Below are positions 1 to 39,850 of a stretch of DNA of 39,850 nucleotides, in pieces. The stretch comes from a virus. The notes under the pieces were generated by a model. It was given only the letters and a program-made list of their open reading frames with translations. It was not told the origin of the DNA and did not search any database. The stretch lies in the IMG/VR virus record IMGVR_UViG_3300044730_001019, positions 1-39,850 of that record; one strand, written 5' to 3'. The translations under genes were made by a program, and so were the position numbers. How positions within the stretch are numbered: the first letter of the stretch is position 1; each line of letters opens with the position of its first letter.

Positions 1-1823
1 CGCCGACATGGGCCACGCTTGCGGCCGGCACCGGAGGGATCAAGCTGACGGCTGCCACAGGTTCAGTTCCTCACGTTCTCACCATCGCCGCCGACACTGG
101 CGCAGTTACTCCAGTGGACGTGTTCGGATTGGCGTCCACGATCACGCCACGCAAGCCGATGCTGCTCCCGTTCAACGTTTCGCTTGGAGCAACAATCGTG
201 GGTGATGTCGTCGCGACCGATGACAAGCGCATCCCTGGAGTCAGCGAATACACGTTGAGCGCAACGTTCACTTTCTACACCGACTTTGGCGCAACCGCCA
301 ACGACGTCGATCACGATGTCACTTGGAATCAGTTCGGAATCACAGCCTACGGTGGCAGCACATCGGCCGAATGGAACTCACCGGCAACGGCCTCGCACTG
401 GTCCACGCTTTCCGCTCACGCCGCAATCGTCTCGACTGCGGGAGCGAACGAGCAAGCAACAGCGCCGACGATTACGTGGAAAAGCGACGGCTGGCGCTTG
501 GTCGCGTGCGCTCAAGCCGAGTATCCCATTGCGCTCGGCGTCTGGCCAATGTCCATTTCGCTCTACCCTGAGACTCAGCTTGCGACCATTGACGCAACGG
601 ACGGATTTGTTCTCCGATGCGGAAACGACATTCTCGCACGTGACTCTTGGGACATCACGATCCGGCAACAGGGCCGCGTGATGTCGGATTACGTCGGGAC
701 GACGGCTGGGAGCACGGTCACGCACACAGGGCATCCGGACATCATCGGCGAAGACCCGCTAAAGGGCGGCGTGGAGTGGCGTGAGAATCGCGGCGAAACG
801 TACGCGGTGGTGACCAACCGCACCGAGTCAATCACCATCACCCAGGCTGGAACCAAGACGCTGCCAGTGTTCGTCGGCAATGACTCGGCCGAGTTCGTCG
901 GTCGGTCTCACTCCGATCCGGCGTGGTATGCCGCTCACCGGGCGGACCTGATCGCGGGAACGGTTCCGTTTCAGGCGCAGCAAGAGGTTGTCCGGCTTCA
1001 CATTCTCGCGCTCCATTACAACCACATCGCCCAACGGTTGAATGCGATCTACGCAATCGACCCGTTCACTTACGACGAGGTTGTGTATTACGGAGACCTC
1101 GCCGAGGGCTCTTGGCCGTTTGCTGTCGTGCCTCCGGATTATCAAGTCAACACGATAGCCACCGGCTCAATTGCGGACGATCTCGCAATGACTGTAAACA
1201 GCCTCACGATCAACGGCACAACAGGCTATTGGGTCAGTCAGACGGATTGTCAGACGTGGGCTGCGGCTGCCGGGTTTCGCTACCATTCGCAACGAATCTT
1301 CGGGCTTTGCGATCATTTCAGCGGATCGGAATCAGTCATCACGAGTTACATGACTGAGGCGGACAATACCTATCCCTACCGCTACCGTCCTTCCCTCGCT
1401 GGCGTGGTCTATGGTGTCGTTGCGGTGGACGACGGAAGCACGCGTGGACCCAAGTCGTACGGCCCGGTTGTCCCGTTCCCTGTCCTGACTGAAGGCGCAA
1501 TGTTGGAATTGGAAAGCAAGGTGACCAACGGTCCAACGCCGCCGACGGGGTGGACGCTTGACGCCGCTTCGTGGGTCTTCACGTACGCGCACTCCACGTT
1601 GCACTACGACAACTCCCCGCTCTCGCTGGCCAATCTCATCGACGATTGGGAGCCGTTCTCTGTGACGCCGGCGGCACCCATTGGGCCGGCATTGTGGCCG
1701 CTCACCGACCTGCCGCAGTACATCGCGCCGCAGGACATCGCGGACCTTTACGGCGAGACTGCTGGTGCGCTGGAGGCTTACAAGCTGATGATCATCCCGC
1801 GCTTCCTGTTCCTTCGATCATGA
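1..1823 (+). CDS. Large tail structural protein, 3' part (copy A, 5' truncated)
   Basis: The frame is open from position 3, so the gene enters from outside the window and supplies 606 residues up to the stop at 1821-1823. An internal ATG at 114 is not the real start. The same protein is encoded again at 37253-39850: positions 1-1631 align with 38220-39850 without any gap I could see. Most differences are synonymous and the encoded proteins stay nearly identical. The product is rich in Thr, Ser, Gly and Tyr and mostly beta-type in appearance, as expected of a virion protein. If the map is circular, the complete gene would be 929 codons (37253-38219 joined to 1-1823). Its position at the end of the tail genes suggests a baseplate, tip or fibre protein, but I recognise no specific family. 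The next gene starts inside its stop region. Confidence 0.8.
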   Translation, partial: PTWATLAAGTGGIKLTAATGSVPHVLTIAADTGAVTPVDVFGLASTITPRKPMLLPFNVSLGATIVGDVVATDDKRIPGVSEYTLSATFTFYTDFGATANDVDHDVTWNQFGITAYGGSTSAEWNSPATASHWSTLSAHAAIVSTAGANEQATAPTITWKSDGWRLVACAQAEYPIALGVWPMSISLYPETQLATIDATDGFVLRCGNDILARDSWDITIRQQGRVMSDYVGTTAGSTVTHTGHPDIIGEDPLKGGVEWRENRGETYAVVTNRTESITITQAGTKTLPVFVGNDSAEFVGRSHSDPAWYAAHRADLIAGTVPFQAQQEVVRLHILALHYNHIAQRLNAIYAIDPFTYDEVVYYGDLAEGSWPFAVVPPDYQVNTIATGSIADDLAMTVNSLTINGTTGYWVSQTDCQTWAAAAGFRYHSQRIFGLCDHFSGSESVITSYMTEADNTYPYRYRPSLAGVVYGVVAVDDGSTRGPKSYGPVVPFPVLTEGAMLELESKVTNGPTPPTGWTLDAASWVFTYAHSTLHYDNSPLSLANLIDDWEPFSVTPAAPIGPALWPLTDLPQYIAPQDIADLYGETAGALEAYKLMIIPRFLFLRS

Positions 1824-1972
1824 AAACTCCCGATCCAAAATACGCGGAATTGCTGGCAAAAGTGGAAAGCCTCTTGGCCGAGGTCAAGAGGCTTCGATTT
1901 GAGGTATGGGCTAGGGCCTGGGCTAACGGGAAGCACCGGGAAGCGCCGCCGTGCCCGGTGGCGGCGTCCTAG
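1820..1972 (+). CDS. Small coiled-coil-like protein, 50 aa
   Basis: The ATG at 1820 overlaps the TGA of the large tail gene (ATGA), the arrangement used throughout this genome. The first 30 residues carry a leucine/valine heptad-like pattern (AELLAKVESLLAEVKRLRF) that predicts a short amphipathic coiled coil. The tail is basic and proline-rich. The last 50 bases overlap the end of a convergent minus-strand gene (1923-2093). No family is recognised. Placed last in the tail operon, it could be a small tail accessory or lysis-associated peptide, but that is only positional. Confidence 0.6.
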   Translation: MKTPDPKYAELLAKVESLLAEVKRLRFEVWARAWANGKHREAPPCPVAAS

Positions 1973-2093
1973 GCCCCCTCTTCCTCCCCTTCGGCCAGCC
2001 TCCCTTCTTGCCGTTGCGGCGAGCGGCTGCGGTTTTAGCCTCCGACTTCATCGCGCCACCGATGCGACCGAGGGACTGGGCGGCGGGGTTCAT
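1923..2093 (-). CDS. Small basic Ala/Gly/Lys-rich protein, 56 aa
   Basis: The start at 2093 on the minus strand overlaps the stop of the upstream minus-strand gene (ATGA), so the two look translationally coupled. The product opens with NPAAQSLGRIGG and continues with a KSEAKTAAARRNGKKGG block and a basic tail. This resembles a common family of very short bacterial and phage proteins of unknown function (pattern LG..GG..KS..KAAAAR.NG.KGG). It may bind nucleic acid because of its charge, but that is inference. Its 3' end overlaps the convergent 50-aa gene by 50 bases. Confidence 0.6.
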   Translation of the reverse strand: MNPAAQSLGRIGGAMKSEAKTAAARRNGKKGGWPKGRKRGPRTPPPGTAALPGASR

Positions 2094-2332
2094 GCGCGGG
2101 TGGCGAGAAAGATCCCGTGGTCCGGAAGATCGCCGGTGATGGTGCGCCCGCCCGCGCCAAAAACCAGCACGTCGATTTTGTAGGGAGCATCGGCCCAGTT
2201 GGCGATGGACTCCTCCACGTCCTGCACCGTGTGCTCGTCGTACCGGTCTAGCCCGTCGATTCGCCACGTACCCTCAACGGGGGTGAATTTGTCCAGATCC
2301 TCGGCGTTCTTTGCTGTGATGGTGATGTTCAT
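2090..2332 (-). CDS. Hypothetical protein, 80 aa (minus-strand cassette)
   Basis: This is a compact acidic protein starting MNITITAKNAEDLDKF. It contains aromatic and charged segments (TWRIDGLDRYDEHTVQD, SIANWADAPYKIDVLVFG) and has no signal peptide or membrane segment. It lies only five bases after the stop of the minus-strand gene at 2338-2538 and overlaps the start of the next minus gene by four bases, so it belongs to one operon with them. No family is recognised. It could equally be an anti-host or regulatory protein. Confidence 0.65.
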   Translation of the reverse strand: MNITITAKNAEDLDKFTPVEGTWRIDGLDRYDEHTVQDVEESIANWADAPYKIDVLVFGAGGRTITGDLPDHGIFLATRA

Positions 2333-2337
2333 CGCTT

Positions 2338-2538
2338 TTAGTAAAGGTTTGCGTTAATCACTCGCGCCGCTCCGACGTTAGTTATGGTTCCGGTGAACCC
2401 GTTTCGGCGGGCGTGTTCAATGATGCGGTCAACGAAAGTGCTTTCGGCTTTGACTTTGTACGTCGACCCCTTTTGGTGAGCGTGGACGTATTCCCAATTT
2501 ACGGATTCGCTGAACGTAGGACTTTTCTTGGTCTTCAT
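2338..2538 (-). CDS. Hypothetical protein, 66 aa (minus-strand cassette)
   Basis: The start chosen is the ATG at 2538 (MKTKKSPTF), preceded on the minus strand by a purine-rich GGGAAAG stretch. A longer reading from 2577 would add an unlikely leader. The protein is basic with a mixed alpha/beta look (VNWEYVHAHQKGSTYKVKAE, then a helix with HARRNGF and a C-terminal beta-type segment). No signal peptide or known domain is seen. It sits between two other small minus-strand genes and is probably cotranscribed with them. Confidence 0.6.
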   Translation of the reverse strand: MKTKKSPTFSESVNWEYVHAHQKGSTYKVKAESTFVDRIIEHARRNGFTGTITNVGAARVINANLY

Positions 2539-2604
2539 GGTGCGTTTCTTTCCCGGGCTTGTAACCACCCGCCACAACCCCCGCGTGGGGGCTGGGACGG
2601 AGGG

Positions 2605-2832
2605 TTAGGGGCGGAAGATCGGGGCCATGGAAAACTTGCCGTGCGCGTAGACGTATTCCCCATCGCAATCCCGGCCGATCTTCTTGCGAGTCGTCGATCC
2701 GTGAACCAACAGGGTGGCAAACGACCCTTTTCGCTCGATCACCGTTGCGGTGAAGATGCAGTCGTAATCGCAGGCAGAACGGGCCTTGAGCGTCTGGCCG
2801 GCTTCGATCGTCGTGCTCGTGTTCGTTTCCAT
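2605..2832 (-). CDS. Small conserved-type phage protein, 75 aa (minus-strand cassette)
   Basis: The ATG at 2832 is chosen because an N-terminal extension to 2904 looks like a read-through shadow. The pattern is beta-rich, with two cysteines (CDYDC), a TATVIERKGSFATL strand pair and a C-terminal GKFSMAPIF. Small proteins built the same way (CD..C.F..TV..R...V......R..G.....Y..G.YSMAPV) occur in actinobacterial and phage genomes without a known function; I recall this pattern rather than having searched for it. It lies downstream of the exosortase-type gene on the same strand. Confidence 0.65.
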   Translation of the reverse strand: METNTSTTIEAGQTLKARSACDYDCIFTATVIERKGSFATLLVHGSTTRKKIGRDCDGEYVYAHGKFSMAPIFRP

Positions 2833-2940
2833 GCCCGAGACCATATACCCAACCGCTTGGGCATGCAACCAAAAGAAAAGCGCGGAGGACTTTTCAAGTC
2901 GCATCCGCGCTAGGGTGAACGGGTTAGGGAGTGCGATTTT

Positions 2941-3654
2941 TTACGCGAGAATCCGTTTCGCGCTCCAGATCCCCAGCAACGCGCAGCCCAGCAGGCCGAG
3001 CGCGGAGCCGGCGTCCGGGGTCACCGTAATCGGGCCGACGTAACCGGGGAGGAACGGGCTGTACGTCGGGAGATTGCCGACCGGAGGCCAAATCGCAGAG
3101 CCGGGGCCGTCGAGTTGGATGTCGTCGATGATCGCGCCGAAATTGATGTTTTCGTTCAGGGATTCGAACATGAGCCGCGTGACGGATTCCGTAGCCACGA
3201 ACGAGGTGGACCGCGTCGCGAACGCAATTGTCGCTTCCGACTGCTTCTCGAAATCCTCCGATTGCACGCCTCCGAAGGACACGCGCAGTCTTCCGACAAA
3301 AGCTGTCTGGAGGTTTCCGTTTGCTGCCATTGCAAACGTGAGTGTGTACATCTCGCCCGGAGTCGTGTTGAGATCCTGATAGATGTACCCAGGCCCGAGG
3401 CCGTTGAGTTCCAAGCTCTGACTGCCGTCCGGCGGCGTCCAGAACGACGCCGGGACGATGTCAACGCTGTCCCTGCCGACCACCCAACCGTCGAACGTAG
3501 TGCCGCCCCGAAACGACGTGACGGAACCGTACAGAATCGCGCCGGTTTGAGTCGTGCCCGAGATCGGATCTTCAAACGATCCGTTGCGTATGATGTTCGC
3601 GGACGCCGATGCGGACGCGAGGATTGCGAGTGCTGCGAGTGTTTTCATGTTCAT
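2941..3654 (-). CDS. Secreted anchor-C/DUF642-like protein with VPDSG/PEP-CTERM-like sorting tail
   Basis: The 237-aa product starts with a Sec signal peptide (MKTLAALAILASASASA, predicted cleavage before NIIRNGSFEDP). Next comes a beta-sandwich resembling choice-of-anchor C/DUF642 proteins, with the hallmarks NGSFEDP, FDGW.V, DGSQSLELNG and TPGEMYTLTF, and an IDDIQL strand near residue 175. The C-terminus has TPDAGSALGLLG, a hydrophobic helix and a KRILA basic end. That is the layout of VPDSG/PEP-CTERM signals cut by exosortases, with Thr replacing the usual Val. Such signals are typical of Verrucomicrobiota and some other Gram-negative bacteria. The protein should be exported and anchored at the host envelope. 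No exosortase is seen here, so the host enzyme would be needed. It is transcribed away from the early genes, like a lysogenic or early conversion (moron) gene. Starts at 3654 or 3648 are both possible. Confidence 0.85.
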   Translation of the reverse strand: MNMKTLAALAILASASASANIIRNGSFEDPISGTTQTGAILYGSVTSFRGGTTFDGWVVGRDSVDIVPASFWTPPDGSQSLELNGLGPGYIYQDLNTTPGEMYTLTFAMAANGNLQTAFVGRLRVSFGGVQSEDFEKQSEATIAFATRSTSFVATESVTRLMFESLNENINFGAIIDDIQLDGPGSAIWPPVGNLPTYSPFLPGYVGPITVTPDAGSALGLLGCALLGIWSAKRILA

Positions 3655-3776
3655 TTCCTACTTCCCTCGTGTGCTCCTTTTCTGACGGAAAAACAAAGGA
3701 AAAGTGGGGTGTTCATCTTTTTCCCAAATTGTTGTTGCACTCCGCTGCATTCCGCTGCACCGTGTCGCAACACCAA
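3655..3776. promoter_or_regulatory. Divergent intergenic region with 10-bp-spaced TGCA repeats
   Basis: This 122-bp gap separates the minus-strand exosortase-type gene from the rightward early genes, so it should hold promoters in both directions. At 3736-3760 three TGCA[C/T] elements recur exactly every 10 bp (3736, 3746, 3756), two of them within tandem TCCGCTGCA units. Direct repeats on one face of the helix are a common operator form for ribbon-helix-helix repressors, and such a protein seems to be encoded directly downstream at 3777. I see no confident -35/-10 pair. Confidence 0.45.
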
Positions 3777-3968
3777 ATGCAACGCAAGAAACGCAAACGG
3801 CACATCTCGTCAGGGGTCAGTCTCCCCGTGGGGTTAAGGACGCTGGCCGATGCCCGGGCGGATTCACTCGGCCTCACGCACAGCGGATACGTCCAGGCGG
3901 CCGTCGAGTTTGAGGTGCGCAACAAGCCGCTTCAACCGCTCCCCTCGAAAGACGAGGTGGCGTCGTGA
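3777..3968 (+). CDS. Ribbon-helix-helix (Arc/CopG-like) regulator, 63 aa
   Basis: After a very basic N-terminus (QRKKRKRH), the pattern SSGVSLPVGLRTLADARADSLGLTHSGYVQAAVEFEV fits a ribbon-helix-helix fold: a beta strand, a first helix, a GLTHS.YV turn and a second helix. The start at 3777 is the first ATG that yields this domain only; an upstream reading from 3609 would run through the regulatory region. It is the first gene rightward of the divergent promoter region and overlaps the next start (GTGA at 3965). A likely role is control of the early or minus-strand promoters by binding the TGCA repeats just upstream. The role is inferred from fold and position. Confidence 0.6.
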   Translation: MQRKKRKRHISSGVSLPVGLRTLADARADSLGLTHSGYVQAAVEFEVRNKPLQPLPSKDEVAS

Positions 3969-4126
3969 ACCGCCCCAAGGTCGGCGACACCGTGGCCGTC
4001 TATTGCGGCCGGTACTACGGGCGACGCGGCAGGGTGTCGAGCGTCGACAACGGCATGGCTTGGGTTCTGTTTGGAAACGGCGACGAGGTGCGCGTTCCGA
4101 TCTGCGACGTGGAGGTGGTGCCGTGA
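3965..4126 (+). CDS. Small KOW/SH3-like protein, 53 aa
   Basis: The GTG at 3965 overlaps the preceding TGA, and the stop overlaps the next GTG at 4123. The product (RPKVGDTVAVYCGRYYGRRG, then VSSVDNGMAWVLFGNGDEV) has the alternating beta pattern of a small SH3/KOW-type barrel, with the turn YYGRRGRV resembling a KOW loop. It is too short for confident family assignment. Operon context suggests an early host-takeover or DNA/RNA-binding protein. Confidence 0.6.
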   Translation: MNRPKVGDTVAVYCGRYYGRRGRVSSVDNGMAWVLFGNGDEVRVPICDVEVVP

Positions 4127-4482
4127 AGGTCTGCGTCGTCGAAGGGTGCGGCAAGCCGGTCAAGGCGCGCGGGTGGTGCTCTAGCCACTACAATTTCCAT
4201 CTGCGTCTCGACAATCCCGAATACCACGACTTGATGCTCCGCAACAACCTGAAGTCCAACAAGCTCAAGAAGGTGAGGGGCAAAATCGCCGACCGGGAAT
4301 TCCGGTATATGTGCGATCAGCGGAATCCCAAGCACGCCCATGGTTTCCTTTCCGAAATCAGCCGGCATGTTGGTAAAGGCCGCGACGCCGGGGACATCGC
4401 CGTCCGCATGGGCATTCGGGTTTCGGTAGTCCAGTCGGCGATCAAGCAACTCCAGGAGATGGCCAACCCGCAAACAGCATGA
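4123..4482 (+). CDS. Zinc-finger/HTH phage protein, 119 aa
   Basis: The N-terminus has a compact zinc-binding arrangement C4-x4-C9-x10-C20-x2-H23-Y (CVVEGCGKPVKARGWCSSHY), a motif found at the front of many phage DNA-binding and HNH-type proteins. The C-terminal half (RDAGDIAVRMGIRVSVVQSA) looks like a helix-turn-helix. No HNH catalytic motif is visible, so a nuclease call is not supported. The GTG start at 4123 gives the Cys-rich motif at once and overlaps the previous stop by four bases. Its stop overlaps the next gene's ATG (4479). A DNA-binding early regulator is the likeliest role. Confidence 0.65.
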   Translation: MKVCVVEGCGKPVKARGWCSSHYNFHLRLDNPEYHDLMLRNNLKSNKLKKVRGKIADREFRYMCDQRNPKHAHGFLSEISRHVGKGRDAGDIAVRMGIRVSVVQSAIKQLQEMANPQTA

Positions 4483-5108
4483 GCACCGAACTCACCACCA
4501 CCGAAAGCCAAACACTCTCCGACTGCGAGAGGATCATCAACCGGGGTCTCATCGGGTTCGCCGAACTCGGCCGAGCACTCATCAAGGTCCGCGACGGCAA
4601 GCTCTTCCGCGCAACCCACGAGACGTTCCTCGATTACTGCTCCGACCGTTGGGGAATCGGCAAGAGTCGTGCCTACCAATTGATCGAGGCTTCCGGCGTG
4701 GTGGATTCCATGCCTCCGGAAAGGTCCACAATTGTGGACTCGGAAAGCAAGGCCCGAGAACTCGCCAAGGTCCCCGCCGAGAAGCGTTCGCAGGTCGTCG
4801 AGGTTGCTGCGGCTGCCGGTCCGGTCACAGCGAAGTCTATCAGGGAGGCCGCCGCGCAGGTCGTCGAGCCGCCGCCAGCGCCGAAGCTGGAACCGGAGCC
4901 TCAACCGGAACAGGAACCGCAGGACGATCCTGAACCGGAGTCCGAGGTTACCGGACCAGAGCCTAGTGCTCCGGTAAGGCAAGCGCCGGATGCCCTGTAC
5001 CAGGGCGAAAAAGCGATTGCCTTCCTTGAACAGATTGACGCCGACGATCCAAACCGAGACTTGGCCTTTGATAACGTCGCGGCATGGATTGGAAAGGCGA
5101 GGAATTGA
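4479..5108 (+). CDS. HTH DNA-binding protein with Pro/Glu-rich linker (DUF3102-like), 209 aa
   Basis: Residues about 15-75 (CERIINRGLIGFAELGRALI, then HETFLDYCSDRWGIGKSRAYQLIEA) match phage and plasmid proteins in which a GRAL.KIRD segment precedes a helix-turn-helix (WGIGKSRAYQLI). A ParB/KorB-like helical part follows to about residue 125 (SKARELAKVPAEKRSQVVEV). Then comes a strongly acidic Pro/Glu repeat linker (EPEPQPEQEPQDDPEPESE) and a short C-terminal helical tail. It probably binds DNA and regulates early transcription or partition-like functions. It is followed by the longest gap in the early region, which contains large inverted repeats. Confidence 0.65.
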   Translation: MSTELTTTESQTLSDCERIINRGLIGFAELGRALIKVRDGKLFRATHETFLDYCSDRWGIGKSRAYQLIEASGVVDSMPPERSTIVDSESKARELAKVPAEKRSQVVEVAAAAGPVTAKSIREAAAQVVEPPPAPKLEPEPQPEQEPQDDPEPESEVTGPEPSAPVRQAPDALYQGEKAIAFLEQIDADDPNRDLAFDNVAAWIGKARN

Positions 5109-5112
5109 TTTT

Positions 5113-5245
5113 TCACAGCAACGCATCGGACGAGGCTATGGCTGGAACTTGCGAAATGAACTCAGGGAGACATGTCGAAAGTCGAACTGACTTGAGCCAC
5201 GAGCAAGCGCTGGGTGGGAAGCGAGCGGATGACCAGTTGCTGTGA
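5113..5245. ncRNA. Candidate structured RNA closed by a perfect 10-bp inverted repeat
   Basis: TCACAGCAAC (5113-5122) is perfectly complementary to GTTGCTGTGA (5236-5245), 113 bases apart. Inside lie CATC/GATG (5124-5127 with 5228-5231), CTTGC/GCAAG (5148-5152 with 5203-5207) and CTCAGG/CTTGAG (5161-5166 with 5191-5196, one G-U). All are nested, giving a plausible multi-helix fold. The gap is unusual in a genome whose genes nearly all overlap. A 35-codon reading frame (5138-5245) lies inside and is a weaker alternative explanation. I recognise no known RNA family. Confidence 0.35.
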
Positions 5246-5251
5246 CAAAAA

Positions 5252-5316
5252 GGGGAGTCGTTTAAAACAAGACATTGCGACTAGACGCAAAGATTTCGGT
5301 AAAGACCGGACTCCCC
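5252..5316. ncRNA. Candidate three-way-junction RNA element or 5' leader
   Basis: GGGGAGTC (5252-5259) pairs with GACTCCCC (5309-5316). Between the arms are two local hairpins: TTGCG-ACTAGA-CGCAA (5275-5290) and CGGT-AAAG-ACCG (5297-5308). It begins six bases after the larger element at 5113-5245 and ends 16 bases before the ATG at 5333, which has no visible Shine-Dalgarno sequence. It could be a regulatory leader or part of one larger RNA. It does not fit tRNA geometry. Confidence 0.35.
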
Positions 5317-5332
5317 AGCCAAACCAAAGATC

Positions 5333-5521
5333 ATGAAAAACCGAACCACACTTGAGCATTGGCGCATGTTCAAACGAATAAATCACAGCTTGGACAATGC
5401 TCGCCGGCAAATGCGGATCGCGCAGTCCAAGGAGGAGATTGAGGCGGCTTACCGGAAGGCAAACTGCCTCACCCACCTTCAGGGCCGCGTAATGGAAGCA
5501 ATCAACAAGTCATTCCAATGA
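5333..5521 (+). CDS. Small helical protein, 62 aa
   Basis: The product is almost entirely helical and charged (LEHWRMFKRINHSLDNARRQ, then AQSKEEIEAAYRKANCLTH). No membrane segment or metal site is seen. The ATG lacks a recognisable ribosome binding site and follows two predicted RNA structures, which suggests leader-dependent translation. Its stop overlaps the next start (ATGA at 5518). No family is recognised. Confidence 0.6.
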   Translation: MKNRTTLEHWRMFKRINHSLDNARRQMRIAQSKEEIEAAYRKANCLTHLQGRVMEAINKSFQ

Positions 5522-5670
5522 ACTCCCACACATTTTGGAAAGCGGTAGAGGTCGCCCTGTTGAGTCTCGTTGCCCTCGTGGTTCCAGTCTCGCTTTTCGT
5601 CCAGCGCCGCAACGCTCTCAGGGAAGCCCATGCCAAGGAAATGTTCCGCGTCAACACCATCAAGGACTGA
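5518..5670 (+). CDS. Small single-pass membrane protein, 50 aa
   Basis: A hydrophobic stretch (VALLSLVALVVPVSLFV, about residues 11-27) is followed by a basic, charged tail (RRNALREAHAKEMFR). It is tightly coupled to the previous gene (ATGA) and lies two bases before another small membrane gene at 5672. Two adjacent small membrane proteins early in the genome could act in superinfection exclusion or host-membrane effects. A lysis role is less likely this far from the late genes. Confidence 0.6.
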   Translation: MNSHTFWKAVEVALLSLVALVVPVSLFVQRRNALREAHAKEMFRVNTIKD

Positions 5671-5671
5671 T

Positions 5672-5803
5672 ATGGAGCACGCCATTTGCCTCATCGCCGT
5701 CGGCCTTCTCGCCGCAACCAAAATCGACCCCATTACAATCATGATCCTAACCGCTGCGTTCCTGGCAGTACTCGCAGCAATGACCATCCTCTCGAGGGAA
5801 TAA
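5672..5803 (+). CDS. Small hydrophobic membrane protein, 43 aa
   Basis: Two hydrophobic segments (ICLIAVGLLAA and ITIMILTAAFLAVLAAMTIL) are separated by the short turn TKIDP, so this looks like a helical-hairpin membrane peptide. The reading frame continues upstream, but the ATG at 5672 fits the end of the previous gene. The stop is followed directly by the structured leader at 5807-5867. It is too short for a family call. Confidence 0.55.
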   Translation: MEHAICLIAVGLLAATKIDPITIMILTAAFLAVLAAMTILSRE

Positions 5804-5806
5804 TCC

Positions 5807-5867
5807 CACCCCCGGGCGCTAACCGATCAGGGGGGTGAGCACGCAAAGCGTCCATCCCAACGCCCGG
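5807..5867. promoter_or_regulatory. Candidate riboregulatory leader with competing helices
   Basis: One fold stacks CCGGGCG/CGCCCGG (5812-5818 with 5861-5867), GGGGTG/CATCCC (5832-5837 with 5853-5858, one G-U) and ACGC-AAA-GCGT (5841-5851). A mutually exclusive alternative pairs CACCCCC (5807-5813) with GGGGGTG (5831-5837), disrupting both outer helices. The element ends 29 bases before the ATG at 5897. Two exclusive conformations are what an attenuator or riboswitch would show. The ACGCAAAGC string recalls a piece of the c-di-GMP-I riboswitch core, but the rest of that motif is absent. Confidence 0.4.
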
Positions 5868-5896
5868 TGCAATTTTGGAAACCAGAAAGCACACAC

Positions 5897-6526
5897 ATGA
5901 ACAAAGAGCCTCAGACGGTTAATTGGTCAAAACAAAAGCCAGGAACAATCGGTGTCACCAGGCACGGCAATCATCAGTTTGAGTTTGTCGCCAGCCGAAT
6001 AAACGGAGCGGTTTTTCACAACGAACACAAAGGGTGGGAGACAAGGTCCGTTTTTGGCCGCAAGTGGCTGGATAAGGACATGCCGGATGACATCCTCCTC
6101 CCATGGGAGTACTGCCTCGCCGAAGGGCACAACCCGGACGGGCTGACCAATGTGCAGGTGGGTGATGGGTTTAGGCTGCAAAATCTTGGAGAGATGGCCG
6201 CAAGCGACGGCCAGCACTGGCGCGGCGAATGGGTTAACAACGGGCCGCATTTCCAGCGCGAAATCACCAACGCACACTGCTCCCACCGCGTCCCCATCAC
6301 CAAGCCCAAGCGCCGCATCTCGTGCGGACCGGAGCACTTTCCTCCGGGGACAGTTTTTCGGGTTGCATGCCACGACCTGACTTCTTGGGAGGCGATCCAC
6401 GGCGTAAATGCGCGCGGGATTGTCAGGGGTGGGGTGTTTGTAACATACGAAGACCTTAAGGGTTTGGAACGATCCACCGACTTCGGCAAGACGTGGCTGC
6501 CGTGCTACGTCGAGACCGAAGAATAA
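5897..6526 (+). CDS. Hypothetical protein with internal repeat, 209 aa
   Basis: Two segments look like diverged copies: NGAVFHNEHKGWETRSVFGR with KWL near the N-terminal third, and RGGVFVTYEDLKGLERSTDF with GKTWL at the C-terminus. This implies an internal duplication of a small beta-rich unit. Several cysteines and histidines (NAHCSHRV, ISCGPEHF) lie between the copies. The ATG at 5897 is chosen over an upstream in-frame start at 5867 because that one falls within the leader hairpin. The function is unknown. Confidence 0.6.
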   Translation: MNKEPQTVNWSKQKPGTIGVTRHGNHQFEFVASRINGAVFHNEHKGWETRSVFGRKWLDKDMPDDILLPWEYCLAEGHNPDGLTNVQVGDGFRLQNLGEMAASDGQHWRGEWVNNGPHFQREITNAHCSHRVPITKPKRRISCGPEHFPPGTVFRVACHDLTSWEAIHGVNARGIVRGGVFVTYEDLKGLERSTDFGKTWLPCYVETEE

Positions 6527-6564
6527 TTTCGGAAACGACACTAAATCACGCAAATAAGTAAACC

Positions 6565-7662
6565 ATGTCTTCACTATCAGTCATCCCAAAACAGTCCAGT
6601 CAGGAGATCGCAGCGTCAGCCTCGGCCGCGCTGGCCAAGGCTACCATCGAAGCGAAGTTCACGATGGCGATGCACCGGCCCCGAAACTTCATGGACGCAA
6701 GGACCAGCATCCTTGACTCGTGCAAGCGTCCGGCGTTTGCAGCCAGAGCCATGTATCGCAAGAAGCAGGGCAAGAAGAAGGACGACAACGGACGGTGGGT
6801 GGACAACATCGTTGAGGGGCTTAACATTCGTTTTGCCGAGATGGCGATTCAGTACTGGCGCAACGTCGACGTGACCGCCACCACCGTCTGGGAGGATGAC
6901 GAGCGCCGAGTTGTCAGAATCATGGTGACGGATTTGGAGAGCAACACGAGCTACAGTGACGAGGCGAGCCTTTCCAAAACCGTGGAGCGATCTTCGGTGA
7001 GGGAGGGTCAGGAAATTCTTACCGAGCGCCTTAATGCCAGCGGCGAAAAGGTGTTTATTGTCCGAGCGACCGAGGACGAGCTTGCGAATAAAATCAACTC
7101 CGCAAAGTCAAAGGCTATCCGAAATAGCGGGCTCCGACTCATCCCGCAGGACATTCAAGAGGAGTCGATTTCCGTTATCAAGGCGACCAACAGCAACGGC
7201 GGGGAAGACCCGAAGAAGGCGTCCAAATCCGTGTGCGATGCCTTTGCTGGGATCGGAGTCAATCCGAGCGAGATCGAGATTTACCTTGGCCATTCGATAA
7301 ACACGGTGTGTCCGTCCGAGTTGGGAGACCTGCGCGCCATTTACTCCACCATCCGCGACGGCGAGGCGGTTTGGAATGACTATCGGAGCGCGGATCGAGT
7401 GCCAGAGAAGCAGGAGACCAGGCCTGCCGCCACCGAAGCCACGAAGGCGGAAATCGTATGCCCTCAACGCTCGCTTTCGGATCGCCTGACCGAGGCCGGC
7501 GTGTCCTTTGACGACTTCAAGAAGTGGGCCGCGAAACACCAGCCAGGAATTGCCGCCGAGACCCTCCCCGGATACGACCACCTGGAGTCAGCCGACGCCA
7601 AGCGACTCCTCCGCGCCGTGGACGGAATCATCGCGCAGATCAAGGAAGGGGGCGCGAAGTGA
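6565..7662 (+). CDS. Candidate phage recombination/ssDNA-annealing-type protein, 365 aa
   Basis: The N-terminal 230 residues include RPRNFMDARTSILDSCKRP, then GLNIRFAEMAIQYWRNVDV, a DLESNTSYSDEASLSKTVE strand-helix region and NKINSAKSKAIRNSGLRLIP. They follow a pattern I recall from phage proteins coded near recombination nucleases and SSB. The C-terminal part (SLSDRLTEAGVSFDDFKKWA) is a helical accessory domain. It is followed by a coiled-coil partner-like gene (7892) and later a VRR-NUC nuclease and SSB, a normal setting for a RecT/ERF/Sak-type function. No classical RecT or Rad52 motif is seen, so the role is inferred from context. Confidence 0.5.
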   Translation: MSSLSVIPKQSSQEIAASASAALAKATIEAKFTMAMHRPRNFMDARTSILDSCKRPAFAARAMYRKKQGKKKDDNGRWVDNIVEGLNIRFAEMAIQYWRNVDVTATTVWEDDERRVVRIMVTDLESNTSYSDEASLSKTVERSSVREGQEILTERLNASGEKVFIVRATEDELANKINSAKSKAIRNSGLRLIPQDIQEESISVIKATNSNGGEDPKKASKSVCDAFAGIGVNPSEIEIYLGHSINTVCPSELGDLRAIYSTIRDGEAVWNDYRSADRVPEKQETRPAATEATKAEIVCPQRSLSDRLTEAGVSFDDFKKWAAKHQPGIAAETLPGYDHLESADAKRLLRAVDGIIAQIKEGGAK

Positions 7663-7895
7663 TTATCGAGGCACGCCCGACGCGGTGGATTGTGGGGCAT
7701 TGCGAGCTACACACGGTCGTTGAACTCGACGACGAAGGCGCTGGGTGGTTCGTCAAAGTGGACCAGCCGGGCAAGGAAGCTGGCGACGAGTTGCGGTTTG
7801 ATCGCGAGGAATGGCCAGCCATCCGCGACGCCATTGACCGCGCCTTTGCGGAAATCAAGCGGCACGAGGAAGCCGAGAAAGCGGGGGGAAATTGA
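7659..7895 (+). CDS. Hypothetical protein, 78 aa
   Basis: The GTG at 7659 overlaps the previous stop (GTGA); the longer reading from 7524 is an out-of-frame shadow of the upstream gene and is rejected. The product is a small acidic beta-then-helix protein (ARPTRWIVGHCELHTVVELD, then a helix with DREEWPAIRDAIDRAFAEIK). The stop overlaps the next TTG start. No family is recognised; it belongs to the recombination-like operon. Confidence 0.6.
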   Translation: MIIEARPTRWIVGHCELHTVVELDDEGAGWFVKVDQPGKEAGDELRFDREEWPAIRDAIDRAFAEIKRHEEAEKAGGN

Positions 7896-8578
7896 ACACC
7901 GCCATCACCATCTTCCAACGCTCCGACCTGACCGTCTCCAAGTCTCCCGGCGTTGACGATCTGATTGAGTCCGCGCTGTCACGGTCGGCGCTGATTGGCA
8001 AGGTCGAGACATCGGACGAGAACGAGGTTGCGAACGGCGCAATGCTCGGGATCAAGAGCCTTATTTCGGGTGTGGAGAAGGCGCACAAGGAGGGAAAGCG
8101 GGACCCGCTGAAGCTTTGCCAACGTTACGACGAGCTGAAGCGTGAGATCCTGAAGCCTCTTGAGGAGGAATACGCCCGGCTTGGCGACTTAATGGCGGAT
8201 TACGTAAAGGCGAAGCTCGACATGGATCGAGCCGCCCAAGCTCTGCGATCCGCCGAGATCGCCAAGATTGAGGCTGACGCCACGTTGGAGCCCGAGTTGA
8301 AGACTCAGGCCATCGAGGCAGTGACATCGGTTCCGGCACCCGAGAAGCCACAAGGTCAAACCGTCCGCGAGGAATGGGAGTTTGACGTCACCAATATCTG
8401 GGACGTGGTCCGCGCCAATCCCGGACTCGTCGAAATAACCCTTCGCAAACGTGAGACGCGGGAGTGCATCGAAGCCATCGCGAGGACCGGAGCGCAACCC
8501 AAGATCCCCGGCCTCCGCATCTGGAAGGAAGTTAAGGTCGGGGTGCGGTTGGATAAGGCGAGGACGGTGGACGTATGA
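7892..8578 (+). CDS. Coiled-coil phage protein in recombination operon, 228 aa
   Basis: The start is TTG at 7892, after a GGGGGGAA ribosome binding site and overlapping the previous TGA. Residues about 60-115 are helical and charged (KLCQRYDELKREILKPLEEE), predicting a coiled coil. The C-terminal part (EWEFDVTNIWDVVRANPGLV, then an ECIEAIARTGAQPKIPGLRI segment) resembles small C-terminal domains seen in phage coiled-coil proteins coded beside annealing proteins and nucleases. It probably cooperates with the protein at 6565. Exact function unknown. Confidence 0.55.
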   Translation: MNTAITIFQRSDLTVSKSPGVDDLIESALSRSALIGKVETSDENEVANGAMLGIKSLISGVEKAHKEGKRDPLKLCQRYDELKREILKPLEEEYARLGDLMADYVKAKLDMDRAAQALRSAEIAKIEADATLEPELKTQAIEAVTSVPAPEKPQGQTVREEWEFDVTNIWDVVRANPGLVEITLRKRETRECIEAIARTGAQPKIPGLRIWKEVKVGVRLDKARTVDV

Positions 8579-8757
8579 CAGCCGAACAACTCTGGCAATG
8601 GGTCGAGCGAAACAACGCGAGCCTCGTGCCAATCTACGACGAGAACGAACGCAAGAAAGGATACCTCTGCATGACTGAATTGACGACATGGATCGAAGGA
8701 ACGGACGCACGCAACGCGGTGGAGAAATGCGCCAAGCTGCTGGAGGGAGACAAGTGA
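8575..8757 (+). CDS. Hypothetical protein, 60 aa
   Basis: This is a short helical protein (AEQLWQWVERNNASLVPIYD, then ELTTWIEGTDARNAVEKCAK) in an ATGA overlap with the preceding gene and a GTGA overlap with the next. No motif is recognised. Strict coupling on both sides makes it likely real. Confidence 0.6.
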   Translation: MTAEQLWQWVERNNASLVPIYDENERKKGYLCMTELTTWIEGTDARNAVEKCAKLLEGDK

Positions 8758-8939
8758 ACGCCACGCTTCAATGCGAGGACCTGCAATCGGTGGTCACAAT
8801 CACACGCGGAAGTGTGACGATCAACGTTAGCACTCCGGACGACGAGATCATGGCCCGACGAATCGGCGATCTTGAGTCGGAGATCGCCAAACTCAAACGC
8901 GAGAACATGGCTCTTGTCGACAAACTCGAACGCAAATGA
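8754..8939 (+). CDS. Hypothetical protein with C-terminal leucine zipper, 61 aa
   Basis: It starts at GTG 8754 in a GTGA overlap. A short beta-type N-terminus (SVVTITRGSVTINVSTPDDE) precedes a heptad-like helix (RRIGDLESEIAKLKRENMAL with VDKLER) that should dimerise as a coiled coil. The stop overlaps the next ATG. No family assignment. Confidence 0.6.
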   Translation: MNATLQCEDLQSVVTITRGSVTINVSTPDDEIMARRIGDLESEIAKLKRENMALVDKLERK

Positions 8940-9085
8940 AACGCCAAGACACCATCATCCTAATCGTGGCCATGTCCATCGCCCTGTCGCTCGCGGTATC
9001 CTGCGTCAAGCGGGCCAGCAAGGAACGGGTTTGGCGGGATGGGTTGTGGATCGATAAGGCGGAATACCAGAAGAGGAAGCAATGA
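8936..9085 (+). CDS. Small lipoprotein or membrane-anchored peptide, 49 aa
   Basis: The N-terminal hydrophobic stretch (TIILIVAMSIALSLAVSC) ends in a cysteine in a near-lipobox context (AVSC, with Ala instead of Leu at -3). A basic segment and a short soluble tail with two tryptophans follow. It overlaps its neighbours by ATGA on both sides. An envelope-directed early peptide fits a superinfection-exclusion or host-envelope role, but this is inference. Confidence 0.55.
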   Translation: MKRQDTIILIVAMSIALSLAVSCVKRASKERVWRDGLWIDKAEYQKRKQ

Positions 9086-9291
9086 ACCGCTCATTCACCC
9101 AATCCCATACGAAAACCGTCGTTATAATGTCCGCCGAGTACCTCGCGGACCTACTCAAGTACCTGGGCGCAATTTCGCACTCGACGCGACCAGAAGAAAT
9201 TCAAGTCACCGGAGGCGAAAAAGGGCAAGGAATGCAGGTAACGATTGAATCCGGAATCGCGGAAATCGAACTGCCAAAGGTTCTGCCATGA
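9082..9291 (+). CDS. Hypothetical protein, 69 aa
   Basis: This is a small soluble protein with a helix (MSAEYLADLLKYLGAI) followed by beta-type segments (EIQVTGGEKGQGMQVTIESG). It overlaps both neighbours by ATGA. No domain is recognised. It sits directly upstream of the VRR-NUC nuclease. Confidence 0.6.
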   Translation: MNRSFTQSHTKTVVIMSAEYLADLLKYLGAISHSTRPEEIQVTGGEKGQGMQVTIESGIAEIELPKVLP

Positions 9292-9683
9292 ACATCCCTA
9301 TTGGCTGGATCAAACTTCAGGACGGGTCCTACGCCCCGCCGTCCGCACTGGGTCGACTCGTGTCGGTGGGCGCAGCTCCGGTGGATGCCTGCGTAGTGGA
9401 GGCCGAACTCCACGCTCAAATCTTGGACGAGTGCCGGCGTCGCGGCTACCCGGTTCACCACGCCCGCATGGACAGGCCGGCAACGTGCGGCGTGGGCACG
9501 CCTGACTTCGTTGTTGCCCTGCCTGGAGGTCGAAGCCTCTGGGTCGAAGCCAAGAGCAAGGCTGGTAAGCTGAAGAAGGAACAAGCGGCATGGCTCGCCG
9601 CACTACGCCGGCACGGTCACGCGGCCGAGGTTGTCCGGTCCATGTCGGAGTTCATCAATGCGGTTAAGGAGGCAATGAAGTGA
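9288..9683 (+). CDS. VRR-NUC domain nuclease, 131 aa
   Basis: This small PD-(D/E)XK nuclease carries the VRR-NUC hallmarks. Glu39 precedes a helix (ELHAQILDECRRRG). Then come GVGTPDFVVAL with Asp73, LWVEAKSK with Glu87 and Lys89, and a closing helix with a strand (KLKKEQAAWLAALRRHGHAA, EVVRS). These residues form the expected metal-dependent active site. Stand-alone phage VRR-NUC proteins probably resolve branched DNA or act as structure-specific nucleases in replication and packaging. Length and motif order are typical. It is tightly coupled to its neighbours (ATGA and GTGA). Confidence 0.85.
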   Translation: MNIPIGWIKLQDGSYAPPSALGRLVSVGAAPVDACVVEAELHAQILDECRRRGYPVHHARMDRPATCGVGTPDFVVALPGGRSLWVEAKSKAGKLKKEQAAWLAALRRHGHAAEVVRSMSEFINAVKEAMK

Positions 9684-9895
9684 ACATCGAATTCAGAGCA
9701 AGAACACCCGAGGCGGAGGCGGCCATCGCAAACGGCGACATGCAGATTTCCGTGCGGGTTGGTCAGAAGAATCAGGAAACGATCAGTCTCGACGAGTTCT
9801 GCCGTCGCATGTCTCGCCTTGGTCAGAGGCTCAAGCTTCTCCACGAGACGGTCAGGAACGAGACAGACAAACTTTCGGAGGATCACTACCTATGA
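9680..9895 (+). CDS. Hypothetical helical protein, 71 aa
   Basis: GTG start in a GTGA overlap with the nuclease gene. After a short beta strand the product is mostly helical (ISLDEFCRRMSRLGQRLKLL, then HETVRNETDKLSEDHYL). No known motif. Its stop overlaps the next ATG. Confidence 0.6.
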   Translation: MNIEFRARTPEAEAAIANGDMQISVRVGQKNQETISLDEFCRRMSRLGQRLKLLHETVRNETDKLSEDHYL

Positions 9896-10137
9896 GCCTG
9901 AAACCACGCTACGGGGCGCACTGGACCAACATCCAGCGCGACGGTGAGACGGTGGAGATCAAGGTGATCTTCTGGTTCATACCTGGCTATCCATCGACCC
10001 AGGAAGATCCCGGTGCCGTCGACCAGGTTGACATTGACTCCGCGCGCGACAGCGACGGGCTCCCGGTGGACCTGAAACCGGCCGAGCGGCACGCAATCGA
10101 GGATGAGATCCTGGCGGAGATCGTTGGCCAGGAATGA
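9892..10137 (+). CDS. Hypothetical acidic protein, 81 aa
   Basis: This is a beta-type N-terminal half (PRYGAHWTNIQRDGETVEIK, VIFWFIPGYPS) with an acidic C-terminus that ends in a short helix (AERHAIEDEILAEIVG). It lies at the end of a long chain of overlapping genes. A roughly 170-bp gap with a hairpin follows before the replication block. A 20-codon reading frame at 10134-10196 overlaps its stop, but too little can be said about it. Confidence 0.6.
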   Translation: MSLKPRYGAHWTNIQRDGETVEIKVIFWFIPGYPSTQEDPGAVDQVDIDSARDSDGLPVDLKPAERHAIEDEILAEIVGQE

Positions 10138-10270
10138 CCTTGACCCACGTAAAGCAAACGACAAGGCTACCAAAGTCGCCGAGGGGTGAGATCTGAAGCG
10201 ACACCGACAAATGAACAGCGACACACATTTCCCCACTTTGGCCCTTGGAGGCGTTCCTGTTCCGCCATCT

Positions 10271-10300
10271 CACCCAAGGCCTTGGTGGGGTTCTTCTTTT
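10271..10300 (+). terminator. Possible rho-independent terminator before the replication genes
   Basis: The self-complementary stretch CCAAGGCCTTGG (10274-10285) is followed within five bases by the T-rich tract TTCTTCTTTT (10291-10300). The stem is short with a four-base loop, so termination would be weak. It lies after the chain of early small genes and 12 bases before the TTG start of the DUF1376 gene, a sensible place to separate early from replication transcription. Confidence 0.35.
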
Positions 10301-10311
10301 GGGGGTCTGAA

Positions 10312-11211
10312 TTGAATCCGCCCGCGTTCCAGCTTTACGCAGACGACTTCATTGCAGGGACCATGATCCTTTCTCAATCAGAGGTTGGGGCTTACATGCG
10401 GCTGCTTTGCCACCAATGGTCAAAGGGTGGGCTTCCAAATGACGCCGGAAAGCTGGAGAGGCTGGCTGGCGGGCCAGTGTCCGACGATGTCCTGGCCAAG
10501 CTCCCTGTTTGCCCTGATGGGCTACGCAGAAACGTGAGGCTGGAGCAGGTCAGGAAGGAGCAAGCTGAGTTCAGGCAGAAGCAAAGCAAGAACGGCAAGG
10601 CTGGAGCGGACGCTAGATGGCACCGCCAATGGCCAAACGATGGCGACCCCAATGGCCAAACTATGGCACCGCCAATGGCACCGCCATCAAATCGCCAATG
10701 GCGAAACGATGGCTCTCCATCTCCTTCTCCATCTCCTTCTCCAAAAGAAGAGAAGAGAGAGAGTAACGCAAAGATCCCCGAGGCCCAGCTACCGCTGGCC
10801 CCCGAACCCGAACAGCCGAAAGCGCCGCCGACCCCCAAAGCTGAGGCCAAGCCGGACTCGTTGGAAGCCGTTCACGACTTTTTCACATCCAACGGAAGCA
10901 CAAGCAAGGAGGCTGACAAGTTCCACGACTTCTTTGCCTCAAACGGCTGGAAGGTCTCCGGCAAGGCTCCGATGAAGGATTGGCATGCAGCGGCACGAAA
11001 CTGGATGCGACGCGCCAGCGAGGCTCCCAGAGGCCCCGTTGGACATTTTAGAGGACCGTCCACCGGATCCAAGTCGGCGGCTCAGGAGAACATCGACCAG
11101 CTTCGGGCAGCAGCAGAGGAAGACGCTCGCCAGATGGAGGCATCAAGGGCCGCAAGACTCGCGCCTGGCGCACCAAAATTCGTTGACGTATCAGGAAAAT
11201 TCAAATGGTAG
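10312..11211 (+). CDS. DUF1376 (YdaU-like) replication protein, 299 aa
   Basis: Starting at TTG 10312, after a GGGGG site, the protein begins at once with the DUF1376 signature: PPAFQLYADDFIAGTMILSQ, then VGAYMRLLCHQWSKGGLPND. Phage DUF1376 proteins occupy the replication-initiator position, often paired with a helicase or helicase loader. The middle is a low-complexity Pro/Ser/Asn-rich linker (residues about 100-165). A small C-terminal domain follows (AVHDFFTSNGSTSKEADKFH, NGWKVSGKAPMKDWHAAARN, WMRRA) that looks like the C-terminal part of such initiators. Upstream in-frame starts would translate the hairpin region and are rejected. The linker is encoded by iteron-like DNA repeats. Confidence 0.75.
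   Translation: MNPPAFQLYADDFIAGTMILSQSEVGAYMRLLCHQWSKGGLPNDAGKLERLAGGPVSDDVLAKLPVCPDGLRRNVRLEQVRKEQAEFRQKQSKNGKAGADARWHRQWPNDGDPNGQTMAPPMAPPSNRQWRNDGSPSPSPSPSPKEEKRESNAKIPEAQLPLAPEPEQPKAPPTPKAEAKPDSLEAVHDFFTSNGSTSKEADKFHDFFASNGWKVSGKAPMKDWHAAARNWMRRASEAPRGPVGHFRGPSTGSKSAAQENIDQLRAAAEEDARQMEASRAARLAPGAPKFVDVSGKFKW
10615..10764 (+). repeat. Iteron-like repeats plus purine/pyrimidine tract inside the DUF1376 gene (candidate origin)
   Basis: Four related units of about 24 bp carry ATGGC, then ACC, then the near-palindrome GCCAATGGC followed by CAAAC or a variant (units near 10617, 10640, 10663 and 10690). Immediately downstream are tandem CTCCATCTCCTT repeats (about 10713-10738) and then an A/G-only run (about 10743-10762). 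Repeats within an initiator gene beside a strand-asymmetric tract recall the lambda ori within gene O. The encoded peptide here is low-complexity, which suggests the DNA rather than the protein is conserved. Confidence 0.5.
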
Positions 11212-11639
11212 TCCACCCCCACTGCCGATTCTGCCGGACGGAACTCTCCGTAGAGATTCCCGAGGGCGAGGAGAACGCCAAGATGGCCAAGCTTATCGGC
11301 AACCTCGTTTCCCGTGTCTGCTGCAATCGATGCGCGGACTACCACCGTGGGCAGCGGGACAGGGCCGACCGGATTCAAAGAGCATCTCTCGCCATCAAGA
11401 CATCCGGCGACCGCGAGGCGAACGCGCTTCGGCAAATGGTGACGACCGTGGCTACGTCCGTCGTCCAAGCCGCTGAAGATCACTACCTGATTTCCGGCCT
11501 CCTGTCCGAAGCCAAAGAGTTCGCGAAGACGATCCTTGAGCAACCCGAGTACGCGGCAAGCCACGTCCGGGTGTTCGACAAGAAGGCGAACGAACTGGCG
11601 ATGAGAACACACAACCGAGAGCCCGAATACCCGTACTGA
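11205..11639 (+). CDS. Hypothetical protein with zinc-ribbon-like N-terminus, 144 aa
   Basis: The N-terminal region pairs CRFC (residues 7-10) with CCNRC (about 39-43), a possible four-cysteine zinc site. The rest is helical and alanine-rich (ANALRQMVTTVATSVVQAAE, SEAKEFAKTILEQPEYAASH). It lies between the DUF1376 protein and the helicase, overlapping the former by seven bases and ending one base before the latter. A replication accessory role such as helicase loader or adaptor is possible from position alone. Confidence 0.6.
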   Translation: MVVHPHCRFCRTELSVEIPEGEENAKMAKLIGNLVSRVCCNRCADYHRGQRDRADRIQRASLAIKTSGDREANALRQMVTTVATSVVQAAEDHYLISGLLSEAKEFAKTILEQPEYAASHVRVFDKKANELAMRTHNREPEYPY

Positions 11640-11640
11640 A

Positions 11641-12990
11641 ATGACCTATCAGGAATTACTCAACCGAAAGCGCGTCAAGGCACGTGACTTTGGGATCGAA
11701 CCCAAGGCGATTCACCCCGAGCTATTTGATTTCCAGCGCAAGGCTGTGGAGTTTGCCGTTCGCAAGGGTCGCGCTGCCCTGTTTCTTGACACCGGACTTG
11801 GTAAGACAATCTGCCAGCTTGAATGGGCGCGTCAGATTCCCGGAGAGGTCTTGATCCTGGCGCCCGTCGCCGTCGCTCCCCAGACCGTCCGGGAGGCCAA
11901 GGATCACCTTGGCATGGGCGTTCATCACTCCCGAGACGGAAGCGTGCGCGGCAAGGTGACGATCACCAACTACGAGAGGATGCACCTTTTTGACGCGCAA
12001 CAGTTCGCTGGCGTCGTCCTGGATGAGAGTTCGATCCTCAAATCGTTCGCCGGAAAGACCAAGCAACAGCTTTGCGACACGTTCAAAGCGACACCGTATC
12101 GGTTGGCATGCACCGCAACGCCGGCTCCAAACGATTACATGGAGCTTGGAAACCACGCCGATTTCCTTGGAGTCATGCCGTCAAACGAGATGCTCTCGAG
12201 ATGGTTCATCAACGACACGATGAACTTTGGTAGCTATCGGCTCAAGGGGCACGCGGTGAAATCCTTCTGGCAATGGGTTGGTTCGTGGGCCGTGTGCGCT
12301 TCAATGCCGTCCGACCTGGGTGGAGATGACGAGCGATACATACTGCCTCCCATGGGAATGCGCCTCCATGTCGTCGAAAAGGCCGTGAAGCCGAACATTG
12401 AAACTGGGTGCCTATTCGGACACGCCGAGCTGTCAGCAACCAACATGCACGCGGACAAACGGGAAACGATGGCCGAGCGCGTTGCCAAGGCCGCCGAGTT
12501 GGCTGATACAGGCGACTTCTGCCTGATTTGGTGCGAGTCCAACGCCGAGAGTGAAGCCTTGCGAAGAGCAATCCCTGATTGCGTGGAGGTTGTCGGGTCC
12601 GATGACTCCGACGCCAAGGAGGCCAAGTTGGACGCATTCTCCCGAGGCGAAGTTCGAGTCATGGTCACCAAGCCATCCATCGCAGGCTTCGGGCTCAACT
12701 GGCAGCATTGCAATCACGTCATCTTCGCCAGCCTGTCTTACAGCTACGAGGCGTACTATCAGGCCATCCGCCGAACGTGGAGGTTTGGCCAGAAGCGCCC
12801 GGTTCAGGTGGACGCCATCATTGCCGACTCGGAGCAAGGCGTTTGGCGAACGGTGAAAGAGAAGATGGAATCGCACAACGCAATGAAGGAATCCATGCGC
12901 TACGCCGCGCTGAACTCCAGTGAATCACTCGGAATCAAAACGGAATACATCGCGGAAACGAAAGGAAAGCTGCCGGTATGGATCAAGTGA
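11641..12990 (+). CDS. SNF2-family DNA helicase/translocase, 449 aa
   Basis: This is a superfamily 2 helicase with a Q-motif-like DFQRKAVEFAV (residues about 30), Walker A DTGLGKT (50-56), motif Ia LILAPVAV, Walker B-like VLDESS (about residue 127), motif III TATPAPN, and motif V/VI IAGFGLNWQHCNHVIF plus QAIRRTWRFGQKRPVQVD (about 373-390). The order and the R..R.GQ arginine-finger motif place it with SNF2-type phage helicases. It acts on duplex DNA as an ATP-driven translocase, probably in replication or recombination. The methyltransferase gene overlaps its 3' end by 13 bases, and the pairing is common in phages. Confidence 0.9.
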   Translation: MTYQELLNRKRVKARDFGIEPKAIHPELFDFQRKAVEFAVRKGRAALFLDTGLGKTICQLEWARQIPGEVLILAPVAVAPQTVREAKDHLGMGVHHSRDGSVRGKVTITNYERMHLFDAQQFAGVVLDESSILKSFAGKTKQQLCDTFKATPYRLACTATPAPNDYMELGNHADFLGVMPSNEMLSRWFINDTMNFGSYRLKGHAVKSFWQWVGSWAVCASMPSDLGGDDERYILPPMGMRLHVVEKAVKPNIETGCLFGHAELSATNMHADKRETMAERVAKAAELADTGDFCLIWCESNAESEALRRAIPDCVEVVGSDDSDAKEAKLDAFSRGEVRVMVTKPSIAGFGLNWQHCNHVIFASLSYSYEAYYQAIRRTWRFGQKRPVQVDAIIADSEQGVWRTVKEKMESHNAMKESMRYAALNSSESLGIKTEYIAETKGKLPVWIK

Positions 12991-13874
12991 ATTGCATCAA
13001 GGAAGCCAAGGGAGAGAGCTGGGCGGTTTACAACTCGGATTGCGTCTTGTTCGCTCAACAGATGCCAGAGAACTCCATCGACCTAAGCATCTACTCGCCA
13101 CCCTTCGCGAACCTCTACATCTACTCGGACTCGGTTGCGGACATGGGGAACTGTGCCGACGACGAGGAGTTCTTCGATCAGTACGAGTTCCTTGTGCGCG
13201 AAATCTACCGCATGACGAGGCCTGGGCGGGTCACAAACGTCCACTGCAAGAACTTGGTCAACTACAAGGGGCGCGACGGCATGGCTGGCCAGCGGGACTT
13301 TCGCGGGGACATCATCCGAGTGCATCAGAAATGCGGGTGGGCCTATCATTCCGAGGTCACCATCTGGAAGGACCCGGTCATTGAGATGCAGCGCACCAAG
13401 GCGCACGGGCTTCTCTACAAGCAACTGCGCGCCGATTCGACTTTCTCGCGCCAAGGAATGGCAGAGTATGTCTTGACGTTCCGGAAGTGGTCGAATGGGG
13501 ATTCCGACGACTGCATCGTGTCGCCTGTCACGCACACGAAGGACTCGTTTGAGTTGGATCAGTGGCAGCAATGGGCAAGCCCGGTCTGGATGGACATTCG
13601 GCAGACCCGCGTCTTGAACGTCCAAGCCGGGAGAGAGAACGGAGACGAAAAGCACATTTGCCCTCTCCAACTGGACGTAATCGAGCGGTGCCTCGTGCTG
13701 TGGAGCAACAAGGGCGACGTGGTTTTCTCTCCGTTTACCGGCATCGGCTCCGAGGGCGTTTGCTCTGTGAAGCTGGGCCGGAAGTTCATCGGGACTGAAC
13801 TGAAAGAAAGCTACTGGAAGCAGGCTTGCGGATACCTCGCGCAGGCTGAGTCGGAATCGAAAACACTTCTCTGA
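12978..13874 (+). CDS. DNA methyltransferase (N4-cytosine/N6-adenine type), 298 aa
   Basis: The catalytic motif IV is SPPF at residues 40-43, in the setting SIDLSIYSPPFANLY. The S-adenosylmethionine-binding motif I, FSPFTGIGSEG, comes late (250-260). That order (IV before I) is the beta class, and SPP[YF] favours N4-cytosine, although N6-adenine enzymes share it. It likely protects phage DNA against host restriction, or marks it. No cognate nuclease is seen beside it, consistent with an orphan phage enzyme. Coupled to the upstream SNF2 helicase by a 13-base overlap. The target-recognition segment is between the motifs and gives no specificity clue. Confidence 0.85.
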   Translation: MDQVNCIKEAKGESWAVYNSDCVLFAQQMPENSIDLSIYSPPFANLYIYSDSVADMGNCADDEEFFDQYEFLVREIYRMTRPGRVTNVHCKNLVNYKGRDGMAGQRDFRGDIIRVHQKCGWAYHSEVTIWKDPVIEMQRTKAHGLLYKQLRADSTFSRQGMAEYVLTFRKWSNGDSDDCIVSPVTHTKDSFELDQWQQWASPVWMDIRQTRVLNVQAGRENGDEKHICPLQLDVIERCLVLWSNKGDVVFSPFTGIGSEGVCSVKLGRKFIGTELKESYWKQACGYLAQAESESKTLL

Positions 13875-13880
13875 CACCAA

Positions 13881-14189
13881 ATGAATACACCAAAGTACAT
13901 CGGTATTGTTCAATCTGATCCACAATGGCCGCAGTTGATCGCTCACGGCGACGACAAGGCTTCAGTCGAGTCGGAGATCAACAAAGATGTTTCCCAGCTA
14001 AAGGGACGCATCGGCGACATCTACATTCGCGAGAGGGACACGCGACGGCAGTTCAGTCCGGAGGACGTTAGGGCTATCAGTGCGTTACTTTGGGCAAATC
14101 ACGGAATCGATATTTGTTCGCCAAGAAAAGCGAACGAAGCAATCGAGTTCATCCTCGCCAAATTCCGCAAGCTCATCAACCAGCCATGA
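13881..14189 (+). CDS. Hypothetical protein, 102 aa
   Basis: A small alpha/beta protein with N-terminal strand pairs (PKYIGIVQSDPQWPQLIAHG), then a charged helix (SVESEINKDVSQLKGRIGDI) and a C-terminal helix (ANEAIEFILAKFRKLI). It lies between the methyltransferase and a lipoprotein gene. No family is recognised. Confidence 0.55.
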   Translation: MNTPKYIGIVQSDPQWPQLIAHGDDKASVESEINKDVSQLKGRIGDIYIRERDTRRQFSPEDVRAISALLWANHGIDICSPRKANEAIEFILAKFRKLINQP

Positions 14190-14437
14190 AACTCACAATA
14201 TCACTCTTGCTCGCCATGCTGCTCGTCGGCTGCGGCACAACCCGAGACCAGCGGTGCGGGGCGTACAAGATCACTTACGAGCTATACCGGGCTTCCACTG
14301 CCTTGAGGGAGCCGAGCAAACAAGAGGTCGACGCAGCGCATGCGGCCAGCGTGTTCCTTACCATCTACTGCGGATGGACCAAAACTAGGGGCGTGGACCA
14401 GCACGGGGTGCCGGTGATCGTGGAGGGAAAGCCATGA
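14186..14437 (+). CDS. Small lipoprotein, 83 aa
   Basis: The ATG at 14186 overlaps the previous stop and gives a clean type II signal peptide (MKLTISLLLAMLLVGCGTTR) with a canonical lipobox LVGC, cysteine at residue 16. The mature part is about 68 residues and contains two further cysteines. The protein should be lipidated and anchored to the inner or outer membrane. It lies far from the lysis genes and within the replication block, so superinfection exclusion is more likely than an o-spanin role; both are inferences. Confidence 0.7.
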   Translation: MKLTISLLLAMLLVGCGTTRDQRCGAYKITYELYRASTALREPSKQEVDAAHAASVFLTIYCGWTKTRGVDQHGVPVIVEGKP

Positions 14438-14694
14438 AACCCAAGATAATCAAACTACAACCAAACGAACAGATCATCGCCGTCGTGCCTAAGCGGGCGG
14501 GTGGGCCTGGTTGGTCAAACGCGATAACTTGGGTCTACATCGAAAACAGCTCAACCGGAGCCTGCTACGCGGAAGCCATTCAGCCCGAGGAGCGAACCGA
14601 GGCAATGGATGCGCTGTACTGCATCGGGGAAGCCGTGCACAACGCGCTTCTTAACGCGGTTCCATCCAAACGAGTGAAGGGGGCAAATGACTAA
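14434..14694 (+). CDS. Hypothetical protein, 86 aa
   Basis: ATGA overlap with the lipoprotein gene. A beta-type start (IKLQPNEQIIAVVPKR) precedes a helix (ERTEAMDALYCIGEAVHNAL). The stop is overlapped by the next gene, which starts at 14687. No known motif. Confidence 0.55.
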   Translation: MKPKIIKLQPNEQIIAVVPKRAGGPGWSNAITWVYIENSSTGACYAEAIQPEERTEAMDALYCIGEAVHNALLNAVPSKRVKGAND

Positions 14695-14911
14695 CAAGAT
14701 CATCGCCCAGTCATCCCGCTTTCGAGCCGTCAGAACTTCACGGGATCGGGTTAGGATCAAGAGCGCCAGCGGCAACATCGAGTTTGGCTCTTTGGTCCGC
14801 GAAGGGGCTGGAATGCCTTGGTTTAACCCGTGGTTCGCTTCCAACGCATGCCAGGACCTGATGACATTTGTCGAAGCGGTTCACCGGACGTTGGAGAAGG
14901 AGGTCAAATGA
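14687..14911 (+). CDS. Hypothetical protein, 74 aa
   Basis: A basic N-terminus (FRAVRTSRDRVRIKSASG) and an aromatic central loop (WFNPWF) precede a short C-terminal helix (CQDLMTFVEAVHRTLEKEVK). It overlaps both neighbours by a few bases. No family recognised. Confidence 0.55.
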   Translation: MTNKIIAQSSRFRAVRTSRDRVRIKSASGNIEFGSLVREGAGMPWFNPWFASNACQDLMTFVEAVHRTLEKEVK

Positions 14912-15117
14912 CTATCGCAGAACTAAAAGCGATTGTTGCAAACTGGCCCGAAACCAATCAAGACGGCGAACCCACTGAGGTTTGGCTTGAGACTGGAAAT
15001 GGGCTCAGCAGCTTGTGCGAAACGCTAAACAGGCTCAACGAGCGAACAGACCGTAACGGAGCAATTGTTTACGACCTTCTGCTTTGTCCTTCAGCCAATG
15101 TTTGGGAGGAAAAATGA
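14908..15117 (+). CDS. Hypothetical protein sharing its N-terminus with the next gene, 69 aa
   Basis: The ATG at 14908 follows a strong GGAGAAGGAGG site. The first residues MTIAELKAIVANWPE are similar to those of the downstream DnaA-like protein (MTIAELARYASAYPAEWEVI), so the two N-terminal units may be paralogous. No catalytic motif is visible. It is coupled to the next gene (ATGA). Confidence 0.6.
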   Translation: MTIAELKAIVANWPETNQDGEPTEVWLETGNGLSSLCETLNRLNERTDRNGAIVYDLLLCPSANVWEEK

Positions 15118-15557
15118 CCATCGCCGAACTCGCACGATACGCATCCGCCTACCCCGCCGAATGGGAGGTGATCCGAGTCAATACGATGTCCGGCCAGGTC
15201 ATGGCAATCCCCCCATCCGAGGAACAGCCCGAGGCCAACATGAGCGTGCAGATCGCCATCCGTGAGGCGTGCAGGCTTTGGAACGTGACGCCAGACGACA
15301 TCCGCAGCGGACGTAGGCCAATGCACATCGTTCGGCCTAGGCTGGCCATCTACAAGGCCTTGACCGAGCATGGAATGAGCACGGTCGAAGCTGGCAGGCA
15401 CCTCGGAAAGGATCACGGTAGCGTCTGCCACGGAAGGAAGTCGTGCGAGGCAATGATCGCAACAAATCCCTCCTACCGAGCCGAGTACGCCCGCTTTGAC
15501 TCGGCCTTCTGTCAGTCAATCGAACTGTTGGCTAGGGCGCGCCAAAAGGAAAAATGA
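15114..15557 (+). CDS. DnaA domain IV-like DNA-binding protein, 147 aa
   Basis: Residues about 55-130 follow the DnaA C-terminal domain: a first helix region (AIREACRLWNVTPDDIRSGR), then RPRLAIYKALTEHGMSTVEA and GRHLGKDHGSVCHGRKSCEA. KDHGSVCHG corresponds to the DnaA signature RDHTTVxHA that reads the DnaA box. No AAA+ ATPase part is present, so it binds DNA without loading activity. It may recognise origin or promoter boxes, or compete with host DnaA. The ATG at 15114 follows GGGAGG. The N-terminal unit resembles the previous gene. Confidence 0.7.
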   Translation: MTIAELARYASAYPAEWEVIRVNTMSGQVMAIPPSEEQPEANMSVQIAIREACRLWNVTPDDIRSGRRPMHIVRPRLAIYKALTEHGMSTVEAGRHLGKDHGSVCHGRKSCEAMIATNPSYRAEYARFDSAFCQSIELLARARQKEK

Positions 15558-16276
15558 ATGAGTTGGCACTTTTCGCGGGCGCTGGTGGCGGAATTCTCGG
15601 GGGCAAACTCCTTGGATGGCGAACAGTCTGCGCTGTTGAATGGGATGAGCATGCCAGGAATGTTCTCATCGCCAGACAAAACGACGGCTGCCTTGATCCA
15701 TTCCCAATTTGGGACGACGTGCGTACCTTCGACGGACGGCCCTGGGCTGGCCTCGTGGATATCATTTCTGGCGGATTCCCGTGTCAGGACATCAGTACAG
15801 CAGGAGGACCAAACAGACTCGGGCTATCCGGATCGCGATCAGGGCTCTGGGCAAGCATGGCGCGCATCATTGGCGAAGTTAGACCGAGATTCGTGCTCGT
15901 GGAAAACTCACCAGCTCTTACTTTTCGGGGGCTTGGAACCGTACTCGGGGACTTGGCCTCGTTACGGTATGATGCGAAATGGGGAATTGTATCCGCTGCC
16001 GATGTTGGAGCACGACACGAGCGTGAGAGAATTTGGATCGTGGCCTATAATTGGGACACCGATAAAAACGCAGCGATGCCGCAGCGAGGCTTTTATGAGC
16101 CCAGCCAAAAATCCATTCGAGCTATGTCCGAGGGGCTTTCTACCAAGCCCGAAATGGGTAGAAAGGTTGATGGGCTGGCCGGATGGATGGACAGACTTGA
16201 GCGAATTGGAAACGGGCAAGTTCCGCAAGTGGTCCGACTTGCATGGGACATATTGGCCCCAAAGTCGCGACAATGA
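15554..16276 (+). CDS. C5-cytosine DNA methyltransferase (Dcm-type), 240 aa
   Basis: Motif I LFAGAGGGILGG (residues 6-17), the catalytic GGFPCQDIS with Cys77, the ENS motif VI (VLVENSPAL), RERIWIVAY (motif VIII) and GNGQVP (motif IX/X end) are all present in order. At 240 residues it is short: the variable target-recognition region between motifs VIII and X is only about 60 residues. It transfers a methyl group to cytosine C5, probably for anti-restriction. Its whole length is overlapped in the +1 frame by an open frame at 15558-16289. Its ATG lies only three bases after the AGGA site. Confidence 0.85.
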   Translation: MNELALFAGAGGGILGGKLLGWRTVCAVEWDEHARNVLIARQNDGCLDPFPIWDDVRTFDGRPWAGLVDIISGGFPCQDISTAGGPNRLGLSGSRSGLWASMARIIGEVRPRFVLVENSPALTFRGLGTVLGDLASLRYDAKWGIVSAADVGARHERERIWIVAYNWDTDKNAAMPQRGFYEPSQKSIRAMSEGLSTKPEMGRKVDGLAGWMDRLERIGNGQVPQVVRLAWDILAPKSRQ

Positions 16277-16289
16277 GACCAACCAATGA
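15558..16289 (+). CDS. Overprinted +1-frame ORF covering the Dcm gene, 243 aa
   Basis: This frame is open from four bases after the Dcm start to 13 bases after its stop, an unusual length for a chance frame. Its ATG (15558) sits seven bases after AGGA, a better ribosome spacing than the Dcm ATG. The product has blocks such as MSWHFSRALVAEFSGANSLD, SWKTHQLLLF, WPRYGMMRNGELYPLP and MGWPDGWTDLSELETGKF. I recall proteins with the same blocks from many phages; they may be translations of the same overlapping arrangement. Translation is plausible but not shown, and automated propagation of a shadow frame is an alternative. Confidence 0.45.
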   Translation: MSWHFSRALVAEFSGANSLDGEQSALLNGMSMPGMFSSPDKTTAALIHSQFGTTCVPSTDGPGLASWISFLADSRVRTSVQQEDQTDSGYPDRDQGSGQAWRASLAKLDRDSCSWKTHQLLLFGGLEPYSGTWPRYGMMRNGELYPLPMLEHDTSVREFGSWPIIGTPIKTQRCRSEAFMSPAKNPFELCPRGFLPSPKWVERLMGWPDGWTDLSELETGKFRKWSDLHGTYWPQSRDNETNQ

Positions 16290-16340
16290 CACTCTCCCCA
16301 CCCACGCGAGGACCCTTGCTTCGGCACGGACCAAGGATCG

Positions 16341-16372
16341 CACCCTCGTTGAGGGAGGGTGGGGGCATTTTT
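16341..16372 (+). terminator. Rho-independent terminator after the Dcm gene
   Basis: CACCCTC (16341-16347) pairs with GAGGGTG (16355-16361) around a seven-base loop. A G-run and five T residues (16368-16372) follow. It lies in the roughly 100-bp gap between the methyltransferase and the SSB gene, where an operon boundary is expected. Confidence 0.55.
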
Positions 16373-16389
16373 AAAACGAAAGGAACGAA

Positions 16390-16827
16390 GTGAGCTACAA
16401 CAAGGTAATCATCGAGGGGCGGTTAGGGCGAGATCCTGAACTCAAGTACACGCCCAAGGGGCAGGCTGTAGCTAGGTTCTCGTTGGCCATAGGCAGGAAG
16501 TGGAAAAACGAGGCGGGCGATGAGCAGGAAGAAACGACTTGGGTCGAGTGTAACGCATGGGGGAAGACCGCCGAGATCGCTGGGCAGTACATGAAAAAGG
16601 GCACAGAGCATCTTGTGGAAGGGCGGCTCAAACAGGAGAACTGGGATGACAAGAAGACAGGGGAGAAGCGATCCAAGCTGGTCGTTGTCGTCGATCATCT
16701 GAGGCTCGGGCCGAAGAGGGGCGATGGCGTTGGAGGAGGGGGAGTGTTCGAGGTGCCGCCAAAACCCACACCAACAACTCAACCAGCGCCGAACGTGCCC
16801 GGCGAGACGGATTCAGTTCCTTTTTAG
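16390..16827 (+). CDS. ssb: Single-stranded DNA-binding protein
   Basis: A GTG start at 16390 follows an AAAGGAAC ribosome site. The OB-fold is clear: NKVIIEGRLGRDPELKYTPK, then AVARFSLAIGRKW, TTWVECNAWGKTAEIAGQYM, KKGTEHLVEGRL and a closing LVVVVDHLRL. A Gly/Pro-rich linker leads to an acidic tail ending DSVPF, close to the DDDIPF tail through which bacterial SSBs recruit partners. The 145-aa length is typical. It covers ssDNA in replication and recombination, acting with the helicase and the candidate annealing protein. It starts a new transcription unit after the terminator. Confidence 0.95.
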   Translation: MSYNKVIIEGRLGRDPELKYTPKGQAVARFSLAIGRKWKNEAGDEQEETTWVECNAWGKTAEIAGQYMKKGTEHLVEGRLKQENWDDKKTGEKRSKLVVVVDHLRLGPKRGDGVGGGGVFEVPPKPTPTTQPAPNVPGETDSVPF

Positions 16828-16829
16828 CT

Positions 16830-17273
16830 ATGAAATACTGCATACAATGCAAAAAGCTGATGGGCTTTGAATGCTTCTACAAGCATCCAAAAATGAAGGA
16901 CGGGCACTTGGGCAAATGCAAACAATGCTGCGTTGCTTATGCCAAGGATCGCCGAACCAAAAACCCCCAAACGGTTCGGTCTATCGACAGGCAGCGGTCA
17001 AGGTCCCCTGAGAGGAGGGCTTGGGTTGCTGAGTTTCAAAGAGAACAGCGAAAAACCAACCCGGATAAATACGCAGCCAGAACTGCTGTCGCGAATGCAA
17101 TCAGAGACGGAAGACTTCAGCGTCAACCGTGCTCTGTGTGTGGGGTCAAAAAGGCAGAGGCTCACCACCCCAATTATAGCAAGCCTCTAGACGTTGTGTG
17201 GCTGTGCTTTGAGCACCACAGGATGGAACACTCAAAAATCAAGGAATCAGAATGCATCTCTTCATCGTATTGA
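16830..17273 (+). CDS. Zinc-binding HNH-like protein, 147 aa
   Basis: The N-terminal pair CIQC (residues 4-7) with CKQC (about 30-33) forms one likely zinc site. The C-terminal CSVCGVKKAEAHHPNYSKPL, then VWLCFEHHRMEH, gives C-x2-C ... AHH ... C-x2-HH, resembling phage zinc/HNH-like proteins. The canonical HNH triad is incomplete, so nuclease activity is uncertain; a DNA-binding role is equally possible. It starts two bases after the SSB stop. Its 3' end overlaps the next gene by 22 bases. Confidence 0.7.
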   Translation: MKYCIQCKKLMGFECFYKHPKMKDGHLGKCKQCCVAYAKDRRTKNPQTVRSIDRQRSRSPERRAWVAEFQREQRKTNPDKYAARTAVANAIRDGRLQRQPCSVCGVKKAEAHHPNYSKPLDVVWLCFEHHRMEHSKIKESECISSSY

Positions 17274-17503
17274 TTAGGCCGGTGGGATCAGGCTGTTGGA
17301 CAATCGAGCGCATCGCTCCATCCAGGGAAGCCGCAGATCGTTACGCCGCAGAGGAGCGAAACAAGAAGATCCGATTCGCTGACGCAAGCATGCACCTACA
17401 ATCAACCGCCATTATCGAGGCCGAGCTTCCATCCGAAAGGGACGCCACCCAACAGCATTGGGAGGCACATGAGGTAGCCACAGTTACAAGGAGCGTCGCG
17501 TAA
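17252..17503 (+). CDS. Hypothetical protein, 83 aa
   Basis: The ATG at 17252 lies inside the end of the zinc-protein gene. A beta-type start (LFIVLIRPVGSGCWTIERI) precedes a helix (REAADRYAAEERNKKI). A short gap with an AACGAAAGGC ribosome site follows. No family is recognised. Confidence 0.55.
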   Translation: MHLFIVLIRPVGSGCWTIERIAPSREAADRYAAEERNKKIRFADASMHLQSTAIIEAELPSERDATQQHWEAHEVATVTRSVA

Positions 17504-17512
17504 CGAAAGGCA

Positions 17513-17731
17513 ATGAAAATCATCATTGAACACAAGGGAGTTAAGCGGCAGATCGAAGGCAGCGGGTTTAACATCTGCGGTTCGGCAACGGACATGCATG
17601 CGATTGCCGATCAAATCAAAGCCAAAGCCGAAAGCTTACAGTTTGCTTATGGCTGGATTCAGGTGAGAGACCCACAACAAGACGAGCACTTTGCGGGGCC
17701 TAACACCCAACCCAAGGCGTGGAATGAGTGA
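17513..17731 (+). CDS. Hypothetical protein, 72 aa
   Basis: A small beta-alpha protein (MKIIIEHKGVKRQIEGSGFN, then MHAIADQIKAKAESLQFAYG) preceded by AAAGGC. Its 3' end overlaps the next ATG at 17724 by eight bases. No motif recognised. Confidence 0.55.
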   Translation: MKIIIEHKGVKRQIEGSGFNICGSATDMHAIADQIKAKAESLQFAYGWIQVRDPQQDEHFAGPNTQPKAWNE

Positions 17732-18017
17732 ACCAATTAAGCTAGACCCAAGCGAGGTGGAGTTCTGGAAGTCGTGTGTGGTGGCTGTTCTAAGCGATAC
17801 CAGACTTGAGTTTGTGAGTTCAGCAGACCAAGCCGTGAAGGCGCTTAGGGAGAGGGTGGATACCAAACCCAAGGACGCAGAGCGCGTGTCATCGTGGAGG
17901 CAATGCGCTACGTGTGGGAGGAAGATTGCTGCTCCCAAAGGGCTGCCACTTGATTCGTTCATCTGCTGCAACAATGAGATGAGGCGAATGCCCATTGAGC
18001 AAGGGGTGCTGCCGTGA
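17724..18017 (+). CDS. Small zinc-ribbon-like protein, 97 aa
   Basis: The ATG at 17724 is chosen over an upstream in-frame start at 17691. The N-terminal half is helical (SEVEFWKSCVVAVLSDTRLE, then SADQAVKALRERV). The C-terminal half has CATC (about 63-66) and CC (about 84-85) flanking a basic loop, a possible four-cysteine zinc ribbon. It is the last gene before the packaging-region gap and may be a regulator; function unknown. Confidence 0.55.
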   Translation: MSEPIKLDPSEVEFWKSCVVAVLSDTRLEFVSSADQAVKALRERVDTKPKDAERVSSWRQCATCGRKIAAPKGLPLDSFICCNNEMRRMPIEQGVLP

Positions 18018-18252
18018 TGCACGTTGCATTTGCAATGCGAAAGCACGCATACGCAATGTTACTAGGCAAAAGTTGCCGGGTGGGTAAGGAATCTTTTTCC
18101 CGGTGGGGATGCGTCCCGGGGCTCGGCTCCCGACGAATATTCACGCGACTTGTTTTCATAAATCCACACCTATAAGGCACTTACAGCAATGAAGCCTAGC
18201 AACGCAATTTGTATGCCAGTTCCAATTTGGGAATTGTCCCCATAAAGTGCCC
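18018..18252. promoter_or_regulatory. Palindrome-rich gap before terminase (candidate packaging site and late promoter)
   Basis: This is one of the longest gaps in the window, directly before the terminase genes. It contains TTGCA-TT-TGCAA (18024-18035), GGGA-TGCG-TCCC (18106-18117) and CAATT-TGGG-AATTG (18223-18236). A weak promoter-like pair, TTGTTT (18150) and TATAAG (18171), is 15 bases apart. Cos or pac sites usually sit here in lambda-type genomes. No cohesive end can be defined from sequence alone. Confidence 0.35.
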
Positions 18253-18717
18253 ATGGAGTGGAGCTTGCAAGCGGCATCGACGGAGTTTGGCGTGGGTCGG
18301 GACACGTTGCGAAAAGCGCTCACTGACGCCGGGCACAAACTGACCGGAGATCGAGTGAAGTTCTCGACCCGCACCATTCACGAAGCCCTGTCCCGTCGCG
18401 GTGGCCTGGAGGCCGCCCGTGAGGCTGAGACATGGGAGCGACACCGGCAGCTAAAGCTGGAGAACGAGAAGGAGGAAGGCACTCACTGGCACCGCGACGA
18501 TTGCCTTGCCTACATCGCCCGACGCCTTCAACCGATCCGGCAGCGCATCATCTCCCGCGCAACCCGGATGGCAGCGACGGCGAACCCAACCGACCCAGAG
18601 CACGCCCACCGGGTTCTCACCGAGGACGCAGACTCAGAGTTGCGACTGTTCAGCCAACCCGAACCCGAAGTGCAGCAACCAAAGAACGATGAGGAAGCAG
18701 ACACAACGGGAGATTGA
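18253..18717 (+). CDS. Small terminase subunit (Nu1-like), 154 aa
   Basis: The N-terminal 40 residues (MEWSLQAASTEFGVGRDTLR, KALTDAGH) look like the winged helix-turn-helix of Nu1-type small terminases. A long charged helical region follows (EAARE, ETWERHRQLKLENEKEEG). It binds the packaging site and recruits the large subunit. The ATG at 18253 is preferred to the GTG at 18247; neither has a strong ribosome site. The large terminase starts inside its last 29 bases, the usual linkage. The position directly before a GpA-type subunit supports the call more than sequence similarity does. Confidence 0.7.
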   Translation: MEWSLQAASTEFGVGRDTLRKALTDAGHKLTGDRVKFSTRTIHEALSRRGGLEAAREAETWERHRQLKLENEKEEGTHWHRDDCLAYIARRLQPIRQRIISRATRMAATANPTDPEHAHRVLTEDADSELRLFSQPEPEVQQPKNDEEADTTGD

Positions 18718-20575
18718 CGGCGAGTTTGCCCGCTGGTTTGCACCAAGGCCAACGGTCAAGCCCTCGGAGTGGGCGGCACAGAACATTGTGCTTCCCGCTT
18801 CGGAGCAACGAGGGGTTGGCCCTCTGACCTGGGCCGGTCGCGAGTTCGCCATCGAGCCGTTGGACGCCATTGCAAACCCAATGATTTCCGACATCGCTCT
18901 GTGCTTTGGCAGCCAGATCGGGAAGACGGTCATCGTAATGTGCGGTAACGCCTACGTGATCGAGAACGACCCTCGCGGCATCCTTTGGGCGCTTCCGGAC
19001 ATCAACCTTGCCCGCAACTTCTCAAAGCGCCGATGGATGCCGCTTGTCGAGGCGTGCGCTCCGCTTGCGAGGAAGATCCCGACCGGCAAAAAACGATACG
19101 ACTGGGCGGCGCTGAGTCAGGTTCTCAACGGCACGGAGATCGACTTCATCGGCTCCAACAGTCGCGCCGGCATGTCGAGTCGTCCCAAGGCCATTGTGGT
19201 CTTGGACGAAATGGACAAGTTTACGCTTGAGACTGCGGCTGGCAAAGAGGCGGGCGCGGTTGAGTTGATCGAGCAGCGCGTCAAGGACCAGCCTTCCCCC
19301 AAGCGCATCAAGACATCGACTCCGTCCGTTGTGGACGGTCCCGGCTGGGTCGAGTTCTTGAAGGGTGACCAGCGCCGATACGAAGTCCCTTGCCCCCACT
19401 GCGGTGCCGGCGTGTTCCTTGCATGGATCAAGGGGGCATCGTTGTTGAAGGCTGACGCCCGAGACGCCCACATTGCATGGGACAAGGAGGCCGAGGGCGA
19501 TGGCGGCGTGGTGGATTACGACCGGATCGTCAGGACTGCCCACTGCGTATGCCCTCACTGCCGGGGCCAGATCGATGAACACCACAAGCTTGGGATGGTG
19601 CGTAAGGGGCGATGGATGGCCACGGCGTTGGCTCCGTCGTCGTTCCGCTCCTATCACCTTCCCAGCCTCTACGCATCGTCACCAGGCACGACGCTGGGGC
19701 TTCTGGCGCGGCAATACGTGATGTTGCAGCGCAGCAACGAGGGGGTCAGGGGTTTCATCAATGGAGCGTTGGCCGAGCCCTACGAATCGCAAAGCGAAGG
19801 CGACATCCGGACAGAGACCGTGGTTCCGGTCACGGCCGGTTCCATTGCAGAGCGTGTCGTCCCAATCCTGTCCGTGGACGTACAACGCTCACAGCCGATG
19901 CTCTACTGGATCGTCCGGGAATGGGACGCGACGGGAACCGGGGACAGCCGGCGCATCGGAGTCGGTACCTGTGATTCGTGGGAGGAGTTGGAACAGGTGC
20001 AGTCCAAGTACGGCGTCCAATCCAACCACGTCATCCTCGACACAGGCGACGGTGAGCGGACGGAGGAGCTTTACACGGTTTGCGCCAATCACGGGACCAA
20101 GAAGCCGCGCAACGGGGGGAGGCCGATGCATTTCGGCTGGATGCCGTCAAAGGGAGCTCCGCGCGGCAAGCGTTGGGACAACCAAGCCAAGACGGAGCAG
20201 CGTCCGTTCACCCTTTCAAAGCAGGACTTTGGCGGCTCCAAGTTCGACTTCTACCTCTTCCTTTTCGCCGGCCCCGATTACCAAGACATGCTGCACCAGC
20301 TTGGCAAGGGACCTGAGCGCAATAACGGGGTGAGGTTCGAGGTTCGCGCCGACCCGGCAAGGGACGAACGCTATTGGCAGCACAGGGACGCCAAAATCTG
20401 GACCAAGACCGGATTCAACAAACGCACCGGCAGGTTTACCGGGGAATGGACATTGCGATCCGCTCACCGGCCGGACCATTGGAACGACTGCGAAATCATG
20501 CAGCTTGCCTACGCATCCATGCTCAAACTGTACCGCTGGCCCGGTTCCCGCGTTGAAACGGAGGTTGCCAAGTGA
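18689..20575 (+). CDS. Large terminase subunit, GpA family, 628 aa
   Basis: The packaging motor ATPase/nuclease is recognised by FGSQIGKTVIVMC (Walker A G74-T80), IVVLDEMDKF (Walker B around D173-E174) and the GpA-type Cys pairs CPHCG and CPHCR that form a zinc site in the middle of the protein. The nuclease part begins at LSVDVQ (Asp397). The ATG at 18689 gives MRKQTQREIDGEFARWF, the expected start; the longer reading from 18506 is a shadow of the small subunit. It cuts concatemers and drives DNA into the prohead. The 628-aa length is typical of lambda gpA-like proteins. Its stop overlaps the next GTG. Confidence 0.95.
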   Translation: MRKQTQREIDGEFARWFAPRPTVKPSEWAAQNIVLPASEQRGVGPLTWAGREFAIEPLDAIANPMISDIALCFGSQIGKTVIVMCGNAYVIENDPRGILWALPDINLARNFSKRRWMPLVEACAPLARKIPTGKKRYDWAALSQVLNGTEIDFIGSNSRAGMSSRPKAIVVLDEMDKFTLETAAGKEAGAVELIEQRVKDQPSPKRIKTSTPSVVDGPGWVEFLKGDQRRYEVPCPHCGAGVFLAWIKGASLLKADARDAHIAWDKEAEGDGGVVDYDRIVRTAHCVCPHCRGQIDEHHKLGMVRKGRWMATALAPSSFRSYHLPSLYASSPGTTLGLLARQYVMLQRSNEGVRGFINGALAEPYESQSEGDIRTETVVPVTAGSIAERVVPILSVDVQRSQPMLYWIVREWDATGTGDSRRIGVGTCDSWEELEQVQSKYGVQSNHVILDTGDGERTEELYTVCANHGTKKPRNGGRPMHFGWMPSKGAPRGKRWDNQAKTEQRPFTLSKQDFGGSKFDFYLFLFAGPDYQDMLHQLGKGPERNNGVRFEVRADPARDERYWQHRDAKIWTKTGFNKRTGRFTGEWTLRSAHRPDHWNDCEIMQLAYASMLKLYRWPGSRVETEVAK

Positions 20576-20763
20576 GCTTTGACCCGTATTGGGATGAACC
20601 AATCACCCCCAAAGAGGCTATGGCATGGCAGAAAAGGTCCCGTTCGTGGTGGACCATGGCGCGCAAGAAAGGCCTCAAGGTGTTTGCGGGGCGAACTACA
20701 AGACGCATCGTAATCCAGTTTTTGACCAAGTGTCCCAGCCCATGCTCTCGCAATGTGCGCTAA
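20572..20763 (+). CDS. Small basic protein after terminase, 63 aa
   Basis: GTG in a GTGA overlap with the terminase stop, as is usual here. The product has a helical, Trp/Lys/Arg-rich section (PKEAMAWQKRSRSWWTMARK). It competes with another frame (20625-20900) for the same DNA; the coupling to terminase favours this one for the first part. In lambda a small connector gene (gpW) lies here, but the sequence does not resemble gpW. Confidence 0.45.
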   Translation: MSFDPYWDEPITPKEAMAWQKRSRSWWTMARKKGLKVFAGRTTRRIVIQFLTKCPSPCSRNVR

Positions 20764-20900
20764 TGTGGCTAAGAGTGGCAACAAATAGACTGTTGATGCG
20801 TTACGCCATGCCCAAGTGTGAGTTCGGTGGCATTGCCGAATCACAGGGTGCGACGGTCGTTTATCCGGAGCGTTTACCGGAATGCCTCCGCATCGACTGA
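20625..20900 (+). CDS. Alternative small ORF between terminase and portal, 91 aa
   Basis: The ATG at 20625 has a well-spaced AAAGAGG site (20611-20617). The frame runs across the region left free between 20763 and 20818. The product has a cysteine-containing helical segment (PMLSQCALMWLRVATNRLLM). It overlaps the preceding ORF by 139 bases and the following one by 83, more than is normal here, so either this ORF or parts of its neighbours may be untranslated. Confidence 0.35.
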   Translation: MAEKVPFVVDHGAQERPQGVCGANYKTHRNPVFDQVSQPMLSQCALMWLRVATNRLLMRYAMPKCEFGGIAESQGATVVYPERLPECLRID

Positions 20901-21162
20901 GTCGGCCCGCAATACCTACCTCGACGGGCTGGCTGACGCAGCGCAAGCCGAGCTTGATTCCGGGAAGCAACTGACGAGCGCATCGGCTGGTGGCGTTAGC
21001 TCTGGGTGGTCCTCCGCTGCCGGTTCCGATCCCGAGAGCCGCCTTGAGCTGTACGAGTGGGCGCGTGATTACATCGCCGAGGCGACCGTCGCCGCCGCTG
21101 TTGCGCTGATTCCGCTTTCTACCTCCGCTGTCGCAACCGACTTTTCGGGGGTGCGCGGGTGA
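20818..21162 (+). CDS. Head-tail connector candidate before portal, 114 aa
   Basis: The C-terminal part (LADAAQAELDSGKQLTSASA, then ESRLELYEWARDYIAEATVA) is a helix-turn-strand arrangement in the size range of gpW-like connector proteins. Its position between terminase and portal matches gpW of lambda. Start choice is uncertain: GTG at 20818 or GTG at 20848, neither with a clear ribosome site. The stop overlaps the portal GTG. The call rests mainly on order. Confidence 0.5.
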   Translation: MSSVALPNHRVRRSFIRSVYRNASASTESARNTYLDGLADAAQAELDSGKQLTSASAGGVSSGWSSAAGSDPESRLELYEWARDYIAEATVAAAVALIPLSTSAVATDFSGVRG

Positions 21163-22646
21163 GCATCCTTGCACCATCCGGAGTCCCTGCCCGCCTGGAG
21201 ATCCGCAGGAACACCATCCGCGCTCGCTACGATGCCGCATTCTCCGGTGGTCCAGAGCGCACGTCCGCGCCGCAGTACCAGCACCCGTATCGCGACATTA
21301 CTCCATCCGTCCGAATCCGACTGATGGATGGATCTTGTGACCTCGCGGACAACTCCCCGTTCTTCTCTGGCCTGTTTGAACGCTTGGTGACCTACGTTAT
21401 CGGCACCGGCATCTGGCCGCAGAGCGATTCCGGGGACAGCGAATGGGACAAGCTGGTTGACGATCAGTTCCAGTCCGACGTCGAAGATTGCGAAGTTCGT
21501 GGCGGTGTATCGTGGGCCACGCTTCAGCAGCAAGCCTATCGAACGGAAATCAAGCAGGGTGACTGCGGCGAAATCCTGACCAATGACGAGCAAGGCAACC
21601 CCAAGGTCCTTGCCGTCGAAGGTCGAGACATTGGCGACAGGTGGGGCGTTACAACCTCCAAGGATCTTTTCGACGGCGTCCGCATTGGACCGCGCGGCGA
21701 GCGTCTCGGCTACGTCCTGACCAGCGAGGACCCGCTTGGCACCAGCATCACAATTCCGGTTTCCGCTGACTGGTTCGTTCACCATTTCAACCCGCTTCGT
21801 CCCGGCCAACTCCGGGGGATACCTCTCCTTGCTTCGGCCCTGAATACAGGCCGGGACGTTCACGACATCCTGAATCTTGAGAAGCTGGCCGTGAAGGATG
21901 CCAGCAGCAAGACCGACATCATCAAGACTGAGTCGGGGCAGTTCGACCCCGAGGAGGCGTACAACGCGGGCGGAGCCACTTCGGACGGTTCGGACGGTGA
22001 GGACCGCGCCAACTACTATCGCAAGATTTTCGGCCCCGAGGCCCGATACATCAAGCGCGAGGACTCTTGGGAGGCCTACAAGTCTGATCGTCCCGGTCCT
22101 GCGTGGCAGGGATTCATGGACTTCCTCAGCCAGACAATCTGCCTAGCTGCTCGCATTCCCCCTTCGGTCCTTCTCCAAATTAAAGTCGGCGGCGCTGATA
22201 CTCGCCGAGACCTTGCCGCCGCCGCCCGCGTGTTTGAGGCAGAGCAACACCGGCTTGCCGGACAATGGGCTAGGGTCCGCAACTTCTTTGTCCTGCGTCG
22301 CATCGAGGACGGAACACTGAAAGGCGCTCCTCCCACTTGGCGGCGTGTTTCTTGGCAGTTCCCAAAAGCCATCACCGTTGACGCCGGTCGGGAGGCTCAA
22401 CAGGACCGCGAGGACGTTCGTGGCGGGTTCATGTCGGAACAGGAGTATCAGGGTCGATGGGGAGCCAACTGGCGCAAGCACCGAGACCAAGTTGAGCTTG
22501 AGACTCGCGACAGAATCCAACGGGCAAAGGCCGTTTCCGAGGCTGAGAATGTTCCGTTTGACGTGGCGCTTCGGATGCTTGGAACTCCGCAGGATCAGCA
22601 GCCTCCTGCGCAACTGCCGCCTCAACAGCAGGCACCAGCACAATGA
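21159..22646 (+). CDS. Portal protein, lambda gpB family, 495 aa
   Basis: The N-terminus (IRARYDAAFSGGPERTSAPQ, then the LADNSPFFSGLFERLVTYVI stretch) and the core (AVEGRDIGDRWG, PVSADWFVHHFNPLRPGQLR, GIPLLASALNTGRDVHDILN) match lambda-type portals. It forms the dodecameric ring for DNA entry and tail joining. Start is the GTG at 21159 in GTGA overlap; stop overlaps the next ATG. The C-terminus is Gln/Pro-rich (PQDQQPPAQLPPQQQAPAQ), a flexible tail seen in many portals. Confidence 0.9.
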   Translation: MSILAPSGVPARLEIRRNTIRARYDAAFSGGPERTSAPQYQHPYRDITPSVRIRLMDGSCDLADNSPFFSGLFERLVTYVIGTGIWPQSDSGDSEWDKLVDDQFQSDVEDCEVRGGVSWATLQQQAYRTEIKQGDCGEILTNDEQGNPKVLAVEGRDIGDRWGVTTSKDLFDGVRIGPRGERLGYVLTSEDPLGTSITIPVSADWFVHHFNPLRPGQLRGIPLLASALNTGRDVHDILNLEKLAVKDASSKTDIIKTESGQFDPEEAYNAGGATSDGSDGEDRANYYRKIFGPEARYIKREDSWEAYKSDRPGPAWQGFMDFLSQTICLAARIPPSVLLQIKVGGADTRRDLAAAARVFEAEQHRLAGQWARVRNFFVLRRIEDGTLKGAPPTWRRVSWQFPKAITVDAGREAQQDREDVRGGFMSEQEYQGRWGANWRKHRDQVELETRDRIQRAKAVSEAENVPFDVALRMLGTPQDQQPPAQLPPQQQAPAQ

Positions 22647-23644
22647 AACGCATCCGCGCCTATATGGTTGGCATCCTGTCGCGTCAGGGCCAAGAGCTTG
22701 ACCAGTGGAAGCCCCAGCAGTCACTCGAATGGATGCCGTCTGGAACCAACGAGATTCGAGTTGCTGGACCGGAAGGCGAGCCGGCCGTCTATCTCGTTTC
22801 AACTGCGCCGGAAGACGCGGAGACACTCGACAAGCAGCTTCAGTCAGCGCTTGCGCTTGCTGCTGAAGGCAAGGCCAGTCGGCCATTCATCGACTTTAAC
22901 CACGACGGCGAGCAGGCCGCAGCGATCCCAAAGAGGTTCTTTTGGGACGACGGAATCCGCCTGGAGGTCGAGTGGACCGGAAGCGGGGTCGCTGCCCTAG
23001 CAAACCGTGACTTCTCCTATTTCAGCCCTGAGTTCTACCTGTCCGACGACGGGCACCCGACGGGCATTCCCGAGGTTGGTCCGATTGGTGGGTTGGTAAA
23101 TACACCAGCCTTTCAATCAATCGAACGCCTTGCCGCAAAGAAATCCCCGGAGGCTCCAGCCTCCGACACCAAAGGCAAAAAAATGGAATCGCTACTCGCG
23201 AAACTGGCTGCCGCCGGGGTCGTTCCCAAGGACCAGCCAATGACCGAAGACGCTCTGGTTGAGAGTCTCACGGCCATGAAGAAACAGTACGACGAAGCCA
23301 ACGCTGCGTCGCAAACCGCAACCGCAACTGCCGCTTCGCTGAAGAGTGAACGTGATGCGCTCAAGGCGAAGATCGACGAAAGCGTGAAAGCTTCGGCCGA
23401 GCGCGATGTCACTGCCGCTATCGCTGCCGGTAAGATCGACGAAAGCCAAAAGGCTGGCTGGGTTGATGACTACATCGCGAACCCGGAGCGCATCGTCGCG
23501 CGACTGGCTGGAATCAAGACCGCGCCCGTCAAGGCGTCCGGGCATCCAAACGACAAACTTCCTGCCAAAAGCGCGGGAGGCGGAGAACTCACCGGAATCA
23601 ATCGCGTCGCGGCTGCTTTCGCTGCCAAGCGCGGGAGCAACTAA
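22643..23644 (+). CDS. Mu gpI-like prohead protease fused to scaffold, 333 aa
   Basis: The N-terminal 170 residues (IDFNHDGEQAAAIPKRFFWD, VEWTGSGVAALANRDFSYFS, PEFYLSDDG, GPIGGLVNTPAF) match the Mu protein I type of phage protease. The FNHDG and ALANRDFSYFSPEF blocks are most diagnostic. The C-terminal part (residues 181-333) is coiled-coil and Ala/Lys-rich, as in scaffolds. An internal ATG at 23183 (MESLLAKLAAAGVV) may give a free scaffold, like lambda Nu3 inside C or Z inside I of Mu. It cleaves the scaffold during prohead maturation. Located just before the major capsid gene. Confidence 0.85.
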   Translation: MKRIRAYMVGILSRQGQELDQWKPQQSLEWMPSGTNEIRVAGPEGEPAVYLVSTAPEDAETLDKQLQSALALAAEGKASRPFIDFNHDGEQAAAIPKRFFWDDGIRLEVEWTGSGVAALANRDFSYFSPEFYLSDDGHPTGIPEVGPIGGLVNTPAFQSIERLAAKKSPEAPASDTKGKKMESLLAKLAAAGVVPKDQPMTEDALVESLTAMKKQYDEANAASQTATATAASLKSERDALKAKIDESVKASAERDVTAAIAAGKIDESQKAGWVDDYIANPERIVARLAGIKTAPVKASGHPNDKLPAKSAGGGELTGINRVAAAFAAKRGSN

Positions 23645-23659
23645 CCACAAGGAGACATC

Positions 23660-24604
23660 ATGCCAAACGCAACTCTTCTCGACATTGCCAAACTCAACGG
23701 TTCCGACGCGGTTGTTGGACTGATTGAGGAGGTCAGGACAGCGGCTCCGGAAGTGATGGTACTTCCGGCGCGCACCATTCGCGGCACTAGCTACAAGACC
23801 GTTCATCGCACCGGATACCCGGCCGTCGGTTTCCGAGCCGCCAACGCCGCAACCACGGCCGGCGCTTCGACGTTCACGAACAAACTGGTTGAGACCTTCA
23901 TTCTCTCCAGTCTTATCACCTGCGACAAAGCCGTGGCCAACGCCTACGAAGACGGCGTTGGCGCTTGGCAGGCCATGGAGGCCGTCGGGGTCGCCAAGCA
24001 GGCCATGATTGAGCTTGGCCAGCAGATTTTCTACGGCACAAACACGACCTTTGGCGGAAATGACGCTGGGTTCCCTGGTCTCCTTGGCACCTACGATTCA
24101 ACCAACATGGTCGTGGACGCTGGCGGCACGACTGACAACGTCGCTTCCTCCGTTTGGCTTGTCGCCACCGGCACACAGGATGTTTCCCTCATCCTTGGGA
24201 ACGGTCAGGCGATGCAGCTTTCTGACTGGCGCGAAGAGACTGTCTCTAGCGTTCCGTCCTATGTGGCCGACCTGACTGGCTGGATTGGCCTTCAGGTCGT
24301 CAACCCGTACTCCGTTTGCCGCATTCGGAAGATCACCACCGACAGCGGCAAGGGTCTTACGGACGCACTCATCGCGGACGCAATCGCCAAATTCCCGGTT
24401 GGCATGACTCCGAATTACATCTTCATGAATCGACGATCTAGGATGCAGCTTCACAAGAGCCGCACCGTGACGCTGTTTGGCGGCCCTGGGGCTTCCAAGC
24501 CGGCCGGCAGCGTGGAGCTCGTGGCACCGATTCCGGATTCCGCCTTTGGCATCCCCATCGTGACCACGGACAACATTCTCAACACCGAAACGCTGGCCAG
24601 CTAA
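23660..24604 (+). CDS. Major capsid protein, 314 aa
   Basis: A strong AAGGAGA site precedes the ATG. The sequence has a short N-arm (ATLLDIAKLNGSDAVVGLIE), central helical LVETFILSSLITCDKAVANA, GAWQAMEAVGVAKQAMIELG, QQIFYGTN, the G/D-rich GFPGLLGTYD loop, and a C-terminal TDALIADAIAKFPVGMTPNY with MNRRSRMQL and GIPIVTTDNI. This is the pattern of HK97-fold capsid proteins in phages with lambda-type portal and Mu-type protease. The upstream protease/scaffold and downstream cement gene agree. Expression is expected to be the highest in the genome. Confidence 0.9.
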   Translation: MPNATLLDIAKLNGSDAVVGLIEEVRTAAPEVMVLPARTIRGTSYKTVHRTGYPAVGFRAANAATTAGASTFTNKLVETFILSSLITCDKAVANAYEDGVGAWQAMEAVGVAKQAMIELGQQIFYGTNTTFGGNDAGFPGLLGTYDSTNMVVDAGGTTDNVASSVWLVATGTQDVSLILGNGQAMQLSDWREETVSSVPSYVADLTGWIGLQVVNPYSVCRIRKITTDSGKGLTDALIADAIAKFPVGMTPNYIFMNRRSRMQLHKSRTVTLFGGPGASKPAGSVELVAPIPDSAFGIPIVTTDNILNTETLAS

Positions 24605-24619
24605 GAAAGGAAAAACGCC

Positions 24620-25024
24620 ATGCCACACGAATTTGCACGCAATATTCGGGACGATTCCTGGAGGATCACCCGAGCACTTCCAACCGCTGACGGCAACGTG
24701 ACGTCCAGCGATTTCGACCTTGGAGCCGATGTCTACAAGACTGAGAGCTTTGAGTTTGAGATTGCCGTGCCGGCCCTGTCTGCCGTCAATTTGCCATCGG
24801 CTGACACCCTGACTTTCACGGTTCAGGCCGGGTCTTCCGCAGCGCCCAGCACCACGTTGGGGTTGTCCCGCGTCATCACGGGAACCGGATCGGCTATTGC
24901 CGCGCAGGTTATTCGGTTTCGACTTCCGTCCGATGTCGCACGATACGTCAACGTCCGCATTGTTGCAGCCGGCGGCACTGGCGACATGTCCTCGCTGACG
25001 GCTACGATTCGCCTGCTGTTCTAA
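24620..25024 (+). CDS. Bbp16-like capsid cement protein, 134 aa
   Basis: An all-beta protein with the pattern of Bbp16-type decoration proteins: DNVTSS-like start (TADGNVTSSDFDLGADVYKT), then FEFEIAVPAL, DTLTFTVQAGS, VIRFRLPSDVARYVNVRIVA and a closing SSLTATIRLLF. AAGGAAAA precedes the ATG. It lies directly after the major capsid gene and before a strong hairpin. It would bind the outside of the expanded capsid as a cement. The similarity call is from pattern memory, not a search. Confidence 0.6.
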   Translation: MPHEFARNIRDDSWRITRALPTADGNVTSSDFDLGADVYKTESFEFEIAVPALSAVNLPSADTLTFTVQAGSSAAPSTTLGLSRVITGTGSAIAAQVIRFRLPSDVARYVNVRIVAAGGTGDMSSLTATIRLLF

Positions 25025-25042
25025 CCACACGAGCAGGTAACA

Positions 25043-25074
25043 AGCGGGGACCGGAGTGTGTGCCGGTCCCCGCT
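25043..25074 (+). terminator. Perfect 12-bp hairpin after the capsid genes
   Basis: AGCGGGGACCGG (25043-25054) pairs perfectly with CCGGTCCCCGCT (25063-25074) around the loop AGTGTGTG. It is GC-rich but lacks a U-tract (CCTTAC follows), so it should act as a partial terminator or 3'-end stabiliser rather than a full stop. It would lower expression of the downstream connector genes relative to capsid. The next gene starts with GTG at 25082, eight bases on. Confidence 0.7.
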
Positions 25075-25081
25075 CCTTACA

Positions 25082-25390
25082 GTGAGCGAATTTCACAATC
25101 TACTTCGGGGGGCGCAAGCGGCTCTTGAGGTTTTAGCTGGAAGCACGTTCACCGTGGACGGTGTTTCTGGGACGTTCACTGGCATCCTTGACGTAACGAC
25201 CACCCAGAAGACATTTGGCGAGTCCGGCATGGTTCCAGATGACACCGCAAGACTGACAATCAAGCAGGGGCTCGCATACACACCGGATTCCGGTGACCTG
25301 ATTACGTGCGAAGGAGTGACTTGGAAAGCGGTTTCGGTCAAGAAGGGGCGGGTCGAGTACGAGATTGAACTGATCGGCGTGGACCAATGA
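25082..25390 (+). CDS. Small head-tail connector candidate, 102 aa
   Basis: GTG at 25082 is chosen (SEFHNLLRGAQAALEVLAGS) because the upstream reading from 25058 would start inside the hairpin. The product is beta-rich (FTVDGVSGTFTGILDVTTTQ, GDLITCEGVTWKAVSVKKGR). Similar small proteins sit between capsid and tail-joining genes, and share a domain look with tail-attachment proteins. ATGA overlap with the next gene. Identity is inferred from order. Confidence 0.55.
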   Translation: MSEFHNLLRGAQAALEVLAGSTFTVDGVSGTFTGILDVTTTQKTFGESGMVPDDTARLTIKQGLAYTPDSGDLITCEGVTWKAVSVKKGRVEYEIELIGVDQ

Positions 25391-26187
25391 CATTCAAGCC
25401 AGACATCGACCTATTCCAGAACTCGCTAAAGGAGCTTGCGACGCTCCTTGGGAAGAGCGTGAAAGAGGTTGTTCTGGATGAAGCGTCGTTCTTTGCCCGC
25501 GATTCGGCTAAGATGATGCCGCCTTTTGGCAAGACTCCGATCAAGGAGTCATGGGCTGCGCAGAAGAGAATCGGAGAAAGGGCTGTCGGGCTCCAAGTCA
25601 ATCGAGCATTCAAGCCGCTCGACTGGTTTGAGAAATGGAAAAACGACAAGGTGGTTAAAGGCATGCTTCGGATGGCCAAGGGCCGCAACTTCAATCCGCT
25701 GGCCGTTGAGAACGCGATTCGTCAGATGGGTTTCAAGCGCATCGCTGGCGTGATTGACCGACCGACCGAGGAAGCTCACAACGCCAGCCGAGGCAGCGAC
25801 GGGCGAGTCAGGAAGCGTCAGGCCCAGTGGTTTGTCCGCAAGAAGTCGGACGTCAACAAATACGAAAAGACGCAGCTTGCCGAGCTTGGAAAGCTCAAGG
25901 ACGGTTGGGGCGTCGCGATTTCCGCCATCGACGCGCTTCGCGGAAAGCTAACGAAGCTACCTCCGTGGATCACTCGCCATAACGAGAACCGTGGAACGCT
26001 GGACATCAAGGAAGACAACCGTGGCGACTTTGGGCTGATCGCAACGAACGCCATTCCTTACGGTCAAAAGCACGCCAGCAGCGCCTGGGAGCAAGCTATC
26101 AAGGCGAGATACATCGGAGCGCAGAAGCGGGCCTACATGATTTTAAAGGCAATGGAACGTAAGGCCCGAATGATTGGGAGGGCATAA
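25387..26187 (+). CDS. Head-tail joining/minor tail protein candidate, 266 aa
   Basis: A basic protein (KELATLLGKSVKEVVLDEAS, FFARDSAKMMPPFGKTPIKE, and GLIATNAIPYGQKHASSAWE with QAIKARY near the end). The PYG..HA...W pattern recalls gp10-type head-tail joining proteins (HK97 gp10/Lambda Z) in which a late ...A.Y...vE.G... block occurs, but it is longer than usual. It is placed between the connector and the fibre genes. Confidence 0.5.
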   Translation: MTFKPDIDLFQNSLKELATLLGKSVKEVVLDEASFFARDSAKMMPPFGKTPIKESWAAQKRIGERAVGLQVNRAFKPLDWFEKWKNDKVVKGMLRMAKGRNFNPLAVENAIRQMGFKRIAGVIDRPTEEAHNASRGSDGRVRKRQAQWFVRKKSDVNKYEKTQLAELGKLKDGWGVAISAIDALRGKLTKLPPWITRHNENRGTLDIKEDNRGDFGLIATNAIPYGQKHASSAWEQAIKARYIGAQKRAYMILKAMERKARMIGRA

Positions 26188-26188
26188 C

Positions 26189-26674
26189 ATGGCCACAATC
26201 GCAGGCACATTGACGGACGGAACAGGAACGGCGCTTGCTGGCGCAACGCTTGAGTTCCTGCTTTCGACTGCCCCGGAGACGTCAACCGGCATGTACGTGT
26301 CTGGGATTCCAGTTCGCGAAACGACCGGGACGGCTGGATCGGCTGGCGTTTACTCACTGACTTTGCTCCCTGGAATCTGGCGCGTGCGATTGCCATCGAC
26401 TCCGGAGCGTTACATCGGTGTCCCAACAGGTTCCGGCACTTACACAATCGGTCAGCTTCTGCTGACAGAAACGGAGGCACAAATGACAATCCCGCGATGG
26501 GTCGAGAATGCCGCTGCGCTTCGTGCGCTTGGCACTGCTTACAGCCTCTTCTTTGTGTCGTCTGATGCCAATGGCGATTGGGGATGGTTTGAGATTTCCA
26601 GCAGCACGTCGGCGGACGATGGCGTCAACTACATCCACAATGCGGCCGGCATTGTCTACGAAAGGCGACAGTGA
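26189..26674 (+). CDS. Small tail-fibre/adaptor protein, 161 aa
   Basis: Start is the ATG at 26189, two bases after the previous stop; an earlier TTG is rejected. Residues 1-90 form a carboxypeptidase-like beta-sandwich (TIAGTLTDGTGTALAGATLE, then SAGVYSLTLLPGIWRV). The C-terminus (SADDGVNYIHNAAGIVYERR) is the same kind of motif found at the N-terminus of the next protein (SHDGVHYLTNSGASGRWVSA). The pair looks like a fibre split into two genes. It may connect the fibre to the tail or capsid. Confidence 0.55.
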   Translation: MATIAGTLTDGTGTALAGATLEFLLSTAPETSTGMYVSGIPVRETTGTAGSAGVYSLTLLPGIWRVRLPSTPERYIGVPTGSGTYTIGQLLLTETEAQMTIPRWVENAAALRALGTAYSLFFVSSDANGDWGWFEISSSTSADDGVNYIHNAAGIVYERRQ

Positions 26675-29600
26675 GAACGATTCTTGCCCTAATCCTACTG
26701 GTTTCGTTCTCGGCTTTCGGGCAGTCAGCAAAGCCAGTCAACAGCGTTGCGACGATTGCTGAATTGATTGCTCGTCGCGCAGTCAATGCCGAAGAGATTG
26801 AGGTCCGAAACTTCTCGACGTCGATCCTGTGGGATCAACCGCGAACTTTCAGGCATGTCATCGACGCGACGAACTCGCACGACGGGGTCCACTACTTGAC
26901 CAACTCAGGTGCGTCTGGCCGATGGGTCTCCGCTGACCGACTGAGCGCAAATCAGAAGGCTGAGTGGTTTGGCGCTGATGCCACTTCGACCATTGACAGT
27001 ACGCCGGCAGTACAAAACGCAATTAATTACTGTTATTCCAACAACGTGCCTTCGCTTGAGTTCCCTGCTGGCACGATCCTGATTAGCGAAATCTCATTCA
27101 CCGGCACAGGACTCGTCGGCGGCTTGGCATTGCGCGGCCAACCTGGGCTTCGTTCGATCATTCGCGGCACGGCAGCCAAAACGATGTTCACGTTGCACAC
27201 GATGCGGCATGTCACGATTGAACACCTGTGGTTTGACGCGAACAACACGGCGACGAACATCCTGACGATCAACAACTCCACGGAGTTCAAGATCGTTGGA
27301 AATGACTTCTACAGGGCGAACGGAAGCGGGTTGCTATTCACCGGCAATCAGAATTACGGCCATCTGATTCAGTTCAACACGTTCATCAACAACAGCGACA
27401 TCGGGCTGGATTTCAACGGCGTTTCCGCGACGGCCAACAGCATCGTCCGCAACAAGTTTGAGTCTCCCGGATTTACCAACGCCATCGGCATTCGGCTGAA
27501 GGGTGGCGTTGCCAATCAGGACTACACTGCCAACGTCTTTCAGTCGCTGCGCTACGGCATGTATCTGGAAGGTGTTGTCGGCTCTGGTCAGATCAACAAC
27601 AGCATCGACCACAATTACTTTGAGGTCTTCACTCAGAACCCGCTTGCGCTAGGCCCCGGGCAACACAGCGTGCTTGCGGTTACTCGCAACTATTTCTATC
27701 AGGACTTTACCGGCGGCACATGGGCGTTGCGCGACACGAATGCCACCACGCTTTACGGGTTTCGATGGAAAGATAACGCAATCACTTCGGACAGCGGCAA
27801 AGCTCTGAGCCTGACCAATTCCTTGGTCCGCGATTGGGAGATCCACTCCGCGCCGACCGACATTGCCAGCGACTACGAGCTTCCCGCGAATGTCCCGATC
27901 AAGTTCTGGACGCAAAGCCAGCCGGCGCTTTCTGTCATTGTCACCAACTTCACCGTCTCGGGTGCGGCAACAAACCTTTCCATTCCCGGAGACCTTCTGC
28001 CGAGCCGCGTGGAGATCACTGGCTCTTCCAACATGACGTTTTCGGTAGGTGGCTTCACGTACCCCGGAACCACGCTTACGCTCAAGAACGCCGGCACCAA
28101 CACCGTCACTTTCACCGGCATAAACACGGTGATTCGCGCCGGCACTGAGGACACGTTTACATTCAGAAATTCAGCGTGGACGCGATACGTCTACCCGTAT
28201 TTGCCGGACTACGGCGGCACTCTGTACGGCTCGCTGACAATCACGAACGCGCTTAACGTCGCCGGCTTTTCTGAGTTCAGCGGAGCCGTCAAACTCGGCA
28301 ACATCATCAGCAATTTCAACGGTCTGATCACCGGAGGATCAATCGGTGCGACGCAGGCTTTCGTGTTGAAGGCCAACGCGGACGCGATGCTGACCATTCA
28401 GCGCGGCGCAAACAACCTCGCTCACTTCGGAACGAATGACGGGATTCGATTTGAACGACCGTTGACGACGCTGGCTTCAACGGGCGTCCTTACTCACGTC
28501 TACGGATTTGCCACAAATCCGGCTGCTGCTCCACGCGAGGGCATTGCGATGACTTTGGCTAACCTCGCCAGCCTCATCGGTGGCGGTGGGGGACTTGGCG
28601 GTCTGGTCATTGGCAGCGGCGACACGAACCTTGTGACGAATGCGGTGTCATCGGCCACGACGACACCGACCCGGACCAACGGAACATTTGCCGTCAACGT
28701 CACGGCGGTCCCGGCAAATCTGCTCACCGGAACAATCGACGATTTGCGAATTCCGTCGTCTATTCTGCGAAGCAACGACGCGGCCGCAACGTACGCTCCA
28801 ATTGCGAACCCGACGTTCACCGGAACCGTGACGATGAATAGCGCGACGATTGGCACGGTCACCGTGACCACCAATCTCAACGTCCCGGTTGACCCGTATG
28901 CCGCCGGGTGGGCCACGAAGACCAACGCCCCAACCAAAAAGGATGTTTACGACAAGCTGGAGTCTCTGACTGGGGTCGACTATTTTGGAAATTCGATCTT
29001 TGCGGCGCGGCCTGGATTCCTCCTGATCGACCATCTCATGAGCCAGCCAGCGAGCGGAGCCAATGGTGATATTGGGACAATCGCGGTCAATAACAGCGGA
29101 TCAGTGACGTTTCTTGCCGGCGACGCTGATCGCCCCGGCATGCGACTTCTTAGGGCTACCGGCGCAAATCAGAATCCAATTCACGGCTGGTCTGGACCAA
29201 CGACGGCAACATCGATCCGAGCAACCAACTTTTCCGGAACTGGAGTGCTTCACTACGAAACCGAAATCAGGACCCCGGACAAGTCTTCCGGAAATGCGGT
29301 CACCAACGTCTACAGCCTCCAAGTCGGCTTCAGCAGTGCGGCGTCTACGTCCACCAACGCGCCGCAGGACGGTGCCTACCTGATTCACCAGACGAACCTG
29401 ATCGGAACGGTGAATTGGGCTTTTCAGTGCTCGTCGAACAACAACTTTTCGACGGCAGTGGATACCGGCGTCGCTTTCACTAACTCCGCATGGTATCGGC
29501 TTGGCGTGCGATTGAACGGGACCAATGCCGTCGCGTTCATCAATGGCAACGCGGTGGCAACCAACACAAGCCACGTGCCGTTTGGTCGTCAGTTCGGAGC

Positions 29601-29682
29601 GTTCGTCCGACTTTGCGACATCATTGGAACGACGACTCTCGACGTGTATCTTGACAAAGCGGCGCTTGGATTCCGCCCGTGA
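26671..29682 (+). CDS. Beta-helix tail fibre/depolymerase with signal peptide, 1003 aa
   Basis: GTG in GTGA overlap. Residues 1-18 (MRTILALILLVSFSAFGQ) are a clear Sec signal peptide with a predicted AFG/Q cut. Then come a SHDGVHYLTNSGASGRWV unit and a pectate-lyase-type beta-helix starting at AEWFGADATSTIDSTPAVQN (about residues 93-115), with NNSTEFKIVGNDFYRANGSG and further Asn-rich rungs to about 400. Repeated TNALNVAG/TIGTVTVT-type fibre segments follow. The C-terminus (from about residue 780) is a lectin-like sandwich (SLQVGFSSA, WYRLGVRLNGTNAVAFINGN). It likely binds and may cut host surface glycans. A signal peptide is unexpected in a virion protein. Confidence 0.75.
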   Translation: MRTILALILLVSFSAFGQSAKPVNSVATIAELIARRAVNAEEIEVRNFSTSILWDQPRTFRHVIDATNSHDGVHYLTNSGASGRWVSADRLSANQKAEWFGADATSTIDSTPAVQNAINYCYSNNVPSLEFPAGTILISEISFTGTGLVGGLALRGQPGLRSIIRGTAAKTMFTLHTMRHVTIEHLWFDANNTATNILTINNSTEFKIVGNDFYRANGSGLLFTGNQNYGHLIQFNTFINNSDIGLDFNGVSATANSIVRNKFESPGFTNAIGIRLKGGVANQDYTANVFQSLRYGMYLEGVVGSGQINNSIDHNYFEVFTQNPLALGPGQHSVLAVTRNYFYQDFTGGTWALRDTNATTLYGFRWKDNAITSDSGKALSLTNSLVRDWEIHSAPTDIASDYELPANVPIKFWTQSQPALSVIVTNFTVSGAATNLSIPGDLLPSRVEITGSSNMTFSVGGFTYPGTTLTLKNAGTNTVTFTGINTVIRAGTEDTFTFRNSAWTRYVYPYLPDYGGTLYGSLTITNALNVAGFSEFSGAVKLGNIISNFNGLITGGSIGATQAFVLKANADAMLTIQRGANNLAHFGTNDGIRFERPLTTLASTGVLTHVYGFATNPAAAPREGIAMTLANLASLIGGGGGLGGLVIGSGDTNLVTNAVSSATTTPTRTNGTFAVNVTAVPANLLTGTIDDLRIPSSILRSNDAAATYAPIANPTFTGTVTMNSATIGTVTVTTNLNVPVDPYAAGWATKTNAPTKKDVYDKLESLTGVDYFGNSIFAARPGFLLIDHLMSQPASGANGDIGTIAVNNSGSVTFLAGDADRPGMRLLRATGANQNPIHGWSGPTTATSIRATNFSGTGVLHYETEIRTPDKSSGNAVTNVYSLQVGFSSAASTSTNAPQDGAYLIHQTNLIGTVNWAFQCSSNNNFSTAVDTGVAFTNSAWYRLGVRLNGTNAVAFINGNAVATNTSHVPFGRQFGAFVRLCDIIGTTTLDVYLDKAALGFRP

Positions 29683-32600
29683 AGCTACTTCTTTCCATCC
29701 TGTTTGCCTCGGTATCATGCCTGGCCCAGATTGCTGGGTTTCAGGTCTGGACCAAGGACGACGTGAACCTTGCGTCGCAAAGCAACGCATGGTCTAAGTC
29801 GGAAGTCTTCATGACCTACGGCGCTTGGCTTGCGCGTAGGGACGCGGCAGCTACTTCCATCGTCGCGACGATTCCAGGGCCAACCGGAAACGCTGGCACC
29901 TACAGGGTTTTCCTGAAGGCCTTTACCCGTCGCTTCGCGAATCAGGCGGTTCCCGGGCAAGCGGAGATTGCGCTCGGAACAAATGCGTGGCAGGCCATTG
30001 ATTACGGGCAGACTGATTCAACTCCCAACGCGGTCATTGGCACCAACTACGTGGCCGCTGGGCCTTTCACCAATGCGCTAATCCGGTTTACTTGGGTCGG
30101 CACAAGCAACGTCCAAGACTTCTATTGGGAGGCGTTTGGTCTTTCGACTTCAACCAACGTAGCGTTTCCGGCATTGAGCGACCCGGAGCCGGCCAAGAAT
30201 TTGGCCTATGTCGACGCCGCCTACGATTACTCGATCCCTCCAGTCGAGACGGACGTTCGACCTGGCAACATGCTGCGCAACGCCTCGTTTGAGTTGGGTT
30301 GGCAACCGGGTTGGATGTATGCCCGCAACTCGCAGGTGAATAGCAACACCTACAAGCCAAATTTCCTGATCGACGCTGTAGGAACCACCAACACAGCCCG
30401 CACCGGAAACACCATCGGTTGGATTAACGAAGCCAAGGCTCGCTTTGCGATGTACGGCGGGCCGGTTAGGTTGCGCCCCGGAACCCGGCAATACACCTTG
30501 AGCTGGTACGCAAGCGGCAGCAACTCGTTCACGGTTCGATTTCTCTCGCTGGCTTTCACCAATCTTTACGTCGTGCCGAGCACGACAAACATCGGTTATT
30601 CGTGGACCTACGCAGCACCAAACACAACGAACTGGGTTCGCTACTCAACCAATTTCTGGGCATGCGATCACCCGACGGCGGAGTGGCGCGTCCACCTCGA
30701 AAGTGGGACACTGACATCCGCATTCTTTGAAGACCCGCAGCTTGAGGAGGGCGGCACTCTCAACGCTTGGGCTCCCAAAAATGGCGTCGAGTACACGTTC
30801 AAATCTTCAAGGAACGGCGCACTCTACTTTGACACCGAGCCGATCAATCTCAATCTGGTAACCTACAATTACGGTGGATCGGCCTCAAACTTCACGTGGT
30901 CGTACGTTGCCTATGGGCAAACCAACCACCAGTTTGGAGTGCCGATCTTCAGCGGAGAATTTAACGGATCAGTGGCTCCCGGTCGCGTTACCAACGTCAT
31001 AACGGTTCCACCTTGGATTCCGTTTGGCCATTACAGGATTGTCAGCCGGTCGAAGTCTCATCCCGAAATAGATGAGACGATGTTTTCAAAGGTCTGGTCT
31101 TCGGACACGACCAACGGCTACGTCGGCATTCACAGCCAGACGGCTGCCGATGCCGTCGCGACAAACTTCTCTCTTGGGTTCCCGGTCTCCCGCTCACTGT
31201 CTCCAGGCGGCTACGCTCGTTGGACCGACATCGAAGCGACAAACGACGTTTTCACGTTCGACCCGACGGACTGGAAAGTGAATTCGCAGGCCGGCCAGCA
31301 AATCTTCCTTTCGCTCTACAAGAACGACGTTATTCCGGCGTGGGCCTATTTGTCCGGGAACATGCCGCAGACAAATCACCTGTGGGATTACGTGAACCGG
31401 GTGGCGGCGAGGTACACCAACAAGATTGCCTTCTACGAAAGCCGCAACGAGCCGTCTTCGTCGCTGACTTCAACCAACCTCCGAGACCTTGCGATTACTG
31501 AGGAGTCGGCGATTCATGCAGCGTATCCAGCGGGGCGCTATGTAGCCTGCGGAGGAATGGCTGATGCATCAATCGCATCCAACTTCCTTTCGATTCTTCC
31601 CTCGTCCACGCTGTCGAACATCTACGCGCTTTCCTGCCATTTGTACCCGGCCGGCGGCAACGTGGTGATGGACATGAACAACGACAACACCGACCGGCCA
31701 AGATACGAGGCTTGGCGCGCGTTGGGAATTGCGTTCAACAAACCGATCATCAACAGCGAATCTGGAACATACGACAACGGTCCGCTGCGGACCTACAATG
31801 TCGGAGTTCAGACCGGGTCGGCTTGGACCTACGAACTGCTCCGCCATGAACCGATGGAGAGAGCCGGATACAACACCGTGATGCGATCTATCGCGGTCCT
31901 AGCGCGTAGCTTGGGTCACGGTTTCATCGGGTGTCACTACTACGATGCGCGATATTCGTCCTATGATCGCGGTGGCTACGTGGACACGAATCCCACAATC
32001 TGGGATTTCTACGATGAGGGTAGGCCGCAGTTGGCGGCGATGATGCAGTTCAAGCGATTGATCGACCCTCCGACGTTTGCCGCATCGGTCACCAACATCA
32101 TCGAGAGCGACGCCTACGTTTTCGGCAAGAACGGACAGACGGTTGCGATCCTGTGGACGCAGGACAAAACGAATCGCACTGTGACTCTTGGCACAACCAA
32201 CTTTGGCGTCCTCGACATCTATGGCAACTTGCTTCAGACAAACACTGCGGCAATTCAGATTGGCCGTGTGGCGAAGTACCTCGTTTCATCTTTGGTCAGC
32301 ACCTCGTCAATGGTTTCGCTGCTGGCCACAAGCATCGTTGCTACGGCATCTGACACATTCGCGCCAACGATCACCATGGATTGGTTCCCGCCGGCCGCCG
32401 TGAACGAGAACGGGTCAAACAACGTGGTCATCAAGTGGACCGCGTTAGACGATACTTTAATAAACACGCCGCTGTATCGCAGCAACGTCCTGAGCCGATA
32501 CCGTCTCGGTCCTGCCGCGTCTTGGGGTGACTGGAGTGAGTCGACGGTTGCGAACATCCCAACGCTTTCCAATGGGGTCTACAGGCTGGATGTCCAATCA

Positions 32601-32726
32601 AAGGACAAGTACAACAACACCAGCCAAATCTCAGGCATCACATTTACCGTGACCAACGGCGTCGCATCGACTCCACCCAACGCAACAATCGGCACGGCCA
32701 CCATCGGGACTATCACAGGACCATGA
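29679..32726 (+). CDS. Glycoside hydrolase (clan GH-A-like) with signal peptide, 1015 aa
   Basis: GTG in GTGA overlap. MKLLLSILFASVSCLAQ is a Sec signal peptide. Residues about 40-330 contain two carbohydrate-binding-like beta domains (SIVATIPGPTGNAGTYRVFL, then NMLRNASFELGWQPGWMYAR). The catalytic part (about 450-800) looks like a TIM barrel: YARWTDIEATNDVFTFDPTD, then FYESRNEP with the acid/base candidate Glu591, CHLYPAGG, and PIINSESGTYDNG with the nucleophile candidate Glu694. A roughly 100-residue gap between the two is normal for clan A (GH5, GH39 and others). The C-terminus is a fibronectin-like domain. It likely cleaves host polysaccharide. The family cannot be fixed by eye. Confidence 0.75.
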   Translation: MKLLLSILFASVSCLAQIAGFQVWTKDDVNLASQSNAWSKSEVFMTYGAWLARRDAAATSIVATIPGPTGNAGTYRVFLKAFTRRFANQAVPGQAEIALGTNAWQAIDYGQTDSTPNAVIGTNYVAAGPFTNALIRFTWVGTSNVQDFYWEAFGLSTSTNVAFPALSDPEPAKNLAYVDAAYDYSIPPVETDVRPGNMLRNASFELGWQPGWMYARNSQVNSNTYKPNFLIDAVGTTNTARTGNTIGWINEAKARFAMYGGPVRLRPGTRQYTLSWYASGSNSFTVRFLSLAFTNLYVVPSTTNIGYSWTYAAPNTTNWVRYSTNFWACDHPTAEWRVHLESGTLTSAFFEDPQLEEGGTLNAWAPKNGVEYTFKSSRNGALYFDTEPINLNLVTYNYGGSASNFTWSYVAYGQTNHQFGVPIFSGEFNGSVAPGRVTNVITVPPWIPFGHYRIVSRSKSHPEIDETMFSKVWSSDTTNGYVGIHSQTAADAVATNFSLGFPVSRSLSPGGYARWTDIEATNDVFTFDPTDWKVNSQAGQQIFLSLYKNDVIPAWAYLSGNMPQTNHLWDYVNRVAARYTNKIAFYESRNEPSSSLTSTNLRDLAITEESAIHAAYPAGRYVACGGMADASIASNFLSILPSSTLSNIYALSCHLYPAGGNVVMDMNNDNTDRPRYEAWRALGIAFNKPIINSESGTYDNGPLRTYNVGVQTGSAWTYELLRHEPMERAGYNTVMRSIAVLARSLGHGFIGCHYYDARYSSYDRGGYVDTNPTIWDFYDEGRPQLAAMMQFKRLIDPPTFAASVTNIIESDAYVFGKNGQTVAILWTQDKTNRTVTLGTTNFGVLDIYGNLLQTNTAAIQIGRVAKYLVSSLVSTSSMVSLLATSIVATASDTFAPTITMDWFPPAAVNENGSNNVVIKWTALDDTLINTPLYRSNVLSRYRLGPAASWGDWSESTVANIPTLSNGVYRLDVQSKDKYNNTSQISGITFTVTNGVASTPPNATIGTATIGTITGP

Positions 32727-33052
32727 AAAACTCCGCGATCTTGAAGGGGCAACTTGTCGTCAGCACGGAGTTTTACGAAACGGAGCTCCCCCGCGATAGC
32801 GTGGACTGCCCGTTGTGGGTTGTCAGTGGCTGCGTCTACGACGGCAAGGCGTGGCTGAAACCGGATGGCTCCGAGCCGAGAGCGGACGAGGAACAAGAAG
32901 CTGCTCGCGTGATTGACACCGCGCAGGAAAGGACGAGGCTGGAAAGGCAGCGCAACGAGGTCCAGTCTTTTGGAACCGGCACCAACGCCGAGAGGATTGG
33001 GAGACTGGAAAAGGTTTTGGGCGTGGTCTGGAAAGTTCTGAACCAGCAATGA
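32723..33052 (+). CDS. Hypothetical protein with C-terminal coiled coil, 109 aa
   Basis: ATGA overlap with the glycosidase gene. The N-terminal half is beta-type with two cysteines (DCPLWVVSGCVYDGKAWLKP). The C-terminal half is a charged helix (AARVIDTAQERTRLERQRNE, then AERIGRLEKVLGVVWKVL). It lies just before the holin-like gene and may be a fibre chaperone or a lysis accessory. No family recognised. Confidence 0.55.
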   Translation: MKNSAILKGQLVVSTEFYETELPRDSVDCPLWVVSGCVYDGKAWLKPDGSEPRADEEQEAARVIDTAQERTRLERQRNEVQSFGTGTNAERIGRLEKVLGVVWKVLNQQ

Positions 33053-33357
33053 GCGAGGAACTTAAACGCTACTTTCGAGGACGAACCGGCGCATGGGTCG
33101 GGCTGATTCTGTACGTCATTGGGGACATTTGCTTAGAGGTGCGAACCTTTCTAAGTCAGGCCCCGGACGATCTTGCCACGGTCAATTTCAAGACTTGGCT
33201 TGAGCTTTTTTTCGGTTTGGTAGCCGGCGCGATTATGATGACTCGATCATACGTTTCCGGTGCCTGGGGCGACGCAAAGGATGGCGTCGCGAACCGGGCG
33301 ATTTATGCGGCATCGAAAGCGCCGACCACCCCAACGGCGCAGAAGGGGGAAACCTAA
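33049..33357 (+). CDS. Holin-like membrane protein, 102 aa
   Basis: Two predicted transmembrane helices (AWVGLILYVIGDICLEVRTF and WLELFFGLVAGAIMMT) lie between a basic N-terminus and a soluble, Thr/Pro-rich tail. Size and topology fit a class II-type holin. It is followed by a single-pass coiled-coil membrane protein, as in lysis cassettes. The ATG overlaps the previous stop. No endolysin gene was recognised beside it, so the call relies on topology. Confidence 0.55.
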   Translation: MSEELKRYFRGRTGAWVGLILYVIGDICLEVRTFLSQAPDDLATVNFKTWLELFFGLVAGAIMMTRSYVSGAWGDAKDGVANRAIYAASKAPTTPTAQKGET

Positions 33358-33358
33358 G

Positions 33359-33799
33359 GTGCCGACAGGCAAACCAGCTTGGTTGTCCTGGATTGGCGCG
33401 GCGGGCGGCGTCGTGGCAATCCTAGGGTTTTTGGCGTCAGTGTGGATGCGTAGCGGAGAGTTCCCGGGTCTGCCGGCGCGCATGACAACCGTCGAAAAGA
33501 ACCAGGCCGAGATGGGCCGGCGCGTTGACATGATCACTGCCGACATCACGTCGATGAGGCGTGATATGGACAGCAATCAGCGGCGAACCGAGGACAGCTT
33601 TGCGAGCATTACGAAGACGCTGGCTTCAATCTCTGGAGTCGTTCAAGACGTGCGGGATCAAGGCATGAAGGCTGCCGGCGAGCTTTCAGCGGTCAGGGAA
33701 AAAGCGGTCAACGCGGCAATCCTGGCAGACGATGCCGCGAAAGCCGCGATGGAAACCAAGGCAAAGTGGGACGCGGAACACCAAGGGAAACCGAAATGA
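33359..33799 (+). CDS. Single-pass coiled-coil membrane protein (spanin-like), 146 aa
   Basis: GTG at 33359 follows an AAGGGGGA site. One N-terminal membrane segment (GAAGGVVAILGFLASVWM) is followed by a long periplasm-facing-type helix (MTTVEKNQAEMGRRVDMITA, SMRRDMDSNQRRTEDSFASI and an Ala-rich end). That is the layout of an i-spanin or a holin accessory. No matching o-spanin is seen nearby; the lipoproteins at 8936 and 14186 are too far away to be obvious partners. Confidence 0.5.
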   Translation: MPTGKPAWLSWIGAAGGVVAILGFLASVWMRSGEFPGLPARMTTVEKNQAEMGRRVDMITADITSMRRDMDSNQRRTEDSFASITKTLASISGVVQDVRDQGMKAAGELSAVREKAVNAAILADDAAKAAMETKAKWDAEHQGKPK

Positions 33800-33906
33800 G
33801 CACTGAGAAACCGAAAGCGAAGAAGAAGGTTGTCACCAAGGGCGGGCGTCGGCGACACGAGAAGAAGGCGCAAACCAAGGGTGGGCGGCGTCGCCACGAA
33901 AGCTGA
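33796..33906 (+). CDS. Tiny basic repeat peptide, 36 aa
   Basis: ATGA overlap with the previous gene and ATG overlap with the next. Two tandem units, VTKGGRRRHEKK and QTKGGRRRHES, make it extremely basic. It may condense or bind nucleic acid, or be a small virion peptide. Too short for a family call, but the exact stop/start coupling on both sides argues that it is translated. Confidence 0.5.
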   Translation: MSTEKPKAKKKVVTKGGRRRHEKKAQTKGGRRRHES

Positions 33907-34436
33907 TGAGCGCAATCTGCCAGCGCCTAGAGTCTGCGATCATCCGTTGGTTGCTCCGCTCTGCGGACCCAACGGAGGACGCGGTCTCGTCGTTCGCCTT
34001 GGCTACCGAAGCAACGGCTGTGACCGTGACTCCCTATGGATTGCTAGTGCATTACGGGGATTCCGCGACGTTCAACCTGAACTTCTACGCTGGCGAGTCC
34101 GAGGAAAAGCAGGAGCTTCCCAAGCTGGTTGTCGCGGCAAGTCAGGGTGCGCCCGTCGAAGGCTGCTGGAACATTCACACGATACCCGTCGAGATCACGC
34201 TGGCGGTCTCCGCTGACTCATCCTCCACCGTGGACTCGGTCGCGTTCATGGATCAGACAAGCCGATGGGCACACGATTTGATTGCTGGGACTCGCGGCAT
34301 GATGGATGGGATCGAGGCTGCCGAGCCGACGCTTGTCGTGTCTCACGTGACATCCCCCGAAATCGGCAGGGCTCCAGACGGGCGAATGCGAGTTCACCGC
34401 TGGCAATTTGACGTAGTGGCTTCAATGGGACGGTAA
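33906..34436 (+). CDS. Tail terminator candidate, 176 aa
   Basis: The ATG at 33906 overlaps the previous TGA by one base. An alpha/beta protein (CQRLESAIIRWLLRSADPTE, then VTPYGLLVHYGDSATFNLNF, and RVHRWQFDVVASMGR at the end) of the size and place of tail-terminator or minor tail proteins. It is followed by the tube candidate. The identification rests on gene order. Confidence 0.5.
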   Translation: MSAICQRLESAIIRWLLRSADPTEDAVSSFALATEATAVTVTPYGLLVHYGDSATFNLNFYAGESEEKQELPKLVVAASQGAPVEGCWNIHTIPVEITLAVSADSSSTVDSVAFMDQTSRWAHDLIAGTRGMMDGIEAAEPTLVVSHVTSPEIGRAPDGRMRVHRWQFDVVASMGR

Positions 34437-34451
34437 CGAAAGGAAACGATT

Positions 34452-34949
34452 ATGGCTGAAATCCAACAGGGGCCGCTTGCGCTGTGCTACGGCGCCCCAT
34501 CAATGACGGTGGCTTTTGACGGTGGTTCTGCGCTTGGGTTTGCGACAACGACTGCCCTCGTGCTGTCCGATGTCGCTCACGATCGAACCGCAGATCAGAT
34601 CGAGGTTCGCGATGCAGCCGGAAACATCGTCAACGTGACGACGTACAATGCCGGCGACAGCGTTACTCTGACCGTCAAGCCGGCCGGCAGCACGCGGGCG
34701 AACTCCAAGACAACCAACGATCTTTTCCCTCGTCCTGGCGGGTACGCTGCGCTTGTGAGTGCAACGGATGTGAGCTACTTGGACAACGCCACGATCACCC
34801 CAAAGCTCGGCGGCATCACGGCTGCGTCGGCTGGCGTTGCCTACCAGATCGTGAGCGCGTCCAAGGCTACCACCGGAGGAGGTCACGTGACTTGGACGAT
34901 TGGACTGCGACGGCTTGAGGGCATTACAAGCTGGGTTCCACTTACGTGA
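34452..34949 (+). CDS. Major tail (tube) protein candidate, 165 aa
   Basis: An AAAGGAAA site precedes the ATG. The protein is all-beta and rich in Thr, Ala and Gly (GPLALCYGAPSMTVAFDGGS, VTTYNAGDSVTLTVKPAGST, TWTIGLRRLEGITSWVPL), as expected of a tube subunit. A contractile sheath gene is not seen, so the tail is probably non-contractile. It precedes a candidate tail chaperone and the tape-measure candidate. Confidence 0.55.
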   Translation: MAEIQQGPLALCYGAPSMTVAFDGGSALGFATTTALVLSDVAHDRTADQIEVRDAAGNIVNVTTYNAGDSVTLTVKPAGSTRANSKTTNDLFPRPGGYAALVSATDVSYLDNATITPKLGGITAASAGVAYQIVSASKATTGGGHVTWTIGLRRLEGITSWVPLT

Positions 34950-35533
34950 CCGCTCGCGAACTCCATTCTCGGCTGGCAGGCGGGGAAAGCGAAACGCTCC
35001 TCGGCCTGCCACTCGTGCCATTCTCGCTTGGTCACGCGAGGCTCATGGACTTCCTCGGCTGTTCCGAACTCCGGACGGCCGAGGAGGTCGCTATCGCTGT
35101 CGTTGTTTGCTCGCGCCCGCAGGAGGACGTCTTGCCGTTCCTTCGCTCGCGACTGATGCCGCTGCGCCTGGCCGTCTGGAAAATCTACCTGGGAGCCTGG
35201 GACCCCATTGCGACGCGGGAGAGGTTCGTTGCCTACCTCAAGCGCCACATGGAACTGCCCATGCATGTCTTCAAGGGATCCATGGCTCCATGCCCAATCC
35301 CGGGGCATCAGATGATCCGGACGCGGCTCTTGTCTGAACTCCACTACCGCCCGCAGGACATCGACTCCACGCCGTTCCTGCAAGCCGTCTGGGACATCCG
35401 AACGCTGGACGTGATGGCTGGCCGAGTGGAGATGTTCGACAAGACCGAGGAAGACCAAGCTGCGATTGAAGCCTCGATCGACTGGGACGAAGTGCGGAAA
35501 CGCGGGGCCAAACTCATGGAGGCAAACGCATGA
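34946..35533 (+). CDS. Tail assembly chaperone candidate, 195 aa
   Basis: GTG in GTGA overlap. Helical and charged (LGHARLMDFLGCSELRTAEE, RLAVWKIYLGAWDPIATRER, EEDQAAIEASIDWDEVRKRG). The order tube, this gene, tape-measure matches the gpG/gpGT position. I see no slippery sequence and no overlapping extension frame, so no programmed frameshift is claimed. Confidence 0.5.
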   Translation: MTARELHSRLAGGESETLLGLPLVPFSLGHARLMDFLGCSELRTAEEVAIAVVVCSRPQEDVLPFLRSRLMPLRLAVWKIYLGAWDPIATRERFVAYLKRHMELPMHVFKGSMAPCPIPGHQMIRTRLLSELHYRPQDIDSTPFLQAVWDIRTLDVMAGRVEMFDKTEEDQAAIEASIDWDEVRKRGAKLMEANA

Positions 35534-36339
35534 TTTCCCTGATGTTCAAGATCCTTGCGGACGCTGCTCCGTGGAGGAAGGTCGTCACGCAGGATCTCCC
35601 AAAAGACGCGAAGAAGGCCGGTAGCGAAGCGGGCAAGGAGTTTGGTGCGCAGATGAAGGGTGCCGTAATGTCCTACATCGGTGCCGGCGCGATCCTAGGA
35701 GTTCTCAAGACGCAGGCCACAAAGGCAGCGGAGATTATCCGCGAGGCTGGCCAGTCCGGTCTCGGCGTCGAGGCGTTCCAAGAACTCAAAAAGGCATCTG
35801 AGGCGACCGGGCTTTCCATTGAACAAATCCAGAAGATGGCCCGTGAACTCCCGGCAGATTTTGAGGCAATGATGGAGCCTATCCGCAAAAACGGAGGCAT
35901 AATCAGTGAGGCTGACGCTCAAAGTTTGGCGCAGGTGAAGGCTGCAATGGACGAAGCTACCAACTCAGCCGGCAAGCTGTTTGCCACACTGTGGGAAGGC
36001 GGCAAGGCGCTTGGGAACATGGTCGTAAATGGAGCGTTTGCTGGTGCTGGAGCGGTTGCGTCTGCGGCTGGACGTACGTTTGGAAGTGAGCGATTGACCG
36101 AGGCCGGAAGGTTTCTTTCGACGACTGCTGACATTGGCGCGGAGCGAATGCAAGGCATGCATGCAAGCCCGCTTTCAACCAACGCAGCGCAGTCATTTGC
36201 GGCCAGGGCGCGCCAAATTGACGAAGGAAACCAGTGGTGGGAATCGGTTGGCGGCAATCAAGACTGGTCAAAGCAAAGCAACGATGTTGCGGCGCGCGAA
36301 ATCCGGGCGATGCACGCCACGCTTAGAGAAAGGCTTTAA
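35530..36339 (+). CDS. Short tape-measure-like protein, 269 aa
   Basis: ATGA overlap. Ala/Gly-rich and almost all helical (DLPKDAKKAGSEAGKEFGAQ, LSIEQIQKMARELPADFEAM, ASAAGRTFGSERLTEAGRF). Amphipathic stretches (ASLS, GALNMVVNGAFAGAGAVAS) could be the hydrophobic part typical of tape measures. A 269-residue helix would correspond to a tail of only about 40 nm. If right, the virion has an unusually short tail. It follows the chaperone candidate. Confidence 0.45.
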   Translation: MISLMFKILADAAPWRKVVTQDLPKDAKKAGSEAGKEFGAQMKGAVMSYIGAGAILGVLKTQATKAAEIIREAGQSGLGVEAFQELKKASEATGLSIEQIQKMARELPADFEAMMEPIRKNGGIISEADAQSLAQVKAAMDEATNSAGKLFATLWEGGKALGNMVVNGAFAGAGAVASAAGRTFGSERLTEAGRFLSTTADIGAERMQGMHASPLSTNAAQSFAARARQIDEGNQWWESVGGNQDWSKQSNDVAAREIRAMHATLRERL

Positions 36340-36342
36340 CCC

Positions 36343-37062
36343 ATGGCCATCGAACAAGGAACAAGCGGGGCAATCGAGCAGGCCGAGAGCTATTCGTTCA
36401 CGCCGTTTGAACAGACGTTGACGGAGACATGGGTAGGCAATCATGCAGCGGTTCAGGCCCTTGTGTCTACCTATCAGGGCCTAGGATACAGCGGCAGCGT
36501 CACGCCGCTTCAGGGTCCGAAATCTTCAATCACGGCATCCAAGATCATTGCCGGATCGTTGGAAACGAGATGGGGACTCGACACTCAGTTTGCCATCGTT
36601 GACGCGCTGGACTCGCGCAAGTTCCACATCTATCTCGACGGGCTTCCAAGCGATACGGCAAGGGCAGCGTCGCAAGCGCGAATACAACTTGCGGCAAGCC
36701 AACTTGCGGAAGGCGTGACGACGGAGCATGACGCACTTGCGTCGACTGATGAAAAGGCTTGGGCGAGAGATGCGGGTTTTAACAAGGGCTACCCGGAGGT
36801 CTCGGCTGTATTGACGCGGAAAAACATGTACCCGGTCGACACTGCGTACGTGACCGATTGGGCGGACATCGGAAAAGTCTGGACCACTGCGCAGATTGAC
36901 GCTCTGACAAGCGCACCTTCGGCAATCGTCGGGACGCTTCCTTCTGGCCGCGTTTGGTTGATGACGCCAGGAGGCATTGACGACGACTCACAAGGACGCT
37001 ACATCGTGACAACCCACTGGGTTTACGGTCGGTATCCTTCCCACGCATTCGACTACAAATGA
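36343..37062 (+). CDS. Tail structural protein, 239 aa
   Basis: Starts three bases after the previous stop. A mixed alpha/beta protein (YSFTPFEQTLTETWVGNHAA, SLETRWGLDTQFAIVDALDS, AIVGTLPSGRVWLMTPGGID) with a C-terminal beta segment. No family recognised. It lies between the tape-measure candidate and the large terminal tail gene, where distal tail or baseplate proteins occur. Confidence 0.5.
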   Translation: MAIEQGTSGAIEQAESYSFTPFEQTLTETWVGNHAAVQALVSTYQGLGYSGSVTPLQGPKSSITASKIIAGSLETRWGLDTQFAIVDALDSRKFHIYLDGLPSDTARAASQARIQLAASQLAEGVTTEHDALASTDEKAWARDAGFNKGYPEVSAVLTRKNMYPVDTAYVTDWADIGKVWTTAQIDALTSAPSAIVGTLPSGRVWLMTPGGIDDDSQGRYIVTTHWVYGRYPSHAFDYK

Positions 37063-37256
37063 TCCCGCCTCCGCAAAAGCCGCAACCGGCAGGCAACGGC
37101 AACCTGATTCGCCGCATGCGTGAGATTGAAAAGAAGGCCAGAATGGCAATTCCGGTGGGCAGAGGGGTCTCAACTGGTCCGCTTGGTTCTGCTGTCCGGA
37201 CGGGTCAACCGCAAAAGCCCGCTGGCGGCACAGCAACCGCAATCGTCTGGCTGTGA
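37059..37256 (+). CDS. Small Pro/Gly-rich protein, 65 aa
   Basis: ATGA overlap at its start; its stop overlaps the next GTG. The product (MIPPPQKPQPAGNGNLIRRM, then AIPVGRGVSTGPLGSAVRTG) is low-complexity, basic and without membrane segment. It probably acts as a small tail component. Function unknown. Confidence 0.5.
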   Translation: MIPPPQKPQPAGNGNLIRRMREIEKKARMAIPVGRGVSTGPLGSAVRTGQPQKPAGGTATAIVWL

Positions 37257-39850
37257 TCAGTTACATCAGCGCGGGGTCGGCGATTACAGCGTCGCAACTC
37301 AACGCGCTGACTGCGGAGCTTGACGATGCGCTTCGGGTGTTGTTCGCAGACAAAAGCTGGTACGTTTATCGCGGAATGGCTGGCGGAGTGCCAGAGGGAA
37401 CGAAGTTCTATTTTGGCGATGATAGCCAGTGGAAGATCATCCCATCCCTGTTCGGTGGATCAGTCACAGCTTACGATCATTCGACATTCACCACTGCCGT
37501 CGCCGGCTTCACCATCGACACGATGGAGGCCTCAAACGAGACGGCTGTCGTAACGTACGCGGGCACGTGGCCGTTGCTTGGCAGCCTTGAAGCGCACTCC
37601 GTCGTCGATGCTGGGACGACCTATTTCTATCGGCAGGACACGACAGGGTCGGGAGACTACGGTGAAGTTGAGCGGTTCAAGAAGCTGGCCGTCGCGGAGA
37701 TTCTGATCGAGGCAAACGGCTCCGCGTCGTTCACCTGGGGTTCTTCGTACAACAAGTATCACTTCCTTCGGTTTCACAACCTGGACAACCAAGAGTTGAC
37801 CGTCACTTTGCCCGGAGGCTCCACGGTTGTCGTTCCTGCGTTTGGGGTCCGCGCTGTCCGCAGAACGTACCCGGGCGCAAACTCTTGGGACACGACCTAC
37901 CGATACCTTTGGAAAGCCGTCAGCGGCGACTCGCTGTGTTGGGATTCGATGCCGGCCAACAACGTAGGGAGCATGATGTGCTTTCACCGCTGGCTGGACG
38001 CACTTTCGCCGGCAATGGCCGCCGGCACGGTTAACGGCAGGGACAGGGCTTGGACGTCCAAAGGGTTCCATCTTGACCCTACTGAAGTTTACGACGGCTC
38101 CGCGTACCTCCCGCAGGAAATTTCTGGCTCAGTTGAACTAGCCAAGTTTGAAAAACACTTGGGAGAGTTGTGCGTCTGGCAGAACGCATCCGATCCAACA
38201 CCGACCCACGCAAGCGTCACGCCGACATGGGCCACGCTTGCGGCCGGCACCGGAGGGATCAAGCTGACGGCTGCCACAGGTTCAGTTCCTCACGTTCTCA
38301 CCATCGCCGCCGACACTGGCGCAGTTACTCCAGTGGACGTGTTCGGTCTGGCGTCCACGATCACGCCACGCAAGCCCATGCTGCTCCCTTTCAACATTGC
38401 GCTTGGGGCTACGGTGGTCGGCGATGTCGTCGCGACAGATGACAGAAGAATCCCCGGCGTCAGCGAATACACGTTGAGCGCCACGTTCACCTATTACACC
38501 GACTTTGGAGCGACAGCGAACGACGTCGATCACGATGTCACCTGGAATCAGTTTGGAATCACGGCTTACGGTGGCAGCACTTCGGCAGAATGGAACTCCC
38601 CGGCAACGGCCTCGCACTGGTCAACGCTCACCGCTCACGCCGCAATCGTCTCGACTGCGGGAGCGAACGAGCAAGCAACGGCTCCGACGATCACATGGAA
38701 AAGCGACGGCTGGCGGCTTGTCGCGTGCGCTGAAGCCGAGTATCCGGTGGCGCTTGGAGTGTGGCCGATGTCCATTTCGCTCTATCCCGAGACGCAGCTT
38801 GCGACCATTGACGCAACGGACGGTTTCGTTTTGCGCTGCGGAAACGACATTCTTGCCCGTGACTCGTGGGACATCACGATTCGCCAGCACGGTCGGGTGA
38901 TGTCCGACTACGTTGGCACGACAGCCGGAAGCACGGTAACGCACGTAGGGCACCCGGACATCCTTGGACAGGACCCGTTGAAAGGTGGCGTGGAGTGGAA
39001 GGAGAATCGTGGCGACACGTACGCGGTGGTCACGAACCGCACCGAGTCAATCGGCATCACCCAAGCAGGAACCAAGACGCTTCCTGTGTTCGTTGGAAAC
39101 GACTCGGCCGAGTTCGTTGGTCGGTCTCACTCCGATCCAGCTTGGTATGCCGCGCACCGGGCAGACTTGATCGCTGGGACAATCCCGTATCAGGCGCAGC
39201 AAGAGATTGTCCGGCTTCACATTCTCACACTCCATTACAACCACATCGCCCAAAGGCTCAATGCGATCTACGCAATCGACCCTTTCACTTACGACGAAAT
39301 TGTGTATTACGGGGATTTGGCCGAGGGCTCTTGGCCTTTCGCGGTTGTTCCTCCGGACTACCAAGTCAACACGATAGCCACCGGCTCAATCGCGGACGAC
39401 TTGGGAATGACTGTAAACAGTCTCACGATCAACGGCACAACAGGCTATTGGGTCAGTCAGACTGACTGCCAAACGTGGGCTGCGGCTGCTGGTTTTCGCT
39501 ACCATTCGCAACGCATCTTCGGTCTTTACGACCACTTCTCCGGGTCAGAATCAGTCATCACGAGTTACATGACTGAGGCTGACAATACCTACCCATACCG
39601 CTACCGACCTTCGCTTGCCGGGGTGGTCTATGGTGTCGTTGCGGTGGACGACGGGAGCACCCGGGGACCCAAATCCTACGGCCCGGTTGTGCCGTTCCCG
39701 GTCTTGACCGAGGGTGCAATGCTGGAGTTGGAATCAAAAGTCACCAACGGCCCAACGCCGCCGACGGGGTGGACGCTTGACGCCGCTTCGTGGGTCTTCA
39801 CGTACGCGCACTCCACGTTGCACTACGACAACTCCCCGCTCTCGCTGGCC
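37253..39850 (+). CDS. Large tail structural protein, 5' part (copy B, 3' truncated)
   Basis: GTG at 37253 overlaps the previous TGA by four bases. The frame stays open to the window end, giving 866 codons. Residues 1-320 are unique in this window (SYISAGSAITASQLNALTAE, WYVYRGMAGGVPEGTKFYFG, and so on). From position 38220 it is the diverged duplicate of the protein encoded at 1-1823. Features are beta-rich and Trp/Tyr-rich with some cysteines. With the 3' end supplied by copy A it would be 929 aa. It is probably a central tail or receptor-related protein. No domain recognised. Confidence 0.8.
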   Translation, partial: MISYISAGSAITASQLNALTAELDDALRVLFADKSWYVYRGMAGGVPEGTKFYFGDDSQWKIIPSLFGGSVTAYDHSTFTTAVAGFTIDTMEASNETAVVTYAGTWPLLGSLEAHSVVDAGTTYFYRQDTTGSGDYGEVERFKKLAVAEILIEANGSASFTWGSSYNKYHFLRFHNLDNQELTVTLPGGSTVVVPAFGVRAVRRTYPGANSWDTTYRYLWKAVSGDSLCWDSMPANNVGSMMCFHRWLDALSPAMAAGTVNGRDRAWTSKGFHLDPTEVYDGSAYLPQEISGSVELAKFEKHLGELCVWQNASDPTPTHASVTPTWATLAAGTGGIKLTAATGSVPHVLTIAADTGAVTPVDVFGLASTITPRKPMLLPFNIALGATVVGDVVATDDRRIPGVSEYTLSATFTYYTDFGATANDVDHDVTWNQFGITAYGGSTSAEWNSPATASHWSTLTAHAAIVSTAGANEQATAPTITWKSDGWRLVACAEAEYPVALGVWPMSISLYPETQLATIDATDGFVLRCGNDILARDSWDITIRQHGRVMSDYVGTTAGSTVTHVGHPDILGQDPLKGGVEWKENRGDTYAVVTNRTESIGITQAGTKTLPVFVGNDSAEFVGRSHSDPAWYAAHRADLIAGTIPYQAQQEIVRLHILTLHYNHIAQRLNAIYAIDPFTYDEIVYYGDLAEGSWPFAVVPPDYQVNTIATGSIADDLGMTVNSLTINGTTGYWVSQTDCQTWAAAAGFRYHSQRIFGLYDHFSGSESVITSYMTEADNTYPYRYRPSLAGVVYGVVAVDDGSTRGPKSYGPVVPFPVLTEGAMLELESKVTNGPTPPTGWTLDAASWVFTYAHSTLHYDNSPLSLA
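38220..39850 (+). repeat. Diverged direct repeat of window positions 1-1631
   Basis: Offset is exactly 38219 with no gap that I could see. Bases 1-127 are identical to 38220-38346, the first mismatch being at 128. Bases 1533-1631 are identical to 39752-39850 (99 bases). Between these the copies differ at many mostly synonymous sites, by eye roughly one base in ten. Both window ends thus coincide with exact shared stretches, as expected when an assembly graph closes on a variable gene. See the related finding. Confidence 0.9.

Follow-up and report, generated by a model that had tools for sequence, protein, structure and literature searches.

A tailed-phage gene for a DUF642/choice-of-anchor-C protein with a VPDSG-type tail suggests phage cargo sorted by a host exosortase

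A gene of a tailed phage encodes a DUF642/choice-of-anchor-C protein that starts with a signal peptide and ends in a sorting tail of the VPDSG type. It lies at positions 2941-3654 of IMG/VR virus record IMGVR_UViG_3300044730_001019, a stretch of 39,850 nucleotides that is referred to here as the window. No exosortase was found in the window, and exosortase-type cargo recurs in other phages. On balance, we lean slightly towards the view that the gene product is phage cargo sorted by the exosortase of the host and that it remodels the host surface, with a block of re-adsorption as the likeliest benefit.

The open reading frame is intact and encodes 237 aa, MNMKTLAALAILASASASANIIRNGSFEDP...TVTPDAGSALGLLGCALLGIWSAKRILA, according to the ORF list and its translation. 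The gene and its parts are as follows.

2941..3654 (-): predicted exported DUF642/choice-of-anchor-C protein with a VPDSG-type sorting tail, 237 aa (ORF, translation, Pfam, NCBIfam)
3598..3654 (-): signal peptide, residues 1-19, MNMKTLAALAILASASASA (sequence and hydropathy peak)
3112..3594 (-): DUF642/choice-of-anchor C domain, residues 21-181 (PF04862, TIGR04362)
2944..3021 (-): TPDAG-helix-KR tail, residues 212-237, with the HMM match at 213-235 (PF18205, TIGR03778)

The N-terminus consists of MNMK, a hydrophobic stretch and ASA, as in a Sec-type signal peptide, and by the AxA rule cleavage is likely to occur before NI. The two most hydrophobic stretches of the protein are located at its N-terminus (TLAALAILASASASA) and its C-terminus (AGSALGLLGCALLGI), and KR follows the second of these. 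In Pfam, DUF642 (PF04862) matched residues 21-181 with 56.1 bits against a gathering cut-off of 27. The choice-of-anchor C model of NCBIfam (TIGR04362) was covered nearly in full (1-156 of 157) at 105.6 bits, below its whole-protein cut-off of 120, and the Pfam model CBM_4_9 matched weakly, with 13.8 bits, under its cut-off. The original prediction, which described a phage gene with a signal peptide and an anchor-C/DUF642-like domain, was supported on each count: by the phage genes on both sides and the overlapping contig ends, by the sequence and its N-terminal hydropathy peak, and by the PF04862 score, with TIGR04362 staying short of its threshold. That a phage gene codes for a DUF642/anchor-C protein with a sorting tail is confirmed as a real observation. 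No relative of the protein was present in the PDB, and AlphaFold run without an alignment gave no usable model (pLDDT 33).

The C-terminal tail carries TPDAG at residues 212-216, followed by a helix and by KR 3-4 residues from the C-terminus, and its motif departs from the VPDSG consensus. The VPDSG-CTERM model of Pfam (PF18205) matched residues 213-235 with 27.0 bits against a cut-off of 25, so that a PEP-CTERM-like family does recognise the protein, whereas the NCBIfam model (TIGR03778) scored 20.9 bits, 1.1 under its cut-off of 22. The predicted TPDAG-helix-KR tail was therefore upheld by one HMM and narrowly missed by the other. A six-frame search of the window placed the tail match at 2947-3018. 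A crude tail test (PD[SAG]G, a helix, and K/R at the very end) was passed by one of 373 frames of the window, that of the 2941-3654 protein. When frames were shuffled, 4 in 100,000 passed, and when the window protein itself was shuffled, 6 in 100,000 did. The tail assignment is supported by these sequence comparisons, though it is marginal on one of the two models. A chance or artefactual origin of the tailed gene was judged unlikely.

The window represents the genome of a tailed phage, about 38.2 kb in size and near-complete as judged from its overlapping ends: bases 1-1631 match 38220-39850 at 88.7% identity. Most simply, the contig would be one turn of a circular or permuted genome, with its ends derived from two strain variants. 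The features that define the setting of the gene are listed below.

3..1823 (+): last tail-module gene, C-terminal part (end-overlap comparison)
2090..2904 (-): three small downstream co-directional ORFs at 2605-2904, 2338-2577 and 2090-2332, no family match
3780..3968 (+): divergent small ORF of 62 aa that shares an intergenic region with the window gene, no Pfam match
18689..20575 (+): terminase large subunit (phrog_15, E 1e-83)
21159..24604 (+): portal, head maturation protease and major capsid (phrog_21, phrog_328, phrog_212)

The window also carries tape measure and tail-spike-like genes, as well as a phage DNA helicase, a methyltransferase, a primosomal gene and SSB. The gene of interest is found between the tail and early modules, where the tail gene ends 1.1 kb away, and it is the first in a run of four minus-strand ORFs; the three small ORFs after it are probably part of one leftward transcription unit with it. 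The divergent ORF at 3780-3968 appears regulator-like by eye. A simple sigma-70-type promoter-like site was not found for the gene, whose GC (0.61) and GC3 (0.76) are in line with the remaining phage genes. A search of the window for tyrosine integrases found none, and the scanned window proteins included no recognisable endolysin.

Several further features of the phage were noted. A small lipoprotein-like ORF at 14192-14437 (+), MKLTISLLLAMLLVGCGTT..., has no PHROG match and is perhaps an Rz1-like spanin. Two tail-module proteins of about 1000 aa each, encoded at 26671-29682 (+) and 29679-32726 (+), possess Sec-signal-like N-termini (VRTILALILLVSFSAFGQS and VKLLLSILFASVSCLAQ); by eye, one is tail-spike-like and one glycoside-hydrolase-like. 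A related protein on another contig (L003, 7498-9738) opens in the same manner (MKTTAVIALLFLAVASFGQS), and exported tail or depolymerase proteins would be unusual in this phage group. In another part of the window, the ORFs 15554-16276 (+) and 15558-16289 (+) overlap almost completely in different frames. One is a cytosine methyltransferase (phrog_363, E 5e-54) and the other matches another conserved phage family (phrog_1008, E 2e-20), with 38% identity to other phages, whose annotation at the matching position is a cytosine methyltransferase. The stretch 15554-16289 is missing from the near-identical contig L002, and the two ORFs may form a conserved overlapping pair carried by a mobile cassette.

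No relatives of the window protein were found in INPHARED, or by peptide patterns in IMG/VR and GTDB. An anchor-C DNA pattern matched 27 IMG/VR contigs, none of which encodes a relative, and a canonical VPDSG DNA pattern of uncertain sensitivity gave no match there. Anchor-C proteins of cellular origin, encoded on Streptomyces and Pseudorhodobacter plasmids, are about 32-35% identical to the window protein. They share its extracellular domain (TIGR04362/PF04862), which is that of choice-of-anchor C/DUF642 surface proteins; they differ in lacking the VPDSG tail, and the window protein for its part falls below the whole-protein cut-off of TIGR04362. Terminase scans yielded only two close contigs, neither of which extends to the locus of the window gene, and revealed no prophage in GTDB. 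Of the isolate matches that were listed, Akkermansia phage Moulinsart carries the segment most like the window terminase, with 35% identity across 56% of the query and 32% when the full alignment is taken. Together, the VPDSG tail and this terminase similarity tentatively suggest a host among the Verrucomicrobiota. In this phylum, 65 PEP-CTERM proteins have been described for Verrucomicrobium spinosum (PMC1569441), and 21-23 such proteins plus EpsH for Akkermansia (PMC3048395, PMC4960237).

Exosortase-type cargo is also encountered on other viral contigs. IMG/VR was scanned with a PEP-CTERM DNA pattern of 15 specified bases that was designed blind to viral context and that picks up only one PEP-CTERM shape. 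This pattern matched 75 contigs. In 71 of the 75 the match was a true C-terminal tail, as at most 45 aa separate the motif from the end of the frame; R/K is found close to the end of nearly all of these tails, and 64 of the proteins have signal-peptide-like starts by a crude rule. All nine test proteins passed the Pfam PEP-CTERM model PF07589. A terminase large subunit was present on 24 of the 50 records checked; none was found on the remaining 26, and IMG/VR membership alone is no proof of virality. No exosortase was found on the 50 records. On two contigs, tandem pairs lie beside a phage helicase: at 5755-7493 (-) of L103 two exported proteins both have PEP-CTERM tails, and at 8256-9807 (+) of L084 one protein has such a tail and its neighbour a signal-peptide-like start. 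Proteins of family 2 were absent from INPHARED.

One group of these proteins, family 1 (ATLQIEVFDNG...), was present in 21 of the 50 checked records, and all 24 aligned members matched the PEPxxWA-CTERM and PEP_CTERM models. Like the window protein, family 1 combines a signal peptide, a small secreted domain and an exosortase tail, and is phage-encoded without a phage exosortase; unlike it, family 1 has an unrelated mature domain and a PEPxxWA tail and is recurrent, whereas no phage relative of the window gene was found. A comparison of 21 loci gave 87% identity for the mature part, with a dN/dS of 0.08 at a dS of about 1, which is close to saturation; the signal peptide is 49% identical, and the tail after PEPSTWA 37% identical with a dN/dS of 0.53, a rough value given the short regions. 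These ratios apply to family 1 alone, the window protein having no phage relatives found. Conservation of the mature part alongside a drifting tail would be expected under selection for the secreted part, with the tail serving as just a removable helix. In 320 of 420 ordered locus pairs, at most 100 bp were common outside the gene, which indicates that the family-1 gene occurs in many backgrounds. For example, it is flanked by DNA primase and DNA polymerase on L114, and on L059 and L118 it has a polymerase-helicase module on one side and endolysin/tail-fibre genes on the other, a module boundary like that of the window gene. Tyrosine integrases were found in none of the 21 family-1 records and in 12 of the 29 others (Fisher p = 5e-4), a difference that tends to favour virulent phages as family-1 carriers, with the proviso that the contigs may be partial and related. 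Family-1 proteins are absent from INPHARED and PLSDB; an AlphaFold model made without an alignment was weak (pLDDT 54), and Foldseek returned nothing below E 1e-3.

Phage proteins that alter the host envelope have precedents. Llp of phage T5 is a superinfection-exclusion lipoprotein that acts at the cell surface. Lipoproteins of this type are phage-made envelope proteins, as the window protein is predicted to be, and Llp acts on later adsorption; Llp has a lipid anchor and a known receptor target, whereas the window protein has an exosortase-type tail. With the VPDSG-CTERM proteins (PF18205/TIGR03778), which bear a PEP-CTERM-like exosortase signal, the window protein has in common a short C-terminal motif, a hydrophobic helix, a basic end and the features of an exported protein; it differs in its TPDAG motif, in falling 1.1 bits short in NCBIfam, and in its origin from a phage in which no exosortase was found. 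In the literature searched, without preprints and with few subscription papers, the one mention that bears on phage use of exosortase sorting is a tally of 13 TIGR03118 proteins in a set of viral gene-transfer candidates from Yellowstone (PMC11003980). TIGR03118 is a putative exosortase-interaction domain, and these viral contigs are comparable in that respect; the set is given without mechanism, context or selection analysis. The statement that no phage use of the pathway had been described was therefore nearly right, and has to be qualified by these 13 proteins and by the PEP-CTERM cargo in many viral contigs. Phage envelope cargo itself is known; the sorting route is what has not yet been described for phages.

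From established exosortase biology (PMC1569441), the following course can be proposed. An infecting phage would make the DUF642 protein, which Sec would export and the C-terminal TPDAG-helix-KR tail would keep in the inner membrane. The host's own exosortase would cut at the TPDAG motif, and the carbohydrate-binding-like DUF642 domain would be passed to the outer surface or the exopolysaccharide, where it would coat or alter host surface glycans. Glycan binding is a reasonable guess because DUF642 is distantly like carbohydrate-binding modules, as in the weak CBM_4_9 match. The favoured benefit would be that re-adsorption of phages is blocked, since lytic-type phages gain little by improving a doomed host, and superinfection blocking is accordingly a plausible role for the window protein. 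The recurrent PEP-CTERM cargo in IMG/VR supports this reading by analogy, the variant there being PEP-CTERM and not VPDSG. Points that weigh against it are the off-consensus TPDAG motif, the narrow shortfall in NCBIfam, the failure to find a simple promoter-like site and the lack of homologues in the phage collections searched.

Alternatively, the gene may be a passenger, i.e., a host surface-protein gene gained by chance, sorted as in the host and useless to the phage. Anchor-C proteins are ordinary cellular proteins, and no relatives were found in the phages or viral contigs searched, both of which fit such an origin; the unbroken reading frame, GC and GC3 values like those of the phage, the small genome and strong purifying selection on comparable cargo (family 1) speak against it, and we consider it unlikely. 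Somewhat less probable still is a biofilm or adhesion protein, carried as lysogenic cargo, that aids the infected host and does not protect the phage. PEP-CTERM systems are associated with exopolysaccharide and with life at surfaces (PMC1569441), but no tyrosine integrase was found in the window or in any of the 21 family-1 records, against 12 of the 29 other records that have one, in a test of possibly incomplete contigs for this integrase type. A further reading, that the hydrophobic ends have no sorting function and that the protein is a carbohydrate-binding part of the particle, or bound to it, is improbable. The signal-like N-termini of the two long tail-module proteins and a choice-of-anchor A stretch reported beside a phage tail-fibre gene (PMC5135824) would agree with a virion protein; the gene, however, is on the minus strand outside the structural operon, and its C-terminal helix with a KR end matches a sorting HMM. 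An assembly artefact fusing a host fragment to a phage contig is very improbable: the contig ends are variants differing by 11%, indicating that the assembly mixes strains, and the near-identical contig L002 stops short of the region, but the overlapping phage tail gene lies 1.1 kb to one side and phage early genes to the other, and the composition is phage-like.

Exosortases and their substrates are widespread, and their purpose is poorly understood. We give an even chance to the broader proposition that surface-remodelling proteins in need of a host exosortase are carried independently by phages of several lineages, as a general strategy in PEP-CTERM/VPDSG-CTERM bacteria that has hardly been noticed to date and that includes at least one horizontally spread and strongly conserved family. 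If true, exosortase substrates kept by phages under strong purifying selection would imply that the surface products of the pathway matter to infection. Such phage cargo would offer a handle on what PEP-CTERM and VPDSG-CTERM proteins do, and a sorting route would be added to the known means by which phages change the host envelope.
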